Below, one piece after another: positions 1-56,029 of a DNA stretch of 56,029 bases. Below the pieces are notes generated by a model. It saw only the letters and a list, made by a program, of their open reading frames with translations, did no database searches and was not told the origin of the DNA. The stretch is from a virus, in the IMG/VR virus record IMGVR_UViG_3300021559_000001, positions 1 through 56,029 of that record. One strand, 5' to 3'. Within the stretch, counting starts at the first letter, position 1, and each line of letters begins with the position of its first letter. A program made the position numbers and the translations under genes.

Positions 1-464
1 CATCCGCTGAAAATCGCTGAAGCGCTGCCGGAGTTGGGATTGGTTTTGAATCCGTGAACCTCCGCAACCAGGTAGCCGGTTCCTGTGGTTGTGATCTGAA
101 TTCGCACGTAGGGGAAATAGCCCGTTGCGCGAATCTCTCCTTGGGTGGTTGCTGTTGTCGGATTGGTGAATGGGGATACGATCGTGCCGGCGAAGTTGAC
201 GAAGGTTCCGGCAATGCCTCCTGTTCCCAAGGGAGCATCCTGCAGGAGCACCGAGACTGTTGCGAAGCCGTTGGAAGAGTAGGTCACTACGAAGCCATCG
301 CAGCCCGCGAATCGATTGTCTATATTCTGGCTGGTGAAGGTTCCTGCTGTGGTGATGGGGGGATTTACGAATTTACCGCAGTCTGGCTGTTGTGAGGTGA
401 CGGGGGTGAGTTGCTGGGCTTGGAGGAGAGTACCTAAGAAGAGTGTAATTAGAGTGAGTTTCAT
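1..464 (-). CDS. Secreted beta-rich protein, 5' part (continues at 56000)
   Basis: N-terminal 154 codons of a 332 aa protein that crosses the circle junction and ends at 55466. It starts at 464 with a short signal peptide (MKLTLITLFLGTLLQAQ), so it is probably exported. The rest is Ser/Thr/Gly/Val-rich with few charges and isolated cysteines, as in phage surface or fibre proteins; I recognise no named domain. It lies at the 3' side of repeat arm L (466-515). The downstream gene is the beta-propeller protein 53385-55364, so the two may form one adhesion module. Confidence 0.8.
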   Translation of the reverse strand, partial: MKLTLITLFLGTLLQAQQLTPVTSQQPDCGKFVNPPITTAGTFTSQNIDNRFAGCDGFVVTYSSNGFATVSVLLQDAPLGTGGIAGTFVNFAGTIVSPFTNPTTATTQGEIRATGYFPYVRIQITTTGTGYLVAEVHGFKTNPNSGSASAIFSG

Positions 465-521
465 GATAAACCGCCGTCGTGCTGTCCAGCCGGTTCGGAA
501 TGCCAGTGCGCGGGAAATGTC

Positions 522-550
522 TTGACCCATTCGGGCCGGCGTAGTACAAC
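522..550 (+). promoter_or_regulatory. Sigma70-type promoter of the tRNA
   Basis: TTGACC at 522-527, 17 bases, then TACAAC at 545-550. The tRNA 5' base (557) is 7 bases after the -10 box, so transcription would start at or next to the mature tRNA end. Confidence 0.7.
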
Positions 551-556
551 TTCAAA

Positions 557-628
557 TGCGGCGTGGAGCAGAGGCAGCTCGGCAGGCTCATAACCTGTAG
601 GTCGCCGGTTCGAGTCCGGTCGCCGCAA
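557..628 (+). tRNA. tRNA-Met(CAT), initiator-like
   Basis: A full cloverleaf folds by eye. The acceptor stem TGCGGCG pairs with CGCCGCA over 7 bp (557-563 with 621-627). The D stem is GAGC/GCTC, the anticodon stem GCAGG/CCTGT with loop CTCATAA (anticodon CAT), and the T arm GCCGG-TTCGAGT-CCGGT. The 3' CCA is not encoded. The A11-T24 pair of the D stem is typical of bacterial initiator tRNAs, but the three consecutive G-C pairs at the base of the initiator anticodon stem are missing (A29 here) and position 1-72 is a paired T-A. It is therefore either an altered initiator tRNA or an elongator tRNA-Met/Ile2 with an initiator-like D arm. Confidence 0.88.
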
Positions 629-671
629 TTGGGAAAACTTGGATAAACCCTGCATAGCGAGGGACGGTCCA

Positions 672-736
672 TCCGGCGCGAGAGCGCGATTGTTGGTGGT
701 TGTGAAAAGGGTCCGGCGCGAGAGCGCGATTGTTGG
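672..736 (+). repeat. Duplicated hairpin after the tRNA
   Basis: A 25 bp sequence occurs twice, at 672-696 and 712-736 (period 40). Each copy contains GCGC-GAGA-GCGC, a stem closed by a GNRA-type tetraloop. Both follow the tRNA, so they would lie in its 3' trailer and could protect or process the transcript. A part of this sequence (GAGCGCGAT) also occurs in several L arms. No reading frame of note covers it. Confidence 0.55.
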
Positions 737-764
737 CCCAGCCGTCCAGCCTCCCGAAAATATC

Positions 765-793
765 TTGACCGCTTCCCGGTCTTCCGTTACACT
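765..793 (+). promoter_or_regulatory. Promoter of gene 806-997
   Basis: TTGACC at 765-770, 17 bases, TACACT at 788-793, then 12 bases to the ATG at 806. The predicted 5' leader is only about 5 bases. Confidence 0.7.
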
Positions 794-805
794 GAATCTC
801 CCCGC

Positions 806-997
806 ATGAACGTTCACATTATGAACCAACCTACTGTGTACGAACTGTACGCCACACTGGCGCGCCTGGTTGACGGCGGCCATGGAGCGAGGCCGATCAT
901 TATCTGTCACGGTCGCAAGAAGTTGGATATCATCCAGGTTGCAACTCGCCCGAATAATCCCGACGCGCCGGCCGAAATCGACACGCGGGAGAGGTAA
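806..997 (+). CDS. Small cassette protein, unknown
   Basis: A 63 aa soluble protein starting MNVHIMNQPTVYELYATL. A second ATG lies five codons in. The predicted mRNA start is within about 5 bases of the ATG and no Shine-Dalgarno sequence is visible, so translation is likely leaderless. The mixed charged and hydrophobic make-up (IIICHGRKKLDIIQVATRP) looks like a small folded alpha/beta protein. It is followed after 3 bases by gene 1001-1252. I do not recognise a family. Confidence 0.6.
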   Translation: MNVHIMNQPTVYELYATLARLVDGGHGARPIIICHGRKKLDIIQVATRPNNPDAPAEIDTRER

Positions 998-1000
998 AAT

Positions 1001-1252
1001 ATGCCAGGGTTGCTGAAACCAAGTGCTTGCTGTCCATGTTGCGGAGTCCCGTTGATGGGGCTCGCCGATTTGACCACATCGACGACAGTGACACGCGAGT
1101 ATTTCCACGAAAAGCAAAACGGGGAGCTGCGGCGTTCCAAATGTACGAAACGCTTCACGGATTTGCGGGCCGCTGCCAACGAACGGAGCGCTCTGGAAGT
1201 CCACTGCGCACTGGCGAGCACAGGCCGTCGCGGACAGTATCACCCAAACTAA
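1001..1252 (+). CDS. Small cysteine-rich cassette protein with repeat-encoded tail
   Basis: An 83 aa protein with a CCPCCG cluster near residue 10 and a further Cys near residue 47; a small zinc-binding fold is possible. The ATG has GAGAGG 8 bases upstream and follows the previous stop by 3 bases, so the two genes form a unit. The last residues (ALASTGRRGQYHPN) are encoded by repeat arm R. The same frame of R gives similar tails in the proteins at 6578-6736 and 22245-22463. Confidence 0.6.
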   Translation: MPGLLKPSACCPCCGVPLMGLADLTTSTTVTREYFHEKQNGELRRSKCTKRFTDLRAAANERSALEVHCALASTGRRGQYHPN

Positions 1253-1260
1253 AGTCATTT

Positions 1261-1812
1261 TCATAGCCACGGATACTCCGTTCTTGGCCAGATATACCCT
1301 GTAAGCGCGCAGATCGTTTTCCCTGCTGGGTCTAGGGGTCCGCTTCCTGGGTTGGCGAAGTTCACGAAATACTGAAGCAATTGCCCGGAGAGCAGCGGAA
1401 TTCCTTGCCCCACAACATCGAAGGGCACGGTTAAGCTTCCGAGAGAGGTGCGGATATTGTCGAAAAATGGAATGTAGCGCCGGTCCTGCTGGACTCTCCA
1501 CACGATATCCCCGGATTCCTCGACGAAGCCGAACGAGTTCCAGACGTTCGTCATGCTGATTAAAAGGCCGTCGTAGCCCAGTGGAATGCGTTCGGAGAAT
1601 ACCAGATGGTCGGCGCCGTCGATGAGCCCCACTGAGGCGAGAGCTTTCCGCGGCTGCCAGCGCTTCGAGGTTTCGGGCGGCTGCAGAAATGGCGTGAGCC
1701 GGTTCGATTTCGGCCGGTTGGCCACGATCCTGCAGAACTCGCGTTGGGAGTGTTTCAGCCATTGAGAGGCTTGAATCAGATCAGTGTCACATGCTCCAAG
1801 GTTTCCTAGCAT
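1261..1812 (-). CDS. Probable virion protein, unknown
   Basis: A 183 aa protein whose ATG at 1812 is preceded by AAAGGAAC. The N-terminal third is charged and helical. From about residue 65 the sequence becomes beta-rich and aromatic (WNSFGFVEESGDIVWRV, RRYIPFFDNIRTSLGSLTVPF) like the other virion candidates, but the repeated PGSQI/FxGxKRF signature seen at 4270-8996 is not clear here. No signal peptide or membrane segment. It lies between cassettes 1 and 2. Confidence 0.72.
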   Translation of the reverse strand: MLGNLGACDTDLIQASQWLKHSQREFCRIVANRPKSNRLTPFLQPPETSKRWQPRKALASVGLIDGADHLVFSERIPLGYDGLLISMTNVWNSFGFVEESGDIVWRVQQDRRYIPFFDNIRTSLGSLTVPFDVVGQGIPLLSGQLLQYFVNFANPGSGPLDPAGKTICALTGYIWPRTEYPWL

Positions 1813-1924
1813 AGATTGTTCCTTTGGGGTAAACCGCCGTCGTGCTGTCCGCCAAGGCTTCCGGGTGTCCTTCGCGCGGTGAAAGTACCAGTACAGAATG
1901 CCGCTTGAGAATGTTGGGAAACCC

Positions 1925-1953
1925 TTGTTTTCGATATTCTGACCGAGTATTCT
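1925..1953 (+). promoter_or_regulatory. Promoter of gene 1962-2477, leaderless layout
   Basis: TTGTTT at 1925-1930, 17 bases, TATTCT at 1948-1953, then 8 bases to the ATG at 1962. There is no purine-rich ribosome binding site; the transcript would start 1-2 bases before the ATG. Confidence 0.6.
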
Positions 1954-1961
1954 ATAGACCC

Positions 1962-2477
1962 ATGATCACCGCCGAACTGCAAAAAGAAATCGACAGTGCC
2001 CTTGAAACCACTCTGATGTTTGCGCCTAAGGGTGCAACCCTCAAAGAACTTGCCGCGCGAGCTTACAATTCCAATCGTCCGATATTCGATCAGGCTCAAC
2101 CCACCTGGATGCTGGATCGTATTGAGTGGATGATAGCGAGAAAGCGTAGGACGATAATTTCTGTTGATGCTGAGGAGCCCGCCCAATTCATGCTCCCTGG
2201 TTTTGAACGTATCCCCCGACGCCTCACAATGAAAAGCGGGAAACGTGTTGCTTTGCAGAACGCGATTCTTTCTCAACTGCGCGAGTATAGAGCCGCCCTG
2301 ATCGTGCAACTGACGAATTACCGGAACACGCTCGCTTCGAAAGATCCGGCCCAACATCCGAGAGTTCTCGCCCTCGACCGGCTGATTGAGTTGATGGAAG
2401 CCCACTCCGTCAAAGGTAAGACTGTCACAGTGGGCGACGTTATGGCCGCCGAGCGCAAAAAACAGGAGTGGCGCTAG
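1962..2477 (+). CDS. Cassette protein, paralogue of 51509-52156
   Basis: A 171 aa, charged, mostly helical protein of unknown function. Its C-terminal 85 residues match the end of the protein at 51509-52156: FERIP followed by a variable Leu-rich segment, helix RLIELMEA against RLIQLMQA, then TVTVGDVM against GITVKKAM. The N-terminal half (KGATLKELAARAYNSN) could be a small helix-turn-helix. A small regulator is possible but not shown. It is the only protein gene in cassette 2 and stops just before arm R. Confidence 0.75.
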   Translation: MITAELQKEIDSALETTLMFAPKGATLKELAARAYNSNRPIFDQAQPTWMLDRIEWMIARKRRTIISVDAEEPAQFMLPGFERIPRRLTMKSGKRVALQNAILSQLREYRAALIVQLTNYRNTLASKDPAQHPRVLALDRLIELMEAHSVKGKTVTVGDVMAAERKKQEWR

Positions 2478-2536
2478 AGCCTCCGCGCAATGCCGACTCC
2501 GAAGCCGCGTCGATAGTCGAGCCCAAACTAAAAGCA

Positions 2537-3103
2537 TCACTTTGGCTCCAAAAAAAACATCGCCAGTTGACAGGACACATTATTATCCGACCCTGGCTGG
2601 GAATCGTTGGACACTTCACAATGGATCTGGCCCGGTTCCAATATTAGCCGCGGCTCATCTAGCAACTCGATCGGCGGGTTCAGCGTGTTGAACGTGGTCG
2701 TCACCGTCGAACCGCCCTTGATTCCTTGCCCTGCCTGCGGACGGTCGTAGATTCCCATCCCTGTGAACGATTCACGTATCATGACGCTGAACTTGGATTG
2801 CACGATCCCATCGTTGTTTACCGCGAAGGTCAAGCCCCACAGGTAGGAGCCGGGGCGTACCTGGAACTCGAGAAACTCCGTCTTGCCGGGTGGAATGTTC
2901 GTCGAGTTGGTATTGTTCGGGTTGGTGAATTGCTTCGGGCAGATGAAAACGCGCGGCCGGTAGCTGTCGGCCGCCAGTCTCAAATTCTGCATGGTCTCGT
3001 TTTGAAGGCAGTTCCAATACCAGTTCGATCCTTGGAGGGGGCGGGTTCCAAAGATTGATCCATAGCAGAAGCCGTCGAGTATTTGGGGGTAGTTTGTTAG
3101 CAT
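2537..3103 (-). CDS. Probable virion protein with beta-sandwich character
   Basis: A 188 aa protein; the ATG at 3103 has AAGGAG 6 bases upstream. Beta-rich and Asn/Pro/Gln-rich with the motif EPGQIHCEVSN and end QLAMFFLEPK, resembling the PxSQIxxDL...FxGxKR pattern of the neighbouring virion candidates. No signal peptide or membrane segment, so it may be an internally made capsid or spike protein. The stop at 2537 directly precedes arm R of cassette 2. Confidence 0.75.
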   Translation of the reverse strand: MLTNYPQILDGFCYGSIFGTRPLQGSNWYWNCLQNETMQNLRLAADSYRPRVFICPKQFTNPNNTNSTNIPPGKTEFLEFQVRPGSYLWGLTFAVNNDGIVQSKFSVMIRESFTGMGIYDRPQAGQGIKGGSTVTTTFNTLNPPIELLDEPRLILEPGQIHCEVSNDSQPGSDNNVSCQLAMFFLEPK

Positions 3104-3121
3104 GAGGCTCCTTGGAATCTT

Positions 3122-3346
3122 GGGGGTAAACCGCCGTCGTGCTGCGGAGGAAGGTTTCGGGTTTGACTTCGCGCGGTGGAAGTGTATAATCGTTTCGGCA
3201 GCTTGACGATCCGTGGTTCTGTTGGGCGCTTTATTTCGGGATACTCTCCGAGGCCCACGCTTGACCTTGCGCCGATCAAGCCGTTCAAACTGGCCCCCGC
3301 GCAATGCCGATTCTGAGCCTGCGTCGATCCTTCAGCCCAAACTAAG
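3122..3346. repeat. Inverted-repeat cassette 3 (no protein gene)
   Basis: Arm L 3122-3181 and arm R 3294-3346 enclose about 110 bp without a credible reading frame. The interval carries a strong promoter at 3163-3190 and a potential hairpin TGGGC...GCCCA (about 3224-3260) with an inner CGGGA/TCCG stem, so the cargo may be a small RNA. The next plus-strand gene starts 105 bases beyond arm R. Confidence 0.65.
3163..3190 (+). promoter_or_regulatory. Strong promoter in cassette 3
   Basis: TTGACT at 3163-3168, 16 bases, perfect TATAAT at 3185-3190. The -35 box lies inside repeat arm L. It can serve a short RNA within the cassette and, by read-through, gene 3451-4014. Confidence 0.7.
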
Positions 3347-3450
3347 GTCCTCATCCTGTAAGTACCTAGAACCAACGGCCTAGGTGAAGAAATAGAACCG
3401 AATTCGGACACGCTGGGACTGTTTCCCGCGTCTCTAAGGCAGGAGAATAA

Positions 3451-4014
3451 ATGTATGAAAACTTTCTGGATAGCAATGTTATACTTGGCGATGCTCTGGC
3501 CTGGTTGGCAGTTGAGATCGAGCGTTCTGACATCCACGTCCGCCATCAATGGCAAGCCGTTGTTTACTTCCACGTCCCCTGCGGGGTTTGTCAGGAAATG
3601 ACGCTGCACGATCAGTACGGAGAGGTCGAGGTTGGAATCGGCGATCTGTTTGAAATGAAGACGGGTCCCGCACAGAATCAATTCTCCGCTACGCTGGCTG
3701 TTGTCTGTCCCGAGCCGCTGACATTCAAGGGCCAACCGATTATCTGCGTACGTCTGAAACAAGGCGTCCTTGAGCATAACGGATCGAGATTTGAATACTC
3801 CGAAGAGCGGAACAATCTGCTTTTCAACCTCACTGGCGATCAGGTGGCGCGCCTGATCCGTGAGCATCGCCTGATGACCTTCGATATTCCCGCGCCGCAA
3901 TTGCCGCAGTTGCCGCAGAATATCTTGGACGAGAAAGTAATCAAGCCTCGCCGCGCTTCCGACAGCAAGAAACCCGCACGAAAGCATGAGCCAAACCAAA
4001 GCAGCCTGTTTTAG
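3451..4014 (+). CDS. Hypothetical protein, 187 aa
   Basis: Starts at an ATG with GCAGGAG 7 bases upstream, one of the few good Shine-Dalgarno sites on the plus strand in this half. The protein is acidic to neutral with a VPCGVCQEMTLHDQ segment (a CxxC pair), mixed beta strands to about residue 150, then a Pro/Lys tail ending QSSLF. No signal peptide. I do not recognise a family. It is probably transcribed from the promoter at 3163-3190. Minus-strand reading frames over it are long but look like shadows. Confidence 0.72.
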   Translation: MYENFLDSNVILGDALAWLAVEIERSDIHVRHQWQAVVYFHVPCGVCQEMTLHDQYGEVEVGIGDLFEMKTGPAQNQFSATLAVVCPEPLTFKGQPIICVRLKQGVLEHNGSRFEYSEERNNLLFNLTGDQVARLIREHRLMTFDIPAPQLPQLPQNILDEKVIKPRRASDSKKPARKHEPNQSSLF

Positions 4015-4073
4015 CCATACCAAACCATGGCAGAGGCTCTGGCGATTCGTTGTAGGGCTTCCTTTGGTGGCTG

Positions 4074-4202
4074 TCATAGCAGCAATCCCAGATCCTCGCA
4101 GAGTTCGCGGTATTCCCGATAGTTGTCGCCGCGGTCAGAACTTTTCCAGAATTCCTCTTCGCGAAACTCACGCATGATGCGCTGGGCCTGAGTTTCCGGC
4201 AT
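4074..4202 (-). CDS. Micro-protein, 42 aa, repeat-supplied ribosome binding site
   Basis: A charged helical peptide starting MPETQAQRIMREFREEE; GGGGGAACTC before the ATG at 4202 comes from the inner end of repeat arm R (4206-4259). The frame is open upstream through the repeat, so a 61 aa form starting MVWAQYST is also possible. Its stop overlaps (ATGA) the start of a long frame antisense to gene 3451-4014, whose first residues could be translated by coupling. Confidence 0.5.
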   Translation of the reverse strand: MPETQAQRIMREFREEEFWKSSDRGDNYREYRELCEDLGLLL

Positions 4203-4205
4203 GAG

Positions 4206-4259
4206 TTCCCCCGCGCAATGCCGACTCCGAGCCTGCGTCGAATATTGAGCCCAAACCAT
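4206..4259. repeat. Solitary repeat arm R
   Basis: CCGCGCAATGCCGACTCC to GAGCCCAAACCATAAA. It lies between the convergent ends of the 3451-4202 region and the minus gene 4270-5166, without a matching L arm directly to the left; the nearest L is at 3122. Confidence 0.65.
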
Positions 4260-4269
4260 AAAAACCCTG

Positions 4270-5166
4270 TTACCCGTTTACCGGCCCACTCACTGGAATT
4301 CGTTCCATCCCATCAAATATAATCTGCCACACATTCCCTTGAGCAACTGATTGCACCGCGTACAGATCGACTAGAATCTGACTCTGCCGCGGATAAAGGA
4401 TCCCTGGACAGGGGAACACTCCAGGCATCGGCGCCGGATCGGCCTGAAAGATCGGGGAAATCTGGTCGATGATGTAGGAATCCGGCACGGGCGCATTGGA
4501 AAGCGGATAGCCGCTCGAATCGTACAGCCAGTAATTGAAGACGCCCACGCGATCGGTGGTGACCAGCGGGACGCCTCCCGACAATGGCGGAGTGGCCGTT
4601 CCCGTGTCGAGTTGAATGATCCGATGGAGCTCGAAGTCGAGCCCGGCATTGATTCTTACGCTGAACCGCTGGTGATTCCCTCTCGTCCACGTTACAGGCC
4701 CCACGTTGAGCACGTACTGATAGCCGCGGGTGATGTAACCGGGACACGGATACGGCGCCTTCTCCCACGGAAACCGCTTGACCCCCTGGAATGCAAGGTA
4801 CGCAAGGAAGTCGGTTCCACCCGAGACCGCTACCGCTTTCGTAATCGTGGCGAGGTCGAAACGGATCTGGCTTTCCCGCGGGTAGTGTTTTTCAGGAACG
4901 ACGCTGATGTCCGCTTGTGGCCCTGCGATCGCCGCGGCCGGCAGCCAGGCGTAGGAGTTGCTGTAGTTGCGATAGGCGAAGAATTGCGCGATCGACGACG
5001 CGCCCGCGATCCGTCGAAGGATAAATTCCGCATCTCCATCGAGTTTGGTCGAGAGGGTATTGTTGACGCTGGTTCCATTCGTCAACCCGGTTCCGTCGAA
5101 CATGTAGATGTAAGGCACGTCATGGCAGCCTGGGGGGGTGATGTAGGGGGAGTATAGGTTGCTCAT
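4270..5166 (-). CDS. Virion protein with tandem beta-rich domains (copy 1)
   Basis: A 298 aa protein, near-duplicate of 6744-7598. Two copies of one domain follow each other: residues 1-145 with DGDAEFILRRI, YPRESQIRFDL, FQGVKRFP; and 155-295 with NAGLDFELHRI, YPRQSQILVDLY, IIFDGMERIP. Single-domain relatives are 7632-8090 and 8574-8996. The make-up (alternating polar and aromatic strands, many Pro/Gly turns, no signal peptide, no membrane segment) fits a jelly-roll-like capsid or spike protein. The tandem arrangement would give a double-barrel subunit; that is inference. AAAAGG precedes the ATG. Confidence 0.85.
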   Translation of the reverse strand: MSNLYSPYITPPGCHDVPYIYMFDGTGLTNGTSVNNTLSTKLDGDAEFILRRIAGASSIAQFFAYRNYSNSYAWLPAAAIAGPQADISVVPEKHYPRESQIRFDLATITKAVAVSGGTDFLAYLAFQGVKRFPWEKAPYPCPGYITRGYQYVLNVGPVTWTRGNHQRFSVRINAGLDFELHRIIQLDTGTATPPLSGGVPLVTTDRVGVFNYWLYDSSGYPLSNAPVPDSYIIDQISPIFQADPAPMPGVFPCPGILYPRQSQILVDLYAVQSVAQGNVWQIIFDGMERIPVSGPVNG

Positions 5167-5177
5167 GAGGATGCCTT

Positions 5178-5298
5178 TTGGGGTGAACCTCGGTCGTGCT
5201 GTCCGCCAAGGTTACGCGCGGCCGTGCCCCCGGTGGAAGTGATTTCCCCCGCGCAATGCCAGCCGCGAACCTGCGTCGATAATCGAGCCCAAACTAAA
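5178..5298. repeat. Inverted-repeat pair 4, no cargo
   Basis: Arm L 5178-5237 and arm R 5245-5298 lie back to back with less than 10 bases between them. They fill the whole gap between the two minus-strand virion genes 4270-5166 and 5303-6508. This is the simplest form of the pair and shows that the two arms belong together even without cargo. Confidence 0.75.
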
Positions 5299-5302
5299 AA
5301 CG

Positions 5303-6508
5303 TCATGACGGTAGCAAGCACCTCTTAACGGGTCCCGGACTGCTGGGCGACAGAAGCATGACCAGTAGACTATGAGCGGTGGCCGGAGCATGGGCGGCAT
5401 CCTGCTCGGTCCAGGTGATACCGTCTGCTGATTTGAAGATGCGAATCTGATAGCTGATCGGCAGCCCCTCATGGAAAAACAGCGTTACGTAGAGCGGATT
5501 ACCAGCCCCGCCCGGCCCGACGTAGTAACCGGCATCGGTCGCGCCGTTTTGGGATAGCGCCGTGACAATCCCGAAAGCTCCGCTTGCGAGCTGCGCCGCC
5601 GATAGAGAGAAAATAAATTGGCTAGCGGCAGGCACGCCAGGCACGGGATTAGCTACCGCGTCATAAAACAAAGCCGGCGCGCTCCAGACTCCCGCGATTC
5701 GCGTGCTCTTGAACACGCTAATCACCGTCGGCGAGTTGTTCGTGTTCCAAAAGAGATTCAAATTGCCGGAATTGTCCACAACCAGGTACTCATCCTGATC
5801 GATATCGGTATTCGGGAGCGTGGTGTCGACCTGTTCAAATGTCCAAACCGGAGTAATCGAAGTGGCTGGATTTCCGAACCATACCCCAACCGGAAACGGC
5901 GATACTGTCGAGAAATACCCGAAAGCGATCTGACCGTTCCATAGCACTGGCGTCGAAATGAAACCACTCGGCGCACCCGCATCCGCCAGGATGACTTGAC
6001 CAAGATTCACCACGCCGCCCGTCGATAGAGTGCCGTGCATCATGATAGTAGGGCTCAGAATATTAGTTTGGTGCTGAAAGTAGATGACATGGATTAAATT
6101 GTTCTGATCTACGATTGCCTGAACGAAGCCCGGCTCATTGCTAACGTTGACCACACTTGGAGTGAAAACAGTTTGAGGTCCCCAGACGCCGCCGCTGAAG
6201 ACCCGGTAAAACAGGTTGCTTCCGCTGCCCGTCCCGCCCCCGAAGAACACGTAAACATCGCCGCTCGCAACCTGACAGCTAGCTCGAAATGTTCCATTGG
6301 CAGGCAACGTAAACCCGGCATCGGGAACTCCGTATGCATCCGTCACCATGCTGTAGTTGACCACATGGATATGGCCTGGAAAGATGGGGTCGACGTAGAC
6401 CAGGCGGATGAAACCGGCTGCTGGCTTCTGAAATGGCCCCATAAAGCCATTGCTGGCGTTATTCTGCAAGCTCAGGTTTGTAGGGTCGATCAGGTTTGGG
6501 CTGGGCAC
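5303..6508 (-). CDS. Beta-propeller-like virion surface protein
   Basis: A 401 aa protein starting with GTG at 6508, AAGGAG 11 bases upstream. Repeating blade-like units (VYVDPIFPGHIHVVNY, HVIYFQHQTN, LNLFWNTNNSPTVISVFK, IRIFKSADGITWTEQD) resemble sialidase/BNR-type propellers; the last one is a typical Asp-box strand. Such proteins bind glycans and often act as receptor-binding spikes. No signal peptide. It sits between the two tandem-domain proteins in the same orientation. A related blade pattern occurs in 53385-55364. Confidence 0.8.
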   Translation of the reverse strand: MPSPNLIDPTNLSLQNNASNGFMGPFQKPAAGFIRLVYVDPIFPGHIHVVNYSMVTDAYGVPDAGFTLPANGTFRASCQVASGDVYVFFGGGTGSGSNLFYRVFSGGVWGPQTVFTPSVVNVSNEPGFVQAIVDQNNLIHVIYFQHQTNILSPTIMMHGTLSTGGVVNLGQVILADAGAPSGFISTPVLWNGQIAFGYFSTVSPFPVGVWFGNPATSITPVWTFEQVDTTLPNTDIDQDEYLVVDNSGNLNLFWNTNNSPTVISVFKSTRIAGVWSAPALFYDAVANPVPGVPAASQFIFSLSAAQLASGAFGIVTALSQNGATDAGYYVGPGGAGNPLYVTLFFHEGLPISYQIRIFKSADGITWTEQDAAHAPATAHSLLVMLLSPSSPGPVKRCLLPS

Positions 6509-6526
6509 GGTTCAGAGTACTCCTTG

Positions 6527-6735
6527 TGTTTGAATCCGTGCTGGCTGCGCTATGATGAATGGTGCGAGCGCGATCCTATGCCCTGTCTGGAATACGTGCA
6601 AATATGCGTCTGCGGTCATACCTACAGCCTTCACACGCACACAGTATGCCCGGTTTGTTTTCGATGGCCCGTTAAAAGCGTGCCCCGCGCAACGGCAAGC
6701 ACGGAGCAGCCGTCGACAAATAAGCCCAAATACTA
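6527..6735. repeat. Inverted-repeat cassette 5 (micro-gene)
   Basis: Arm L 6527-6576 (TTTGAATCCGTGCTGGCTGC, ends GCGAGCGCGATCC) and arm R 6681-6735 (CCCGCGCAACGGCAAGC to AAGCCCAAATACTAA). L carries a TATGAT box preceded 15 bases upstream by TTGAAT, a possible weak promoter shared with the L arms at 20221 and 22193. The cargo is the gene 6578-6736, whose end lies in R. Confidence 0.7.
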
Positions 6736-6736
6736 A
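6578..6736 (+). CDS. Micro-protein with zinc-knuckle pattern and repeat-encoded tail
   Basis: A 52 aa protein: MPCLEYVQICVCGHTYSLHT, then HTVCPVCF. The C-x-C, H...H and C-x-x-C arrangement fits a small zinc-binding finger. The last 18 residues (RATASTEQPSTNKPKY) are read from repeat arm R, in the same frame as the tail of 22245-22463. The ATG directly follows arm L. A 76-codon minus-strand frame (6512-6742) covers the same DNA and is built mostly from the two arms; I favour the plus-strand gene because its unique part has the metal-binding pattern. Confidence 0.55.
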   Translation: MPCLEYVQICVCGHTYSLHTHTVCPVCFRWPVKSVPRATASTEQPSTNKPKY

Positions 6737-6743
6737 GCCCATT

Positions 6744-7598
6744 TCAGATCACCCCCTCATCCGGAACCCGCTCCACTCCATCAAACACAATCTGCCAGCA
6801 ATCCCCGTTCGGCGTGCTCTCGGTCGCGTAGAGGTCTACTACGATTTGAGAGAACCGCGGATAGAGCAAACCGGGAACCGGGAAAACTCCCGGCATGGGA
6901 CTAGGGTCCGCTTGGTCGATGGGGGAAATTTGATCGAGGACGTAGGAATCGGGAACCGGCGCGTTTGAAACCGGATACCCGTTGGCATCGTACAGCCAAT
7001 AATTGAAAACTCCGACCCGATTTGTCGGGACGTTGGTTCCGTTGCACTGAATGATTCTCATCAACTCGAAATCGAATCCTGCGTTGACGCGCACGCTGAA
7101 CCGCATGTACTGGGGTCGAGTCCAGGTGACCGCTGGCACGTTGAGCACGTACTGAAAGCTTCGCGGCGTGAAAGGGCAGGGACGAACCGGACTGCTCCAC
7201 GGGAAGCGCTTGACGCCCTGGAACGCGAGATACGACAGGAAATCCGTTCCACCCGAAATTGCCACGGCCTTTGCGATCCCGCCGAAGTCAAAGCGGATCT
7301 GGCTGTCTCGCGGATACACTTTCTCCGGCGCCACGCTGATATCGGCCTGCGGACCTGTTACGGAAGCCGCCGGAAGCCACACATACGAATTGCTGGCGTT
7401 GCGGTAGGTGAAGAATTGCGCGATCGAGGACGCGCCGGCGATTCGTCGAAGAATAAAATCCGCATCCCCATCGAGTTTCAGCGAGAGCGTGTTATTGACC
7501 GTGGTTCCGTTCGTGAGGCCCGTACCATCGAACACGTAGATATAGGGCGCGTCGTGACATCCAGGAGGGGTTAGGTAAGGCGAGTATAGATTACTCAT
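6744..7598 (-). CDS. Virion protein with tandem beta-rich domains (copy 2)
   Basis: A 284 aa protein. The ATG at 7598 (MSNLYSPYLTPPGCHDAPY) has CGGAGG 5 bases upstream and aligns with the start of its near-duplicate 4270-5166. Signatures in order: DGDADFILRRI, YPRDSQIRFDF, FQGVKRFPW, then the second domain with NAGFDFELMRI, YPRFSQIVVDLY and QIVFDGVERVP. Second-domain loops are shorter than in copy 1. Two copies at this divergence suggest an old duplication with separate roles, for example major and minor capsid or penton proteins. Confidence 0.85.
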   Translation of the reverse strand: MSNLYSPYLTPPGCHDAPYIYVFDGTGLTNGTTVNNTLSLKLDGDADFILRRIAGASSIAQFFTYRNASNSYVWLPAASVTGPQADISVAPEKVYPRDSQIRFDFGGIAKAVAISGGTDFLSYLAFQGVKRFPWSSPVRPCPFTPRSFQYVLNVPAVTWTRPQYMRFSVRVNAGFDFELMRIIQCNGTNVPTNRVGVFNYWLYDANGYPVSNAPVPDSYVLDQISPIDQADPSPMPGVFPVPGLLYPRFSQIVVDLYATESTPNGDCWQIVFDGVERVPDEGVI

Positions 7599-7631
7599 GA
7601 AACCTCCGAGTATCGCCACGGCGCGCCACAT

Positions 7632-8090
7632 TCAATATCCCCTCCGGTAGCGGTTCGGACCCCGGAAAACCACTTGCACGTTTTGATTGACCGCGGCCAC
7701 GTTGATGATGTCAAAGTGGATCGCTTGCCGCTGCCCAGGTCCTCTTCGATAGCTTACGGCCGGAAATTGCGGGAAGGGATTAGCCCACGTTCCCGGCGTG
7801 TTGTTCGAGTACAGAAAGCCGTCGCTGATGTAGTTGCCGGCGTCGTCCTGGACACGATAGAGGAAGCCCGGTCCTGAGACAGCGAAGATGAACGCGCGCC
7901 AGATAAATTCGTCCGCATCGCTGAGCACGATTACCTGATTGTTGAGCACCTGGTTCCCTGTCATCACCTGGAATCCGCCAGAGGGGGGCCAGATCATAGC
8001 GGCGTCCACGTCTTCGCAGCCTTGGGGGGAGGCTGGGTTGAACCCGTTCAAGTAAGGTGGAGCTGCCGGGTTGAAGATTTCTTGGCTCAT
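7632..8090 (-). CDS. Virion protein with single beta-rich domain
   Basis: A 152 aa protein starting MSQEIFNPAAPPYLNGFNP at 8090; no clear Shine-Dalgarno sequence. It has the pattern of the tandem-domain proteins once: GNQVLNNQVIVLSDADEFIW, YRVQDDAGNYISDGFL, RRGPGQRQAIHFDI, QVVFRGPNRY. No signal or membrane segment. It follows 8574-8996 in the transcript, with cassette 6 between them, and precedes 6744-7598. Confidence 0.8.
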   Translation of the reverse strand: MSQEIFNPAAPPYLNGFNPASPQGCEDVDAAMIWPPSGGFQVMTGNQVLNNQVIVLSDADEFIWRAFIFAVSGPGFLYRVQDDAGNYISDGFLYSNNTPGTWANPFPQFPAVSYRRGPGQRQAIHFDIINVAAVNQNVQVVFRGPNRYRRGY

Positions 8091-8130
8091 AGGATGAGTG
8101 GGGGTAAACCTCGGTCGTGCTGTCCAGACG

Positions 8131-8159
8131 ATTCGGAAATACCCGAGCCCTGATACAAT
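8131..8159 (+). promoter_or_regulatory. Promoter of the structured RNA
   Basis: TACAAT at 8154-8159 with a weak ATTCGG at 8131-8136, 17 bases apart. The RNA 5' stem starts 7 bases after the -10 box, the same geometry as at the tRNA at 557. Confidence 0.5.
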
Positions 8160-8166
8160 GTGCATG

Positions 8167-8392
8167 TTAGCGTCGGCGTGGTGGCAAGCACGCTCGGAAG
8201 TGTGAGAACGACGGGGTTACTACAGGGGTTCTGATATGCGCGTGATGAGTGACAGCAGGGGGAAGCCCCCGGGATCACATGCACCAAGTCACGGCTGTTC
8301 GGTCCGGTATACTGCGAAGTTAAGCCCTGCTTGACGGTCGATCTGCGCTCACTGCTGAGGGTCGAAAGCCGGTTCGAATCCGGCACGCTAAC
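8167..8392 (+). ncRNA. tRNA-like structured RNA of 226 nt with a large insertion
   Basis: The ends form a tRNA frame: 5' TTAGCGT (8167-8173) pairs over 7 bp with ACGCTAA (8385-8391), a D-arm-like GCGT-GGTGGCAAGC-ACGC follows, and a canonical T arm GCCGG-TTCGAAT-CCGGC precedes the 3' strand. Between D arm and T arm lie about 170 extra bases with further stems: GTGA...TCAC enclosing GGGGG-AAG-CCCCC (about 8241-8278), and GTTAAG-CCCTG-CTTGAC (about 8319-8335). I see no group I core (no GACTA-type R/S elements) and no tmRNA D-loop signature. It may be a tRNA with an unusual intron or an RNA that borrows tRNA ends for processing. No anticodon can be assigned. Confidence 0.5.
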
Positions 8393-8404
8393 AACGGCTG
8401 AACT

Positions 8405-8512
8405 ATGACAAGAAAACAGCGCAAGCAATGAAATGCAAACCGGCGCTACCGTGTGCGGCGCAAACAAAAGCGGCAGAAGATGCGAAATGCCCAAAGGCCT
8501 ACCGGGAGATAA
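8405..8512 (+). other. Arg/Lys-rich frame with one internal TGA
   Basis: From ATG 8405 the frame reads MTRKQRKQ, TGA (8429-8431), then NANRRYRVRRKQKRQKMR and ends at TAA 8510-8512. The part after TGA keeps the same composition as the part before it. It may be an 8-residue peptide followed by chance sequence, a recent nonsense mutation, or a read-through product. An out-of-frame ATG (8430) gives a 36 aa alternative with three cysteines. Confidence 0.3.
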
Positions 8513-8573
8513 TTCCCCCGCGCAATGCCGATTACTAACCTGCGCCGATAGTCGAGCCCAAACTAAAAGCATT

Positions 8574-8996
8574 CTACCTAATCCCCATCCGAGTGCTCAT
8601 CGCCTCAGGTCCACAAACAGGAGGTGGAACCACAAATCTCTTGATCCCGACGAATCCAAGCTGAATAATATTCTGAACTCCGCTCTGCTCCTGCAGGTCC
8701 GCTGTGATCTGAGAGCCAGGCGGGAACACGCGGGGCTTGCCCATGAAAGTGTAAGGTAGCGGCCCTTGTGCGTTGATGTTGGCCGCCAGAATCGGCGAAC
8801 TCGAGAAATAGTTACCGCCTGAGTCCCGGAACTGCACCGTGAACAGGATCGAAGTGAAGGCGTTCAGGATGAGCCCCAGCAAGAGAAAGTCAGAATCGGT
8901 GTCGGTGCGTACGCCGTCGCCTGTCAGCAGTTGATTGCCTACCATTGTCACGTCGTAGTTGTAGGTGAAGCTTAAGTCTCCGAAGTATCCGTTCAT
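8574..8996 (-). CDS. Virion protein with single beta-rich domain
   Basis: A 140 aa protein; the ATG at 8996 has AAGAGG upstream. The domain signature appears once: GNQLLTGDGVRTDTDSDFLL, TVQFRDSGGNYFSSS, PPGSQITADLQ, LGFVGIKRF. This links it to 7632-8090 and to each half of 4270-5166 and 6744-7598. No signal peptide. With the others it forms a set of at least four paralogues transcribed together. Confidence 0.8.
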   Translation of the reverse strand: MNGYFGDLSFTYNYDVTMVGNQLLTGDGVRTDTDSDFLLLGLILNAFTSILFTVQFRDSGGNYFSSSPILAANINAQGPLPYTFMGKPRVFPPGSQITADLQEQSGVQNIIQLGFVGIKRFVVPPPVCGPEAMSTRMGIR

Positions 8997-9077
8997 AGCT
9001 GGGCCTCTTGAATCTTTGGTGATAAACCGCCGTTGTACTCTCGTCTCGCTTCGGAGATACCCGAGCGCTGGGGCCGG

Positions 9078-9106
9078 TTGCGCGGGCCATGCTGGACCGC
9101 TACAGT
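9078..9106 (+). promoter_or_regulatory. Promoter of gene 9113-9499, leaderless layout
   Basis: TTGCGC at 9078-9083, 17 bases, TACAGT at 9101-9106, then 6 bases to the ATG at 9113. It supports this ATG over the one at 9089, which would lie upstream of the mRNA start. Confidence 0.6.
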
Positions 9107-9112
9107 GAGCGC

Positions 9113-9499
9113 ATGGGAACGTATTACCGCATTGACAATCACGACAGGTGCGAAACCATCGATCTGTACCAGGTCACCAACATCAAAGGCGGCGCGTTTC
9201 AACGGTGGTCTTTGCAACAAGCCGTACTGAATGTCTTCCTGGGTTTCGGCCGCGATTACCGCTGGCCGGAATGGACAGGCCGATGGGAGTTGAACCGCAT
9301 CCGCATCCATAACGACGGGGAGGACGATGCGCCGTGTGACGAGTGGCCCGACGCTGGCATTCTGTTTTTGGCCGATCTCGATACAAGGGGCGTGCTGGAA
9401 GGATGGATATCCTACATCGGGTGGACTGATACCTGGGTTGCTATGCATGGAACGGAGGATTTGCGCAAGTGGATCGCTGAGCAACGCGCGGTCCAGTAA
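9113..9499 (+). CDS. Cassette protein, unknown, 128 aa
   Basis: Starts MGTYYRIDNHDRCETIDLYQ; the start is chosen because the promoter places the mRNA 5' end at this ATG. A soluble, acidic, Trp-rich protein (RWSLQQAVLNVFLGFGRDYR, WPEWTGRWELNRIRIHND). No cysteine clusters, signal peptide or membrane segment. I recognise no family. It is the only gene in cassette 7. Confidence 0.7.
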   Translation: MGTYYRIDNHDRCETIDLYQVTNIKGGAFQRWSLQQAVLNVFLGFGRDYRWPEWTGRWELNRIRIHNDGEDDAPCDEWPDAGILFLADLDTRGVLEGWISYIGWTDTWVAMHGTEDLRKWIAEQRAVQ

Positions 9500-9659
9500 C
9501 CCGCAGGCTCCCCCCGCGCGAAGTCCAGCCCAGAGCGTAATCGTTAGTACGACCCAAACAAAAAGCATTTCCATAAAAGCGAAAGAGGAGGCGGACTCCC
9601 CCGAGAAAAGAGAAGAGCCCGCCTCGAAACATCAAATCACCCCAAGAATCCAGAAAGAA

Positions 9660-10358
9660 TTACTGGATACCGCGGGCGTGCAATCCATCCAGAATCACGG
9701 CAGAGATAAAGTTTCCGGTCCCCGTGATTGTGTAGGAAGGTCCATACATGCCGGCGAAGAACTGAACGCCCTGCTCCAAAACGAGCGTAATGGCGATCGG
9801 CCGAATAGCGTCTTTCGAGGGCCAGCCGTTGGACAGAATCGAGGTACCGGACGCGGTCCCCAGGAAGTTCAAGCCGCCGCCCTGCGGAATCATCCACAGC
9901 GGAAGAGTCTGGTACGGCTTCCTCCCCATCGTAAAGACGAAGGCAAAGCCGGCCAAAACCGCCTCGGTGTCCACGATGCTATTCCGTGGATCGAGGTAGT
10001 AACGGTAGCAGTAGATAGCCAGCGCTTCCGGGTTCATGAGCTGGTTCGGCTGCGTCATGTTGGTCAAGTTCAGCGTCTTGTTCGCGGTGTTCTGGAAGAA
10101 CAAGGCTGTCGTCGTGTTTTCGGCGATGGTCTGCGCGCCGCCCGCGGCTCCGGTGCCGTTCACGGTCACCGTGTCGTAGACCGGCTCCGCTTGCACGTCC
10201 ATGGTGTCCTGAACGTACTGCTGAGCGCGGAAGGCTTCGAGGATCATGCGCTGCTGCTGGGTATACTGCCCCTGTCTTACGCCGCCTGGTCCGCCGCCGA
10301 CTTGATTAGCCTGATACACGTTTCGTGACAGGCCGAGAGGGTTTGCTTGAGTGGACAT
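9660..10358 (-). CDS. Capsid-like protein candidate
   Basis: A 232 aa protein starting MSTQANPLGLSRNVYQANQ; AAGGAG lies 11 bases before the ATG. After a Gly/Gln-rich first 40 residues it is beta-rich without membrane segments (TTALFFQNTANKTLNLTNMT, LPLWMIPQGGGLNFLG, AITLVLEQGVQFFAG). The last residues GLHARGIQ match GLHACGIQ at the end of the Tat-exported protein 29838-30530, so the two share a C-terminal fold. Good start signals and a soluble beta-protein make it a candidate for an abundant coat protein; not proven. Confidence 0.75.
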   Translation of the reverse strand: MSTQANPLGLSRNVYQANQVGGGPGGVRQGQYTQQQRMILEAFRAQQYVQDTMDVQAEPVYDTVTVNGTGAAGGAQTIAENTTTALFFQNTANKTLNLTNMTQPNQLMNPEALAIYCYRYYLDPRNSIVDTEAVLAGFAFVFTMGRKPYQTLPLWMIPQGGGLNFLGTASGTSILSNGWPSKDAIRPIAITLVLEQGVQFFAGMYGPSYTITGTGNFISAVILDGLHARGIQ

Positions 10359-10443
10359 CGTTATTTCGTCTCCTTGACAGTTCATTCGAATTTGTCAGGG
10401 AGAGGCTCCGGTCTTTAAGGTCGAAAACTCTCCCGTCCTGCTG

Positions 10444-11433
10444 CTACCAGGCGCTTCCCCACGCGCCCATAGTCACCTGCGCGCCACGCTGCATCGCCGT
10501 GGGGCTTTGGGCCGGAGGCGCGAGCTGCATCGGCGCGCGTACCGGAATTGTCGGCAAGGGGAATCCTGCCGGGGCGAAATCGCCCATGCCGCTGAGCGCG
10601 AACTGGCTCAACGGTCCAAACGAAAGGGCGTTGATGGCGACATTGATGGTCTGCGCGATGCCGCCGCCCCAGACGCCTACCGCGAACGGTCCAGGCATCC
10701 ATTTGTGCGCCGCCCATCCTGCGGCAAAGGCAATCGCGCCCGTGGTCAATACCGCCATCCAGGGATTAGCGATCGCTTGCGGCACCATACCCCCGATGAC
10801 GGACGCGCCTTTCTTGGCCGCGAAAACTCCCAGCAGAATGCCGCCGCCGAACTTCACGGCCTGAGCCGGGGTCTGCCCGAACGGATTACGCGATCCGCGC
10901 GGTGAGTGACGATGACTGCGCGCGGTTGCTCTCTTCTTATAGTGGCGATGCGGATTCGATGATTTGGCCCGGCGTCGAGAGCTTTTAGCCGAGGCCCGTT
11001 TCCTCTTTGTCATGCTCTTTCTCCTGTGTGGATTTACCGGACCTGCGGTTAGAAGCCAGTAGGGACCGGGGTTGCTGCGTTTCCGCTTTGAATTGGCCTT
11101 AGCTCGTTTCTTGGCGGGTGGTCTGGACTTGTAGACGATGCGGGTCTTGTACTTGGTCTTATAGACCGTTCTCGTCTTGGGATTCGAGCGCGCCCGTTTG
11201 CGCGTTCGATGGGAATTGGCGGCCGCCCTTTTACGGGGACGGTGCGAAGCGTGCGAAGCCGAAACGCGATGTTTCTTTGGCCGGTGAGTATTGGCCTTGG
11301 CGCTGGCCTTTCGTTTGCGAGCGGCCTTGAGTCCCGCCCGCTGGCGCGCAGTCCCGAAGAACTTGATCTGTTTCGCCGTCAGTTTCTTGCGGTGCGGATT
11401 GGCCGCTCTTGTCTGGAGTTTGGTTTTGACCAT
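10444..11433 (-). CDS. Very basic membrane-linked virion protein with GMGDF motif
   Basis: A 329 aa protein. Residues 1-195 are an Arg/Lys/His-rich tract with SNP/NPH repeats, likely nucleic-acid binding. Residues 200-290 contain up to three hydrophobic segments (GGGILLGVFAAKKGASVIGG, AVLTTGAIAFAAGWAAH, VGVWGGGIAQTINVAI). Then follows GMGDFAPAGFPLP, a motif shared with 17587-18159. An internal ATG at 11013 (codon 141) has a strong AGGAG 7 bases upstream, so a shorter product is likely made from the same frame. The protein could tie the genome to a membrane; that is inference. Confidence 0.8.
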   Translation of the reverse strand: MVKTKLQTRAANPHRKKLTAKQIKFFGTARQRAGLKAARKRKASAKANTHRPKKHRVSASHASHRPRKRAAANSHRTRKRARSNPKTRTVYKTKYKTRIVYKSRPPAKKRAKANSKRKRSNPGPYWLLTAGPVNPHRRKSMTKRKRASAKSSRRRAKSSNPHRHYKKRATARSHRHSPRGSRNPFGQTPAQAVKFGGGILLGVFAAKKGASVIGGMVPQAIANPWMAVLTTGAIAFAAGWAAHKWMPGPFAVGVWGGGIAQTINVAINALSFGPLSQFALSGMGDFAPAGFPLPTIPVRAPMQLAPPAQSPTAMQRGAQVTMGAWGSAW

Positions 11434-11449
11434 TTTGTTTCTCTTCTCC

Positions 11450-11800
11450 TTACTGCAAAATAGTGTGCGGCTGCATAGCGTAGAGTTTGGCTATGATCGT
11501 CGTGCCGGCTACCGCACCGCCTGAGCCGGCCGCGTTTGTCTTTGTCAACGTGATGTTCGTTGCCGTCACCGCCACTCCCCAGTTGGGAAGCGCCGCATTC
11601 GCGTAAGTAACCACGTTTTGAAGAAGCGCTAAATCGGGCGCGACCGAAACGGGTCCCGCCGCGGTCTGGATTACAAAGCCGTGCGGGAAGGTCACGGTAG
11701 TATCGGCGTCGAGCGCCGTGATGTTCCACGATTTGTATTGCGGACTCGCCGGAGCAACGATTCCCGATCCGCTTATAACTGGTGTCGCTACGATTGCCAT
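11450..11800 (-). CDS. PHTILQ-module protein 1
   Basis: A 116 aa protein beginning MAIVATPVISGSGIVAPASP; GGGAGA precedes the ATG. It is a single copy of a module also forming the C-terminal parts of 11819-12799 and 12816-13205: PVI(S/T)GS, (P)QYKSW, D(A/T)DT, PHGF, ANWGV/I, GSGG, and the identical end PHTILQ. It is beta-rich and soluble, probably a virion decoration or fibre-tip module. The three genes are adjacent and co-oriented. Confidence 0.8.
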   Translation of the reverse strand: MAIVATPVISGSGIVAPASPQYKSWNITALDADTTVTFPHGFVIQTAAGPVSVAPDLALLQNVVTYANAALPNWGVAVTATNITLTKTNAAGSGGAVAGTTIIAKLYAMQPHTILQ

Positions 11801-11818
11801 TTCATTTCTCCCTTTTGT

Positions 11819-12799
11819 TTACTGCAAAATCGTGTGGGGGCGCCCGGCTACCACTTTCAAAACGTTCGTGCCGCCCGATCCAGTGGCGGATTGTTTGACC
11901 AGGATGATATTGTTGGCATCCGCCGTGATCCCCCAATTGGCAAGCGCCGCATTGGCCGTGCTCGGAATCACGGTGCCGTTTACGAAATCCGGCTGGACAC
12001 TGACTCCCCCGGTGATTCCAAACTGCAAAAATCCATGCGGGAAAGAAAAGCCGGTATCGGTGTCGCAGCAGGAAATCAGCCAGGATTTATATTGAGGCTG
12101 ACCCGGTGGTGGAATCTGCGATCCGGTTATGACCGGCGTAGCAATGAAACACCCTGACGCTCCGTTCGTACCGCCCGCCGTAAATGTATTGGTGATGGTG
12201 TTGGCTTGTAAGGTGACTGCGCCTGTCCGCGCCATCGCTCTCCCACTGAGCGTGGCGCCGGTGTTGATCGTGACCGAAGCTTGGGCCATGATCGTGCCCA
12301 GCATGGTTGCAGTCGTTCCGATAGTGGCCGAGCTTCCCACTTGCCAGAAGACATTTGCCGCCAGTGCTCCATTTGCCAAAACTACAGAAGCGGCGTTGGC
12401 TACCGTGAGAGTGCTCGGAATCTGGAAAATCCAAACTGCTGCCGCATTGCCTTGGGCGTCGAGGGTGAGAACCCCCGTGAGGCCTACGGAAGAATTGGAT
12501 TTGTAGACCCCAGGCGGGAGAGTTTGTCCACCCAGGTCGCCCACGATCAAAGTACCGCCAGATCTATTTGCCGCGTCGTTGAATGCGGTGGTTAAATCCA
12601 GTTGAGCCTGAGCCGCGGCCGCGTTGGCGATATCTTGCGCGCCGGTGACAGTTCCAGGAGGGAAGCCGGTGACCGATGTTCCAGGACTTAAGCCGAGCTT
12701 CCCGGTGATAGCCGTGGCCCCTGTGCTGGTGACAGTTGAAGCGGCTAAAACGGGATAACCGGATGCCGATCCGAGTCCTACAGTCGGTACGATGGGCAT
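11819..12799 (-). CDS. DUF3494 (ice-binding-like) domain fused to PHTILQ module
   Basis: A 326 aa protein with AAGGAG before the ATG. Residues about 15-205 match the DUF3494 family (ice-binding-like beta-solenoid): LGLSPGTSVTGFPPGTVTG, LPPGVYKSNSSVGLTG, VWIFQIPSTLTVANAAS, NVFWQVGSSATIGTTATM, GRAMARTGAVTLQANTI. In bacteria these domains are secreted adhesins or ice binders. Residues about 215-326 are the PHTILQ module. No signal peptide is present, so it would be built into the particle rather than secreted. It may be a fibre or attachment protein. Confidence 0.85.
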   Translation of the reverse strand: MPIVPTVGLGSASGYPVLAASTVTSTGATAITGKLGLSPGTSVTGFPPGTVTGAQDIANAAAAQAQLDLTTAFNDAANRSGGTLIVGDLGGQTLPPGVYKSNSSVGLTGVLTLDAQGNAAAVWIFQIPSTLTVANAASVVLANGALAANVFWQVGSSATIGTTATMLGTIMAQASVTINTGATLSGRAMARTGAVTLQANTITNTFTAGGTNGASGCFIATPVITGSQIPPPGQPQYKSWLISCCDTDTGFSFPHGFLQFGITGGVSVQPDFVNGTVIPSTANAALANWGITADANNIILVKQSATGSGGTNVLKVVAGRPHTILQ

Positions 12800-12815
12800 A
12801 GATGATGCTCCTTTG

Positions 12816-13205
12816 TCATTGCAAAATCGTGTGCGGCACCATGGCTACGAGCTTGGCTGCCGGTGTACCGCCCGATCCTGTCGCGGGTTGTTTGGCCAGA
12901 ATGATCTGGGTTGGAGTCACCGTGATTCCCCAATTTGCTAAGGTTGAGAGGGCTCCACTGGTAATCGGCTGTATATCGACCAGATCTGGCGCAATCGGGT
13001 TGTCATTGTTGTCTTCAAAATCGTGAAGGACCGTCAATAACGTATCCGAATCCGCGGCGTTGACAAGCCAGGATTTATATTGAGGCCCGCCCATGCCCGC
13101 GTTACCCACGGGAAGGGATGACCCGCTGATAACTGGAACAATCCCTGAGCCTACTGCGGCCCATTTACCGCTCAGCCAGAAGGCTGCCATTTCAAGCGCA
13201 AGCAC
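12816..13205 (-). CDS. PHTILQ-module protein 3
   Basis: A 129 aa protein starting with GTG at 13205, with AAAGGAGG 6 bases upstream. Module signatures: PVISGSSLP, PQYKSWLV, LHDFED, LANWGIT, GSGG, end PHTILQ. The N-terminal 20 residues are mildly hydrophobic. Its start overlaps the end of 13192-13599 by 14 bases. Together with 11450-11800 and 11819-12799 it is a three-gene array made by duplication. Confidence 0.8.
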   Translation of the reverse strand: MLALEMAAFWLSGKWAAVGSGIVPVISGSSLPVGNAGMGGPQYKSWLVNAADSDTLLTVLHDFEDNNDNPIAPDLVDIQPITSGALSTLANWGITVTPTQIILAKQPATGSGGTPAAKLVAMVPHTILQ

Positions 13206-13599
13206 TAGAGTCCTCCTTTGGTTCTTCGAGTTTTTGATTCGGGTCTGGCGCTGGGGCCGGAGCTTGCGCTGGCGCAGATTCGGGGTCGCTCTCCCCTTCC
13301 TGGTTTTTCGGATTGGGGAGTTGAACCATGTGGATGGTGGGTGGATCGGCCTGAAGTTTGGCTAGCTGAGCCTGGAGCGAGATAATCGCGTGGCAGTGGT
13401 CATGGGCCAGGCCCGCTCCGGGGACGTTCGCCAGTTGCTCCAAAGTCTCCACGCTGGCGAATACTTCCTTGTTGCAGTGCGGGCAGACTTTTCCACTGGG
13501 ATATCCGAACGCCTCGGTATAGACCCTGTTCTGTTCGAGAATTGTGGACAGCATCGCCAGGGCCGCGCGATGCTGTTTGGATAGAGAGGTCAGCGTCAT
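13192..13599 (-). CDS. Virion-module protein with CxxC zinc site
   Basis: A 135 aa protein: helical N-terminus, then CPHC (about residues 39-42) and HDHCH (about 66-70), together a plausible zinc site, and a long Pro/Ala/Glu-rich tail (SAPAQAPAPAPDPNQKLEEP). It starts 3 bases after the stop of 13603-14259. Function unknown; the disordered acidic tail could bind the basic virion proteins. Confidence 0.7.
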   Translation of the reverse strand: MTLTSLSKQHRAALAMLSTILEQNRVYTEAFGYPSGKVCPHCNKEVFASVETLEQLANVPGAGLAHDHCHAIISLQAQLAKLQADPPTIHMVQLPNPKNQEGESDPESAPAQAPAPAPDPNQKLEEPKEDSSACA

Positions 13600-13602
13600 A
13601 GA

Positions 13603-14259
13603 TTAGCTCGCGTCGTAACCTGTGAAAGCTACGCTGGCGAAGGCGGCAGCAGCGGGAGCCGCAACGGTTTCCATGGTCATCGCGGTAGCCGCTGAGCCGG
13701 CGATATTCAAGCCGCTCAGGAAGAAAGACCAGGTCGTGTTGACAGGCAATGAAACCTGAAGCGCCCAGAGAACCGTACCGGCGCCGGTTGCTCCATCGCG
13801 GAGGTTGAACACCAGCGCCGCTGTCTGCGCCGTGCCGACTGTCGAGATAGCGCCCGCGACGGAGGTGCAATAGTGCTTGACGCCAGCCGCGCCGGCCGCC
13901 TTCGATACCGTCGCCTGGGTAGCCGCGGCTGGAAGGTTGTTGAGGGACCAGTCGGCAGGACGTGTCGCCATCAATGCGCCATTCGCGGCCGTTGCGCCCA
14001 CCGCCAGATTCGCCGCGGATGCGGTCTTCAGCGTGACTGCGTTAGTTCCATCCTGACCGCCGATCAGAACCGGGTTTCCGGTAACAGCCGCGCCGGAGGC
14101 CGCTCCACCGCCGACCGTTGCGGCGCCCGCGGCCGAAATCGCTAGCCCTTGGGTCGGGGTGGTCGCGTCGACCAGAATTGCTTGTTGGAAGTCTTTACCG
14201 CCACTGGTGAGAGTGGCGATGGTTGTGCCCGTTGAATTGGGGGGTAGAATTACCGCCAT
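13603..14259 (-). CDS. Ala/Gly/Thr-rich structural protein
   Basis: A 218 aa protein; GAGGAG lies 8 bases before the ATG at 14259 (MAVILPPNSTGTTIATLTSG). Low complexity with short beta-type repeats (AISAAGAATVGGGAASGAAV), then a beta-rich second half (WALQVSLPVNTTWSFFLSGL). Such sequences are common in phage head-decoration and base-plate proteins. No signal peptide. It starts a transcript section after the terminator-like hairpin 14317-14374. Confidence 0.75.
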   Translation of the reverse strand: MAVILPPNSTGTTIATLTSGGKDFQQAILVDATTPTQGLAISAAGAATVGGGAASGAAVTGNPVLIGGQDGTNAVTLKTASAANLAVGATAANGALMATRPADWSLNNLPAAATQATVSKAAGAAGVKHYCTSVAGAISTVGTAQTAALVFNLRDGATGAGTVLWALQVSLPVNTTWSFFLSGLNIAGSAATAMTMETVAAPAAAAFASVAFTGYDAS

Positions 14260-14316
14260 CGTTTTTTCTCCTCTGCGCCGTAGCGCCTTTTCAAAAAATC
14301 GTTCCCTGAAAAGCAA

Positions 14317-14374
14317 AAGGGGCTGCCCGATCCGATCCCGTGTTTGGCGAGTGATCGAATCCGAGCAACCCCTT
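14317..14374 (-). terminator. Long hairpin with T-rich tail, terminator or attenuator
   Basis: On the minus strand AAGGGGTTGCTCGGATTCG pairs with the complementary arm ending GCAGCCCCTT, a stem of about 20 bp with few mismatches and a 15-base loop, followed by TTTGCTTTTC. It lies after the stop of 14456-14647 and 58 bases before the start of 13603-14259, so it probably tunes the step between the membrane-protein genes and the highly expressed structural genes. Confidence 0.65.
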
Positions 14375-14455
14375 CATGAAGGTTGCTTTCCAGGTGCTAC
14401 TTCCGCTTCCCCCGTCGAGGTCGCGAAATCTTTCCTAATCTCGTTGCGCCGAAAC

Positions 14456-14647
14456 TCAGACGCTCAGATATTTTGCTCTCACTTCGTTAGCCGCTCGTTC
14501 GGCTTCCGTTTCTACGCAGGCCTTATACATCCACGCTGACATCGCGACGACATCTTCGATCCCCGTACCATTGATGGCAGTGTGAGCCCGGCGCAGCGTG
14601 CCTGCCTTCGCGTCGATGACAATTGGCCATAAGCAAAAGACTTTCAT
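14456..14647 (-). CDS. Small soluble protein, 63 aa
   Basis: Begins MKVFCLWPIVIDAKAGTLRR two bases after the stop of 14649-16169. The C-terminal half is a charged helix (ACVETEAERAANEVRAKY). No motif recognised. It is the last gene before the terminator-like hairpin. Confidence 0.65.
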   Translation of the reverse strand: MKVFCLWPIVIDAKAGTLRRAHTAINGTGIEDVVAMSAWMYKACVETEAERAANEVRAKYLSV

Positions 14648-14648
14648 A

Positions 14649-16169
14649 TCAGTTCACAATCCCTCTGGAAGTCCCCTCTACCAGGTCTTCCATGTCCACT
14701 TTGTACTGTCCTCCGGCGATCTTGAGGCGCTTGTTCAGCGTGTCGTAGAGGATGGTGCTCTTTGCAATTCTCGGGTCTACTTTGCCTTCGAGACCTTCGC
14801 CGGACAGGTGAAAATATTCCGTTGGCGCGAACTTGTGAAACTTCTTGCCGGTCGAATAGGCGTATTTCTTGAGCTCGCCCAGCACCATCAAATCTTTGAA
14901 CCATTCCGGCCCTGCCATGCCCAGCGCTTTCAGGTCGATCTCTTGGTCTCCCCCGCGTAAATAAAACTGGTTCCCGGTTTTGGTGTACATCAGCCAGACT
15001 GTATCTTTTGCATTTCTCGAGAATCGCAGCGTGATTCGTCCCTTGGGACCTTTGATGACCATGTAGCAGAGCTTTCCCAGTGCTGCTAATTTGTCCCGTT
15101 CGGATATCTCTTCATCGATGATGATTTCTTCCTGGACGGGTCTACCGTGGAAGACTTCTGATACTTCACGTGCTTCACGTTCTTCTGGGTCGAGGTCTGG
15201 GTTTCGTGATGAACCTCGGCTCACTTGTCCGCGAGGGTTACGCGCTGTCGTGCCCCCGGTGGAATCGAATCGCACTACCTGCCCGGTCTTTCGGTCTCCA
15301 TAGTTGCCGCCATATCCACCGAGCGGGACTAAGCCGGCGTAAGTTTCTTTGGGCCATCGCTGCCCTTCCCATTCCCACACGATCTTTTTTCGGCCACCGC
15401 CTATTTCTGCACGTTTCACGATACCTTTGCCAACTACTCGCCGCGGCTGATCAGGATTCGGAGCTGCTGCGCCCATCTGCCCGCTATACCCTGCTTGGTA
15501 CGCTTGCTCAAAACTTTCCCATGACGCCGAAGCGCCGAAGTTTGCGGCAAAGCTTGCATGGAGTTCGTCGAGAGTCTTGCGTAGGTTCGCGGCCTGCCGA
15601 TCGGCTTGCCCTAGGTTGTAGCCGAGGTGATATTCGGTCGAAAACTCCATCGCTGGATTCCGATCTTTCGCAAATGCCCGTTTGATGGAATAGCCTTTCA
15701 ATCCCGCTGACCGCGCGTAAGTTTCCGCCGCTGCTTTAGATCGAAAGTGGGCCATCTGCCGAGTGGTGAATCCGGCGCCCTGATAAATACCGTATCCCCA
15801 GGAGGAGGGGTTGCCGACTTTGGCGAGCGCCGCACGCTTGTGCTCCTCTTGCGCCTGAATCTCCCGCTCCATTCGTTCTTTCATGGCTTCAAAGGCCGCT
15901 TCGCTGGTGCCGCCCCTGCCCGCGCCTTTCGTCGATGCTTTAGCGATCTTGGATTCCGCCGCCGCGATCTTCCGATCCGCCGCCGCGATCTTGGCCGCCG
16001 CTACCCGTTCCGCCGCTTCGAGTTTCTTGATAGAGAGACGTTCCCGGCGATCCGAGAAGGCCTGCCGCTTCAGTTCCTTTCGTTCCCCGGCCACGTCACG
16101 GTGATAGGTGACCTTAGATCGGAACACATCGCCGAATCGATTACGTCTGCGAGTCGCTGAAGCGGGCAT
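14649..16169 (-). CDS. Large basic coiled-coil virion-module protein
   Basis: A 506 aa protein starting MPASATRRRNRFGDVF in a TGATG overlap with the upstream gene. Residues 1-55 are basic; 45-125 form a coiled coil rich in Ala/Lys/Glu; residues about 145-175 hold FRSKAAAETYARSAGLKGYS, a motif shared with the small basic protein 24090-24347. The C-terminal third is a mixed alpha/beta region (LCYMVIKGPKGRITLRFSRN). No Walker motif, signal or membrane segment. It may be an internal scaffold or DNA-organising protein. Confidence 0.75.
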   Translation of the reverse strand: MPASATRRRNRFGDVFRSKVTYHRDVAGERKELKRQAFSDRRERLSIKKLEAAERVAAAKIAAADRKIAAAESKIAKASTKGAGRGGTSEAAFEAMKERMEREIQAQEEHKRAALAKVGNPSSWGYGIYQGAGFTTRQMAHFRSKAAAETYARSAGLKGYSIKRAFAKDRNPAMEFSTEYHLGYNLGQADRQAANLRKTLDELHASFAANFGASASWESFEQAYQAGYSGQMGAAAPNPDQPRRVVGKGIVKRAEIGGGRKKIVWEWEGQRWPKETYAGLVPLGGYGGNYGDRKTGQVVRFDSTGGTTARNPRGQVSRGSSRNPDLDPEEREAREVSEVFHGRPVQEEIIIDEEISERDKLAALGKLCYMVIKGPKGRITLRFSRNAKDTVWLMYTKTGNQFYLRGGDQEIDLKALGMAGPEWFKDLMVLGELKKYAYSTGKKFHKFAPTEYFHLSGEGLEGKVDPRIAKSTILYDTLNKRLKIAGGQYKVDMEDLVEGTSRGIVN

Positions 16170-16480
16170 CAGAAGAACCCTCCCCCGCGCCGAGATGATC
16201 CGCCCCGCTCAATGCGCCGCCGCTCACCTCTATACCGCTCTTCGGCATCTTCGAGCGCCGCCTTGCGCTTTCGGCTCTTCTTGATTGGCCGCGCTACTTT
16301 CCGATACGCTTTCTTCGTCCCGCTGAACAGCGAAGAGAGAACCCAGAGGCCAAGCGCCCCGGCGCCGATCATCATCCACGGGGAGCCGGAGGTGAGACTG
16401 GACAGGTCGATCCCGGTCGCGGATGTGTCTAGCCCCGTAACCGGATCGATTGCGCCCATGCCTCTGAGATTCACTTGCAT
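16169..16480 (-). CDS. LRGMG membrane protein
   Basis: A 103 aa protein starting MQVNLRGMGAIDPVTG. One membrane segment (WMMIGAGALGLWVLSSLF, about residues 36-55) is followed by a strongly basic tail ending RRGGGFF. The start motif (M-x-V-x-L-R-G-M-G) is shared with 18332-18949 and 19179-19742. Predicted as a single-span protein with the basic side facing the genome or cytoplasm. Confidence 0.75.
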   Translation of the reverse strand: MQVNLRGMGAIDPVTGLDTSATGIDLSSLTSGSPWMMIGAGALGLWVLSSLFSGTKKAYRKVARPIKKSRKRKAALEDAEERYRGERRRIERGGSSRRGGGFF

Positions 16481-16484
16481 CGCT

Positions 16485-16838
16485 TTAACTCAGATCGCTT
16501 GAATTGAGGTAATAGAAAACGTACGTCCAGTTGCCGCCGTAGCGTTTCGCCTTGTCCAGAATCAGGCCTACGTTGATACCCGCGCGTCCATTGAAGAAAC
16601 GAAAGTGAAGAAAGAATTCGCCGGTCGCCGGGTCGCTGGGTTCTGGGAACCCTCCCGGCCCGCCGTCCCATGTAGGAACGTAAATGCCCGATGTCTCCGG
16701 GTTAGTCGTTACCGGCATCACTCCTCCGCCCATCCAGAGGCCTGAGGATTCGCGAAAAGCTTCGATCTGGGCTGATAGTGCTTTGGCCTGATCCCAGGTG
16801 GCGAGTTGCGCCGGGTTGAATGTCCAGGTTGTGCTCAT
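16485..16838 (-). CDS. Virion-module protein, 117 aa
   Basis: Starts MSTTWTFNPAQLATWDQ with AAGGAG 7 bases upstream. Helical first 35 residues, then Pro/Gly turns and aromatic strands (GEFFLHFRFFNGRAGINVGL, WTYVFYYLN). Soluble; family not recognised. The ATG lies 4 bases into the end of 16835-17371. Confidence 0.72.
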   Translation of the reverse strand: MSTTWTFNPAQLATWDQAKALSAQIEAFRESSGLWMGGGVMPVTTNPETSGIYVPTWDGGPGGFPEPSDPATGEFFLHFRFFNGRAGINVGLILDKAKRYGGNWTYVFYYLNSSDLS

Positions 16839-17371
16839 CTTTTGACTCCTTTCAATTTGTCAACATTCTGGAGGGCACGGCTTCGAATATTCGCGAGCGC
16901 GATCCTATCCGATGCGCTGACCTTGAAAGACGGCGCCTTTGCCGCTTTTGCCCCAGAAGAAGCTGTCACTGGCGGTGTGGTGGCATTCGCCAGGAAGTTG
17001 AGAACCGCCTGCGCTACGGCGTCGACTACTGAGACGATTTCCTGTGGAGTACCCGCGGGTACACATTTGCACCCATTTGCCACAGCGGCAAAAGCCTTAG
17101 CAATTTCCGCCGCTTTCTGGGCGCTCGTCCCTGTACCTGCGAGAATGGTCGCCGCTTGCGCTGTTGCAATGTTCACCTCCTGCAAATAAGAGACAATGGC
17201 CGCTGACGTCGCCGGGTTCAAGCCGGTTGCGGCGCCGATCACGGGTACGGCGATTTCAGCCGCGCTGACTACGTTCTCCAAGACCGAGATAAGGGTTGAA
17301 GTCGAGGGACAGCCCACGAGCAATACCAGAATCAGGCATAGAATCGGAACGGTGCTGATGAGGTTTTTCAT
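16835..17371 (-). CDS. Lipoprotein
   Basis: A 178 aa protein starting MKNLISTVPILCLILVLLVGC: a hydrophobic signal with lipobox LLVGC, so lipid-anchored after signal peptidase II cleavage at Cys21. The mature part is Ala/Val-rich and helical with a CKC pair near residue 95 and a basic end (NVDKLKGVKR). A lipoprotein inside a membrane-protein cluster may act in lysis (spanin-like), in membrane assembly or in superinfection control; the sequence does not decide. Confidence 0.75.
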   Translation of the reverse strand: MKNLISTVPILCLILVLLVGCPSTSTLISVLENVVSAAEIAVPVIGAATGLNPATSAAIVSYLQEVNIATAQAATILAGTGTSAQKAAEIAKAFAAVANGCKCVPAGTPQEIVSVVDAVAQAVLNFLANATTPPVTASSGAKAAKAPSFKVSASDRIALANIRSRALQNVDKLKGVKR

Positions 17372-17376
17372 TTTGT

Positions 17377-17586
17377 TTATGGCCTTCGCGGCACGGTTGC
17401 CGGAAACAGACTCGCTCCACCGCCGAATAATTGAACCAGCACGGTGAGCAGCCAGATACAAACAGCCACAATGACAATCACCCGGATAATGCGGGCAATG
17501 GTGGCGTCCATCGGGATTTGCTCGATAACCCAGAGCACCAGGCCGACGATAGCTAAAGCTACGATGACTTGAATAATCCAGGGCAT
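17377..17586 (-). CDS. Two-span membrane protein, Thivi_2564-like
   Basis: A 69 aa protein: membrane segments IIQVIVALAIVGLVLWVI and IIRVIVIVAVCIWLLTVLVQ separated by EQIPMDATIA. This IPMD-centred layout matches a widespread family of small phage and bacterial inner-membrane proteins (Thivi_2564 type). A holin-like role is possible because the lysozyme-like enzyme also belongs to this module. AGGAG precedes the ATG. Confidence 0.75.
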   Translation of the reverse strand: MPWIIQVIVALAIVGLVLWVIEQIPMDATIARIIRVIVIVAVCIWLLTVLVQLFGGGASLFPATVPRRP

Positions 17587-18159
17587 CTAGCGTCTCCTTC
17601 CTCTTTTCCCGCCCATCATCATGACTCCGAGAGTCAACACGATGGCCCCGGCGAGGTAGACCGTTGGGAACCCTGTGATGTAGGCGTCGCCTTGTAGGAA
17701 GGTGGGCAAACTCGCTTGCGGAATGATCGTGTCGCTGGTGAGTGTTCCCATCCCGCCGCATCCTCCGCATCCTCCGCCGCATCCGCAGCCGCCCAATCCA
17801 ACGAAGCTTGGAGCCCGCACATGCACGCCGATAAGCGCCTCGTCGAGTCTCCAGGCGGAATTGTCCTCTCGTAACCTTCCGGGATCCGCGGCTGTGTACT
17901 GATCGTTCCCGTACCAGAATGGCCGATCAATTCCAGCGAGCGCCGCGTTCTGAATCGCTTTCTGTGTTGTGACCGGGTTGATTTGAGATTGGTAGATGGG
18001 TGGGGCTGCTACCAGGGAGTTCGGAGAGGTCCCTTGTCTGATTGGGATTTGGGGAAGCGGAAAGCCTGCCGGTACGAAGTCTCCCATGCCTAGATCTCCA
18101 TGAATCAGGGGATTGAAGGGTAGGGGAAATTGGGCAGGTACGAATTCTTGTAAGCTCAT
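17587..18159 (-). CDS. GMGDF tail-anchored virion protein with Gly-Cys cluster
   Basis: A 190 aa protein. Residues 1-40 repeat the sequence type GMGDFVPAGFPLPQIPIR, shared with 10444-11433. Residues about 123-137 are GCGCGGGCGGCGG, a dense Cys/Gly cluster that could bind metal or form disulfides. One C-terminal membrane segment (VYLAGAIVLTLGVMMMGG) ends in KRGRRR. The ATG overlaps the stop of 18156-18323. Confidence 0.78.
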   Translation of the reverse strand: MSLQEFVPAQFPLPFNPLIHGDLGMGDFVPAGFPLPQIPIRQGTSPNSLVAAPPIYQSQINPVTTQKAIQNAALAGIDRPFWYGNDQYTAADPGRLREDNSAWRLDEALIGVHVRAPSFVGLGGCGCGGGCGGCGGMGTLTSDTIIPQASLPTFLQGDAYITGFPTVYLAGAIVLTLGVMMMGGKRGRRR

Positions 18160-18323
18160 AAAGTTGCCTCTGTGATGAACCGCCGTTGCTCTGTCGGCGA
18201 CGAGTCAAAATTGCCAGTGCGCGGCGATAGCGTGCGCCGGTAGGATTGCCAGGCTTGGTACTCGATGCGGATCTGGGTCGCTGCGTAAATCACCGCGCTA
18301 CAGAAGTTGAAGAAGGGTTCCAT
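18156..18323 (-). CDS. Micro-protein with repeat-encoded tail
   Basis: A 55 aa protein starting MEPFFNFCSAVIYAATQIR; the stop overlaps the next start (ATGA). The last 25 residues (RTGNFDSSPTEQRRFITEAT) are read from repeat arm L at 18170-18225, so the repeat has become a coding tail here while staying in the operon. The N-terminal helix is amphipathic. Function unknown. Confidence 0.6.
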   Translation of the reverse strand: MEPFFNFCSAVIYAATQIRIEYQAWQSYRRTLSPRTGNFDSSPTEQRRFITEATL

Positions 18324-18331
18324 GCCGGTTC

Positions 18332-18949
18332 TCATCGGAGTTTAACCGCCATAAATAGGAAGAAACCGACTGCCGCGATAAGCAGCAGCGTTGAGCCTTT
18401 GGTGAAGTCCAGCACGCAAGTGGTGCAATCGGTGCTCGGGCTCATGAATGAACCAAACACTCCCGCTGCGCAGCTAGCCGCCTGAATGGCGCATAGATCG
18501 CTCGATGCCTGTTTCATGCCCGCCCTGATTGCGGCGTTCTGGAGTGATTGCTGCTGGAGCGCCTGACAGGTCAACAGATCGTTTGCGTCTTGAGCGGTAA
18601 CAACGGGCCGTCCGTCACACGGGCATGGAGAAACCGACGCTGGGCAGGCGAACACGGGAACATTCGCAAATCCCGCCGCATCAATCGGCGGAGGTGGAGG
18701 CGCGACTATAGGGATACTTCCCGCCGCTTGATCCAATGCCGCGAGGTCCTGAGCCACTTTTGAACAATACGAACTGCCCGGAGGTCCAAACATCGCGGCA
18801 TTGGCATCCCCGAAATCTTTGCAGGCCTGCGAGGCGAACGTCGTACCGAACCAATTTCCTTGGCAGCATATTTGAAAGAAGTTGGCAGGCGTGATGTTGC
18901 CGCCCGTATCGACATAGGTTGCCCCCATTCCGCGCAGCGCTACGTTCAT
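18332..18949 (-). CDS. LRGMG tail-anchored virion protein, Cys-rich
   Basis: A 205 aa protein starting MNVALRGMGATYVDTGG. Many cysteines (FQICCQG, PCPCDG, CTTC) suggest disulfides, hence a location outside the cytoplasm or inside a particle after lysis. A C-terminal membrane segment (STLLLIAAVGFFLFMAV) ends KLR. The start overlaps 18946-19182 (ATGA). Confidence 0.78.
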   Translation of the reverse strand: MNVALRGMGATYVDTGGNITPANFFQICCQGNWFGTTFASQACKDFGDANAAMFGPPGSSYCSKVAQDLAALDQAAGSIPIVAPPPPPIDAAGFANVPVFACPASVSPCPCDGRPVVTAQDANDLLTCQALQQQSLQNAAIRAGMKQASSDLCAIQAASCAAGVFGSFMSPSTDCTTCVLDFTKGSTLLLIAAVGFFLFMAVKLR

Positions 18950-19182
18950 TTCTGCAACCTCTCCACCGCCCGTACAATTCGCGTGCCGACTTTTCCCACG
19001 GGAGTATGCGGTCCCAAGTTCTCTTCAAAGCACGCCTGTATTTCTTCCTCGAGAACCGAGCAGCCTAATTTCATGATCGGGTTGCCGTGTACGTCCAGAA
19101 GCTTTTGAAATACTCCATGAGCGAGCTGATCGAGCCGCCCTTGGGGACTGGGATGAGAGGCAGTCAACTTCTGATTCTTCAT
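18946..19182 (-). CDS. Small helical protein, 78 aa
   Basis: Starts MKNQKLTASHPSPQGRLDQL at 19182 in an ATGA overlap with the upstream gene. Soluble and helical (LDQLAHGVFQKLLDVHGNPI, LEEEIQACFEENLG), without a membrane segment, unlike its neighbours. A chaperone or assembly factor for them is possible; no family recognised. Confidence 0.7.
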   Translation of the reverse strand: MKNQKLTASHPSPQGRLDQLAHGVFQKLLDVHGNPIMKLGCSVLEEEIQACFEENLGPHTPVGKVGTRIVRAVERLQK

Positions 19183-19742
19183 CGCTTGCTCCCCATCATC
19201 ACCAATCCAATAATGACCACCACAGCAACACCCAGCATCGTGTTGCTCACGCCTGGAATGATCGAGGGACTCGGCACGCATGGCCCCGTGGAATATTTGT
19301 AGCCACTGGGACACGCGGTAGCCGTCGTCCTTTGAACCGTTCCCGCCGTCAAACCGGATGCAATTTGCGCCGCCGTCAATGCCAGCGATGCCAGGGTGGA
19401 AGCTTGTGATACCCCTGTCGCACTCACGGGAACATTCTGTAAGAGCCAGGCTGATGCCGAGGTCTGCTGCGCCGCCAGTTGTGCCGGAGTCAATACAGCG
19501 CCAGGCGTTACGGCCCCGGAGGTAATTGTAAAGAGCGTACTCGGATCGACGCCGGCCGCTATGGCCCCAGATGGATCGTATCCATACGCATCTGCCGGTT
19601 GGACGCCTTGAGCAATCAACTGACTATAGAGCGACGCCCCTGGATCGGAACTGGGAGCCGCAAGGGGAGCAATGTCCGTGAAGCCTGCGGGGTCCAGACC
19701 GTTCCCCATCCCGTATTGCGGAGCTCGTAGTTGGACGTTCAC
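19179..19742 (-). CDS. GMG tail-anchored virion protein
   Basis: A 187 aa protein. I chose GTG at 19742 (MNVQLRAPQYGMGNGLDPAG) because it aligns with the starts of 18332-18949 and 16169-16480, has AAGGTGG 5 bases upstream, and overlaps the previous stop as GTGA. Ala/Thr-rich middle, then a C-terminal membrane segment (TMLGVAVVVIIGLVMMG) ending SKR. Confidence 0.78.
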   Translation of the reverse strand: MNVQLRAPQYGMGNGLDPAGFTDIAPLAAPSSDPGASLYSQLIAQGVQPADAYGYDPSGAIAAGVDPSTLFTITSGAVTPGAVLTPAQLAAQQTSASAWLLQNVPVSATGVSQASTLASLALTAAQIASGLTAGTVQRTTATACPSGYKYSTGPCVPSPSIIPGVSNTMLGVAVVVIIGLVMMGSKR

Positions 19743-20209
19743 ATCAGCCACCTTGAAGCGGGGAGGGACCATCCGTACACTTCATGCGTTGGAATGGGCC
19801 GATACGCGCCTAATCCCGCTCCGCTCGCCAGATTCCACCATTCTTGAAACGTCAACTGTTCAAAGCGATTCGCGGGAGTCAGATAGGTTCCTGGATCGGG
19901 CGCCGCGATTCCTCTCACTCCCTGGTAATACGCTCCCCATTGGTCCGCCGTCCCAATGGTGAAGTTGTCTTTATTGGCTGCCGCAAGAACCATTTGCTCC
20001 GTCGTGAGCGGATTGGTTGGGGGCTGAATCGTGATGCCGGTCGGTACTTGCGTCGAGGGAAGCGTGCTCGCGGGTTGCGTCGGGAGCGGAGGCGCCGTTG
20101 CGGTTCCTCCGAACAAAGCGGATATTCCACCCTTGGACTGGATGTATTGGTAGATCAGATAGGCGCCGATGGCGATCAGTCCATATTTGAGGAGGTCTTT
20201 TTGTTCCAT
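19739..20209 (-). CDS. N-anchored virion-module membrane protein
   Basis: A 156 aa protein starting MEQKDLLKYGLIAIGAYLIY: one N-terminal membrane segment, a Pro/Thr-rich stalk (residues 38-70), then a domain with TADQWGAYYQGVRG and FEQLTFQEWWNLASGAGLGA. The same domain pattern (STDEWCYFY, ITIDQWYQLM, SGLGMF) ends the protein 20663-21487. AAGGAGG lies 6 bases before the ATG. Confidence 0.78.
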   Translation of the reverse strand: MEQKDLLKYGLIAIGAYLIYQYIQSKGGISALFGGTATAPPLPTQPASTLPSTQVPTGITIQPPTNPLTTEQMVLAAANKDNFTIGTADQWGAYYQGVRGIAAPDPGTYLTPANRFEQLTFQEWWNLASGAGLGAYRPIPTHEVYGWSLPASRWLM

Positions 20210-20436
20210 CAGAAGCCTCCTTGGGGTTGAATCCGTGCTCTCTGCGCTATGATTGCTGTTGCGAGCGCGATCCTAGGCACATTGGCCGCGCACTGGCAAG
20301 CATAGAGCCGCAACGTACAGATGAGCCCAAACAAAAAGACTAAACTCAGCGCTAGAACGGCAAGTTTTGCAAACGTGCTCCATCCTCGAAACCGGAAGGC
20401 TTGCATCATGGCGCGATAAAGAAAATCCGGCTTCAT
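20209..20436 (-). CDS. Small membrane protein built partly from repeats
   Basis: A 75 aa protein starting MKPDFLYRAMMQAFRFRGW, overlapping the previous stop as ATGA. A membrane segment (FAKLAVLALSLVFLFGLIC) runs into arm R read backwards (LFGLICTLRLYACQCAA), then arm L read backwards (RIALATAIIAQRARIQPQG). The gene thus contains a whole inverted pair (20221-20337) in frame, and its stop overlaps the next start as TGATG. Confidence 0.6.
   Translation of the reverse strand: MKPDFLYRAMMQAFRFRGWSTFAKLAVLALSLVFLFGLICTLRLYACQCAANVPRIALATAIIAQRARIQPQGGF
20221..20337. repeat. Inverted-repeat pair 8, inside a coding region
   Basis: Arm L 20221-20273 (TTGAATCCGTGCTCTCTGCG, TATGAT box) and arm R 20285-20337 (CCGCGCACTGGCAAGC to GAGCCCAAACAAAAAG). 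With no cargo between them the two arms can be compared directly: L contains TGCGCTATGATTGC and the reverse complement of R contains TGCGGCTCTATGCTTGC. Confidence 0.7.
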
Positions 20437-20666
20437 AATGGTTTGGTCTCGACGGTCGTAACAATTTTGGCTTTCGGTAGCGCTGCGGCGATCCGCTCTT
20501 TAATTACTGGCTCCTCGTCGCTGAATCGGTTGATATCGCCTAAGTCGATTTGCGCCTCACCGACATGGTTGATGAGCAGCACGCTGGGATTCTCGGTTCC
20601 TTGCCCGTACTGGACGATCAAGTCCGCTCTCGCCGCTCCGCTCGATAGGCTGATGATGGCGCTCAT
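20433..20666 (-). CDS. Small protein, 77 aa
   Basis: Starts MSAIISLSSGAARADLIVQY at 20666 in an ATGA overlap with 20663-21487. Beta strands first (LIVQYGQGTENPSVLLINHV), then a charged helix (EPVIKERIAAALPKAKIVTT). The start could act as a weak secretion signal but lacks a clear hydrophobic core. Unknown. Confidence 0.68.
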   Translation of the reverse strand: MSAIISLSSGAARADLIVQYGQGTENPSVLLINHVGEAQIDLGDINRFSDEEPVIKERIAAALPKAKIVTTVETKPL

Positions 20667-21487
20667 AGCAACCACGGGCTCCCGATCCCGCCTCCTACAA
20701 ATGCCGGAACGAACATGCCGAGTCCTGAAAGGCTGAAGCCCGCCACCTGGTTTTGCATGAGCTGATACCACTGGTCAATGGTGATGGGTGTGGTTCGATC
20801 CCCTATGGTGCCATCCGTCAAATTTGCGCCCACGGCGTTATAGCCGGTTGGGTCGATGTTGCCTGGGTCGACGGGGCAGGCGTTGCCGGAAATCTGCGTG
20901 TAAAAGTAGCACCATTCGTCGGTGCTGAACAATGCGCCACTGGCCAGCGCTGCCATTTTCTGCAACGTGGTTTGAATTGGTGGAGCGGGTACGCAAGCGC
21001 CCGCGCCATTGTCCACTAGGCCGCCAGTGCAAACGAGAGGTTGGTTCTGAGGAGCGGGTTGCACAACTGTCCATCCGCATTTCCCATCCGCTTGCTGGCT
21101 TATGCCGTTCAGTACCGCGACGGTTCCGGCCGCTGGACATCCTTGCGGTCCTCCTCCCAAAATCTTTGCCGCTGCCGCATCCGCTGCTGCCTTTGCGGCT
21201 GCGGCCGTCGCTGCTGCGGCTGCCGCTTGATCCGCCACGGCTTTTGCCGCCGCTGCGTCGGCTGCTGCTTTCTGCGCCGCCGCCTGGGCGGCCGCGTCGC
21301 CTGTATTCTTTTGAGCCGCTGCCGCTAAGACCGCTGCTTTATCGGCTGCCGCTTTCGCCGCTGCCGCCGCTGCTGCCGGATCGACCACCGCTGCCGCCAC
21401 GGTCACATTGAACGGCCACAGCTTTTCTATGTAGGCGTAGGCGAGGTATCCCCCGACGCCGATCAGGAGAATGGTCGTGGTGTCCAT
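20663..21487 (-). CDS. N-anchored protein with long Ala-rich helical stalk
   Basis: A 274 aa protein starting MDTTTILLIGVGGYLAYAYI: an N-terminal membrane segment, then residues about 33-115 almost wholly Ala with spaced Lys/Asp/Gln, predicted as one long helix or coiled coil. A cysteine-containing domain and the STDEWCYFY/ITIDQWYQLM region follow, shared with 19739-20209. It ends SGLGMFVPAFVGGGIGSPWL. A rod standing on a membrane, capped by a domain, is a typical spike or membrane-wall spacer design. Confidence 0.78.
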   Translation of the reverse strand: MDTTTILLIGVGGYLAYAYIEKLWPFNVTVAAAVVDPAAAAAAAKAAADKAAVLAAAAQKNTGDAAAQAAAQKAAADAAAAKAVADQAAAAAATAAAAKAAADAAAAKILGGGPQGCPAAGTVAVLNGISQQADGKCGWTVVQPAPQNQPLVCTGGLVDNGAGACVPAPPIQTTLQKMAALASGALFSTDEWCYFYTQISGNACPVDPGNIDPTGYNAVGANLTDGTIGDRTTPITIDQWYQLMQNQVAGFSLSGLGMFVPAFVGGGIGSPWLL

Positions 21488-21498
21488 CTGCTGGGGCA

Positions 21499-22182
21499 CT
21501 ACTTCCCGCCTCCAAATAAAATTGCTCCAGCAATCGCCGCTATCGCTAGTCCAAGCAAACAATTTCCAAGTGTGGTAGTCGCCGGTCCGCAGGGATCGGG
21601 TTGACCGCAAGCCTCCGCGGCCGTCTGTGTAATCGAGGGCATGGGAGCAATCAACATGGCGCGGGTGAGAACCAGCTTCAGCGGTCCTGACTGGGGAGCG
21701 GGCTGCCGGCATCCGGGAATCTGATCCGCCCACGGTGCACATCTTGGATCGAGGCAGGAACTCACTCCCGTGTACCCCGCATTGGCGCAATCGGCGATGA
21801 GTTGCGCCCCTGCTTTCGATTGCGGAACGGCGCCGCACGCGATCTGTAAGCACGTATCCTCGTCCGGTTCGGGCCGGCCGTAATGCGCCATGAAATCCGC
21901 CGGTGATACCGCTCCCATCCCGCAGCCTTGAACCTGAGCCACGCCGATGGTCGGAGAGAGATCCGCTGGGCTGAGCATGCTTGGTTGCAAGGCTGGGGGA
22001 ACTTCAAAATCCGGGTAGTAGGTGAAGCCTGTAGGATGATTGTCGTTTCGCAGCCATCCCATCTCCTGATCGAATACTGGGGAGAGCTGGGTGATGTCGA
22101 AGGTGGATTGAGAAGGGGCTGTAGCATTGGTGATGAAGCCGGAGCCGCCTTCTTCTGTGCAGTACTCGATTACACCCAGCAT
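21499..22182 (-). CDS. GMG tail-anchored virion protein
   Basis: A 227 aa protein; AAAGGAA precedes the ATG. Residues 1-75 are hydrophilic with aromatic strands, QGCGMGAVSPADFMAHYG lies near 86-103, followed by a Cys-containing region (DTCLQIACGAVPQ, SSCLDPRCAPW) and a C-terminal membrane segment (CLLGLAIAAIAGAILFGGGK). It belongs to the GMG/C-terminal-anchor set although the motif is internal. Confidence 0.76.
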   Translation of the reverse strand: MLGVIEYCTEEGGSGFITNATAPSQSTFDITQLSPVFDQEMGWLRNDNHPTGFTYYPDFEVPPALQPSMLSPADLSPTIGVAQVQGCGMGAVSPADFMAHYGRPEPDEDTCLQIACGAVPQSKAGAQLIADCANAGYTGVSSCLDPRCAPWADQIPGCRQPAPQSGPLKLVLTRAMLIAPMPSITQTAAEACGQPDPCGPATTTLGNCLLGLAIAAIAGAILFGGGK

Positions 22183-22192
22183 AAATTTCCTT

Positions 22193-22462
22193 TGGATTGA
22201 ATCCGTGCTGTCTGCGCTATGATTGCTGTTGCGAGCGCGATCCTATGCAGCCTGCTGAAAAGCGCCTCTCCAAAACAATAAAGTCCATGCTTAATCGGCA
22301 TGCGGTGTTTCTTTTCGGAAACCGTTTCGGAGACTGCCCCGAAGTAGCACAGTATATTGTGGTGGCTCTTTGTAATTTTCAACTGCCGCGAGACTGCCGA
22401 ATCGAATTGTCCCGCGCAACGGCAAGCACGGAACCGCAACCGACAGGACCACCCAAACAATA
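22193..22462. repeat. Inverted-repeat cassette 9 (micro-gene)
   Basis: Arm L 22193-22243 (TTGAATCCGTGCTGTCTGCG, TATGAT box, GCGAGCGCGATCC) and arm R 22407-22462 (CCCGCGCAACGGCAAGC to ACCACCCAAACAATAG) flank gene 22245-22463. The layout is the same as in cassette 5. Confidence 0.72.
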
Positions 22463-22463
22463 G
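22245..22463 (+). CDS. Micro-protein with repeat-encoded tail
   Basis: A 72 aa protein starting MQPAEKRLSKTIKSMLNRHA directly after arm L. A basic helix is followed by a folded-looking centre (GDCPEVAQYIVVALCNFQLP) and the tail SRATASTEPQPTGPPKQ, read from arm R in the same frame as the tails of 6578-6736 and 1001-1252. A competing minus frame (22170-22469, coupled to the upstream gene by ATGA) covers it and is largely repeat-derived; which strand is used, or both, cannot be settled from sequence. Confidence 0.55.
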   Translation: MQPAEKRLSKTIKSMLNRHAVFLFGNRFGDCPEVAQYIVVALCNFQLPRDCRIELSRATASTEPQPTGPPKQ

Positions 22464-22465
22464 GT

Positions 22466-23410
22466 TCATCGCTTCACCATTAAAAATATCCCTACTCCTA
22501 CAGCCGCTAAGATTGCCCACATGGGAACAGAAGTTCCTCCGAGACTCACAGTCCCAGTGAAGAAACTGGAAGCCGTCGAACTCCCCGTCGCTGGAGTCGA
22601 AGTCGACCCGCCCGGGGCCGCAACCGTGAACCCGAAGGAAGCAACCTGCGTCGGACCCACTTTCCAGACTTCCTGCCAGCTTCCAATCTGATCGGAAGTA
22701 ATTTGCCCGTTGTAGCTGAAGTTTCCTTGGGCGTCTGTCGATCCGGTGTTCCCTACCGCGTTCGCTCCATTCTGCCCGCCTGTCACGGTAACTGGAGCAT
22801 TCGGCGAAGCACCTGAGATTTTCACTTGCCACTTGTCCCCGACTTGGAAGACGCCATTATTGCCGGAGGTCAGATTCGTAAAGGTGAACGATAATGGCGC
22901 CGCCTGGGCCGGAGGATTCGAACCCCCTCCCGGCAATGGCGGCCCGGTATAAACTGGCACGCCGGAAACCGGATTCCCATTGGCGTCGAGAATCAATTGC
23001 GATCCGCCCGGTCCAGCGCCGGCGTCGGACGTGTAACCGCCCGCGGGCGTCAGTCCATAGGTGCGAGAGGCGCAATCGGCTGGAGCGATTCCCTGGTTGA
23101 CGCAGTTGGTATAGTCCACCTGGAAATTCGCGTTGTTCGCCAGTTGCATCCGCGTTTGCTGCGCCTGGTGGAGTAGCGCTTGGCAGGTATCCGAGAATGC
23201 CGTCCCCCCTGGCCCTGCGTCTTGCAAGCACGATGGATTTGCAACTGCAGCCGGGGCAACGTAGGCTGCTCCACCTCCGCCGCCGAATTGCGCTTTGTAA
23301 GCATCCGCCATGGCTTGCTGTGCGGGAGTGTAGCCAGGCGTTAAGCCCATGCCGCGGAACGGGAATAAGGGAAATGGAGCTTGACGGACGGGCCGGAGGT
23401 CGAGGTTCAC
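22466..23410 (-). CDS. GMG tail-anchored virion protein with Ig-like region
   Basis: A 314 aa protein starting with GTG (MNLDLRPVRQAPFPLFPF, then RGMGLTPGYTPAQ) in a GTGA overlap. After an Ala/Gln-rich helical part with cysteines, residues about 190-275 form a beta region like a bacterial Ig/adhesin repeat (SFTFTNLTSGNNGVFQVGDK, APVTVTGGQNGANA, NFSYNGQITSDQIG). A Ser/Thr linker leads to the C-terminal membrane segment VPMWAILAAVGVGIFLMVKR. Probably a membrane-attached surface protein. Confidence 0.78.
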   Translation of the reverse strand: MNLDLRPVRQAPFPLFPFRGMGLTPGYTPAQQAMADAYKAQFGGGGGAAYVAPAAVANPSCLQDAGPGGTAFSDTCQALLHQAQQTRMQLANNANFQVDYTNCVNQGIAPADCASRTYGLTPAGGYTSDAGAGPGGSQLILDANGNPVSGVPVYTGPPLPGGGSNPPAQAAPLSFTFTNLTSGNNGVFQVGDKWQVKISGASPNAPVTVTGGQNGANAVGNTGSTDAQGNFSYNGQITSDQIGSWQEVWKVGPTQVASFGFTVAAPGGSTSTPATGSSTASSFFTGTVSLGGTSVPMWAILAAVGVGIFLMVKR

Positions 23411-24093
23411 AGGATCACCGCCGCGATCACCAGGCCGACACCAAGCAGTAAAGGCACGGGAAGCCCGGCCACTGTCGAGGTCGACGCCGAAGAGAGATCA
23501 ATACTGCTGCCCGATGAACTGGGACCGGCGTCTGGAATCACGTTCGGGTCGGTCGCAATCGGTACTCTATACGCTGTGATCCAATCGCATCCCGTGTGCC
23601 CTGGATTCGGACACCATGGCGCCGTACCCCCTTGCACCAGCCGTTCACTGATACACCGTTGGCCGGATGTTCCAAGCGCCGGATTCGAGCATCCCTGCTG
23701 AACCTTGTTAAGCGCTGCGTCGATCAGTTCAAGATAGGCCGCCTGGTTGGTTTGCGTCTTCTGTGAGGCGGGAAGGGATTGCCAACTCGCCTCCAGTTGA
23801 TTCAGTTGCGTCTCGATCTGATCGACAATGTGAGTCGCTTCGATGTTGGTTATATTCGGCGCGAACAAGCTGCCGATGAGACTTGTCAGTGCCCCCACGG
23901 CCGCGACAATCGCGCCGGGGAGCTGCCCGCCCGGTATCATGGCGATCACGCCGCCCGCGCTGAGAAGTCCAGACCCGATGGCGGAAGTGATCGGCCGCAC
24001 ATCACCCAAGCCGCGGTAGTATCCCAAGTCTCCAAGGCCTGGATGCCAGTAGGTTTGAGAATAGAAGGCGCGTTGGATTTGCGATTGCGTCAT
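23407..24093 (-). CDS. Tail-anchored virion protein
   Basis: A 228 aa protein starting MTQSQIQRAFYSQTYWHPGL with GLGDLGYYRGLGD near residues 19-31. A hydrophobic stretch (LLSAGGVIAMIPGGQLPGAI) is followed by a helical region (EATHIVDQIETQLNQLEASW), a Cys-containing part and a C-terminal membrane segment (VPLLLGVGLVIAAVIL). ATGA overlap with the upstream basic protein. Confidence 0.75.
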   Translation of the reverse strand: MTQSQIQRAFYSQTYWHPGLGDLGYYRGLGDVRPITSAIGSGLLSAGGVIAMIPGGQLPGAIVAAVGALTSLIGSLFAPNITNIEATHIVDQIETQLNQLEASWQSLPASQKTQTNQAAYLELIDAALNKVQQGCSNPALGTSGQRCISERLVQGGTAPWCPNPGHTGCDWITAYRVPIATDPNVIPDAGPSSSGSSIDLSSASTSTVAGLPVPLLLGVGLVIAAVIL

Positions 24094-24347
24094 CGTTTCG
24101 CCCGTGCAACCTTCTTTAATGAGAAGCGTGTCAGCCCGTGATTCTTGGCATACTTCTTGGCCGCTGTCTTGGTTCGGAAGATCAGCGCCCCTTTCTTCTT
24201 CGGGTTCGACTTGGGCTTGCCCACCGTGCCCCCGATGACGCGGGCGATGGTCTTCGCCGCCCCGCGCGAGCTGGCCTTGACGAAAAACTTGCCTTGGCCG
24301 TCATAGACCCGGTTCGGATTCGCGCGCCGCTTCTTTCGTTTACTCAT
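24090..24347 (-). CDS. Small basic nucleic-acid-binding-type protein
   Basis: An 85 aa, Lys/Arg-rich protein starting MSKRKKRRANPNRVYDGQGK. The C-terminal half FRTKTAAKKYAKNHGLTRFS matches FRSKAAAETYARSAGLKGYS in the large protein 14649-16169, so both carry one small alpha/beta module. NP/SNPKKK segments recall the basic tract of 10444-11433. Probably condenses or binds virion DNA. Confidence 0.75.
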   Translation of the reverse strand: MSKRKKRRANPNRVYDGQGKFFVKASSRGAAKTIARVIGGTVGKPKSNPKKKGALIFRTKTAAKKYAKNHGLTRFSLKKVARAKR

Positions 24348-24670
24348 CGGTTTTTCGCCATCCAGAATGCTCCTATAGCCAGAGCAATCAATAGAACCGT
24401 GCCGCCCGACATTCCCCCGCTGACTACGCCCGGTTGAACCGCCAGGTATCCGGTTGCTGTATTCGCGTAGGGATTGTAGCTCTGCTGGAGTTGCCCGCTG
24501 AGAAGCGTCGTCTGATAAGCCTGCTGGGCCGCGAGTAATGCCGCGGTTGCCACTTGAGCCGCAGCCGCGTCACTGGCAGCATCTCCAAGTCCCACTGATC
24601 CAACTGCGCTTCCGCGAGGACCGAGGAAAGGCATAGGAGGACGTCCGGGGAAGGGAGTAGCTATGTCCAC
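24344..24670 (-). CDS. Tail-anchored virion protein, 108 aa
   Basis: Starts with GTG at 24670 (MDIATPFPGRPPMPFLGPRG), AAGGAA 5 bases upstream. Ala/Gln-rich helical middle (SDAAAAQVATAALLAAQQAY), then GGMSGG and a C-terminal membrane segment (TVLLIALAIGAFWMA) ending KNR. The start lies 10 bases inside the end of 24661-24930. Confidence 0.72.
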   Translation of the reverse strand: MDIATPFPGRPPMPFLGPRGSAVGSVGLGDAASDAAAAQVATAALLAAQQAYQTTLLSGQLQQSYNPYANTATGYLAVQPGVVSGGMSGGTVLLIALAIGAFWMAKNR

Positions 24671-24930
24671 AATGTTTCCTTTTCTGTGGATAAACCGCCG
24701 TCGTGCTGCCTTTGAAGGTTTCCGGTAATCGAGCCCGCCGTGGTTGTGATTGTGCCTGATGGCGCAATGTGAATGGGTGGCATCACGCAGCCCGTCATCG
24801 TAAATGTGGCTGCCTGAGGTATCGTTTGAATCTGAATTGGTCTGCGACCCACCTGAACAGTCGCGCCGGCCGCCGCGCTCCCGCGATTCAGAAGCGGTTT
24901 CCAAAACAGTAGCCAAAGTAAACGCTTCAT
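24661..24930 (-). CDS. Small exported protein with repeat-encoded tail
   Basis: An 89 aa protein starting MKRLLWLLFWKPLLNRGSAA, a short basic-hydrophobic signal. The middle is beta-rich (TVQVGRRPIQIQTIPQAATF), the end RQHDGGLSTEKETLWT comes from repeat arm L (24685-24725) read backwards. It starts in an ATGA overlap with 24927-25670. Confidence 0.6.
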   Translation of the reverse strand: MKRLLWLLFWKPLLNRGSAAAGATVQVGRRPIQIQTIPQAATFTMTGCVMPPIHIAPSGTITTTAGSITGNLQRQHDGGLSTEKETLWT

Positions 24931-25670
24931 CGCAACACCAGCCAGGCAAGAATCCCTAATCCCACCAAAACCAAACCAGACCAATCGAACCCATCAATGG
25001 GCCACTCTCGTTTCTTTCCATACGGATTCGGAGCTTCCCACCCTGGATAAGGACCGTGTGAAACATCCAGAGCGATTCTTCCGGAAGGCGGATAGCAAGC
25101 CGCGTACACATGAGAGTAACGATTCGGGTCTCGAGGGTCGACGGCCACGGTTACAAAGGAACACGGAATGCCAAGAGCTCGTAGCAAGGAAGGCGTGTAC
25201 TGAGCAAAGCCGTCGCAGTCTTCCAGGGGCCGATTCATCTGGGCAAGATCCTGGGGCCGTACCAGCCACTCCACAATCTCTCCGCTGAAATTCCCAGCCC
25301 ACGGCGCCGAGGAAACCTCGTCCCGCTGGAAGCCTACCTTATTCTTCACGTGCCAGAACGCATCCGAGCACGGATCGCCTGAACCATTGGCGGCTACATA
25401 TTGAGCCTCCTGCTGGATCGGAGCCGAGCCCGAATCGGCTTGCACGTACCGCCGCATCATGTCGATGGTCTGCGCTACCTGGGTGTCTGGATCGGCAGAC
25501 AAGGGGATCGCGTGCCAGTTCACTACTTCACCAAACGCGGGATGGTAGGCTGCGCCTGTCATGAATTCCGCCCGGTCAAGCACGGGAGCCTGACCGGGGT
25601 TGCCGGGGAGAATCACATCGTATCGGTTGACATCAGGCCCAAGCTTGGACCGTAACACCTTGACAATCAA
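24927..25670 (-). CDS. Transglutaminase-like cysteine protein with membrane anchor
   Basis: A 247 aa protein. Residues about 145-215 have the transglutaminase/papain-type core: Cys in EDCDGFAQYTPSLLRALGIP, His in RYSHVYAACY, Asp in IALDVSHG. In phages this fold is used for structural cross-linking or peptide cleavage during assembly. The C-terminal segment LVLVGLGILAWLVLR anchors it in a membrane. The first credible start is TTG at 25670; there is no Shine-Dalgarno sequence, and TATACT lies 11 bases upstream, so leaderless initiation is possible. It is the first gene of the leftward virion operon. Confidence 0.8.
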   Translation of the reverse strand: MIVKVLRSKLGPDVNRYDVILPGNPGQAPVLDRAEFMTGAAYHPAFGEVVNWHAIPLSADPDTQVAQTIDMMRRYVQADSGSAPIQQEAQYVAANGSGDPCSDAFWHVKNKVGFQRDEVSSAPWAGNFSGEIVEWLVRPQDLAQMNRPLEDCDGFAQYTPSLLRALGIPCSFVTVAVDPRDPNRYSHVYAACYPPSGRIALDVSHGPYPGWEAPNPYGKKREWPIDGFDWSGLVLVGLGILAWLVLR

Positions 25671-25749
25671 GTAGATGTTTTAGTATATATAGGACTCTCG
25701 TATCGAGTAGGGTACATGCTGTCCTATTTCAGTCACGCTGGAGGCCGTC

Positions 25750-27633
25750 ATTCCGGTTGACACTGAGCTTTCCCCGCCGCCGAAACGCGCCCAAGGCAGG
25801 CCAAAGCGCGTATCGAAAACGCCAGGGGATCGACCTATAGAGCCTGCCCGCGCCGAATCCGAATCAACTCCCCCAATAAAACCGCAGGAACCCGCCCCAG
25901 CGCCCGAAACTCCCGCCAAACAGCCTTTCTCCTGGGACCGTACACAAGAGGAAGACCGGCTGAAGCGCGCGCCATTCCCCCCAGTCCCCGGCAATGCAAA
26001 GAAGGTCCCCTTCCCCATCTTCGCCAATTATCGGAACGCCATCCCTACCATTCAGGGTGTACACGCCGTGGTCTATGTGCAGCGCTGGCATCCCGTCATG
26101 AAGCCGGTTACCCGCGTCGATGACGATGGCAGGAAGCATGTCGAGAGGCCCAACTGCCTCAAAATCCATCTGGAGGACGGGCCGATCACAGAGCAACTGA
26201 TTTATCAGCAACTAGGGGCAGGGGATTACTCGTTTCGATTGAACGATTCCCGTATCCGCTTGAATGCCGACCCGAACGCCGCGACCGTGGTTTATTCGGA
26301 GCTTAAGGGTAATCGCAATTGGAACGACCAGCCGCCCACTCTCGATTATAAGCAACTCGATTTGACCGATCCGGCGAACGCCAGTTTTATCACCTGGGCG
26401 CGATCAAGAAACCTCTTACCCCCGGAAGGCGAACAGCATAAACAGGATAGCGACATGGCACAAAGCGCGGTAGTTGATAATCTTCTGGATATGGGCAAGG
26501 AAGACCGCGCCCGCCTGGACCGGCTTCAGCAACAGCAACTCGAAAAGGCCGAACGGGAAGCGCGTGAAGCAAAAGCCCGTATTGAAGAGTTGGAAGCAAA
26601 ACTCAACACTCCAACTCCGGTAGAGGGTAAGAAGGAGGATAACGGCATCGTTGGCACGGTGAGCGCCCTGGTCGATATCGTCAAAGCCATCAAGCCCGAG
26701 CCGGACAACTCCCTATCCGCCTATCTTGCTTTACAGATGGAACGCGAGAAAACCCAGCGGGAACAAGATCGCGCCGACCGGCAGGCCGCGGCCGATAATG
26801 CGAAGATCGAACGGGACCGCGCCGACAAGCTGCAGAACGAGATTTTGGCCGATCTGCGCAACCGGGCCAATGTCGCGCCCGTCGCCCCTCCTGCTCAGAA
26901 AACCCTGCTCGAGCAATTCCAGGAGGTCGAAGCCTTCCAGGGAGTCGCGAAGCGTATCGCCCGCGGAGGTCCCGGCGAAGAGGAGCCGGTCAAGGTTGGA
27001 ATGGCGGAGAAAATCATCGAAGCGATACCCGCAGTGGCCCCGATCATCGGGAATTTGTTCACTTTAGGCTTCCAAACCTTCCAGCAATGGAGTCATAATC
27101 AAGCAGTGATCGCCATAGCCAAAGGCGGTAAGACTCCTGAGCCGACGCCGGCCGCAACTCCAGCCGCAAATGGTCAACCCGCTGCGGTTCCCGCAGATCA
27201 GCCTATGCCCCCTACCCTCACGCCCGAACAAGTAGCCCAGCAGCAGCAGTTCACCTTCTATATGCAGATGTTGAGCATGGCCGCGCCGAAGATGCTCAGC
27301 TTTCTCAAGAAAGATATCGAAGATCCCGGCTTCCAGTTCGCCGCCTGGGTGATCGAGAATGCGCCGCATGAACGCGCGGACTATGACGCCATCCGCGAGC
27401 TAGGGATGGAACAGGTGACCGGAGAGCATGGAACGCTGGTAAAGCAGTTCAACCTCGCGCGGGCGAAAATGAACATTCTGAATCTGGTTCAGCATCACCC
27501 GCAGCTTTCCAGCGCCGTAGGTCCGATCCAATCCCGGTTCGATACGTTCCTGGACCAGTTCTTTAACTATGACGAGATCATGGCCGAGCAAGAGCAGGAT
27601 AATCCAGGACCGGAAGGAGCGCCACTGCAATGA
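25750..27633 (+). CDS. Long coiled-coil protein, probable ATT start
   Basis: The frame is open and clearly coding from about 25729, but contains no ATG, GTG or TTG before GTG 26068. The only well-placed ribosome site, GGAGG (25740-25744), sits 5 bases before ATT at 25750, giving 627 aa (first residues PVDTELSPPPKRAQGRPKR). Residues 1-75 are basic and disordered; 75-210 contain a beta domain (FANYRNAIPTIQGVHAVVYV); about 245-290 and 320-385 are long coiled coils; a hydrophobic patch (AIPAVAPIIGNLFTLGFQTF) precedes a helical end. No enzyme motif. The first gene of the rightward operon. Confidence 0.75.
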   Translation: MPVDTELSPPPKRAQGRPKRVSKTPGDRPIEPARAESESTPPIKPQEPAPAPETPAKQPFSWDRTQEEDRLKRAPFPPVPGNAKKVPFPIFANYRNAIPTIQGVHAVVYVQRWHPVMKPVTRVDDDGRKHVERPNCLKIHLEDGPITEQLIYQQLGAGDYSFRLNDSRIRLNADPNAATVVYSELKGNRNWNDQPPTLDYKQLDLTDPANASFITWARSRNLLPPEGEQHKQDSDMAQSAVVDNLLDMGKEDRARLDRLQQQQLEKAEREAREAKARIEELEAKLNTPTPVEGKKEDNGIVGTVSALVDIVKAIKPEPDNSLSAYLALQMEREKTQREQDRADRQAAADNAKIERDRADKLQNEILADLRNRANVAPVAPPAQKTLLEQFQEVEAFQGVAKRIARGGPGEEEPVKVGMAEKIIEAIPAVAPIIGNLFTLGFQTFQQWSHNQAVIAIAKGGKTPEPTPAATPAANGQPAAVPADQPMPPTLTPEQVAQQQQFTFYMQMLSMAAPKMLSFLKKDIEDPGFQFAAWVIENAPHERADYDAIRELGMEQVTGEHGTLVKQFNLARAKMNILNLVQHHPQLSSAVGPIQSRFDTFLDQFFNYDEIMAEQEQDNPGPEGAPLQ

Positions 27634-27708
27634 GCTCACCCCCCGCAGTCATCTTTCGGACCGGAAGGAGCGCCACTGCAATGAGCTCACCCCCCGCAGT
27701 CATCTTTC
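27607..27708 (+). repeat. Exact 51 bp tandem duplication of a start region
   Basis: Bases 27607-27657 and 27658-27708 are identical. The unit includes GGAAGGAGC and the ATG of gene 27630-28304, so the gene has two equally good ribosome sites and starts (27630 and 27681) in the same frame. The exact identity suggests a recent event. Confidence 0.9.
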
Positions 27709-28304
27709 AAAATGTAGGCGATTACATCAAGAGCATGCAGGACCGCCAAGAGGCCATAGATAACCTCTGCCACGCGCTACACGCTTTCTTATCGCAAGGT
27801 ATCCAGGCTGGTATTCAATCGGCCAAGCAGCCGCGCCCGAAGCCGCCCCGCCCCACTATCGAGGATCTGAATAAGGCCCAGGAGAAACTGGACCTGATGC
27901 ACGCCCAACTTGAAGCTCTGCAAAACATGTGCGAGGACATGCCCGATAAGTTCGGTGAGATGATGCGACTCACACAGATGCCGCAGATTCAGCGATGGCT
28001 GGAAGAGGCAGAAAGAGAAGTCGCCTATATCCAAAAAGCGATCGAGGAACCGGAGCCAGAACAGGGTAGCCCATGGGACGGATCTCATCAGCTTTCTGCC
28101 CTTTGTACGATCTGCGCGAAGGGATCAGACCAAGTTGCCTCTTCACCCAAGGTGTTGAATCGCGCAATCATGGAGGCTGGATGGGGCCGTGATTCAGAAG
28201 GTGATTTTCTTTGCCCGGATTGTTTCGCAGCTACCAAAAACCAGCAGCCGTCCGCCGCGCTCCCGTCCACTTCAAACCCAGCCGACAGCACGACCGAGGT
28301 TTAA
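27630..28304 (+). CDS. Helical protein with zinc site, duplicated start
   Basis: 224 aa from ATG 27630 or 207 aa from ATG 27681; the first 17 residues repeat because of the tandem duplication. Helical core (DLNKAQEKLDLMHAQLEALQ, LEEAEREVAYIQKAIEE), then CTICAKG and CPDCFA, a C-x2-C...C-x2-C zinc ribbon near the end. The tail SAALPSTSNPADSTTEV is repeat-derived. The start overlaps the upstream stop (ATGA). Confidence 0.78.
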   Translation: MSSPPAVIFRTGRSATAMSSPPAVIFQNVGDYIKSMQDRQEAIDNLCHALHAFLSQGIQAGIQSAKQPRPKPPRPTIEDLNKAQEKLDLMHAQLEALQNMCEDMPDKFGEMMRLTQMPQIQRWLEEAEREVAYIQKAIEEPEPEQGSPWDGSHQLSALCTICAKGSDQVASSPKVLNRAIMEAGWGRDSEGDFLCPDCFAATKNQQPSAALPSTSNPADSTTEV

Positions 28305-28309
28305 CGCCA

Positions 28310-28615
28310 ATGTTCCTACTAGAAATAGATGATGACGCCTTCCGGGTAGTAAACCCCTCAGGAGAATTCGATGAACCAAGACCCTTTATGGATGTCTCAA
28401 CCATAGACTACCAAGGGAAAGTGTACGGAGCCTTCTTGCAGGGGAAAGAAGAGGAGTTGACTACGGGCAAGGTGTACGATCTTTCCAAGTGGCCAGTGCT
28501 TGTAGAGGTTCCATGCCGGATCGATCCGACAGAATTCGCCTACGACGATGACGAACCAGACGGAGAAGTGATCGACGTAGAGCCCGTTGTAGGAAAGTTA
28601 GGGCCGGTGGAATGA
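28310..28615 (+). CDS. Acidic protein, 101 aa
   Basis: Starts MFLLEIDDDAFRVVNPSGEF 5 bases after the previous stop. Strongly acidic, with beta strands in the middle (VSTIDYQGKVYGAFLQG) and an acidic end (FAYDDDEPDGEVIDVEP). It may shield a basic partner or mimic DNA; no family recognised. Confidence 0.72.
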   Translation: MFLLEIDDDAFRVVNPSGEFDEPRPFMDVSTIDYQGKVYGAFLQGKEEELTTGKVYDLSKWPVLVEVPCRIDPTEFAYDDDEPDGEVIDVEPVVGKLGPVE

Positions 28616-28797
28616 AACGAAAACAACGAGAACAGAAGGGGCTGCTATCCGACAGGGCCGTTATTGAACGGTTCAACCAGATCACCGGCGCCAATGCCGC
28701 AACTTCAGATGAGTTGAATAAGCGGCAGGAGAGGGATAAACCGCCGTTCAAGAATCCGCCAAGGTTTCCGGCTGTCGAAAGCGCGGAGGAATTGTGA
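28612..28797 (+). CDS. Small charged protein with repeat-encoded end
   Basis: A 61 aa protein starting MKRKQREQKGLLSDRAVIER (ATGA overlap). From residue 42 the sequence DKPPFKNPPRFPAVESAEEL is read from repeat L (about 28737-28790) in plus orientation. The unique part is one charged helix plus NQITGANAATSDEL. Confidence 0.65.
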   Translation: MKRKQREQKGLLSDRAVIERFNQITGANAATSDELNKRQERDKPPFKNPPRFPAVESAEEL

Positions 28798-29144
28798 GAC
28801 TGCGCCGAGTCTACCGACGCCGGAATGTCAAACTGACGGCGAAGCAGGAGAAATTACAAGCCGCGCGCGATATCCACGAAATGCGGGCCAGTATTCTATG
28901 TACTGGAGCCGCTCTAGCGCTTGCGAAGTCTTCAGATAATCTGACAGCCTTCGATTATTTGCGCGACATCATCAACACCGAGGTTGCAGAAGCCGTATTG
29001 GATGCGAGCGCCGCCGAGAAGCGTTACGATGAATCCTTTGGGGTTACGCGCATCGATGCGGAATTCGTAAAGCGACATCCACCGCGCGCAGACAAAGCCA
29101 AATCCTCTCCGAAGCAGAAAGCCAAAAACAAAAAGCTTTTATGA
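28794..29144 (+). CDS. Basic helical protein, 116 aa
   Basis: Starts with GTG (GTGA overlap), MRLRRVYRRRNVKLTAKQ. Helical throughout, with a hydrophobic centre (ASILCTGAALALAKS) and a basic end (KSSPKQKAKNKKLL) that resembles other repeat-encoded PKQK tails. Nucleic-acid binding is likely from charge alone. Confidence 0.7.
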   Translation: MRLRRVYRRRNVKLTAKQEKLQAARDIHEMRASILCTGAALALAKSSDNLTAFDYLRDIINTEVAEAVLDASAAEKRYDESFGVTRIDAEFVKRHPPRADKAKSSPKQKAKNKKLL

Positions 29145-29518
29145 TGCCACAACCAACCCCCCAGCAGTTAGACCAGATGATTCAATCCTTCCAGTCGCGA
29201 CTGGATGCGAAAGTGTTGGAGCGGGGCTCATTGATGAGCTTACGCGGTCATTCCGGCATGATCGCCGATGGTATCGCATCCTTAGCCGTCAATCGGCATG
29301 TGTCCTTCGAGTCCGTAGAGTCTTTCGTTGGGGCTGATCCTGATCGCAATGGGTTGAAAGACGCGCTATTCAACCTCTGGACAGCCCAAATCGCCACCTT
29401 GGATATCGACATCAAAGAAATATCCTTCAACCTCCAGGTAGCCAAGCAAGCCGCTGCGCAACAGAAAAGCGGGATTCTCCTGGCAGGCACCATGCCGCCC
29501 AATAACCGGAAGGTCTGA
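29141..29518 (+). CDS. Helical protein, 125 aa
   Basis: MMPQPTPQQLDQMIQSFQSR; soluble and helical, with the pattern of small phage assembly or coiled-coil proteins (ALFNLWTAQIATLDIDIKEI). Overlaps both neighbours (ATGA at its start, TGATG at its end). Function unknown. Confidence 0.7.
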   Translation: MMPQPTPQQLDQMIQSFQSRLDAKVLERGSLMSLRGHSGMIADGIASLAVNRHVSFESVESFVGADPDRNGLKDALFNLWTAQIATLDIDIKEISFNLQVAKQAAAQQKSGILLAGTMPPNNRKV

Positions 29519-29841
29519 TGAAGCTGAAACGTCTTTGGTTCCAACTCCTGGACGCCATTCAAAGCGATTGGAACCAGCTCGGTCCGCAAGTCGATCCAAG
29601 CCTGTGGCCCAGGAAACTCCGCCGTCGATGGCTCAAGTGGGGCAGGGACTACGGCCAGTACACCCGCCGCGGTCGAAGGTTCACGCGGTTCGATAATGCA
29701 ACCGATCGCGCCGGCCGTGTGATTTCTCGAGGAAACCGCGGATGGGCCTGGTTCTGCGATAATTGTCACGACTACTCGATTACAAGAAACCCTTGGGATG
29801 GGTGTACAAGATGTAATTTTCTACCAGGAGCGCCGGAGTGA
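29518..29841 (+). CDS. Basic zinc-ribbon protein, 107 aa
   Basis: MKLKRLWFQLLDAIQSDWNQ, then an Arg-rich region (PRKLRRRWLKWGRDYGQYTR) and FCDNCHDYSITRNPWDGCTR followed by C: a C-x2-C-x(about 14)-C-x2-C zinc ribbon at the C-terminus. Probably binds nucleic acid or a protein partner. The ATG is in a TGATG overlap. Confidence 0.72.
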   Translation: MKLKRLWFQLLDAIQSDWNQLGPQVDPSLWPRKLRRRWLKWGRDYGQYTRRGRRFTRFDNATDRAGRVISRGNRGWAWFCDNCHDYSITRNPWDGCTRCNFLPGAPE

Positions 29842-30530
29842 AACAAGACAGACGCGGGTTTTTGAAATTGTTTGGTATATCGACGGCGGCAATCGCGGCT
29901 GCCCCAACAGTCGCGGGCGCAGAGCCGACCGTGGAAGTGATTCGGGCTGAGACTTCAGCGCCGCCACCGCTTCCTGGACGCGCGTTCGAACCGTACTTCG
30001 ACCGCGAGCGGACTATGGCTATGGATGTGCGGGACGAACCGCTCTGGAGTCAAGTGCGCATCGAGCGCAATGAGATGCGCGGCGACTACGTTTTATTCCA
30101 GGACTCGGCTGGGAATGGTTCGCCGATGTTCCCCGATGGAGTGACGCTGGCTGAAACCAACATGCTGAGGCCCGGCTGTTTGCCAGAACCGGAGATGTAT
30201 TGCATTCAGAAAATTGGTTTCGTCTTTTCACCATCCACGATTCCGGCGTTACGCTCCGCGTTCATTGACCGCTACGAATTGAATCTGAGCTTGGGCCGTA
30301 AGCGCCACTGGGAAGCGCCACTCTCGCAGGTGTTTTCAGTTGCCGAGCCAGAGCGAAAAGAGGATTTCGCGGAACTGCCGGATGCGGGATTCTACAGGCT
30401 CGATATCCCGCTAATAATCGAAGCTGGCCTCTGGTTCGGGCTTCATCTGATCGGCAACCCGATTCACCCATGCGGCAGAATCAAGGCCTGGGGAGTCTTC
30501 AAAGGCCTGCACGCTTGCGGAATCCAGTGA
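29838..30530 (+). CDS. Tat-exported virion-like protein
   Basis: A 230 aa protein starting with GTG (GTGA overlap). MKQDRRGFLKLFGISTAAIA is a twin-arginine signal (RRGFLK) with hydrophobic region and AGA cleavage site, so it is exported folded. The mature part is beta-rich (YVLFQDSAGNGSPMFPDGVT, MYCIQKIGFVFSPSTIPALR), and its end GLHACGIQ matches the end of the capsid-like protein 9660-10358. A membrane- or periplasm-routed form of a coat-protein fold is unusual. Last gene of the operon before repeat R at 30533-30588. Confidence 0.8.
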   Translation: MKQDRRGFLKLFGISTAAIAAAPTVAGAEPTVEVIRAETSAPPPLPGRAFEPYFDRERTMAMDVRDEPLWSQVRIERNEMRGDYVLFQDSAGNGSPMFPDGVTLAETNMLRPGCLPEPEMYCIQKIGFVFSPSTIPALRSAFIDRYELNLSLGRKRHWEAPLSQVFSVAEPERKEDFAELPDAGFYRLDIPLIIEAGLWFGLHLIGNPIHPCGRIKAWGVFKGLHACGIQ

Positions 30531-30532
30531 CT

Positions 30533-30588
30533 TCCCCCGCGCAATGCCGATTGATGGACCCGTGGCGACCCTTGAGCCCAACGCCAAA
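30533..30588. repeat. Solitary repeat arm R in the rightward operon
   Basis: CCCGCGCAATGCCGATTG to GAGCCCAACGCCAAAAGG, lying between the stop of the Tat protein gene and the GTG of the GroES gene. Its outer end supplies the AAAAGGA ribosome site of the GroES gene. Confidence 0.65.
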
Positions 30589-30599
30589 AGGATTTTCTC

Positions 30600-30950
30600 G
30601 TGTTTGAAAACTTCTCACCTATCAACGATCAGCTACTCATTAAAGTATTACCCTCTCCCTCAGAAGAGAAGGGAATCGTCATCCCGGATTCAGCCAAGCC
30701 GAAAGCCATCTTCGCGGATGTGATCGCAGTCGGGCCGGGGAGGAGGGGCCGATTGTTGCGTTGCGCCAGGTGCGCGGATCGTTTCATCCCCGAGCGTCTA
30801 TCCCTCGACGTGAAACCTGGAGACCGCATCGTCTTCCACCCGGCCGTACGCTCCTACAGGGCAAGAGAAGCGGAAGTAGATTTACAGTCTCAGCAGGAAA
30901 CCATCATCATCCGCGAGGATTCGGTGCTGGCGGTAATTGAGTCCGACTGA
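30600..30950 (+). CDS. groES: GroES-like co-chaperonin with CxxC insert
   Basis: A 116 aa protein starting with GTG 30600, AAGGA 7 bases upstream. Cpn10 features: NDQLLIKVLPSPSEEKGIVI, mobile-loop region with IVIPDSAKPKA, ADVIAVGPGRRG, LDVKPGDRIVF, end EDSVLAVIESD. Relative to the usual 95-97 aa it has an insert in the centre with LRCARCADRF, a CxxC pair that may bind zinc. It would replace host GroES on GroEL to fold virus proteins, as T4 gp31 does. Its 3' end overlaps the convergent gene 30907-31125 by 44 bases. Confidence 0.9.
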   Translation: MFENFSPINDQLLIKVLPSPSEEKGIVIPDSAKPKAIFADVIAVGPGRRGRLLRCARCADRFIPERLSLDVKPGDRIVFHPAVRSYRAREAEVDLQSQQETIIIREDSVLAVIESD

Positions 30951-31125
30951 CCGCATCGACCAGACGCGGCCCCGGCATCTTCTCCGCATACTTCCGTAAC
31001 TCTTCCGCCATCTGCGCGCAGGTTTTGCAAGGCGTATACGATCCTGATTGCATGATCTTCTCTTGGTAGGCTGAACAGTTTTTAACTAATTGATCGGCTA
31101 TTTCTCGAAGACGGGTGGGGGTCAC
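30907..31125 (-). CDS. Small Cys-containing helical protein
   Basis: A 72 aa protein starting with GTG (MTPTRLREIADQLVKNCSAY), with CKTCAQM at about residues 33-39. Helical and soluble. It follows the ribbon-helix-helix gene by 3 bases and overlaps the end of groES on the other strand. Unknown function. Confidence 0.62.
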   Translation of the reverse strand: MTPTRLREIADQLVKNCSAYQEKIMQSGSYTPCKTCAQMAEELRKYAEKMPGPRLVDAVSRTQLPPAPNPRG

Positions 31126-31128
31126 ACA

Positions 31129-31344
31129 TTAGCCTTTTTGTTGGTTTGAATGGAGGCAGTTCTGCGGGTTGTGGTGGGAGGTCCGCGTGCTGAGACTCGC
31201 AAAATAGTGTCTCGCGTATTCCGTAACAATCGCCGAGAGCGAACACGCTTTCATGCCAGCTACCTTGCGGCGAGCCGCTTCCTGTATGAGTTCGTCGTAC
31301 ATGGATGGCGGCATAGTAATAGTCACTTTACGGTAGCCAGACAT
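31129..31344 (-). CDS. Ribbon-helix-helix DNA-binding protein
   Basis: A 71 aa protein with the CopG/Arc layout: strand YRKVTITMPPSMYDELIQEA, helix, then SLSAIVTEYARHYFASLS. The last 18 residues (RTSHHNPQNCLHSNQQKG) are encoded by repeat L (31140-31192) and replace the usual short end. Probably a repressor of an operon nearby; the operator is unknown. Confidence 0.78.
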   Translation of the reverse strand: MSGYRKVTITMPPSMYDELIQEAARRKVAGMKACSLSAIVTEYARHYFASLSTRTSHHNPQNCLHSNQQKG

Positions 31345-31567
31345 GGCGGCTCACTTCCCCTGATTCAGAGAGCCACTCTGGCCAGCGTCTCTTTGCAATT
31401 CTCAGACAGGAACGGCAGACATTCCCAGCCCACGGACCACCATGAATCATCACAGCCGGATTAGCTCCACAGATGGCCGCACGCTTGCCGAATCCTTCAG
31501 GCAGGATGTGACAGCGTGGTCCACGTTTTGGATTGCGGATAGTTCGCGGCCCTCGGATCACTTTCAT
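31328..31567 (-). CDS. Small Cys-containing protein, 79 aa
   Basis: Starts MKVIRGPRTIRNPKRGPRCH 2 bases after the stop of 31570-31818 and overlaps the next start by 17 bases. Four cysteines (one at residue 19, AICGANPA, NVCRSCLR) suggest a zinc site. Basic; possibly nucleic-acid binding. Family not recognised. Confidence 0.62.
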   Translation of the reverse strand: MKVIRGPRTIRNPKRGPRCHILPEGFGKRAAICGANPAVMIHGGPWAGNVCRSCLRIAKRRWPEWLSESGEVSRHVWLP

Positions 31568-31569
31568 GA

Positions 31570-31818
31570 TCACTTTAATATCACTTTCCCGCGAAATTGC
31601 TTCGGCGCGTGTTTGGGACGGCGCGCCAATGCGGGATACACCGGAGTAACCTCGTGTCTCGATTTGGGAACACAGATGCATCGATCCTCGTGGCGATCAC
31701 AGATAGGACACCATCTTAATTGCACGCGGGTGCCGGATGTTTTCACAGCGGCTAATCGCTCATCCATGTCTGGGCAGTTGCATCTCGCAATATGGTTGTT
31801 GCAGACCGTACAGAACAT
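31570..31818 (-). CDS. Zinc-finger-like protein, 82 aa
   Basis: I chose the ATG at 31818 (MFCTVCNNHIARCNCPDMDE) because GGAGG lies 6 bases upstream. Cysteine pairs CTVC, CNC, CPIC and CIC give two treble-clef or ribbon-like sites. Small proteins of this kind are common in phage early regions. Coupled to the next gene by a 2-base gap. Confidence 0.7.
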   Translation of the reverse strand: MFCTVCNNHIARCNCPDMDERLAAVKTSGTRVQLRWCPICDRHEDRCICVPKSRHEVTPVYPALARRPKHAPKQFRGKVILK

Positions 31819-31842
31819 CACTACCTCCATTCAAATGTGACT

Positions 31843-32112
31843 TTATTTCCCGTTCTCCACAACGGACGAGCGGACCACGCTTCCGAGACCTTGCAGACTG
31901 CCTCCATTCAAACCCTCGGCCTTCTGCTTACCTGCTAACCATCCTAATCTCCATGCTTGTTGTAAATCTGAGAATCCATAAGGGGGATGATCCCTTGTGG
32001 AGTTTTCAAAGTCTGATAAGCCCTGGTCGTACGCTTTGCGCTTCGCCGCGTCAAAAGTTTTAGCTGCCGCGTTTGAAAGTATGTCCAGTGCGATACCGTG
32101 AGTCGTCTTCAT
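31843..32112 (-). CDS. Small protein with repeat-encoded tail
   Basis: An 89 aa protein starting MKTTHGIALDILSNAAAKTF (ATGA overlap). A helical alpha-rich unique part ends at AGKQKAEGL. The tail NGGSLQGLGSVVRSSVVENG is read from a member of the repeat family in another frame. The same frame starts the secreted protein 48817-49284 (KGASLQGFRSVIRSS), so one repeat acts as a tail here and as a head there. Confidence 0.65.
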   Translation of the reverse strand: MKTTHGIALDILSNAAAKTFDAAKRKAYDQGLSDFENSTRDHPPYGFSDLQQAWRLGWLAGKQKAEGLNGGSLQGLGSVVRSSVVENGK

Positions 32113-32354
32113 GCGCGCGCCTCTTCCGCCGCCTTGATTTCTTCGCGTGCGACCTGGCGCATAAGGCCCATGATCTTTTTCAGTGAGAGCCCGCCGTGGT
32201 GAAACGATTTCTTGCAGGCGTCGTCGTGGAACTTCGGCGGCACGGTCCAACCGTCTGGATGGTCCTTATCCCGTTTATGCCGGGTGAACTTACACAAGCA
32301 TCCTTGGCACTCCCACCGACCGTCCGCAAGTTGCTTCGCATGTATGACCGCCAT
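32109..32354 (-). CDS. Zinc-binding small protein, repeat-supplied ribosome site
   Basis: An 81 aa protein starting MAVIHAKQLADGRWECQGCL. Metal ligands: CQGCLC, then DDACKKSFHH. A ribbon or HNH-like zinc fold is possible. GGTGGAATT before the ATG is the inner end of repeat R (32357-32408), which here acts as the Shine-Dalgarno sequence. Confidence 0.68.
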   Translation of the reverse strand: MAVIHAKQLADGRWECQGCLCKFTRHKRDKDHPDGWTVPPKFHDDACKKSFHHGGLSLKKIMGLMRQVAREEIKAAEEARA

Positions 32355-32356
32355 AA

Positions 32357-32408
32357 TTCCACCGCGCAATGCCGAATACGGGCCGTGGCGTACAGATGAG
32401 CCCAAACA
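32357..32408. repeat. Solitary repeat arm R upstream of a gene
   Basis: CACCGCGCAATGCCGAATAC to GAGCCCAAACAC. On the minus strand it forms the 5' region of gene 32109-32354 and ends in its ribosome site. The 112 bases beyond (32409-32520) contain no gene. Confidence 0.6.
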
Positions 32409-32520
32409 CTGATTGTCTTATGTCGTCCGACACTACAATAGATGCCGTAGGACTACTCTAACCCTACTCTCTGCGTCTGTCAATACCCTATTCCACTTCA
32501 GAGGGTACCGAGTCGAGGAT

Positions 32521-33447
32521 TTAGGTTGGGTTAGCTTGCATCAATTCCAGCAACGGCGGCGCTTTCTCTTTGTCGCTGACTAGCCGCTCTGCCTTCTTGA
32601 CATTCCGCAACGCCTGGTCGCAGTACGATTCTTTCAACTCGAAGCCGATGGCTTCCCTTCCTTCCTCGATGGCTACGTACGCGGTCGAACCGATTCCCAT
32701 ATACGGATCTAAAACCAGCTCGCCGGGATTGGTCCAGAGTTTGATGCATCGCCGGATGACTTCGAGCTGCAGCGGGCAGACGTGCTTTTCTTCGTCGCTT
32801 TCGCGTGCGGATTTCCAGCCTTCCAACACATCGGTCTCGCGGATGTCGGTCCACACGCCGTGGGCATCCCGGATCCATTCTTCTTGGGTGACCCAGCCGT
32901 GCGGATTCTTGGTCGCGTGCTTCAAGCAGAGCACTGGCGTCGATTCCCCTGGCTTCTGAAACTGGAGTACGTAATCGTTAACGGCCGGCGAAAGGTCGCG
33001 CGCGTTCCGGGAGTGGCCCGTCATAAATTGCAGCGAATGAAGCGACAGGCGCTTGGCGATGATTTGCGGATTCTTCGGGATGACGAACTCGCCCCGGTAT
33101 TCAAATCCGCCCGCGCAGCATAGATCGATCACAGCGCCGCGGAAGTCTCGCCGTCCCATGTAGCCGTGCTGGTTCTGATAGCGGAGCAACTGCTGGATGT
33201 GGATACATACGTTGCAGCCCGGCTTCATCACGCGGTAGAGTTGGTGCACGAAAAAGCGCATGTGCAGCCCGAAGCCTCCGGCCTTCATGTCGGTTCCATC
33301 CTGGTTGTTGCCGACGTCCTCCGGCTTGCCCGAATACATGAAGAGCGCACCGAACGGGATGCTGGTAACGCACAGGTCACACGAATCCGGCATGAGGTAC
33401 TTCGTCATGCCGGGGATTCCATCGCAGTTCCAGATTTGAGCGCTCAT
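32521..33447 (-). CDS. DNA methyltransferase (N4-cytosine/N6-adenine, beta-type order)
   Basis: A 308 aa protein. Catalytic motif IV comes first (DLCVTSIPFG, residues about 24-33; Ile replaces the first Pro of TSPPF). The SAM-binding motif I is near the C-terminus (LVLDPYMGIGSTAYVAIEEG, then IGFELKESYCDQA), preceded by KHVCPLQLEVIRRCIKLW. This order defines the beta group of amino-methyltransferases. Coupled by ATGA to the SNF2-type helicase upstream, a pairing frequent in phages; it probably modifies the replicon's own DNA against restriction. No cognate endonuclease is seen. Confidence 0.88.
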   Translation of the reverse strand: MSAQIWNCDGIPGMTKYLMPDSCDLCVTSIPFGALFMYSGKPEDVGNNQDGTDMKAGGFGLHMRFFVHQLYRVMKPGCNVCIHIQQLLRYQNQHGYMGRRDFRGAVIDLCCAGGFEYRGEFVIPKNPQIIAKRLSLHSLQFMTGHSRNARDLSPAVNDYVLQFQKPGESTPVLCLKHATKNPHGWVTQEEWIRDAHGVWTDIRETDVLEGWKSARESDEEKHVCPLQLEVIRRCIKLWTNPGELVLDPYMGIGSTAYVAIEEGREAIGFELKESYCDQALRNVKKAERLVSDKEKAPPLLELMQANPT

Positions 33448-35141
33448 GCGGCTATCAGTCCTTTCAGGGCTTCCAGATAATACTTTTCCTGTTCGTCGGC
33501 GTCTTGCTCGAAGCTGTTTTTCTTTCGGAGCACGTTCTCCATCACTAGACCTTCGAGGTGCCGAATGATCGGAAGGTGGATATGGACGGTGTTGGTTTGC
33601 CCGTAGCGCAGGGCCCGGCGCACGGCTTGATAGAAGCGCTCATAGGAATCGTCCCAGCCGGAGAAGATCATCGACGTACAGCACTGGAAGTTCATTCCGA
33701 AGCCGAGCAGTGACGCCTTACTAATCAGGATATCGAGTTGCCCCTTGCGGAATTTCTCGATCAGTGAGATTCGGTCCTTCTGTTTGACTTTGCCGTCCAG
33801 CAAACATGAGCCGATTCCCCGCGCGGCCAATTCTTCCGCGATCAGTTGCCCTTCCTCGTCGAATACGGTCCAGATGAGCACCTGGCGGCCGGCTTTCATT
33901 TCCGCAATGGCGACATCGGCAACTCTCGCCGGCTTCAGCGAGGGGATGAGCCTGACCGTGGTTTTCTTGCCTGTCTTTTCGTAAATGAATCCCTTGGCGA
34001 TTTGGCTCAACTTGGTCCGCTGAACCACGCCGATATTCTGCGTTCCGAGCAGGCCTGCGCCGGCCTCGAAATAGATGCGGTTCTGTTCGTCGATCTGTTC
34101 CGGCGTCGGGTCGATGTCGTATTCATGGAAAACTGGGGGTGGAATCGACGCGAGATTATCGGACCATCCGTACATTTTCGGATTGCGGAGATAGATCGAC
34201 CATGAAGCCAGAAAGCGGTAGAACCCTTCGCGCGCGTGAGGCTTGATGCGCCATTCCCCTTTCTTGTCCCTGGAAAAGAAGGTCCACAGGATATCACTCT
34301 CGGTTCTGAGTTTCTCGATAAACGCCGCCTGGCTCGCGTACTCCATTACCTCGTTGGGCGCCGGGGTCGCTGTGCAGGAGAGTTTATATTCGATCCCCTT
34401 GGCGGATTTGATCAGGTTCCACTTGATGACGCCGCCGCCTGATTTCAGGATTGAGGATTCATCGCAGATCAGGCCGCCCAGCAACCGGAGTTGCGGTAGC
34501 AAGCCGGGAATCATCTTGTCGTAGTTCGTGATTGCCAGTTCGCAGCCGGGCGCTTCGAGCCATTCTTCCAGTTCCTTACGGGTCTCCAGTTTCTTGACTA
34601 GCAGGGCATCGCCGTAGAATTTCGTGGACTCATCGCAGGTTTGCTCAATGATCTGCAACGGCGAAAAGATCAGCACCTTGCGACCGATCGCTGCCAGGAC
34701 ATGCCGCGCCCATTCCAGGAACATGGCCGTCTTACCTAAGCCGCAATCGGCGTAAATCGCATACCGCTGCGCTTTCAGTGCCTGCTTGACGATGAATTGC
34801 TCATAGTCGAACAGGTACGCGGCGATCTGGAGTTTCTCTGCTGGTGTCGCCGGGGCCGGGATGCCGAGCATTGGAAGAAACCGCGCCGGCGTGCTGATGG
34901 TGTAGGAATCGCTCTCCCAGTCGTAGGTGGTTTGGAATTCTGGAAGCCTTTTGCAGTTCAGGAATAGGTCGTAGTGGGCGAGGTCGAAGGTGTCGAAACA
35001 AATACGGGCCGTCGAGCCGTCGATCTGAATTCCCCCGCGCAATGCCGATTCTGAATCGGGCGGTACCGTCGAGCCCAAACCATCTTGAGTCTGATTTTCC
35101 AAGGTGGGCAGTACAGATGAGGCCAAACTATCCGTTTCCAT
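33444..35141 (-). CDS. SNF2/DEAD-type helicase with repeat-encoded N-terminal extension
   Basis: A 565 aa protein. Helicase motifs: I AIYADCGLGKTAMF (about residues 145-158), II ICDESS, III SCTATPAPNEVMEYASQ, a C-terminal RecA domain with LLDGKVKQKDR, and VI QAVRRALRYGQ. Residues 1-45 (SLASSVLPTLENQ, then GLGSTVPPDSESALRGG) are read from two tandem R repeats (35033-35130). The ATG has GGAGAAAAAGTAA directly upstream. Acts on duplex DNA in replication, recombination or together with the methyltransferase. Confidence 0.88.
   Translation of the reverse strand: METDSLASSVLPTLENQTQDGLGSTVPPDSESALRGGIQIDGSTARICFDTFDLAHYDLFLNCKRLPEFQTTYDWESDSYTISTPARFLPMLGIPAPATPAEKLQIAAYLFDYEQFIVKQALKAQRYAIYADCGLGKTAMFLEWARHVLAAIGRKVLIFSPLQIIEQTCDESTKFYGDALLVKKLETRKELEEWLEAPGCELAITNYDKMIPGLLPQLRLLGGLICDESSILKSGGGVIKWNLIKSAKGIEYKLSCTATPAPNEVMEYASQAAFIEKLRTESDILWTFFSRDKKGEWRIKPHAREGFYRFLASWSIYLRNPKMYGWSDNLASIPPPVFHEYDIDPTPEQIDEQNRIYFEAGAGLLGTQNIGVVQRTKLSQIAKGFIYEKTGKKTTVRLIPSLKPARVADVAIAEMKAGRQVLIWTVFDEEGQLIAEELAARGIGSCLLDGKVKQKDRISLIEKFRKGQLDILISKASLLGFGMNFQCCTSMIFSGWDDSYERFYQAVRRALRYGQTNTVHIHLPIIRHLEGLVMENVLRKKNSFEQDADEQEKYYLEALKGLIAA
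35033..35130. repeat. Two R repeats in tandem inside a helicase gene
   Basis: A full copy (35033-35085, CCCCGCGCAATGCCGATTC to GAGCCCAAACC) and a shorter copy (about 35103-35130, GCAGTACAGATGAGGCCAAAC) lie in the first 45 codons of gene 33444-35141 without breaking the frame. Confidence 0.75.
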
Positions 35142-35336
35142 TTACTTTTTCTCCGTGTTTGAATTCAGAATCGCGTCACCGTTCAAAAGTGAGGTCCGCC
35201 CACTGAGGATCAATTTCTTTTCAGTGCGCCAGTCGTATAATCCTTGGAGTATCCCGTGGATGTCGAGATTGCCGGCGTACGCCTCTTCGCAGATGCGCTG
35301 TATCTCGCGGTCGCAGCGGGCGAGGTCTTCAGCCAT
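35142..35336 (-). CDS. Small charged protein, 64 aa
   Basis: Start chosen at 35336 (MAEDLARCDREIQRICEEAY) because GAGGAG lies 7 bases upstream. Helical; the frame overlaps the previous gene by 8 bases. Ends LNGDAILNSNTEKK, resembling the repeat-encoded NSNTK tails. Unknown. Confidence 0.65.
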   Translation of the reverse strand: MAEDLARCDREIQRICEEAYAGNLDIHGILQGLYDWRTEKKLILSGRTSLLNGDAILNSNTEKK

Positions 35337-35523
35337 TCGCGTTCTCCTCTGAACATGCTGCCTGATGAAATTCAAGTTGTGGTCCTCCGTAATGTAATTG
35401 CTGCGCTGCTTTGTCTTGGCAGAAGTCTAGCCATCTTCGGATAACTTCAGCTGCGTCCCCCTCGGCTACTTGATAGGAGCCGTCCGCATACGTTAACTCG
35501 ATTCGGACACAGGGTACGCTCAT
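35329..35523 (-). CDS. Small protein, 64 aa
   Basis: MSVPCVRIELTYADGSYQVA: beta strands then helix (DAAEVIRRWLDFCQDKAAQQ). ATGA overlap with the gene upstream, so part of the DnaB operon. No family recognised. Confidence 0.65.
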   Translation of the reverse strand: MSVPCVRIELTYADGSYQVAEGDAAEVIRRWLDFCQDKAAQQLHYGGPQLEFHQAACSEENANG

Positions 35524-35741
35524 GCGGGAATGTCCTCTGGCAGCATCTTCTGGCCTAGGAGTTTCCGCGCTCGGTCGAGTGTGTCCAGCGCCTTCAATAA
35601 TTCTATTCCCAACTCATCGTATGGCAGTGGCGCTAGTTTGTCGCAGGCTGCTTTGATGTTTAGCTTCGCGGTCTCCAGCGCCTCATCGGCTTCCAATTCT
35701 CGGATGAACCGCTCGCATTCCGGCTTGATATTGTTCGTCAT
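35520..35741 (-). CDS. Small helical protein, 73 aa
   Basis: MTNNIKPECERFIRELEADE; an all-helical, ac­idic protein, ATGA overlaps on both sides. It directly follows dnaB and might be a helicase loader or cofactor by position only. Confidence 0.65.
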   Translation of the reverse strand: MTNNIKPECERFIRELEADEALETAKLNIKAACDKLAPLPYDELGIELLKALDTLDRARKLLGQKMLPEDIPA

Positions 35742-37063
35742 TCTAAATCCTCCGCGCGATTTTCAAAGGCTGTAATGTGGCCCAGCCAGGTTAGCTCGAT
35801 TTTGCCGGTTGGTCCGTTACGCTGTTTCCAGAGCAGTAATTCCGCCATGCCGTGCAGGTCCTCACGTTCCCGATGGAGCATCTCTGGGCGCCACACGAAG
35901 GCTACTGCGTCGGCGTCCTGCTCAATACTCCCAGAGTCTCTCAGGTCATGAAGCGCTGGCGCGCGGCGCTCTTTCAGATTGTCCCGGTTTAACTGTGACA
36001 AGAGGTGTACATTCACATCCTCGTCAGCGGCCAGGAGTTTCAATTGCCGGGTGATCTCGGAGACTTCCGCGTTCCGGTTGGCGTGCTTTCCTATCGATTG
36101 CAAAAGTTGAAGGTAGTCGATTACCACCATGAAAACATCCTGCTGCTTGGTTTTCTTCCGCCGAACCGCGGCACGGATCGCGCTCACGGTCGAGATTCCA
36201 TATTCGGCGATCCAGAGCGGCCAACTCAAGATTTGCTGGATGGCTTTCTGTATCCGCGTGCGTTCATCACTGTTTAGATATCCGGCCCGGAGTTTCGCGC
36301 CATCGACTCGGGAAAGGGTGCACATCATCCGCGTGAACAATGAGGCCCGCGACATCTCTAGCGAAAAAATCAGAACACCCAATCCGGCTTGAGCTACAGC
36401 CATGGCAACCTGAACCGCGGCCGCACTCTTACCCATCGATGGATTGCCGGCGAGCAAAAATAGTTCCTTGCGCCTGTACCCCCCGGTCATATCGGTCAGT
36501 TTCACCCAGGGGGTTTTGACGAAGGTCGCGGTTTGGTGGGGATTCAAGAAACGGTCAAGTCCTCCAGACTGTTCGATCACCTGTTCCAATCCCAGCATCT
36601 CGGCGGTCTGCTCCGGCTTGTAGCCGATCTTTGTGAGCGCATCTTCAGCCAGCGCGATCAGTTCCTTTGAGTCGCCTTGCTTCGCTACGCAGCGGTCGAT
36701 GAGATTTTGTGACGCGAAAATTATTTTACGGAGGGCCGCTTTCTCGCGGATGATGTCTACGTACGATTCCACGCTGGGCATCTCCGGCAACCCGACATCA
36801 AGTGAGGTAAGGTAGCCTACCCCATCCACCGAGGCGAGCTGCTGGCGGTCGTTCAGATAACTGGCAATTGTGATTCGATCGATCTCCAGCCCGGCCGTGT
36901 CCATCGCCTGTAACGCGGCATAGATGCGTCGATGTTTCTCGAGCGTGAAATCGTCCGCCGTGAGAAGTTGAAATACTTCGGCGTGCTTCTGATGTTCCAG
37001 GATAATCGATCCTAAAACCAGGCGCTCCGCTGGCAGGTCGCAGGGTAGGGCTATCTCGTTCAA
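35738..37063 (-). CDS. dnaB: Replicative DNA helicase
   Basis: A 441 aa DnaB-family helicase, close to the usual 450-470 aa. N-terminal domain residues 1-105 (LPCDLPAERLVLGSIILEHQ), linker, then the RecA-like domain: Walker A LLAGNPSMGKSAAAVQ, FSLEMSRASLFTRMMC, Walker B VVIDYLQLL, LSQLNRDNLKERR and the DnaB hallmark DLRDSGSIEQDADAVAFVWR. It forms a hexamer that unwinds the fork. No primase or polymerase is encoded nearby, so host DnaG and Pol III are presumably used. Confidence 0.95.
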   Translation of the reverse strand: MNEIALPCDLPAERLVLGSIILEHQKHAEVFQLLTADDFTLEKHRRIYAALQAMDTAGLEIDRITIASYLNDRQQLASVDGVGYLTSLDVGLPEMPSVESYVDIIREKAALRKIIFASQNLIDRCVAKQGDSKELIALAEDALTKIGYKPEQTAEMLGLEQVIEQSGGLDRFLNPHQTATFVKTPWVKLTDMTGGYRRKELFLLAGNPSMGKSAAAVQVAMAVAQAGLGVLIFSLEMSRASLFTRMMCTLSRVDGAKLRAGYLNSDERTRIQKAIQQILSWPLWIAEYGISTVSAIRAAVRRKKTKQQDVFMVVIDYLQLLQSIGKHANRNAEVSEITRQLKLLAADEDVNVHLLSQLNRDNLKERRAPALHDLRDSGSIEQDADAVAFVWRPEMLHREREDLHGMAELLLWKQRNGPTGKIELTWLGHITAFENRAEDLE

Positions 37064-37084
37064 CTGCGCACTCCTCTCCTAAAT

Positions 37085-38092
37085 CTACGCTTCTTTTGTT
37101 TTCCAAGGTGCTTGCCACGGCTTACCAGGAGCCCGTAAATCGGGGAGTGGACCGTCGCGCGCTCGTCCTAACGGCTTTTTCACAGGATTTACAGGTGTAG
37201 GGACTATCTCCACGGGTCCAAAGTACCGGCATTCGTGACAAGTGCCACAAGGTTTACACCAGAACTCCACTGGACTAGCCTTACGCTTGTTTTCAGTTTG
37301 TTGTGGAACTGAATGGATTTCTTGTTCGCTTTCCTTGCGCCCTGGTTTTGGGTTGCCGCCGATCTTCTTCGGCTTGACTCCAGCCTGGGGCCAGGTGTTC
37401 GGAATCGCCCAGTAGGTTTGAACCGAACCGCGCCGGCCACTGGATCCGATGAAGCCGCATAGTTCCGCTTTTTTGAGATCCGCTTCCACCTCGCTCTTGT
37501 TGAGCCCGGTGCGCCGGCAGAATTCCTCAACCTTGATTTCGGCGGGGTGTATCCAGATTTCGCCGGCCCGTCCGTCCTTTCCTGGATTCCAGCGCATCGT
37601 TTCCAGGGCGATCAGGAGCACACACAGGAATGTGCCGCGGTCCACGGCGCGCTGGACGTTGAGAAATAGGCTGTGGGGAATTAGAATGTCCCGGTCCAGT
37701 GTGAAGGAGGTGGTTTTTTTGCACTGCGGGCAATTTCCGAAAGCCTCTGGACCGTCGTAATCTATCTTACGAACTAGGCTGTACTCGTATCCGCGGCCGG
37801 TTTTTGTCCGGTTAATGAGATGGTCTTCGAGTTCCAGGCGTGCTAATGTCTTCTGGCAGGTGCGCTCTTCCTGTCGGCAATGCTCTGCGAAAGTTGCCAG
37901 TGTTAGAGTGTTTCGCGTGTACGTTTTTTGATAGCCGAAAGATTCAATCAATATCAGACTCAGGCATCCGATTTCGCATTGCGTCATCTGGCCTGGACCA
38001 AACAGGGTTAAATCAGCTGCCCGCGTTCGGACCATCTTACCTTTGATACCTGTCGGGAATGGATCAGGAGGTGAGATTGGCGTCGTGCTCAC
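37085..38092 (-). CDS. Replication initiator-like protein with two winged helices and zinc sites
   Basis: A 335 aa protein. Residues 25-105 form one winged-helix-like unit (MTQCEIGCLSLILIE, ATFAEHCRQEERTCQKTLAR), CPQC lies near 122-125, and a second unit covers 165-235 (KVEEFCRRTGLNKSEVEADL). CKPCGTCHEC near residue 285 is a second zinc cluster. Position directly upstream of dnaB and downstream of a gene-free region fits an origin-binding initiator/helicase loader like lambda O-type proteins. Specific family not recognised. Confidence 0.75.
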   Translation of the reverse strand: MSTTPISPPDPFPTGIKGKMVRTRAADLTLFGPGQMTQCEIGCLSLILIESFGYQKTYTRNTLTLATFAEHCRQEERTCQKTLARLELEDHLINRTKTGRGYEYSLVRKIDYDGPEAFGNCPQCKKTTSFTLDRDILIPHSLFLNVQRAVDRGTFLCVLLIALETMRWNPGKDGRAGEIWIHPAEIKVEEFCRRTGLNKSEVEADLKKAELCGFIGSSGRRGSVQTYWAIPNTWPQAGVKPKKIGGNPKPGRKESEQEIHSVPQQTENKRKASPVEFWCKPCGTCHECRYFGPVEIVPTPVNPVKKPLGRARDGPLPDLRAPGKPWQAPWKTKEA

Positions 38093-38316
38093 GGTACAGT
38101 CTCCCTCCGTAGGAATCTGACAACTTCACCGACGCATATAGGATTTTCAGCGCTGGCGGGGAAGGAGCCCACCCAGGAAATCTCCACCTCTTGACCATTC
38201 ACGCTGAGCCATAAAATTCTATATCCACGGGTGGCGGCTTCGCGGGCTGAAAAAAAAGCTAGTTGCAGTTTTGGTTTTCGATGAACCAACTGGAGGGATG
38301 ATTGTTGAGTACTCAC
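38089..38316 (-). CDS. Small protein at the head of the replication operon
   Basis: A 75 aa protein starting with GTG (MSTQQSSLQLVHRKPKLQLA). Mixed strands (YRILWLSVNGQEVEISWVGS). Overlaps the initiator gene (ATGA). The GTG is at the foot of a hairpin (38316-38331), so its translation may be controlled by structure. Unknown function. Confidence 0.65.
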   Translation of the reverse strand: MSTQQSSLQLVHRKPKLQLAFFSAREAATRGYRILWLSVNGQEVEISWVGSFPASAENPICVGEVVRFLRRETVP

Positions 38317-38331
38317 TGGGGAAACCCCCAG
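38316..38331 (-). promoter_or_regulatory. Hairpin covering the start of the replication operon
   Basis: Minus-strand CTGGGG-GTTT-CCCCAG touches the GTG start at 38316; AAGAAGAAA lies just upstream. It could limit translation until opened. Confidence 0.5.
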
Positions 38332-38703
38332 TTTCTTCTTGTGTTCGCTGATTGGTTATGATATTCTGGCATCGACGTTGACGGCTCGGGCGGAACTCGG
38401 AAAAGTTAAACCGCTTTGGGCCGTTTTCGCTTTCAAGACCTACCCAGCATATTTCAAACGGTGCCTTTCTTCAACATCTTTTTTTCGCCTACACTTCCCT
38501 TTTCCGGTTAAGACTTAAAGACAATATAGATAGAGTTTTCCAGACAGGAACTCCACTGGCCTAGTTGTGTATAGAAAGTGGACTCGTTTTGGAACTGGGA
38601 CTCTCGCAGGGCTCGGGTATCTCTGGATTGGAATGGAGAGGTAAACGGAGGTTTATCCAAAAATCTTATAGTAGGTGTGGTAAACCTCGGTTCACCTGTC
38701 TAC
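38317..38703. other. Gene-free region, origin candidate
   Basis: 387 bases without a credible gene, more AT-rich than the surroundings, between the initiator/dnaB operon and the leftward early operon. It contains near-matches to a DnaA box (TGTGTATAG, TTTATCCAA), T-rich tracts (CATCTTTTTTTCGC), a short palindrome GGTAAACGGAGGTTTATCC at about 38640 and an L-like segment GGTAAACCTCGGTTCACC at about 38679. Location and content fit a replication origin; no iteron array is evident. Confidence 0.5.
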
Positions 38704-39069
38704 TCACTTTACAGTTGGTAATGCGCGGTAAGTGGTTTCACGGCAGAATATTCCGCATGCTTCGGCCCGCAGTTGGGTTTCGGCGATGATTCGAGCGACG
38801 GAAACGCCGTGGTATTCCTCAAACCTGATTCTTCCCAGCGCATGATACGAATACTTCCCCCTGGTGTGGAATTCCCGATGGAGCGGGATGGCGTCGAGGT
38901 CGCTAGCTTTCTGACTAAGCCCGTGCGATCCGGTATGGGCTGATTCTACCCCATAGGTTCGCCCGGAAACCGCGCAAGGTAAGCCCCGGACGAACTTCAG
39001 GTACTTCGGGTGCTGGACTGGCTTCCGGCTGCGTGGTGAGGCGCTAATAGCTACTGAATAGGCTTTCAT
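38704..39069 (-). CDS. HNH-type nuclease candidate (Ref-like)
   Basis: A 121 aa protein: HPKYLKFVRGLPCAVSG, then ESAHTGSHGLSQKASD, then AIPLHREFHTRGKYSYHALG and FEEYHGVSVARII. This Cys/His spacing is that of the RecA-dependent nuclease (Ref) and DUF968-type HNH proteins, although one of the usual zinc Cys pairs is reduced to a single Cys. It would cut DNA during recombination. Last gene of the leftward early operon. Confidence 0.65.
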   Translation of the reverse strand: MKAYSVAISASPRSRKPVQHPKYLKFVRGLPCAVSGRTYGVESAHTGSHGLSQKASDLDAIPLHREFHTRGKYSYHALGRIRFEEYHGVSVARIIAETQLRAEACGIFCRETTYRALPTVK

Positions 39070-39251
39070 TGCTTTGGACTCTGCATTAACTTATCCACCT
39101 TAGCCAGAGCTGATACTAATCCAGCGTCAACCCGCGCTTGACTCGGTGATACTGGCTTCGGTGGCTTATGCAGATCGAGCACGCTGAGGGCTACCCATAC
39201 ACAGGTCAATTCCTCTTCAGTCAGTTCCAAGTTGTATAGAAGAATGGGCAT
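39066..39251 (-). CDS. Small protein, 61 aa
   Basis: MPILLYNLELTEEELTCVWV; one alpha/beta unit followed by a helix with a Pro/Ser linker. Overlaps both neighbours. A common type of small early phage gene; function unknown. Confidence 0.65.
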   Translation of the reverse strand: MPILLYNLELTEEELTCVWVALSVLDLHKPPKPVSPSQARVDAGLVSALAKVDKLMQSPKQ

Positions 39252-39493
39252 TAGCGGTTCTTAGGTTCGGATTTTTGTTTGGGTTGAAGGCTGGAAACGG
39301 GCTCAGATTTGCCATTGCGCGAGGGTTGCCGCTGATTGTGAAAGCGGGCGCGCGCTATCAGGTACTCCAGTGTCGAGACTACCCGGTCATGGATCGTGTA
39401 GGAGCTGTTACCCAGTTCCCCCACGATTTCGCGGTAGTGGCGTAAGGCCGTGTTTTCCAGGTCAATCAGATCGGCTTCGGTGGGTGGTTTCAT
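39251..39493 (-). CDS. Small helical protein with repeat-encoded tail
   Basis: An 80 aa protein, MKPPTEADLIDLENTALRHY, helical to residue 55. The tail RQPSRNGKSEPVSSLQPKQK is read from the repeat family; the tail of 47524-47880 (PPRKGKKQSVPSLKPKQK) uses the same frame. ATGA overlap at the start. Confidence 0.68.
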   Translation of the reverse strand: MKPPTEADLIDLENTALRHYREIVGELGNSSYTIHDRVVSTLEYLIARARFHNQRQPSRNGKSEPVSSLQPKQKSEPKNR

Positions 39494-39756
39494 CGACGGG
39501 CCTCGTAAGTTTCAGGCTGGGCATGAAAGCGCTGGGCGCGTCTCCGGTCAGTGGTTCTCAGAACGCGAAACGAAAGCGAAAACCAGCGAATAAACCATTT
39601 GCCGGCCGTGGCGCGGTCCAGGTGAAGGCTCAGGCAATCCGGCAGGGTCGCGGTGCAAATGGCGCAGAACGGGCGGTACAGACCAAAACTCGGCTTTGCT
39701 AGGCGCTCATGGCACATCGGGCACTCCTCCGCGTGTAGAATTGCAAACCATGTCAT
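39490..39756 (-). CDS. Zinc-ribbon protein, 88 aa
   Basis: Start MTWFAILHAEECPMCHERLA at 39756, where the upstream stop overlaps as ATGA. CPMC and CAIC, 21 residues apart, form a zinc ribbon. The second half is basic (WFIRWFSLSFRVLRTTDRRR). Possibly nucleic-acid binding. Confidence 0.65.
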   Translation of the reverse strand: MTWFAILHAEECPMCHERLAKPSFGLYRPFCAICTATLPDCLSLHLDRATAGKWFIRWFSLSFRVLRTTDRRRAQRFHAQPETYEARR

Positions 39757-40007
39757 TCGATCAGATGCCCCATGTGCTCGCAAACGCAATTACCCGGAAT
39801 TTTTGGAATGTCGGTTGGTGGAAGTCCTGAATTAGGATCATGCCGGAAGACTCGCTGGCTTGAGCAATCGAGTCCGTTATTTGACTCTGGCGGCCAGAAT
39901 ACCCAGAGGACACAAGGGAATTCGCCAGCCTTTTCCGCATCGACGCCATGTCCAGATTCAGGGCAGGGCCGTTCCACCAAAAATTGCACCGTCCGCCGTT
40001 CGTTCAC
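39753..40007 (-). CDS. Small protein, 84 aa
   Basis: I place the start at GTG 40007 (MNERRTVQFLVERPCPESGH) because it overlaps the previous stop (GTGA) and has GAGAGG upstream; an in-frame ATG at 40106 would overlap the previous gene by about 100 bases. Contains CVLWVFWPPESNNG and a Cys pair near the end. Unknown. Confidence 0.6.
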   Translation of the reverse strand: MNERRTVQFLVERPCPESGHGVDAEKAGEFPCVLWVFWPPESNNGLDCSSQRVFRHDPNSGLPPTDIPKIPGNCVCEHMGHLIE

Positions 40008-40219
40008 CCGCGCCGCCTCTCGCCGCCCTCGTACCCCTTTGAAATTTGCAGACTCGTCGATTGCAAATTCTGCATATGCCTTAAAAACTCCAAGTGCCTT
40101 AACCAACTCGCCGATAGAAATAGATCTCGTGATTGTTCCGCATCGTAAAATCCTGCAATTGCTTCTTGTTCTGATTGGCTCATGATGATCTTATCGGCTG
40201 ATGTTAGAAGTAGCGGCAT
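40004..40219 (-). CDS. Small helical protein, up to 71 aa
   Basis: ATG 40219 or 40183 (MSQSEQEAIAGFYDAEQSRD); neither has a strong ribosome site. Helical with a basic end (KGYEGGERRRG). It follows an L repeat (40228-40275). Unknown. Confidence 0.58.
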   Translation of the reverse strand: MPLLLTSADKIIMSQSEQEAIAGFYDAEQSRDLFLSASWLRHLEFLRHMQNLQSTSLQISKGYEGGERRRG

Positions 40220-40282
40220 AGGACTTTAGTTTGAATTCGGCTGCGATGCGGGGTTCTGGTCGGAGGTCCGCGTGTCGGCTGT

Positions 40283-40546
40283 TCATGACGCCTCCACGAA
40301 CACATGCCAAACGAACGCGCCATTAGGCGTCTGAACGGTATCAATAAACGTGAGCGGGACGCTTGGTACGGTGTGTCCAGTCCCGACAATCCAAACGGCC
40401 CGCCTTTCTTGGGGCCGCTCAGGAGCAACAATCGCCCACACCTGCAATTCCCCGTGTTGCCACTGGGCACGCAGAAAGACGCCACCGCCTGGAATCCTGA
40501 TTTCCTGCCGGTCCTGAATCTTTAGCGTGAATTTCCAGATCGTCAT
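40283..40546 (-). CDS. DUF7352-type phage protein
   Basis: An 87 aa protein starting MTIWKFTLKIQDRQEIRIPG, with WQHGELQVWAIVAP, VWIVGTGHTVP and an end FVWHVFVEAS. These features (K-I-x-D-x-Q-x-I-x-P, GTGH, FVWHV) define a small beta-barrel-like family common in phages and prophages, annotated DUF7352; role unknown. ATGA overlap with the membrane micro-protein upstream. Confidence 0.82.
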   Translation of the reverse strand: MTIWKFTLKIQDRQEIRIPGGGVFLRAQWQHGELQVWAIVAPERPQERRAVWIVGTGHTVPSVPLTFIDTVQTPNGAFVWHVFVEAS

Positions 40547-40683
40547 TGCGGCCACTCCATCGGAACACCTTGCCCGTAATAGGCAATCCAGAACGAAACC
40601 AGCACCACGAAGCCGCCCAGCACAGCCGCCGCGCACTGTCGAGCACGGGGCAGGGTCGATAGATAAGCCCAAATTCTAAGCAT
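40543..40683 (-). CDS. Membrane micro-protein with repeat-derived N-terminus
   Basis: A 46 aa protein: MLRIWAYLSTLPRARQCAAA, then the membrane segment VLGGFVVLVSFWIAYYG and a short end. The first 17 residues are read from repeat R. The ATG has an ideal GGAG 7 bases upstream within the previous gene, and the stop overlaps the next start (ATGA), so it is almost certainly translated. Similar repeat-read peptides (MLLVWARLST...RSRHCAE) open right after several virion genes. Confidence 0.75.
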   Translation of the reverse strand: MLRIWAYLSTLPRARQCAAAVLGGFVVLVSFWIAYYGQGVPMEWPQ

Positions 40684-41374
40684 TGTTTTTCTCCAACTGT
40701 CTCCGAAGATTCTGAACCGTCTCCGTCATCAACTGGATCATGTCTTGCGGATCTCGAACCGCTAAACGGTACGTCTCTGGAAACAACTGCTCAAAGTTTG
40801 ACCGTAAGCATGCTACTAGGGAGTTGTAATCGTATACTCCGATACGCAACTTTTCAAGCCGATCAATCGAGGCTTTCGCGCATTCGTAAGCGTTGGTTGG
40901 ATCGGGAATGCGTTCTTCCGTATTTGAATCCGGCTGCGCTGCAAGGTCTGGTGTGGGAGGTCCGCTCGGTGGCGGGTCAATAATGCGTGGACCAACTTTG
41001 GCGTAGCTTCGCGGGCACGTCACACCCCAACCAAAAATATCCCAGTCCTCACCATTCCATTCCGCAATGCGCCAGTTATCCTGATACCACACCCAGTAAT
41101 AGCCTTCGCGCAATGCCGACTCTGAACCGGGCGGTACAGATAAGCCCAAACTATCGGCATCTTTTTTGTTTGAATCCGGCTGTGCTGCAAGGTCTGGGGT
41201 GGGAGGTCCGCCTGTTGGTTGGCTCTCCAGTTTATCAAGCCGTGCGTGAAACCTGTTTCCGCGTGCCTCTAGCTTCATGGTCCGGCGCTGCAACTCATCC
41301 AACTCGATCTTGACCAACTTCGCCAGATGGATTACTTCTGGATTAAGAACCACTGGAGGTCCAGGAATGTTCAT
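40676..41374 (-). CDS. Protein with three in-frame repeat inserts
   Basis: A 232 aa protein starting MNIPGPPVVLNPEVIHLAKL; GGAG lies 9 bases upstream. Unique parts: an N-terminal coiled coil (residues 15-55), a Trp-rich unit (YYWVWYQDNWRIAEWNGEDW) and a helical end (MIQLMTETVQNLRRQLEKNN). Between them lie repeat-encoded linkers: GPPTPDLAAQPDSNKKD plus LGLSVPPGSESALREG after residue 57, and GPPTPDLAAQPDSNTEE near residue 140. The repeats fall between folded units, so they behave as inserted linkers. Confidence 0.75.
   Translation of the reverse strand: MNIPGPPVVLNPEVIHLAKLVKIELDELQRRTMKLEARGNRFHARLDKLESQPTGGPPTPDLAAQPDSNKKDADSLGLSVPPGSESALREGYYWVWYQDNWRIAEWNGEDWDIFGWGVTCPRSYAKVGPRIIDPPPSGPPTPDLAAQPDSNTEERIPDPTNAYECAKASIDRLEKLRIGVYDYNSLVACLRSNFEQLFPETYRLAVRDPQDMIQLMTETVQNLRRQLEKNNA
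40917..40966. repeat. L repeat inside a gene
   Basis: TTTGAATCCGGCTGCGCTGC to GGAGGTCCGCTCGG, in frame in gene 40676-41374; nearly identical to the copy at 41166-41215. Confidence 0.75.
41107..41215. repeat. R and L repeats back to back inside a gene
   Basis: R 41107-41155 (GCGCAATGCCGACTCTGAAC to AAGCCCAAACTAT) followed by L 41166-41215 (TTTGAATCCGGCTGTGCTGC to GGAGGTCCGCCTG). Here the outer ends of the repeats face each other, the reverse of the cassette order, and the pair is read through in frame. Confidence 0.75.
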
Positions 41375-41610
41375 CGGGGTTTCTCCAGTTGAACAATCCG
41401 CGTGCTCCAACTGGCTTCAACTCGTTGAAGTTCGGCGCGCCAGAGGTCCCGCATGTCATCGAAACGCTGGTTTACCGCTTCAAAGCGCTTATCCACAGCA
41501 TCGAATCGGCTGTTCATGTGAGACCACAGGAGACCAAACAGCACGCCGTTAAAAATCAGATTGGCGATGATCGGCACGCCAATGGCAAGGTACAACTGCG
41601 TGTTGCTCAT
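41371..41610 (-). CDS. Membrane-anchored coiled-coil protein (copy 1)
   Basis: A 79 aa protein: MSNTQLYLAIGVPIIANLIF, one N-terminal membrane segment, then a coiled coil (MNSRFDAVDKRFEAVNQRFDDMRDLWRAELQ type heptads). Duplicate of 44193-44396. Proteins with this layout are frequent in phage and bacterial small-membrane sets. TGATG and ATGA overlaps with both neighbours. Confidence 0.78.
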   Translation of the reverse strand: MSNTQLYLAIGVPIIANLIFNGVLFGLLWSHMNSRFDAVDKRFEAVNQRFDDMRDLWRAELQRVEASWSTRIVQLEKPR

Positions 41611-41687
41611 CAGTACACCCCCTCCTTGAACGCCTGAATCCCTCCCGTGATAGCCAGAGCGCAGATATCCCGGCTGGTCAATTCCAT
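41610..41687 (-). CDS. 25-codon duplicate of a neighbouring gene end
   Basis: ATG 41687, GGAG 7 bases upstream, product MELTSRDICALAITGGIQAF followed by KEGVY. It matches the last 24 residues of 42513-43103 with one change. It ends in the same TGATG junction that joins the longer copy to its own downstream gene. Either a micro-gene or a leftover start-coupling module. Confidence 0.5.
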   Translation of the reverse strand: MELTSRDICALAITGGIQAFKEGVY

Positions 41688-41688
41688 T

Positions 41689-42513
41689 TCAATTCTCCTT
41701 TTTGTTTGAATTCGGGCCGTCTTCAAGGTCTAACGCGGTAGGTCCGCCTACTTGCTGTGACTCCGGCAGGTCTGGCCATGGACCATCGATTGATATGCTC
41801 ACCACGAACGGGCGGCAACAGTTCGGGCACGTAACGTCGCAGGAATCGACCCTTGTGAGACTTTTGCCGGGGAGCGTTTCCCGTCGCTCTGCGCCGGTTG
41901 CGCCGAGAATTGTATCAATCAGGAGCGCCTGGTCTACATCAGTGAAGTGCTGATGCTGGGCTAAATATCCAGGCGTGAACACCGCCATCCGAACTTGTTG
42001 GAGTTTACTTTCGAGGCTCTCTATCCATAACTGGGGATCGGGAAAAAACCCGCGCACGTTCGGAATATCCCCGCGCTTGGGTATTTCCGAAGCTTCAGGT
42101 GTTGGCGGCGCCGGTGTAGCCGTCGCGGCTTCCGGTGGCGCGGTGGCGTTGAGGATTGGAGCCATTACCGTATCTGCATACTGGCAAATATAAGCGACGG
42201 CTTCTGGGCCTTGCATCCGGTTCTCCATGATGATTTGAGCACAGGCTCGAAGACAGGCCGCAATGCCGGCATGCCTGTTCGCTTCGAGAATCTTCACATG
42301 CTTGTTGGCCGCGTCAAGTTCGCCCTTAACGTGCGCAAGCTCGCCGAGCATGTTCCACCGTTCGCGTGGACCGCCTTCGCGCAATGCCGATTCGGAAGCG
42401 GGCGGTACCGTCGAGCCCAAACTCTGAACTAACCGATCGAATCGCCATTTGAGATCATCAAGCTGATCCTGAAGTGTTGGGCGCGGTGTTTCTGGTAAAG
42501 GATCGTGAGCCAT
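41689..42513 (-). CDS. Protein with zinc site and repeat inserts
   Basis: A 274 aa protein starting MAHDPLPETPRPTLQDQLDD. Residues 31-47 (SLGSTVPPASESALREG) are repeat R in frame. A coiled coil covers residues 55-80 and a Pro/Ala linker about 125-145. CDVTCPNC near residue 230 is a Cys cluster, and the end GGPTALDLEDGPNSNKKEN is repeat L. Unknown function; the two ends look like repeat additions to a two-domain core. Confidence 0.72.
   Translation of the reverse strand: MAHDPLPETPRPTLQDQLDDLKWRFDRLVQSLGSTVPPASESALREGGPRERWNMLGELAHVKGELDAANKHVKILEANRHAGIAACLRACAQIIMENRMQGPEAVAYICQYADTVMAPILNATAPPEAATATPAPPTPEASEIPKRGDIPNVRGFFPDPQLWIESLESKLQQVRMAVFTPGYLAQHQHFTDVDQALLIDTILGATGAERRETLPGKSLTRVDSCDVTCPNCCRPFVVSISIDGPWPDLPESQQVGGPTALDLEDGPNSNKKEN
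42378..42425. repeat. R repeat inside a gene
   Basis: GCGCAATGCCGATTCGGAAG to GAGCCCAAACTC, in frame in gene 41689-42513, encoding STVPPASESALRE on the minus strand. Confidence 0.75.
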
Positions 42514-43103
42514 CAGTACACACCCTCTCTAAAAGCCTGAATCCCCCCAGTAATAGCTAAGGCGCAGATATCCCGGCTGGTCAATTCAAATGGGAAATTC
42601 TGAGTCTTGGCGTAGGCGGTCGCGGCGATGCCGGCGTCAATGGCGGCGATCAGTTGCCGAGCCAGTGTTCTCGATTGTGGGGTGGCCAACGTCGGCGCCG
42701 CGGCCGGCATGACGGCTACAGTCTTGCCGGTTGTGATATGCTCAGAGCCTCCCTTTTGGGCAGTGGATTGAAACGTGATAGGCTGTTGGGCAAGTCCGTT
42801 TAGACCCTTAAGCGCCGGACGGTCCTGATTCGCGTTCTCGGGGCCGTCCGGTTGGGTGATCCTCTCCACCTTCCAGACCGCCGCGTTTCCTTGGCCGATT
42901 GTTTTCGTCAGCGTGAACGGTTCGCCTGGGCCGGCGTGGAGTTTCTGTATTTCATCGTGGGCGATCGGCGGAACGAATAGGGCATGTCCACCTTCGAGGG
43001 TGTAGAGGTATTGAAGTCCGTATTGCCCTTGCTTCTCTTTTGCGGAAGCATAGAGCAAGTTTACGGTGAGCGGTTTGTTGGGGATGATCTTTATGATGGC
43101 CAT
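42513..43103 (-). CDS. Beta-domain protein, 196 aa
   Basis: Start MAIIKIIPNKPLTVNLLYAS at 43103. Residues 1-80 are beta-rich (QYGLQYLYTLEGGHALFVPP, PFTLTKTIGQGNAAVWKVER), compatible with an OB-like single-strand-binding fold, though this is only a resemblance. A Pro/Ala/Thr linker leads to a C-terminal helical unit (FELTSRDICALAITGGIQAF) that is duplicated at 41610-41687. Operon position fits an early DNA-metabolism protein. Confidence 0.68.
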   Translation of the reverse strand: MAIIKIIPNKPLTVNLLYASAKEKQGQYGLQYLYTLEGGHALFVPPIAHDEIQKLHAGPGEPFTLTKTIGQGNAAVWKVERITQPDGPENANQDRPALKGLNGLAQQPITFQSTAQKGGSEHITTGKTVAVMPAAAPTLATPQSRTLARQLIAAIDAGIAATAYAKTQNFPFELTSRDICALAITGGIQAFREGVY

Positions 43104-43107
43104 GGGC

Positions 43108-43551
43108 TTAGGAATCCTTTGTTGTTGAATTCGGCTGGTCTGCGGGGTTCGGAGGTGTGGTCCGCGTACTGGATGCGCCTTCCGCTTTGGCGATGGCTGC
43201 CTCACGCTTCCGTCTTCTCCAATCGTTCAACCCTGGAGCTCCGGCAGTCAGGTAAGCGTCTTCCGCATCCGGTCCGATGGCTTTTGCGCTGGCTTTTGTA
43301 TAACCAAACATTTGCAATTGCTGTTCAATGCGGGCCACTTCCAGGAGTTCCGGCGCGGCAGCGTGAAGGGGGCAATAAACCCATCTGAGCCCTCGAAAAC
43401 TGAAGCCATCGCTATCGTTCGTGAGTCGGCAACCACAGGAGTGCGCACGGTCCTCCCCGCGCATTTCCGTCTGTGAATCGGGCGGTACAGACGCGGCCAA
43501 CCTCTCATTCAACCGGCGCTTACGATCTGCTATTTCGTTCTTAAGACTCAT
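43108..43551 (-). CDS. Cys-containing protein with repeat insert and tail
   Basis: A 147 aa protein: basic start MSLKNEIADRKRRLNERLAA, then repeat R in frame (SVPPDSQTEMRGED, residues 21-34), a unit with CGC...C (HSCGCRLTND, WVYCPLH) that could bind zinc, a helical end, and the repeat L tail TRTTPPNPADQPNSTTKDS. The ATG follows GGGAGGCTTTTGGAAT. Confidence 0.7.
   Translation of the reverse strand: MSLKNEIADRKRRLNERLAASVPPDSQTEMRGEDRAHSCGCRLTNDSDGFSFRGLRWVYCPLHAAAPELLEVARIEQQLQMFGYTKASAKAIGPDAEDAYLTAGAPGLNDWRRRKREAAIAKAEGASSTRTTPPNPADQPNSTTKDS
43455..43500. repeat. R repeat inside a gene
   Basis: CCGCGCATTTCCGTCTGTGA to ACGCGGCCAAC, a diverged copy in frame in gene 43108-43551. Confidence 0.65.
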
Positions 43552-43588
43552 ATTCCAAAAGCCTCCCTATGCATCCTATTCTCCTGAA

Positions 43589-43846
43589 TCACTTCGATTC
43601 TCCTTTTGTTGTTGAATTCGGCTGTGATGCGGATTTCGGGTCGGAGGTCCGCTTGCCGAGTTTTATAGCGGCCTTTCGATTGGCCCATGCAACGATCCAA
43701 CTCGGCAGCAATCCTCCGGCGAGAATGAGCCATAATCCGCCGCCGACGTGCCCGACGAGTCGAGTAATGGCGGCGCCGTGTTCATCTAAAATGCAAACGT
43801 ATCCGAACGCGACGCTGAAAAGGATCAGCAAGCCGGTCGTAATCAT
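43589..43846 (-). CDS. Small membrane protein with repeat-encoded tail
   Basis: An 85 aa protein: MITTGLLILFSVAFGYVCIL, a second hydrophobic segment VGGGLWLILAGGLLPSWIVA, a basic stretch and the tail RTSDPKSASQPNSTTKGES, which is repeat L (43610-43660). Two membrane spans with both ends inside would put the repeat tail in the cytoplasm. ATGA overlap at the start. Confidence 0.72.
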   Translation of the reverse strand: MITTGLLILFSVAFGYVCILDEHGAAITRLVGHVGGGLWLILAGGLLPSWIVAWANRKAAIKLGKRTSDPKSASQPNSTTKGESK

Positions 43847-44193
43847 ATGCCGAACGCCTCCCGATGGCCGCGCCGTTCTTCCATTTGATTAAACAGGCTG
43901 ATTGCTTCATCCCTTCGCATTGAAGCGAATACGGAGCCTTCACCCTTGCAAGGTGGGCAGGGTTCAGCGGTTCGGAGTGAGCCTGGGTCTACTCCGTCTC
44001 CTCCGCAATTCTGGCATCCGAGGATTTCTCCCCAGAGGTTGCGAAACTCGTTCCTCGCCGATTCGACCCATCGGCAACCGTCTTCAAGTTCTCGCTCGTA
44101 GTCGGCTCGTGTTTCGCAATCGACTACGCGAACCGTGAGGTTGACTGTTCCAGATTCGCCAGATTCGTTTTCGTAATGGATGCGTCCGTACAT
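43843..44193 (-). CDS. DnaJ-type zinc-finger protein
   Basis: A 116 aa protein; the ATG at 44193 has GGAGG 8 bases upstream. An N-terminal beta domain (NLTVRVVDCETRADYERELE) and a helix are followed by CQNCGGDG...CPPCKGEG, the CxxCxGxG pair of the DnaJ cysteine-rich domain (about residues 58-84). It lacks a J-domain; a separate J-domain protein is encoded at 45049-45666. May act as a substrate-binding part of a split DnaJ or simply as a zinc ribbon. Confidence 0.72.
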   Translation of the reverse strand: MYGRIHYENESGESGTVNLTVRVVDCETRADYERELEDGCRWVESARNEFRNLWGEILGCQNCGGDGVDPGSLRTAEPCPPCKGEGSVFASMRRDEAISLFNQMEERRGHREAFGI

Positions 44194-44396
44194 CACTTGG
44201 CCTCCAGATGCTTCAGGCGGGCGTCGAGCACTTCTTCGACCCGGCGAAGCTCGGCGCGCCAGAGGTCCCGCATGTCATCGAAACGGATATTGATGGCGTC
44301 GAATCGGCTGTTCATGTGCGACCACAGGAGGGCATATAAGGCCGCGTTGAACAGCATGGGCACGCCGATGGCGAGATAGAGTTGGGTGTTGGTCAT
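44193..44396 (-). CDS. Membrane-anchored coiled-coil protein (copy 2)
   Basis: A 67 aa protein MTNTQLYLAIGVPMLFNAAL, a shorter duplicate of 41371-41610 (same start, same RFDDMRDLWRAEL heptads). N-terminal membrane segment, cytoplasmic coiled coil. The two copies may form hetero-oligomers. Part of the leftward early operon. Confidence 0.78.
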   Translation of the reverse strand: MTNTQLYLAIGVPMLFNAALYALLWSHMNSRFDAINIRFDDMRDLWRAELRRVEEVLDARLKHLEAK

Positions 44397-44399
44397 CGG

Positions 44400-44588
44400 C
44401 TAGACCTTACCCTTACCATTGGTGTGCTCAGTGGCGATGGCGCGGATGAGCGCGTCCAGGCTGGTCTCGATTCTGGTCATGCGTTCATTGGCTGTTTGCA
44501 TATTCTCGCCGAATTTGAGCATGAGCACCGCCTGCTTTTCCAGAATTGTCTCGATCCGGTCGAACCGTTCCTTGGTTGCTTTATCCAT
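44400..44588 (-). CDS. Coiled-coil micro-protein, first gene of the leftward operon
   Basis: A 62 aa helical protein MDKATKERFDRIETILEKQA. The promoter at 44595-44623 places the mRNA start at or next to the ATG, and no Shine-Dalgarno sequence exists, so translation should be leaderless. Heptads suggest it pairs with the coiled coils of 44193-44396 and 41371-41610. Confidence 0.75.
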   Translation of the reverse strand: MDKATKERFDRIETILEKQAVLMLKFGENMQTANERMTRIETSLDALIRAIATEHTNGKGKV

Positions 44589-44594
44589 ACACCG

Positions 44595-44623
44595 ATTATG
44601 CCATTGTGCCTAGCGGCAAGCAA
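44595..44623 (-). promoter_or_regulatory. Leftward early promoter, leaderless layout
   Basis: On the minus strand TTGCTT (44623-44618), 17 bases, CATAAT (44600-44595), then 6 bases to ATG 44588. Divergent from the promoter at 44645. Confidence 0.7.
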
Positions 44624-44644
44624 GAAGTATTTCACCTTAGTTAC

Positions 44645-44673
44645 TTGACGGTAGGCAGGAAAGGCTCTATACT
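44645..44673 (+). promoter_or_regulatory. Rightward early promoter, leaderless layout
   Basis: TTGACG at 44645-44650, 17 bases, TATACT at 44668-44673, then 8 bases to GTG 44682. Nearly consensus, so probably strong. Confidence 0.8.
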
Positions 44674-44681
44674 CGCTTTCA

Positions 44682-44846
44682 GTGAAAAGATTCAACGTAT
44701 GGTTTGATTCGCTTGTTGAGCCCGGTCGATTCCTGGTTTTCGTGGGGCTTATTATGCCTGCGGCAGTCGCACTCGGCAGTCACCATGCCGGTTTCGCGTG
44801 CCTCTGGTTTCTCGGGTTGGGTATTCTGCGGAAGGGGCGGATTTGA
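44682..44846 (+). CDS. Two-span membrane micro-protein
   Basis: A 54 aa protein starting with GTG: MKRFNVWFDSLVEPGRFLVF, membrane segments FLVFVGLIMPAAVALG and FACLWFLGLGILR, basic end KGRI. The start is set by the promoter 8 bases upstream (leaderless) and the stop overlaps the TTG of the next gene. Early expression of a membrane peptide could serve superinfection exclusion; not shown. Confidence 0.68.
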   Translation: MKRFNVWFDSLVEPGRFLVFVGLIMPAAVALGSHHAGFACLWFLGLGILRKGRI

Positions 44847-45049
44847 AGCGCAAGAATCAGGCAGCCGTCGCGCTCGGTCGCCTCGGAGGGAAAGCGCGCG
44901 CCTCAAAACTCAGCGATCAGGAACGGGAAGAAATCGCTCGACTTGGGGGACGTGCAAAGGCCGCGAATCGAGCAAACGGGACAGCCGCCGCGCTCGAAAC
45001 AGAAACAGAGCTTGCACAATCTACAAGCCAAAAACAAAAGAAACTCTGA
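44843..45049 (+). CDS. Small basic GGKARA-type protein
   Basis: A 68 aa protein from TTG 44843 with GAAGGGGCGG upstream. Two similar units, LGRLGGKARASKLSD and IARLGGRAKAANRANG, belong to a widespread family of short basic helical repeats thought to bind nucleic acid. A relative lies at 51254-51397. The end ELAQSTSQKQKKL resembles repeat-encoded tails. Confidence 0.68.
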   Translation: MKRKNQAAVALGRLGGKARASKLSDQEREEIARLGGRAKAANRANGTAAALETETELAQSTSQKQKKL

Positions 45050-45666
45050 TGCTAAACGCTCACTTCAAACCTCTCCATCAATGGTCCGGTCCTCGGACTG
45101 AAAGCCGGAAGTCTGGCACGTTTCGAGCGGACTGGGTGAGCACGTTGGATCTACTGGAATACGAGCTCAGCAAGTTGCGCGCGAAAGATATCGTGATCCA
45201 ACTCGAAGATCCGGAAGCCATCAAGGGCATCCGCAACGATGGCTCGTACCGAATGTTGAGCCGGTCCTACTATCGGAACCAAGCGGGCGTGATCCTTACC
45301 TTTGAAAGTCCGAAGGGCAATATCTCAATGCCATGCGACCGATACGACGATTGGAAAGACAACCTGCGGGCAATCGCTCTTTCCTTGGAAGCCCTTCGAG
45401 CTGTGGATCGCTACGGAGTCACAAGAGGGAATGAGCAGTATCGAGGGTGGACACAAATCGGAAATGGACATGGAAAGATGGATCGGGCGTCGGCGTTGAA
45501 GCTCATCGAGACCCTGAGCGGCGCTTCTGTCAATCCGAATTCCCCGCCGTCCACCTTTCGTGGCCTATGTCGAAAGCTGAAAATACTTCATCACCCTGAC
45601 CATACAGGCGGTTCACATGAAACCTTTGTAGCTATTGGGCAGGCGGAAGAGGTGTTATGCGGGTGA
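45049..45666 (+). CDS. J-domain protein
   Basis: A 205 aa protein starting MLNAHFKPLHQWSGPRTESR (TGATG overlap). The C-terminal 60 residues form a J-domain: FRGLCRKLKILHHPDHTGGS with the HPD signature and the following helix ETFVAIGQAEEVL. The first 140 residues are a unique alpha/beta domain. J-domains recruit DnaK; with the GroES gene and the DnaJ-type zinc protein the replicon addresses both host chaperone systems. Confidence 0.85.
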   Translation: MLNAHFKPLHQWSGPRTESRKSGTFRADWVSTLDLLEYELSKLRAKDIVIQLEDPEAIKGIRNDGSYRMLSRSYYRNQAGVILTFESPKGNISMPCDRYDDWKDNLRAIALSLEALRAVDRYGVTRGNEQYRGWTQIGNGHGKMDRASALKLIETLSGASVNPNSPPSTFRGLCRKLKILHHPDHTGGSHETFVAIGQAEEVLCG

Positions 45667-45674
45667 AGAATGAG

Positions 45675-45722
45675 GGTTTGAATTCGGCTAGCCGCTCCCG
45701 TTGGGGTGCGAGGTCCGCGTAA
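45675..45722. repeat. L repeat between two plus-strand genes
   Basis: GTTTGAATTCGGCTAGCCGC to GCGAGGTCCGCGTAA, filling the gap between 45049-45666 and 45723-46085. It is a single intergenic arm in plus orientation. Confidence 0.7.
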
Positions 45723-46085
45723 ATGGCCTGGCTCCCCAATCCAATCGCCTGCGATATGTGCGGAGCTGTCAAGCAACCCTCTAACAACTGGTACTACGCA
45801 GCGTTCGTACCACAGACGGAAGACGATGCGCACCTGACCATCTGGCCGTGGGACTACCCGGCCGAGGATCGCTCGAAACCCTACAAGCACATCTGCGGGC
45901 AAGTCTGCGCTATTCGGCTGTTGAACGAATTTATGAATGGTTTGAATCCCCCGGAGCAGGTCCCAGCCGCGAAACCCGATCCTCCTGGACCGCACTCCGA
46001 TTGGGAGCGAGTCAAAAAATCGGTTCGGGAATCGCTAGCCGATGCCGCGCTGAAATCGACACTCGCCGCGCTCCCCACAGAATAA
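45723..46085 (+). CDS. Small protein with zinc-type cysteines
   Basis: A 120 aa protein MAWLPNPIACDMCGAVKQPS. CDMC near residue 10 and HICGQVC near residue 57 form a possible zinc knuckle around a beta region (WYYAAFVPQTEDDAHLTIWP). The end LKSTLAALPTE is repeat-like. Last gene of the rightward early unit, convergent with 46128-46934. Confidence 0.72.
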   Translation: MAWLPNPIACDMCGAVKQPSNNWYYAAFVPQTEDDAHLTIWPWDYPAEDRSKPYKHICGQVCAIRLLNEFMNGLNPPEQVPAAKPDPPGPHSDWERVKKSVRESLADAALKSTLAALPTE

Positions 46086-46127
46086 AACCTTGGCGGAAAG
46101 CACGACGGCGGTTTACCCCAAAAACCC

Positions 46128-46934
46128 CTACGAAACTACACTGATTAAATCCGCTTCCAGTTGCGCTAAGTTGAAATTGTCTGGCGCTTGCCCATTGGCT
46201 TCTATCCAGTCTTGCGACAAAACTCCGTACGCTTCGTCCATGTACCATCTCATGAAATTCCAAGACATGTGAAGCGGCGCTCCCCACGTAATCACCGTGA
46301 GGCCTGCCGGCGAGTAGGCCACGATAGGAACGCAGTGCCCTCCCCAACTCCCGGCCGCGGCGTTCGCGCTTCCGAACGGCCCGCCTGGGTCGACGGTCCA
46401 TTGGCTCATTCCTTGTGCCGTGTTCGGTAGCGCAAGTCCGATGTAGGCGGTGCCGAATAGCCAAACCGCATCCATGATCTCCTGGGAGTTCCAGGTGCTC
46501 TTTGTCCAGGATCCTTTTAGCGGATCGATCGAGACGAAGGCCTGGATCTGATGGCCCGCGATCCCTGTCTTCCGCCAGTAGTTCAGCGCGTCGAGCATTA
46601 CGCAGCCATTGTCCGTATCTGGCCTGCCGGGGATGTAGCCGCCTACTTTTTCGTAGGCGATTTCGATTTGATCGTCCGATGGCATGTACGGTTTGCCGGC
46701 GTTCGCGGTCCATCCCGTTATCATGTGGCCGCTGGCTGCTATTACGCAGTCTCCTAAGTTGTCGTTCAGGAACATCGGCCAGGGAGTTGCAAAGTCTTTC
46801 TCCGGCATAGCGGTCCAGGATTGTGCCTGGGGAGCTGGGGGTTTGATGATGTACTTGGACATGCGGAGGGTTCGCTTGTCGATTCGGGGGGCGAGCTTTC
46901 CTAGCTTACCGTGGGGTTGGGGTTCGTGTGGCAT
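46128..46934 (-). CDS. Papain-fold (C39/C1-like) cysteine protein
   Basis: A 268 aa protein; start MPHEPQPHGKLGKLAPRIDK at 46934. Catalytic-type Cys in FLNDNLGDCVIAASGHM (about residue 61) and His in GSWGGHCVPIVAYSPAG (about residue 203), followed by VITWGAP, which may supply the third residue. No signal peptide. The domain resembles bacterial C39/papain-like proteins of unknown substrate. Peptidase or amidase roles in assembly or host takeover are open. Confidence 0.75.
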   Translation of the reverse strand: MPHEPQPHGKLGKLAPRIDKRTLRMSKYIIKPPAPQAQSWTAMPEKDFATPWPMFLNDNLGDCVIAASGHMITGWTANAGKPYMPSDDQIEIAYEKVGGYIPGRPDTDNGCVMLDALNYWRKTGIAGHQIQAFVSIDPLKGSWTKSTWNSQEIMDAVWLFGTAYIGLALPNTAQGMSQWTVDPGGPFGSANAAAGSWGGHCVPIVAYSPAGLTVITWGAPLHMSWNFMRWYMDEAYGVLSQDWIEANGQAPDNFNLAQLEADLISVVS

Positions 46935-46942
46935 AGGGTGTT

Positions 46943-47254
46943 TCAATCCTTTTTGTTTGAATTCGGCTGCGCTGCGGGGTTCGGGTTGGAGGTCCGCGTA
47001 CATGCTTTCCGTTTCAGCATCGCGGCCAGCCGGTCGCGCTCGGCGATCAGCTTAAACAGATCCTTTTCGAGCTTCGTGATTCGGTCCAGGAACTTGGCGA
47101 TAGAGTCGCGCCGGTCGCAAATCTTCTTGCGCACCGCCATCAGACGCCGGTAGTCTGGATCGCCGCGGCGCGCGGCATGGTACGCCTGCGACCGGGATAT
47201 GCACCGCTGGCGATATTCGGGATTCGCTTTGTACAACTGTTGCTTGTAGGTCAC
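46943..47254 (-). CDS. Coiled-coil protein with repeat-encoded tail
   Basis: A 103 aa protein starting with GTG, MTYKQQLYKANPEYRQRCIS. The first half resembles the short YK...PEYR...RRGDPDYR units of phage HNH-associated proteins; the second half is a coiled coil (FLDRITKLEKDLFKLIAERD). The end RTSNPNPAAQPNSNKKD is repeat L (46957-47003). Confidence 0.7.
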   Translation of the reverse strand: MTYKQQLYKANPEYRQRCISRSQAYHAARRGDPDYRRLMAVRKKICDRRDSIAKFLDRITKLEKDLFKLIAERDRLAAMLKRKACTRTSNPNPAAQPNSNKKD

Positions 47255-47255
47255 T

Positions 47256-47522
47256 TCAAATCTTGACGTTACTTGTCACTTGGATCGTTTCTCCCATGAG
47301 CACCAATTTGCCATCGGGAGAGCCTTGTAGGAATGTTCGATTGTAGCTGGGGTCGATCAGGGTTAATGCTCCGGCGTCAGCCGCTACGAAGGCCTCTTGT
47401 ACGGCGATGGCGGTTGTGGTCTGGCCGTCTGCGCTCTTCTTTGTGGCTGTGACCATGAGGAGTCGTTCACCATCTTTGATGAGGGCTCCGAATTTTAAGC
47501 TGCTGAAGGTTGGTAGGTCCAC
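47256..47522 (-). CDS. Small beta-rich protein, 88 aa
   Basis: GTG 47522 with GGAG 8 bases upstream gives MDLPTFSSLKFGALIKDGER. Beta strands (RLLMVTATKKSADGQTTTAI, GKLVLMGETIQVTSN) without cysteines. Unknown function. Confidence 0.65.
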   Translation of the reverse strand: MDLPTFSSLKFGALIKDGERLLMVTATKKSADGQTTTAIAVQEAFVAADAGALTLIDPSYNRTFLQGSPDGKLVLMGETIQVTSNVKI

Positions 47523-47523
47523 G

Positions 47524-47880
47524 TTACTTGCTCCTTTTTTGTTTGGGCTTGAGGCTTGGAACGCTCTGTTTCTTGCCTTTGCGCGGTGGATTTTTGCCCG
47601 GTCTGCCCGAAACGATAACAGTTGAAGCGGCTCGGCCTGGTCTGTCAAATGCTAAATCGTGGGCCGTTTGTGCGAGTCCCAAAGCCTCAACAGCCGCTAC
47701 AAGGCTGGTGTTCACCTCGTTGATTACGGCGCGCATCCCGTCATGGCAGTAACGGGCGTTCTCGAATGCTTTACCGATACCAGCGGAAACGATCTGAACC
47801 CAAAGTTCCGCGCGGTCCAGTTGCGTTCTCGCGAGTTCCTGCGCTGGCGTGTATTCGCGTCTGCGTCTGCGTCGTCTCAC
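47524..47880 (-). CDS. Helical protein with repeat-encoded tail
   Basis: A 118 aa protein starting with GTG (MRRRRRRREYTPAQELARTQ), GGAGG 4 bases upstream. Arg-rich start, helical core (LVAAVEALGLAQTAHDLAFD), tail PPRKGKKQSVPSLKPKQK from the repeat family. Nucleic-acid binding likely from charge. Confidence 0.68.
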   Translation of the reverse strand: MRRRRRRREYTPAQELARTQLDRAELWVQIVSAGIGKAFENARYCHDGMRAVINEVNTSLVAAVEALGLAQTAHDLAFDRPGRAASTVIVSGRPGKNPPRKGKKQSVPSLKPKQKRSK

Positions 47881-47916
47881 TTTACCTCCATGAAATCGTC
47901 GTCCTGATCTTCAGAT

Positions 47917-48366
47917 TCATCGAGCGTCGGACAATCGAGGGAGGTGGCCGTCTTCCGGGTTTCCATCGCAGCATGTGAAATCTCGAGAAATCGGTTCGAC
48001 GGCTGTTAGCGCCTTGGCACCCGGCAGTTTCAACGCGATCAGTGGCCGGCGCTGATTCTCGCGGATGGCCTTCCTTGCCGCCTCTTCAGTGCAAGGGATA
48101 ATCCGATAGATTGATCCGGCTCCGACAAGCACGCTGACAGCTTCGATAGCCCCGCGTTGCACAATCGTTCCGGCCGGTAGTGTGGTGTTTCCGATCCAGG
48201 TCGATTCGGTCAAGGTCTCTTCGGCTTCGGGAATCTCCGGTTGGTCGATGCGAAACAGAACCGCGGCGCCGTAGGCTTCGGTCGTCACGTAACCGACGTG
48301 GGACTGATGCCCCATTACTTCGACGCGCGCCCAGCCTTTGAATTCCGCCTGGTTTGTTTCGTTCAT
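47917..48366 (-). CDS. Small domain protein of the GWARVEVMGH type
   Basis: A 149 aa protein starting MNETNQAEFKGWARVEVMGH in an ATGA overlap. The sequence FKGWARVEVMGHQSHVGYVT...VLFRIDQP is a recurrent conserved protein type in phages and bacterial genomes, without known function. The second half (IYRIIPCTEEAARKAIRENQ) is alpha/beta, and the end CCDGNPEDG is Cys-containing. Confidence 0.75.
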   Translation of the reverse strand: MNETNQAEFKGWARVEVMGHQSHVGYVTTEAYGAAVLFRIDQPEIPEAEETLTESTWIGNTTLPAGTIVQRGAIEAVSVLVGAGSIYRIIPCTEEAARKAIRENQRRPLIALKLPGAKALTAVEPISRDFTCCDGNPEDGHLPRLSDAR

Positions 48367-48593
48367 AGTTCCGTCCCAACGTGTTTCTTGAGCCACGCCT
48401 TTTCATCGTCGGACTGAGCGCTTTCTGGCCAGCGGATAGCCTGGGCTGCGGCAAAGTGTGGCGCGTCGAATCGGCGCGGGCATTGGCTCCTGGCGTCTTC
48501 TGGGCTTGTCGCCTCGACCTCTTTCAAGCACGAATACATTGGAACGCCGTTTTCTCTTCCCCGATCATTCGTAAAAATCCGGTACTTGCTCAT
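48363..48593 (-). CDS. Small protein, repeat-supplied ribosome site
   Basis: A 76 aa protein MSKYRIFTNDRGRENGVPMY; beta strand plus helices (EATSPEDARSQCPRRFDAPH), typical of small phage proteins that handle 'fragments' of sequence with Cys. The ribosome site GCGCGGAGGAATTGCAAA comes from the inner end of repeat R (about 48603-48645). Confidence 0.7.
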   Translation of the reverse strand: MSKYRIFTNDRGRENGVPMYSCLKEVEATSPEDARSQCPRRFDAPHFAAAQAIRWPESAQSDDEKAWLKKHVGTEL

Positions 48594-48816
48594 TTTGCAA
48601 TTCCTCCGCGCAATGTCATCTCCGAACGGCGCCGACAGATGAACGGCGGTTTATCCCTAAAATCCAATCCATTGCGCGGGGGAAGTCCCGAAATTTCCAG
48701 CCTGGACGGAGCAAATCGAAGAGAAAACAAAGTTTGCACGGTCCCCTGGAGCCTCGTTCCAGAAGTTGCTCTAGCCTGACCTTGTGATTGACCTTCGGGA
48801 CTTGCCTCGCGCAATG
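48594..48816. repeat. Gene-free stretch made of repeats
   Basis: Holds an R arm (48603-48645, CCGCGCAATGTCATCTCC), an L-like core read backwards (GAACGGCGGTTTATCCC at about 48640), a second GCGCGGGGGAAGTCC segment (48675-48690) and an R-like end at 48806-48830. A 76-codon frame on the minus strand is composed of these repeats and is not credible as a gene. Confidence 0.6.
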
Positions 48817-49284
48817 TCATCGTAATTGCTCAATACGTAGCGCCGTGCCGGTGTTTGTTCCCGGCGGCGTGATCGGAACTGCAACCCACTTCGGACTCTT
48901 GGATACACTCCCATCGTCCGGGATTCCCACCATGACGCGCGGGCCGTCCGCGAATAAGAGAGTATAGAGTTCCAGCCCTGCGCAGGACGGGGGTATCGCC
49001 AGGTTCATGCTAAGCATTTGAACCCGCATGAGCGCCTCGGAAAGATTTACCGCGTCTACGGGTCCGCCGCTGGAAGAGATTCTGAGCGCCCCAAGGCGTT
49101 TTGCGGTTGGGGTGGCAAGGTCGTCTACGCAGACGGAGCGTTGAGTCAAGAGAACGGATGGCGCTTTCACCTGGGGGAAGTCGATGCGCGTCTGGGCAAC
49201 CATCGCCAGTAACAGGCAGAGTGCGACAGCCGACGAGCGGATCACGCTTCTAAAGCCTTGCAGACTAGCTCCCTTCAAATCCAT
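48817..49284 (-). CDS. Exported protein with repeat-derived N-terminus
   Basis: A 155 aa protein MDLKGASLQGFRSVIRSSAV, then hydrophobic ALCLLLAMVAQT: a signal peptide whose basic part is read from a repeat copy (49225-49275). The mature part is beta-rich (LGALRISSSGGPVDAVNLSE, GLELYTLLFADGPRVMVGIP). GAAGGA precedes the ATG. Probably a surface or periplasmic virion component, as with the next gene. Confidence 0.72.
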   Translation of the reverse strand: MDLKGASLQGFRSVIRSSAVALCLLLAMVAQTRIDFPQVKAPSVLLTQRSVCVDDLATPTAKRLGALRISSSGGPVDAVNLSEALMRVQMLSMNLAIPPSCAGLELYTLLFADGPRVMVGIPDDGSVSKSPKWVAVPITPPGTNTGTALRIEQLR

Positions 49285-49291
49285 AAATCCT

Positions 49292-49696
49292 TCAGTACGT
49301 ATAATCCACTAACAGAATATCTCCTGGTTGTGGAATCCCCATTGTCCCGGAGCCCGGTGGAACGACTGGAATCGGCACGAAGACTATTTTGGTCGCGTTC
49401 CAATTCGAGGTATCGAGGTTGTAATCGCAGCATCCAGGCGGGATGCAGGTGGCCGGAAGTACAACCGGGGGAGAGCATCGATATTGCCGTACGCCGTTTC
49501 TCCATAACTTGATCGACGCCCACGGCGCCGGTTGGTGGGCGATCTGGAATATCGTGTTTATGCCATCAAGGACTCCGGCCGGTCTCTCTTCGGACATGGT
49601 GCCGTGGGGTACTTGGGCTTGGACGGTTAGATTGACGACTAGAATGGCGATGCCGATGAAGGCAAAAAGGGCGGCAATGTTATCTGGTCTTTTCAT
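49292..49696 (-). CDS. Exported or anchored structural-domain protein
   Basis: A 134 aa protein MKRPDNIAALFAFIGIAILV: a signal or anchor, then PAGVLDGINTIFQIAHQPAP...IKLWRNGVRQ...GDILLVDYTY. The P-x-G-x-x-D-G-x-N-x-x-F motif and the D-x-L-x-V-D-Y-x-Y end are those of a beta domain found in many phage tail and fibre proteins. Two cysteine pairs (CSPP, CIPPGCC) may form disulfides. Confidence 0.75.
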   Translation of the reverse strand: MKRPDNIAALFAFIGIAILVVNLTVQAQVPHGTMSEERPAGVLDGINTIFQIAHQPAPWASIKLWRNGVRQYRCSPPVVLPATCIPPGCCDYNLDTSNWNATKIVFVPIPVVPPGSGTMGIPQPGDILLVDYTY

Positions 49697-49920
49697 GGTT
49701 TGGGTTCACCTGTCGGCGACGGGTTCGGAGTGGCCGTTGCGCGGGGAATTAGCGCTACGGCTTTCGGCTTCAAATCCGGGTGACTCCATCTTTCCTGATA
49801 TCCGTGACCGCGAAAGGGATGCAATTTCCAGTCGGTTTCAGTGTGCATGGTTTGACGCTGACATGCAAAACAATTTGGCTGAGGGGTCGCCAGAATCAGA
49901 CTGCGTTCGGCGGCCGTCAT
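49693..49920 (-). CDS. Small Cys-containing protein with repeat-encoded tail
   Basis: A 75 aa protein MTAAERSLILATPQPNCFAC: a CFAC pair, His/Trp-rich middle (HTETDWKLHPFRGHGYQERW), tail IPRATATPNPSPTGEPKP from repeat R on the minus strand. It is the same frame as the tails of plus-strand cassette proteins. ATGA overlaps on both sides. Confidence 0.68.
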   Translation of the reverse strand: MTAAERSLILATPQPNCFACQRQTMHTETDWKLHPFRGHGYQERWSHPDLKPKAVALIPRATATPNPSPTGEPKP

Positions 49921-51002
49921 GAAGTAGCATCCTCTAACCGGCTTCGGAAGTAACCCATCAGATCGGCGATGAGCTTTTTATTCCTGCCCGTGAGTTGATA
50001 AAGGCCTTGAGCGTCCCGTTTCAGATCCAGCGAAGGGTCAAAATTATTTTCATTGATGATCTGCCAACGGGTGAGGTAGCCGCGATTCTGTTTCCTTCCA
50101 TGCCAGAAATGCGTGAGAAGGCCCGGAACGTAGCCGATTTTCGGCTTGAGGATCTCGGCACGCTCCCCCCAAATCTTCAGTGAATCCTTGAACGGCTGCG
50201 GGGATTGGCCGTGCGCCGAATCCAGAATATTGCCGATGAAACCGCGCGCCATGTGGTGATCGTTGGCGCCGCACACTGACCAGTCGATCAGCCCGCCGAG
50301 GGTATCGAGCGCGTAACGGGTCGCGGCCCAGGCATAACCCGCATGGCCGGGATGCAATCTCATCCGCTGGCCGCGGCCGTATGAATACGGGTTGCAGCCT
50401 TCGGCCCGGATAATGCGCTGATATTCCGCCAGCGTCCCATAGCGCCCGCTCTCGATAAACTGGTGCATCATGCCCGGCATCTGCTCGCCGCCGTCGTCGA
50501 ATCCCACGATTTCATGGTCGATGTTCAAATCCTGGCACATGCTCCACATCTGAACCACGTGGTAGTGCTGGAGTTGGTGCATCGTTTCTTGCGCCCAATC
50601 GGGCCTGGAAAATTGTACGTCGGCGTCGATCCAGGCGAAATACTTCGCCTCTGGATACAACCGGATAGCGTTTGCGATCAGCAAATTGAGGAGATTTTCT
50701 TTTTGCCAGAGTTCCTGCATGTGCTGACGCAACTGCAGGTGGTGTGGGTTGTTCGGGTCGGTCACTTCGAAATGCCGGCCGCCGAATGCAATCTCGCCCA
50801 CGTGGAGAATCGCGGAGCTCATATCGACTCGTCTCTCGAATCCGCGGTAGAGCTCGTATCGGCTTCTGAATCGCTGGGGGTTGATGATGGCGGTACAGAC
50901 GTGGAGCTTATCAGGGAATGGCCAGATGCCTGGTTTTGCATGGGAGGGGTGGTCTATGAATTGTTCTGGGTTAGGGGAGGGTATGTAGCGGGGGTTGAGC
51001 AC
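49917..51002 (-). CDS. Glycosyltransferase-like protein
   Basis: A 361 aa protein. I place the start at GTG 51002 (MLNPRYIPSPNPEQFIDHPS), with AAGGA 7 bases upstream in the end of the previous gene. GT-A-type features: LHVCTAIINPQRFRSRYELY near the start, AKYFAWIDADVQFSRPDW with the DxD metal site (DAD), and LHPGHAGYAWAATRYALDTL with conserved small residues. It would transfer a sugar from a nucleotide donor to the virion, DNA or host envelope. A lone glycosyltransferase among exported proteins suggests surface glycosylation. Confidence 0.78.
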   Translation of the reverse strand: MLNPRYIPSPNPEQFIDHPSHAKPGIWPFPDKLHVCTAIINPQRFRSRYELYRGFERRVDMSSAILHVGEIAFGGRHFEVTDPNNPHHLQLRQHMQELWQKENLLNLLIANAIRLYPEAKYFAWIDADVQFSRPDWAQETMHQLQHYHVVQMWSMCQDLNIDHEIVGFDDGGEQMPGMMHQFIESGRYGTLAEYQRIIRAEGCNPYSYGRGQRMRLHPGHAGYAWAATRYALDTLGGLIDWSVCGANDHHMARGFIGNILDSAHGQSPQPFKDSLKIWGERAEILKPKIGYVPGLLTHFWHGRKQNRGYLTRWQIINENNFDPSLDLKRDAQGLYQLTGRNKKLIADLMGYFRSRLEDATS

Positions 51003-51003
51003 T

Positions 51004-51261
51004 TCAGTCCTTTGTGTTTGAATTCCGCTGGGATGCGGGGTTAGGGTCAGAGGTCCGCTTATCGGATGCCAGCTTATTTCCGAGATCTTTAATCCGTTGG
51101 GAGACATCAGGATACTTTGTCAGACTTGCGGCAGCGGCTCCGAGGGCCAGTAGCAGCGTCTCGTATTCTTCCTGTGAGAACTGGATCTGTACGCCTACGA
51201 GTACACGGCGGCTTGCCGAACTCGGAGCGTGAGAACTCTTCGATCGAGGTTTATCACTCAT
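51004..51261 (-). CDS. Small protein with repeat-encoded tail
   Basis: An 85 aa protein MSDKPRSKSSHAPSSASRRV; a Ser/Arg-rich start, a helical core (EEYETLLLALGAAAASLTKY) and the repeat L tail RTSDPNPASQRNSNTKD. It overlaps the basic micro-gene upstream by 8 bases. Confidence 0.68.
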   Translation of the reverse strand: MSDKPRSKSSHAPSSASRRVLVGVQIQFSQEEYETLLLALGAAAASLTKYPDVSQRIKDLGNKLASDKRTSDPNPASQRNSNTKD

Positions 51262-51397
51262 CTTTCGGCTTCCCCCACCTGGCCCTTGCCGCCTTCCTTG
51301 CGGACTCTGAGCGTGCTTTTGGTTTCATCTTGGCCGCTCTGGCTTTTCCACCGAGCTGAGCTAATTCTTTCACGGAAGCTACTTTCTTCTTGGGAAT
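51254..51397 (-). CDS. Basic GGKARA-type micro-protein, possible ATT start
   Basis: Product (I/M)PKKKVASVKELAQLGGKA, then RAAKMKPKARSESARKAARARW, related to 44843-45049. The promoter at 51406-51434 puts the mRNA start at about 51400, so ATT at 51397 (8 bases after the -10 box, the same spacing as other leaderless genes here) fits better than GTG at 51373. From GTG it would be 39 aa, from ATT 47 aa; the longer form aligns with its relative. Confidence 0.55.
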   Translation of the reverse strand: MPKKKVASVKELAQLGGKARAAKMKPKARSESARKAARARWGKPKDE

Positions 51398-51405
51398 GAT
51401 GATTC

Positions 51406-51434
51406 AGTATGATGCGTGCTGGTACGCATGTCAA
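51406..51434 (-). promoter_or_regulatory. Leftward promoter of the 51397-46128 operon
   Basis: Minus-strand TTGACA (51434-51429), 17 bases, CATACT (51411-51406). Confidence 0.65.
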
Positions 51435-51508
51435 GCCGGAGTTTTGCTAGGGGTAAACCTCCGTCGTAGATTCTGCCCGGTTCGTAGTACCGGGAGCGCG
51501 GGGGATGT

Positions 51509-52156
51509 CTATGCCTGCTTGTCCTTGTCTTGTCGGCGGGCCGTGCTACGGAGTTCCATCGCCTTCTTTACCGTGATGCCGGGGTGCATCTTGTCGTAGG
51601 CTTGCATGAGTTGAATGAGTCTGTTTAGTTGGGGTAGTTCCATCGATTGTTCACCTTTGATGAAGGCGCGGCGTTTTTTCAGATCGGCCAGAGTAGCGTT
51701 CGGCAGTTCAATTTCACGCCCGCGGCTGCTGCGTGTTCTTGGCTCCAAAATTAGGTAATACGGAATTCGTTCAAATTGTTCAGAAAATGGCAGTCGGCTC
51801 TGGTTGGGGTGTCCAAATCGGGGCCGTCCATGCTTAAGGGGATTATGGGTGTTGATGCTGGCGGTTGACTTGGAGAACATTTCCCCTTGGGCCGGTTCCG
51901 GTTTCTCTTGGGGCGGCTGCGTCTCTCGCTCTTTGGTCTTCGAATCCGAAGGTTGCGCCATTTCCCGTCGTCGGATCTCCTCTGAGCAAAGAGACTCGAT
52001 TTTGTCATCAGCTAATTTCCGTTGGTACTGGGCTATGAATGCGGCGTAGTGGTGGCGTGCCCAGCGGACCAAATCAACCGGGCTGGCCGTGGGGTTTTCG
52101 TCTATCGCCTGAGCGATGACGCTGCGCAATTTCGCTTCCAAATCGCTGGTGCTCAT
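51509..52156 (-). CDS. Regulator-like protein, paralogue of 1962-2477
   Basis: A 215 aa protein MSTSDLEAKLRSVIAQAIDE: helical N-terminus, Pro/Glu/Gln linker (residues 72-95), then the domain shared with 1962-2477 (FERIPYYLILEP, RLIQLMQAYDKMHPGITVKK). A 19 bp perfect palindrome lies 62 bases upstream. Not a recognised family; a DNA-binding or assembly regulator is a guess from the palindrome and helical content. Confidence 0.7.
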   Translation of the reverse strand: MSTSDLEAKLRSVIAQAIDENPTASPVDLVRWARHHYAAFIAQYQRKLADDKIESLCSEEIRRREMAQPSDSKTKERETQPPQEKPEPAQGEMFSKSTASINTHNPLKHGRPRFGHPNQSRLPFSEQFERIPYYLILEPRTRSSRGREIELPNATLADLKKRRAFIKGEQSMELPQLNRLIQLMQAYDKMHPGITVKKAMELRSTARRQDKDKQA

Positions 52157-52217
52157 CCGTTACCTCAGATTGCTATCCGCATCTCGATCAAGCTGCTAGG
52201 GCGGTCTTTGCACCCTT

Positions 52218-52236
52218 GTCTGGTAAATTACCAGAC
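52218..52236. promoter_or_regulatory. 19 bp perfect palindrome, operator candidate
   Basis: GTCTGGTAA-A-TTACCAGAC, exact two-fold symmetry around 52227, in the gap between 51509-52156 and 52356-52877. No T-run follows on either strand, so a protein-binding operator is more likely than a terminator. The gap (52157-52355) also holds a repeat L core read backwards at about 52336. Confidence 0.65.
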
Positions 52237-52355
52237 GGAAGGCTGATTATGCAGCAATTCTGGCCGGAATGCTATGGTTTTCTCGTAACATCGGTACTTC
52301 CACCGCGGTCGGGTATTTCCTGAGCCTGCGATCAGAGTACGACGGCGGTTTACCC

Positions 52356-52877
52356 CTAATCTGAAAAAAAGTACCAAAGAGCCCATACACCTAATCCTAC
52401 TAATCCAATCGTTGCCCAGTCGATAGATCCTGATTGTGAAGGATCGGAATAGATCGAGTTGGTTGGATCGAGCGCTGGATCTAGGCTCCCGGAGTCTGCG
52501 GCTGGGGAAGCCTGATGAGGGGGGCTGAGATTGTTGAGCGGGGTGTTTGGATCGATTCCTACGTCTGAGGCCACGCGGGCCGCGTAAGTGAGAGGGGTGT
52601 TCGAGTCGGCGCTTGGCGCGTATCCAGCGTAGACTCCCGGCTTGCCGGCGAAGAATTCATTCAGTGTGAGCCCCCGGCTGATGTTCAGATTGATCTGCTG
52701 ATAGAGCGCGTTCCATCCGTCCTGAATGGTCGGAAACTTGGCATAGCCTGAGACGATCGGGTTCGATCCCCAGGAGCGGAGGTTGCCTGGATTGTTGTTT
52801 CGGTACGACAAGGCGTTGGGGTTTCCGCCTGATTCGACATTGGCGATGGATTGGGCTATTTGATCGGTTAGGCTCAT
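52356..52877 (-). CDS. Membrane-anchored lysozyme-like enzyme
   Basis: A 173 aa protein MSLTDQIAQSIANVESGGNP: lysozyme-like fold signatures IANVESGGNPNALSYRNNNP and GNLRSW, then GYAKFPTIQDGWNALYQQIN and GLTLNEFFAGKPGVYAGYAP. The Glu in VESGG is the expected catalytic acid. A Ser/Pro linker leads to a C-terminal membrane segment (IGLVGLGVWALWYFFSD). Virion transglycosylases of this kind (PRD1 P7-like in layout) open the cell wall during entry. AAAGGAG precedes the ATG. Confidence 0.85.
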   Translation of the reverse strand: MSLTDQIAQSIANVESGGNPNALSYRNNNPGNLRSWGSNPIVSGYAKFPTIQDGWNALYQQINLNISRGLTLNEFFAGKPGVYAGYAPSADSNTPLTYAARVASDVGIDPNTPLNNLSPPHQASPAADSGSLDPALDPTNSIYSDPSQSGSIDWATIGLVGLGVWALWYFFSD

Positions 52878-53383
52878 GGCTTCTCCTTTCCCTTGGTTTT
52901 GGGTGGTGCTGTTGCCGAGGGTTCGGATTGCTGAGGCGCGGTGGTTTTCTCCGGCTTGTGGACCGTCAGATTAACCGTGAGATCGCGCGGCAGGGTCACT
53001 TTTGCTTCTGCCTGACCTTCCGGTGCGTCTTCAAGGCGTTTGAGTGACTCAGCGTCTAGGATCGCGGTGATGGCGGTTTGGCGTATCTTTTCATCCGCAG
53101 CCCCCTTCAATTCTGCTGCGTTCTTGGTGACGCTCAGAAGCTCATCCATGCGGCTGTTGATCGAGAGCTCGATTTTCAAAACCAGCGCTTTCGTTTCGGC
53201 GAGTCCCTGATGAACCTGGCGGGCCTTCAAAAATGTGATGATGCCGCCGATTGCGGAAATACCTGCAAGGGCCACGGTCGCCCATGAGGTAGGAGCCGCG
53301 GTCACGATATCGCCTTCCGCCGCGCTCGCAACAAAGGGTAAGAGGAGTGAAAGTATCAGCCAAAACCTCGTTGAAAAGCTCAT
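52874..53383 (-). CDS. Signal-peptide protein with membrane segment and coiled coil
   Basis: A 169 aa protein MSFSTRFWLILSLLLPFVAS with AAEG cleavage-type site, a second hydrophobic segment (WATVALAGISAIGGIITFL), a coiled coil (residues 65-120) and a Pro/Thr/Lys-rich end. Stop and start overlap with the lysozyme-like gene (ATGA). The layout (signal, membrane span, coiled coil) is that of small phage entry/lysis partners or pore-lining proteins. Confidence 0.75.
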   Translation of the reverse strand: MSFSTRFWLILSLLLPFVASAAEGDIVTAAPTSWATVALAGISAIGGIITFLKARQVHQGLAETKALVLKIELSINSRMDELLSVTKNAAELKGAADEKIRQTAITAILDAESLKRLEDAPEGQAEAKVTLPRDLTVNLTVHKPEKTTAPQQSEPSATAPPKTKGKEKP

Positions 53384-53384
53384 T

Positions 53385-55364
53385 TTAGTTCACTATAAAG
53401 TACGAATAGCAAGGCTGATTTGTTGCCGATGTCCCGGTCAGTAACACCGTGAAACTGACACCTGCACTCCGGGTAGTGACTACGATGGGAAGCGCTTCTG
53501 TGGCTGGAGTCGTATTGCAGGTGATACCGAGTTTCGCTCCCAGTGAACTATCCGCCTGAAAGAAAAATTGACTGTTAGCTGTGACCGCAGAAGTGTTCAC
53601 TTGCAGCGTTTGATTCGTCCCCACAGGAACAGCAATCGATCCGGCTGCTGCTGATCCACAAACAGCAGGAGAAGCAGAAGAGGAGCAGTTGGTCGTGGTA
53701 GCATAACCGCCCACCTTCCATACTCCGGTTCCAGTATCGAGGTAGCCAATATCCGCTCCGGCGTTCGTCTGAAAATGAAAACCGTGTCCAGCTCCGTCGA
53801 ACGCCGTGCGCCAGTAGCATTCCCGCCAATCGCAAGAGAGTTTAATATTTGCGTTTGCCCCAGGAGGGTTGAAATTATAAGCTGCTGCGGTTCCATTCGA
53901 ACCTTGGGTAGACAAGGTAACTCCGCCCGCCACCGAATCGACGAAAAAGATGTCTGTGCCCGAATTGTCCTGAACGTGGAATCCATGGCCAGTGAGAGTC
54001 CGTGGTAGCCGCATAAAGCATCCTGTCAAGGTCCAACCGCACCCTAAATAATTGTTGGTTACAGGAGTGCCGGTGTTCGTATTTGGGCTGAAAAACAATT
54101 TAGGAAATGTGCTATTCCCGAATCCCGCTGAGAGTATGGCGTTGCCGTTAAGTGTGTCGATGGTAAAAATGGGGGTTTCCCGATCCGCTTTAGTGGTCTG
54201 CACTGCCGTTGCGCTGTCCGTCCTGGGTGCGATGACCACTGAGCTTGAGGAAACGTATGAGGTTTCAGATGTGGTAATCAGTTGCTCCAGCGTCAAGTTT
54301 GCGATTGCCACTTTGATCTTAAAATTAGTGGTCCCATCAGCAGAAGCCGTGTAGTAATCATAGACTTTCCCGTTGATCTGTACGAGGGATTGGTCGGCCA
54401 CTTGCCCAGTCGACAAACCTACGCCTTCGTCGGCCGTTATTCGAGGAAGCGTGGCTCCGTCCGACTGATTAGGCTGTGGGTTTATTCCCGGTGGATTTCT
54501 GATCCAAGTGTGAAAATCAGGCGATGAATACCGAACACCGTCACTGGGTAAACCACCACAACAATGCGCCCACATCCAGAATGTGCCGTTCAGCGCTTTG
54601 TACAGCGCTGGGCCTTGACCTCCAAACGTAATAAGCGGATTTCCGACATCCCTTGTCCACGTTCTACCATCTGTAGACGAGGCGGCCCCCATCGACCATC
54701 CGGCGGTGCCTGTCCAGTGGCCCTCGTAAGCCATACGCCACGTCGAGCCGTCGATTATGACTGCGAGGTTTCCAAAATTGATTTCAATTCCGGTCGCGGT
54801 CATTGTCCCGGCAGTATCTAGCGTAAAAGTGATTCCGTCCGAGGCCGTATAGAGGTCGATCTGAGTAGTCCCCGAGCACGCATATAGATAGTACGTCGAT
54901 CCATTTTTGAGCAGGTAAGATCCACGATGCCCGTTAAGCACTGCTGTGCTTCTCTTTGTCCAACTTATTCCATCAGGAGACTCGGCGTAATAAATATTCT
55001 GAGGAGATAATCCGCCCGTGTACCACATCTTGAAGCATGGATTTGCAACCAGGGTGCAGCCTGTGGCCTCATAAATGACGGTTGGCTCCTGGACTGCTGT
55101 TGATTCGCCGGCCAGCGTCGGAGTAATCGCTACTTGCCGTGCCCACACTGAGGGGAGAGGGTATGCTGCCGCATCAATGATAGTGGGATCGATAATTGTG
55201 CCAGTTCCACCGGGTAGAACATTGCCGCAGTTGACGGACTGCCCGTTAGCCCTGCATGGCAATCCTCCCCGCGTGAACGTAGCCTGCCCCTGCGCCGATC
55301 CCGCGAAAAGCACCATTCCGAGCACGACAGCCGCCGCGCTCGCGCCAGCATAAAACCTGCGCAT
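53385..55364 (-). CDS. Secreted beta-propeller fibre or spike protein
   Basis: A 659 aa protein. The start MRRFYAGASAAAVVLGMVLF (55364) gives a proper signal peptide; longer frames upstream lack one. Residues about 60-340 are a five-bladed-propeller-like region as in GH43/GH32-type proteins (KMWYTGGLSPQNIYYAESPD, GISWTKR, DGRTWTRDVGNPL, WMWAHCCGG). Residues 380-560 look like a trimeric fibre part, and the last 100 residues form a beta domain with cysteines (NCSSSASPAVCGSAAAGSIA). Likely receptor binding or glycan processing; catalytic acids cannot be assigned with confidence. Confidence 0.82.
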   Translation of the reverse strand: MRRFYAGASAAAVVLGMVLFAGSAQGQATFTRGGLPCRANGQSVNCGNVLPGGTGTIIDPTIIDAAAYPLPSVWARQVAITPTLAGESTAVQEPTVIYEATGCTLVANPCFKMWYTGGLSPQNIYYAESPDGISWTKRSTAVLNGHRGSYLLKNGSTYYLYACSGTTQIDLYTASDGITFTLDTAGTMTATGIEINFGNLAVIIDGSTWRMAYEGHWTGTAGWSMGAASSTDGRTWTRDVGNPLITFGGQGPALYKALNGTFWMWAHCCGGLPSDGVRYSSPDFHTWIRNPPGINPQPNQSDGATLPRITADEGVGLSTGQVADQSLVQINGKVYDYYTASADGTTNFKIKVAIANLTLEQLITTSETSYVSSSSVVIAPRTDSATAVQTTKADRETPIFTIDTLNGNAILSAGFGNSTFPKLFFSPNTNTGTPVTNNYLGCGWTLTGCFMRLPRTLTGHGFHVQDNSGTDIFFVDSVAGGVTLSTQGSNGTAAAYNFNPPGANANIKLSCDWRECYWRTAFDGAGHGFHFQTNAGADIGYLDTGTGVWKVGGYATTTNCSSSASPAVCGSAAAGSIAVPVGTNQTLQVNTSAVTANSQFFFQADSSLGAKLGITCNTTPATEALPIVVTTRSAGVSFTVLLTGTSATNQPCYSYFIVN

Positions 55365-55465
55365 CGAGCCTGTATTCAATCCCTTAAAGTATTTTGGAAA
55401 TTGAATAGATACTGAATGCTCACGTCTATCCTGTTGCGAGCACGTGCGCATGGTCAAAAACCAGA

Positions 55466-56029
55466 TCAATTCGTGGCTATCCATGAAACAGAGCTCCCTC
55501 CCGCTACTGCTATAACAAAGATCAAATTCGTAGTGGAAACTGGCCCACAGTACGCATCCCCTGGCGCCAGTTCCATCCCTGTTGCTGTGGTGATTCCTGT
55601 GGGACCGATGAAAACGGAGGCTGTGTTGGTCGAAATGGCCTTGATGCAGATGTTTTTAATAGAAAAGCCGCCCGCGAGAACGGTTGCGGCGTTGGTAACG
55701 GCTTGCTGGCCGGATTGTACGGCGACGTTGCCGCCGAGAAGCAGTGCTCCGTTTGCATCTGTTTGGATCGAATGAATAGTTGTACCTTGTGTGCCTGCCA
55801 TACGGACCGGGGGGTCGAGGAATAAATGAAAAGCTTCAGACTGCGATCCGTTAACCGAAACGCCCGCACCGCCAGGACTGAGCGGTATTGGATCAAGGAC
55901 CCCACCAATCGCGTCGAATCCCGCTACGAACACTGGAGGAGTTGTCGGTGGGCTTGCGGATGCTGTTGGGCCATCCACTACACAGGGACTTCCGGCCGTG
56001 CATCCGCTGAAAATCGCTGAAGCGCTGCC
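55466..56029 (-). CDS. Secreted beta-rich protein, 3' part (starts at 464)
   Basis: C-terminal 178 codons of the protein beginning at 464 across the circle join (bases 56001-56029 are the assembly overlap). The sequence after the join reads CTAGSPCVVDGPTASASPPT, and a Pro/Thr linker leads into a beta domain (SEAFHLFLDPPVRMAGTQGT, LIFVIAVAGGSSVSWIATN). This C-terminal domain resembles decoration or fibre-tip modules of phage surface proteins. It precedes the propeller protein gene by 101 bases. Confidence 0.8.
   Translation of the reverse strand, partial: GSASAIFSGCTAGSPCVVDGPTASASPPTTPPVFVAGFDAIGGVLDPIPLSPGGAGVSVNGSQSEAFHLFLDPPVRMAGTQGTTIHSIQTDANGALLLGGNVAVQSGQQAVTNAATVLAGGFSIKNICIKAISTNTASVFIGPTGITTATGMELAPGDAYCGPVSTTNLIFVIAVAGGSSVSWIATN
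56001..56029. repeat. Terminal redundancy showing circularity
   Basis: Bases 56001-56029 are identical to bases 1-29. The minus-strand reading frame that leaves the window at base 1 re-enters in frame at 56000, so this is an assembly overlap of a circular molecule, not a biological long terminal repeat. The unit length is 56,000 bp. Confidence 0.93.

Follow-up and report, generated by a model that had tools for sequence, protein, structure and literature searches.

Probable moron-like antisense cassettes bounded by a dispersed repeat in the virion operon of a circular double-stranded DNA phage family

Introduction

The locus analyzed here bears on the question of how accessory genes can be accommodated in the compact operons of phages while virion production is left unimpaired. 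The window, i.e., the entire stretch of 56,029 nucleotides (IMG/VR record IMGVR_UViG_3300021559_000001), is a 56-kb circular phage genome (W) that was compared with its IMG/VR relatives B, C and D. This little-known environmental phage family carries swappable small genes and tRNAs between the genes of the virion (late) operon, on the opposite strand. We argue that these units are probably moron-like antisense cassettes, the arms of which would both recombine and serve as translational adaptors.

Results

The repeat element and its arms

The element that bounds the cassettes is about 50 bp long and is present in 52 copies scattered across the window, on both strands, rather than being restricted to positions 466-9566 as the earlier note held; about 90 further copies were detected in the three IMG/VR relatives. 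In the virion operon, the elements form convergent pairs of L and R arms that enclose plus-strand cargo or, in cargo-less units, lie head-to-head with 7-17 bp in between. All nine L/R pairs that had been claimed are recovered as HMM matches, with E-values of 1e-6 to 1e-15 for R copies against the R-trained HMM and 1e-11 to 1e-15 for L copies against the L-trained HMM (some of these copies are seeds, and many non-seed copies were recovered as well). The two arms are inverted versions of a single repeat, as previously proposed: of the 40 R elements, read outer-to-inner, 15 exceed 5 bits with the HMM built from L only, as opposed to none of the shuffled ones, and the reverse complements of the R elements yield no score. 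In some units, the place of L is taken by the TTTGAATCCG-type arm (L2), for which homology to L or R could not be demonstrated by HMM. Some copies sit in-frame inside proteins, for example, in the minus-strand ORFs 33444-35141 and 40676-41410; in the latter, L2 (41167-41211 and 40921-40965) and R (41107-41154) correspond to in-frame linkers rich in Pro/Ser/Ala/Asp on either side of a Trp-rich segment.

Cassettes of the virion operon

Genes were called with a codon-level caller, the dicodon caller being overfitted. Cassette 1, bounded by an L arm (465-513, minus strand) and an R arm (1206-1251, plus strand), carries on the plus strand a tRNA-Met(CAT) (557-628; Rfam tRNA, 62.9 bits), gene A (806-997, 63 aa), the homologs of which occupy different gaps in B and C, and a second small ORF (1001-1252, 83 aa) with a 3' end that enters the R arm; on the virion-gene (minus) strand, a frame of 269 codons is open across the unit (461-1270). 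The same strands (L or L2 arms and bridging ORFs minus, R arms and cargo plus) apply to the five units that follow. Cassette 2 (L 1826-1881, R 2483-2530) contains an ORF of 171 aa (1962-2477) and is bridged by 244 codons (1806-2540), with a GTGA start on the upstream stop. Cassette 3 combines one L arm (3123-3178) with two R arms (3297-3344 and 4211-4259); the pair previously delimited at 3122-3346 is there, but the unit does not end at 3346 and extends to the second R arm, enclosing gene g3 (3451-4014, 187 aa), the B and C homologs of which, like those of gene A, are located in different gaps. Its bridging ORF (3097-4077, 326 codons) overlaps by ATGA the stop of a short minus-strand ORF (4074-4259) that starts inside the R arm. 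In the unit with an L2-type arm at 6527-6571 and an R arm at 6685-6734, the bridging ORF has 76 codons (6512-6742). The next unit (L 8101-8152, R 8518-8565) holds tRNA-like cargo at 8166-8393 and is spanned by 161 codons coupled at both ends (8087-8572). In the unit at 9019-9561 (R 9514-9561; bridging ORF 8993-9574, 193 codons), the L arm (9019-9070) is followed by a conserved promoter-like TTGCGC-N17-TACAGT and by gene g9 (9113-9499, 128 aa), in place of which the same gap in B and C holds unrelated cargo.

The remaining units, all with minus-strand bridging ORFs, comprise an empty one at 5180-5296 (L 5180-5234 and R 5249-5296, head-to-head; 47 codons, 5163-5306, ATGA at both ends), a near-empty one at 20224-20334 (L2 20224-20268, R 20286-20334; 75 codons, 20209-20436, ATGA start and TGATG end) and one at 22195-22461 (L2 22195-22238, R 22412-22461; 99 codons, 22170-22469, ATGA start).

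An open frame on the virion-gene strand

Through nearly every cassette, one virion-strand frame is open; in most cases, it begins as ATGA or GTGA overlapping the upstream stop and terminates on the start codon that follows. In an anchor-free test of 24 gaps, the minimum number of stops per gap was compared with dinucleotide shuffles: these minima amount to 15 for sense and 85 for antisense, against a shuffle expectation of 67 (Fisher p 7e-9 and 0.78, respectively). The bridging ORF starts at -4 (ATGA/GTGA) in 10 of the 24 gaps, and in 8 its stop and the following start codon share an ATGA overlap. The sense frame is open through the cargo and overlaps both neighbor genes, with the exception of B 15798-16968, which is not bridged by one frame (9 stops), and of C 28859-29332 and C 13461-13877, where bridging is partial.

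In-register antisense frames are easier to hold open than random ones, a point that is addressed by a codon control. All 12 plus-strand cargo genes are in register (phase 0) with the open sense frame, and none of their 1,421 codons is TTA, CTA or TCA (about 29 expected, P~1e-13), whereas these codons account for 66 of 3,257 in the other plus-strand genes (Fisher 5e-12). A sharp and checkable constraint, the in-register absence of three codons, applies across a repeated, comparable arrangement. At the level of sequence, the openness of the virion-gene strand is demonstrated, and it would account for the presence of antisense inserts in an operon. The arms apparently double as translational junctions, where start and stop codons overlap at either end of the cassette, a role missed in the earlier note. 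Within the elements, stops are scarce only when the sequence is read in its direction of translation.

Nature of the cargo

The claim that cargo is always encoded on the plus strand holds within the virion operon but not everywhere in the genome. Two cargo genes can be compared among the genomes, and both show the third-position excess of a plus-strand coding sequence (41/33/73, 34/31/61 and 36/22/66 for g3; 14/10/32, 16/7/29 and 21/13/27 for gene A), with amino acid identity of 55-77% on the plus strand vs. 33-50% in the in-register minus frame. Judging from these alignments, g3 and A are demonstrably coding sequences under purifying selection on their own strand.

These data bear on the possibility that the virion-strand gap ORFs are ordinary phage genes for small secreted or lipoprotein-like proteins, with an N-terminal signal in the R arm and a conserved C-terminus in the L arm, and that the plus-strand genes are overprinted on them. 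The R arm often reads M(K)xLLVWAxL..CxCAG, a signal-peptide-like N-terminus, the L arm reads NGGLPQ, and the starts and stops overlap as in real operon genes. However, the minus-strand peptides between the arms are little alike unless the plus-strand cargo is homologous, the substitutions track the plus-strand codons, a true tRNA is among the cargo, and the arm frame shifts in some copies, with elements elsewhere read in other frames. We consider this scenario unlikely.

The cargo at 8166-8393 had been described as a structured RNA, a reading that was rejected: folding is no better than that of shuffles (z 0.31), and neither an Rfam match beyond chance nor, at default settings, a tmRNA was detected. 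The ends are tRNA-like, and ARAGORN with introns allowed reads the segment as a possible tRNA-Val(CAC), the anticodon loop of which would contain an insert of 150 nt. With respect to the earlier suggestion of transcription-boundary sites, promoter-like sites are conserved just inside the L arm in four cassettes; counts of consensus promoters and terminators show no excess over shuffles.

Cargo turnover among relatives

Gain and loss of cargo, which had been anticipated, and its movement, with persistence of the arms and the virion gene order, are seen in the comparison of W, B and C, which is based on three complete genomes only; B and C are relatives with the same virion gene order and different cargo, and empty units exist. 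Gene g3 is located between g4 and g2 in W, g7 and g4 in B, and g1 and g57 in C, and gene A between g1 and g57 in W, g2 and g1 in B, and g8 and g4 in C, i.e., each in three different gaps. Both are present or absent and relocated among the three genomes, between genes that are adjacent in relatives. Conversely, the gap between g10 and g8 retains both arms and a TTGCGC-N17/18-TAGGAT-like promoter in all three genomes and contains three unrelated cargos, the middles of which have no meaningful blastn match. Cargo turnover is thus evident from the aligned genomes. No recent cargo move with clean junctions was seen, as only three complete genomes are compared and the cargo homologs are 55-77% identical, and none of the relatives detected is sufficiently close to reveal a pre-insertion site from which a target-site duplication could be read.

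By the same measures, the distant relatives G4, G5 and G6 contain no such elements and no consistent bridging. G5 has hairpin-like dispersed repeats of its own. A megablast search of window positions 1-25000 against phages and a tblastn search with g10 identified no named relatives, and the predicted structure of g10 (pLDDT 54) is too poor for a structure search.

Discussion

A proposed mechanism and its alternatives

In the virion-gene direction, a cassette comprises a virion gene stop, the R arm, the antisense cargo, the L arm, and a ribosome-binding site with the next virion start; the bridging frame usually starts on the upstream stop in or beside the R arm and terminates at the L arm, on the start codon of the gene that follows. 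We infer that ribosomes on the virion mRNA traverse the cassette, making a throw-away peptide, so that the cargo would cause no polarity and translational coupling would remain intact. The signal-like R-arm peptides (MKxLLVWAxL..C) speak against a throw-away product, in that the sense ORF could encode something useful. The cargo may move when similar arms in different gaps or phages recombine by a homologous or annealing route, which would preserve orientation and frame because the heads of L and R differ; a site-specific enzyme or a transposase acting on the arms would be the alternatives. Arm similarity is greater within than between genomes for L (p<0.001) and R (p 0.026), as expected if arms exchange, with no such excess for L2. 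Pfam and PHROGs scans of most window proteins, for which annotation is sparse, recognized no recombinase and, in accord with the earlier note, no integrase or transposase, and hence no enzyme is assigned to the movement step.

The L..R units could alternatively be non-autonomous, MITE-like transposons with terminal inverted repeats of about 50 bp and passenger genes, mobilized by a transposase from the host or another phage. The L and R arms are indeed terminal inverted repeats, there are passengers and dispersed copies on both strands, and the empty units are about 108-117 bp long. Nevertheless, this origin appears improbable given that the arms lack symmetry and follow the virion genes in their orientation, with the outer end near a Shine-Dalgarno sequence or stop, and that no transposase was recognized in the above scans; furthermore, the L-arm pattern in IMG/VR is found only in B, C and D, and 84,980 bacterial and archaeal genomes contain 12 scattered single matches, which we take as chance.

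Another view is that the arms are boundary or regulatory sequences, ESAS/SAS- or operator-like, bound by a phage protein, and that the cargo positions result from ordinary mosaic recombination. The outer ends of 53% of the L copies and 39% of the L2 copies are 0-30 nt from a same-strand start (about 2% at random), and mycobacteriophage ESAS are start-associated inverted repeats (PMC3203893), but a regulatory role predicts neither the open sense frame, nor the lack of TTA/CTA/TCA, nor cargo exactly between the arms, and we regard it, too, as having a low probability. Being inverted copies, the arms might also base-pair within the virion mRNA, and the resulting long hairpin would loop out the cargo or serve as a substrate for RNase III. 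This is very improbable because predicted pairing is no stronger between cognate arms than between non-cognate arms (mean -41.1 vs. -40.5 kcal/mol; p 0.27 by permutation), and for most arm pairs it is little better than for shuffled arms.

Comparison with known systems

The preferred reading, moron-like cassettes with recombining adaptor arms, can be set against several known arrangements. Integron cassettes are likewise exchangeable gene units with a recurring bounding site, but the arms here are non-palindromic half-sites inverted around the cargo, as opposed to one site per gene, with no integrase in the above scans, no attI and no attC structure (imperfect palindrome with RYYYAAC/GTTRRRY); the integron reading, which the earlier note had already dismissed, was rejected. 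Phage morons are additional genes, each under a promoter of its own, that have been inserted among the genes of lambdoid and other phages. The cassettes resemble them in that accessory-looking small genes and tRNAs lie between virion genes and are encoded on the opposite strand, that promoter-like sequence directly precedes some of them, and that, as in morons, g3 and A are extra genes between genes adjacent in relatives; the differences are that one dispersed repeat bounds the units, cargo swaps between gaps, and the operon strand is kept translatable. In mosaic lambdoid phages, short conserved boundary sequences at module borders could guide homologous exchange, as the arms might, whereas here one family occupies dozens of boundaries per genome and flanks single antisense cargo genes.

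The SAS/ESAS repeats of Cluster K mycobacteriophages also adjoin start codons and form imperfect inverted repeats with a variable spacer, but ESAS repeats are 17 bp long, mostly 4-13 bp apart and without cargo (PMC3203893), in contrast to the arms of about 50 bp, one of them stop-associated, and cargo of up to about 1 kb found here; despite the shared start association, the cassettes do not belong to this class. Antisense overlapping genes (e.g., PMC7103648, PMC9927249) similarly have long open frames on both strands, whereas here protein-level selection is seen on the cargo strand only, and the other frame keeps its openness and coupling but not its amino acids, a natural case of two-strand coding where openness is all that is conserved on one of the strands.

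A limited search of open-access text returned no description of a comparable system. With some hesitation, we suggest that this might be a previously undescribed one, in which a dispersed repeat acts as an arm in recombination and, in translation, as an adaptor on both sides of the insert, so that antisense genes and tRNAs could be accommodated in a virion operon with its translation unbroken, provided that three codons are avoided in register. The open-frame constraint is what distinguishes this system from those above, and it provides a new signature for spotting antisense cargo in other viruses.

Genomes and relatives

The whole window (W), a complete IMG/VR virus record of 56,029 bases, has 29 bases in common at its ends and is therefore probably a circular genome. 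Protein and repeat searches located three relatives, namely B (IMGVR_UViG_3300037840_000311, 56,366 bp) and C (3300050133_000100, 53,692 bp), each with a 127-bp end repeat, and D (3300031753_000198), a fragment of 21,632 bp. B was used as the reverse complement, so that its virion genes, like those of W, are on the minus strand; virion genes are numbered after W. The gene order of the virion region is largely common to W and the relatives, and protein identity ranges from about 30% to 94% (the latter for the DnaB helicase of W and C), so that the family is mosaic. Virion gene g57 (W 1-463 and 55466-56029, minus strand), the homolog of B 11290-12696, apparently spans the record ends, joined over the 29-bp overlap. 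The DNA methylase and helicase, which are separate genes in W (32521-35141, minus), form a single fused protein of 942-945 aa in B (42286-45114) and C (41514-44351).

Among named phages, no relatives of the W DNA or of g10 were found, and the tested virion proteins produced no convincing match in Pfam or PHROG. The cassette system appears to be restricted to the W/B/C/D family in the collections searched, given its absence from the distant homologs G4-G6. A distant circular relative of 38.6 kb (IMGVR_UViG_3300039309_000130) carries many dispersed hairpin repeats of a different sequence on both strands, for example CGTCGCGCAACTCCAGGGCGCGACG.

Repeat elements and their placement

The inverted-repeat cassettes that the earlier note described in the virion operon are confirmed. 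HMMs seeded with the arms reported there and iterated across the four genomes identify 52 elements in W, 32 in B, 42 in C and 14 in D. Read inward from the outer end, the R arm is TAGTTTGGGCTCAACTGTCGACGCCGGTTCGGGCTCGGCATTGCGCGG and the L arm GGGGTAAACCGCCGTTCACCTGTCGGCGAAGGTTTCGGGCTTGCGGGAGCGCGGTG, with a common body and different heads. That these are inverted copies of one repeat holds because an HMM trained on L scores above 5 bits for 15 of the 40 R copies and for no shuffled sequence. In other gaps, the L position is occupied by L2 (TGTTTGAATTCGGGC...GGTCCGC), which by HMM is not demonstrably homologous to L or R. In 53% of L and 39% of L2 copies, a same-strand gene start is found no more than 30 nt from the outer end (random, ~2%), and in 31% of R copies the outer end is at most 30 nt away from a stop on the opposite strand (random, 1%); these are likely lower bounds because gene calls are incomplete. 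In empty or near-empty units, L and R stand head-to-head with a 7-17 bp spacer (HMM elements at W 5180-5296 and 20224-20334, B 17878-17985 and 28857-28965, C 8643-8752 and 14450-14559). The elements are low in stops solely in the direction read by virion ribosomes.

Copies of L2 and R in the early region form in-frame parts of proteins, as Pro/Ala/Ser-rich linkers or tails, as in the minus-strand ORF 40676-41410 (...GGPPTPDLAAQPDSNKKDADSLGLSVPPGSESALREG-YYWVWYQDNWRIAEWNGEDWDIFGWG...SGPPTPDLAAQPDSN..., read by eye), and several neighbours of this ORF have C-termini derived from L2. The same element thus marks boundaries of genes as well as of domains, as would suit a translation-tolerant adaptor. 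Two neighbouring early genes share a 77-bp near-duplicate (86%; W 41608-41684 and 42511-42587) adjoining L2 elements, and an R-type element (30537-30581) lies just upstream of the start of a co-chaperonin GroES (Cpn10) gene (W 30600-30950, plus).

Cargo turnover

The plus-strand cargo almost certainly turns over. Named by the flanking virion genes, the gap that holds cargo gene g3 (W 3451-4014; 187 aa in W) is g4-g2 in W, g7-g4 in B and g1-g57 in C; for cargo gene A (W 806-997; 63 aa) it is g1-g57, g2-g1 and g8-g4, respectively. In the g10-g8 gap, both arms and a promoter-like motif adjoining L (TTGCGC-N17/18-TAGGAT, with TACAGT in W) are alignable in W, B and C, and the cargos (128, 132 and 137 aa) are not detectably similar to each other. 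No counterpart of the W tRNA-Met was found in B. Cargo is thus variable rather than fixed and the arms are similar beyond base composition, which supports the earlier reading of a cassette system: cargo moves between gaps and is replaced between kept arms. The cargo at W 8166-8393 (plus) resembles a tRNA in which the acceptor stem and the T arm are paired; ARAGORN calls it tRNA-Val(CAC), with an insert of 150 nt in the anticodon loop, less than the usual length of a group I intron.

In every W/B/C pair, changes in g3 and A fall mostly at third positions of plus codons, and plus-strand amino acid identity (55-67% for g3, 63-77% for A) is higher than identity in the in-register minus frame (33-50%). 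Judged by this pattern, the coding strand of both genes is the cargo strand.

An open sense frame through the cassettes

Summed over 24 gaps in the virion regions of W, B and C, the best frame contains 15 stops on the virion-gene strand; the opposite strand has 85, and the expectation from dinucleotide shuffles is 67 (combined p for openness 7e-9 for the sense strand and 0.78 for the other). Counted from the end of the upstream stop, this bridging frame starts at -4 (ATGA or GTGA) in 10 gaps and at +1 in three. In eight gaps its stop shares an ATGA with the next start, and in most others the two are no more than about 10 nt apart. Two ORFs with an ATGA overlap together bridge W 3104-4269.

Because codon bias can open antisense frames of genes, a codon control was run. 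All 12 plus-strand cargo genes are in phase 0 relative to the bridging frame, and TTA, CTA and TCA are absent from their 1,421 codons, compared to 66 of 3,257 (2.0%) in other plus-strand genes of the same phages (Fisher p 5e-12 among Leu and Ser codons). Because g3 and A are each counted in three genomes, the 12 amount to eight effectively independent cargo genes. Several of the 12 ORFs are seen in one genome only and are less certain genes than g3 and A; choosing an ORF for its phase match with the open frame would also introduce a bias, of which g3 and A are free. In the g3 and A lineages, these codons are avoided separately in each, at 23-45% amino acid divergence. The sense frame is very likely under selection for staying open, and this unexpected translational constraint makes the cassette observation one of high interest.

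Proposed mechanism and alternatives

Polarity is the expected outcome where several hundred antisense bases within a bacterial operon go untranslated (Rho, transcription-translation coupling). Since the arms let a frame begin on the upstream stop codon and end on the following start codon, any insert open in the bridging frame could be crossed by ribosomes; the bridging frames would then be translated, and avoidance of polarity is the presumed purpose of the arms. Cargo may move by recombination between arms, as indicated by the dispersed similar arms and empty units, by the kept orientation and frame, and by an arm similarity that is higher within genomes than between them (L, p<0.001; R, p 0.026; L2, not significant). 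Neither a recombinase nor an integrase or transposase was recognised in the sparse annotation; one early protein matches a PHROG HNH endonuclease family. The full statement, combining cassettes, arms as adaptors and arm recombination, is moderately probable.

A reading of the cassettes as MITEs is weaker. Integron membership, already denied in the earlier note, fails for both the integrase and the attC structure, and a long mRNA hairpin between the arms is unsupported.

Virion proteins

Several of the small proteins encoded in W 17377-24670 (minus) have a C-terminal hydrophobic segment and a basic tail, which is suggestive of a membrane-containing virion. The model (pLDDT 67) of a duplicated virion protein (W 4270-5166 and 6744-7631, both minus) matches double-jelly-roll capsid proteins with low TM-scores and a VIA Z of just 7-8, on the second barrel; the top Foldseek matches are PRD1 P3 in PDB (E 4e-7) and, among viral proteins, the GC1 phage MCP (E 3e-7). 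Prokaryotic double-jelly-roll viruses have reported genomes of 7-18 kb (PMC5894146), a range that, if the match is true, the 54-56 kb genomes of this family far exceed.
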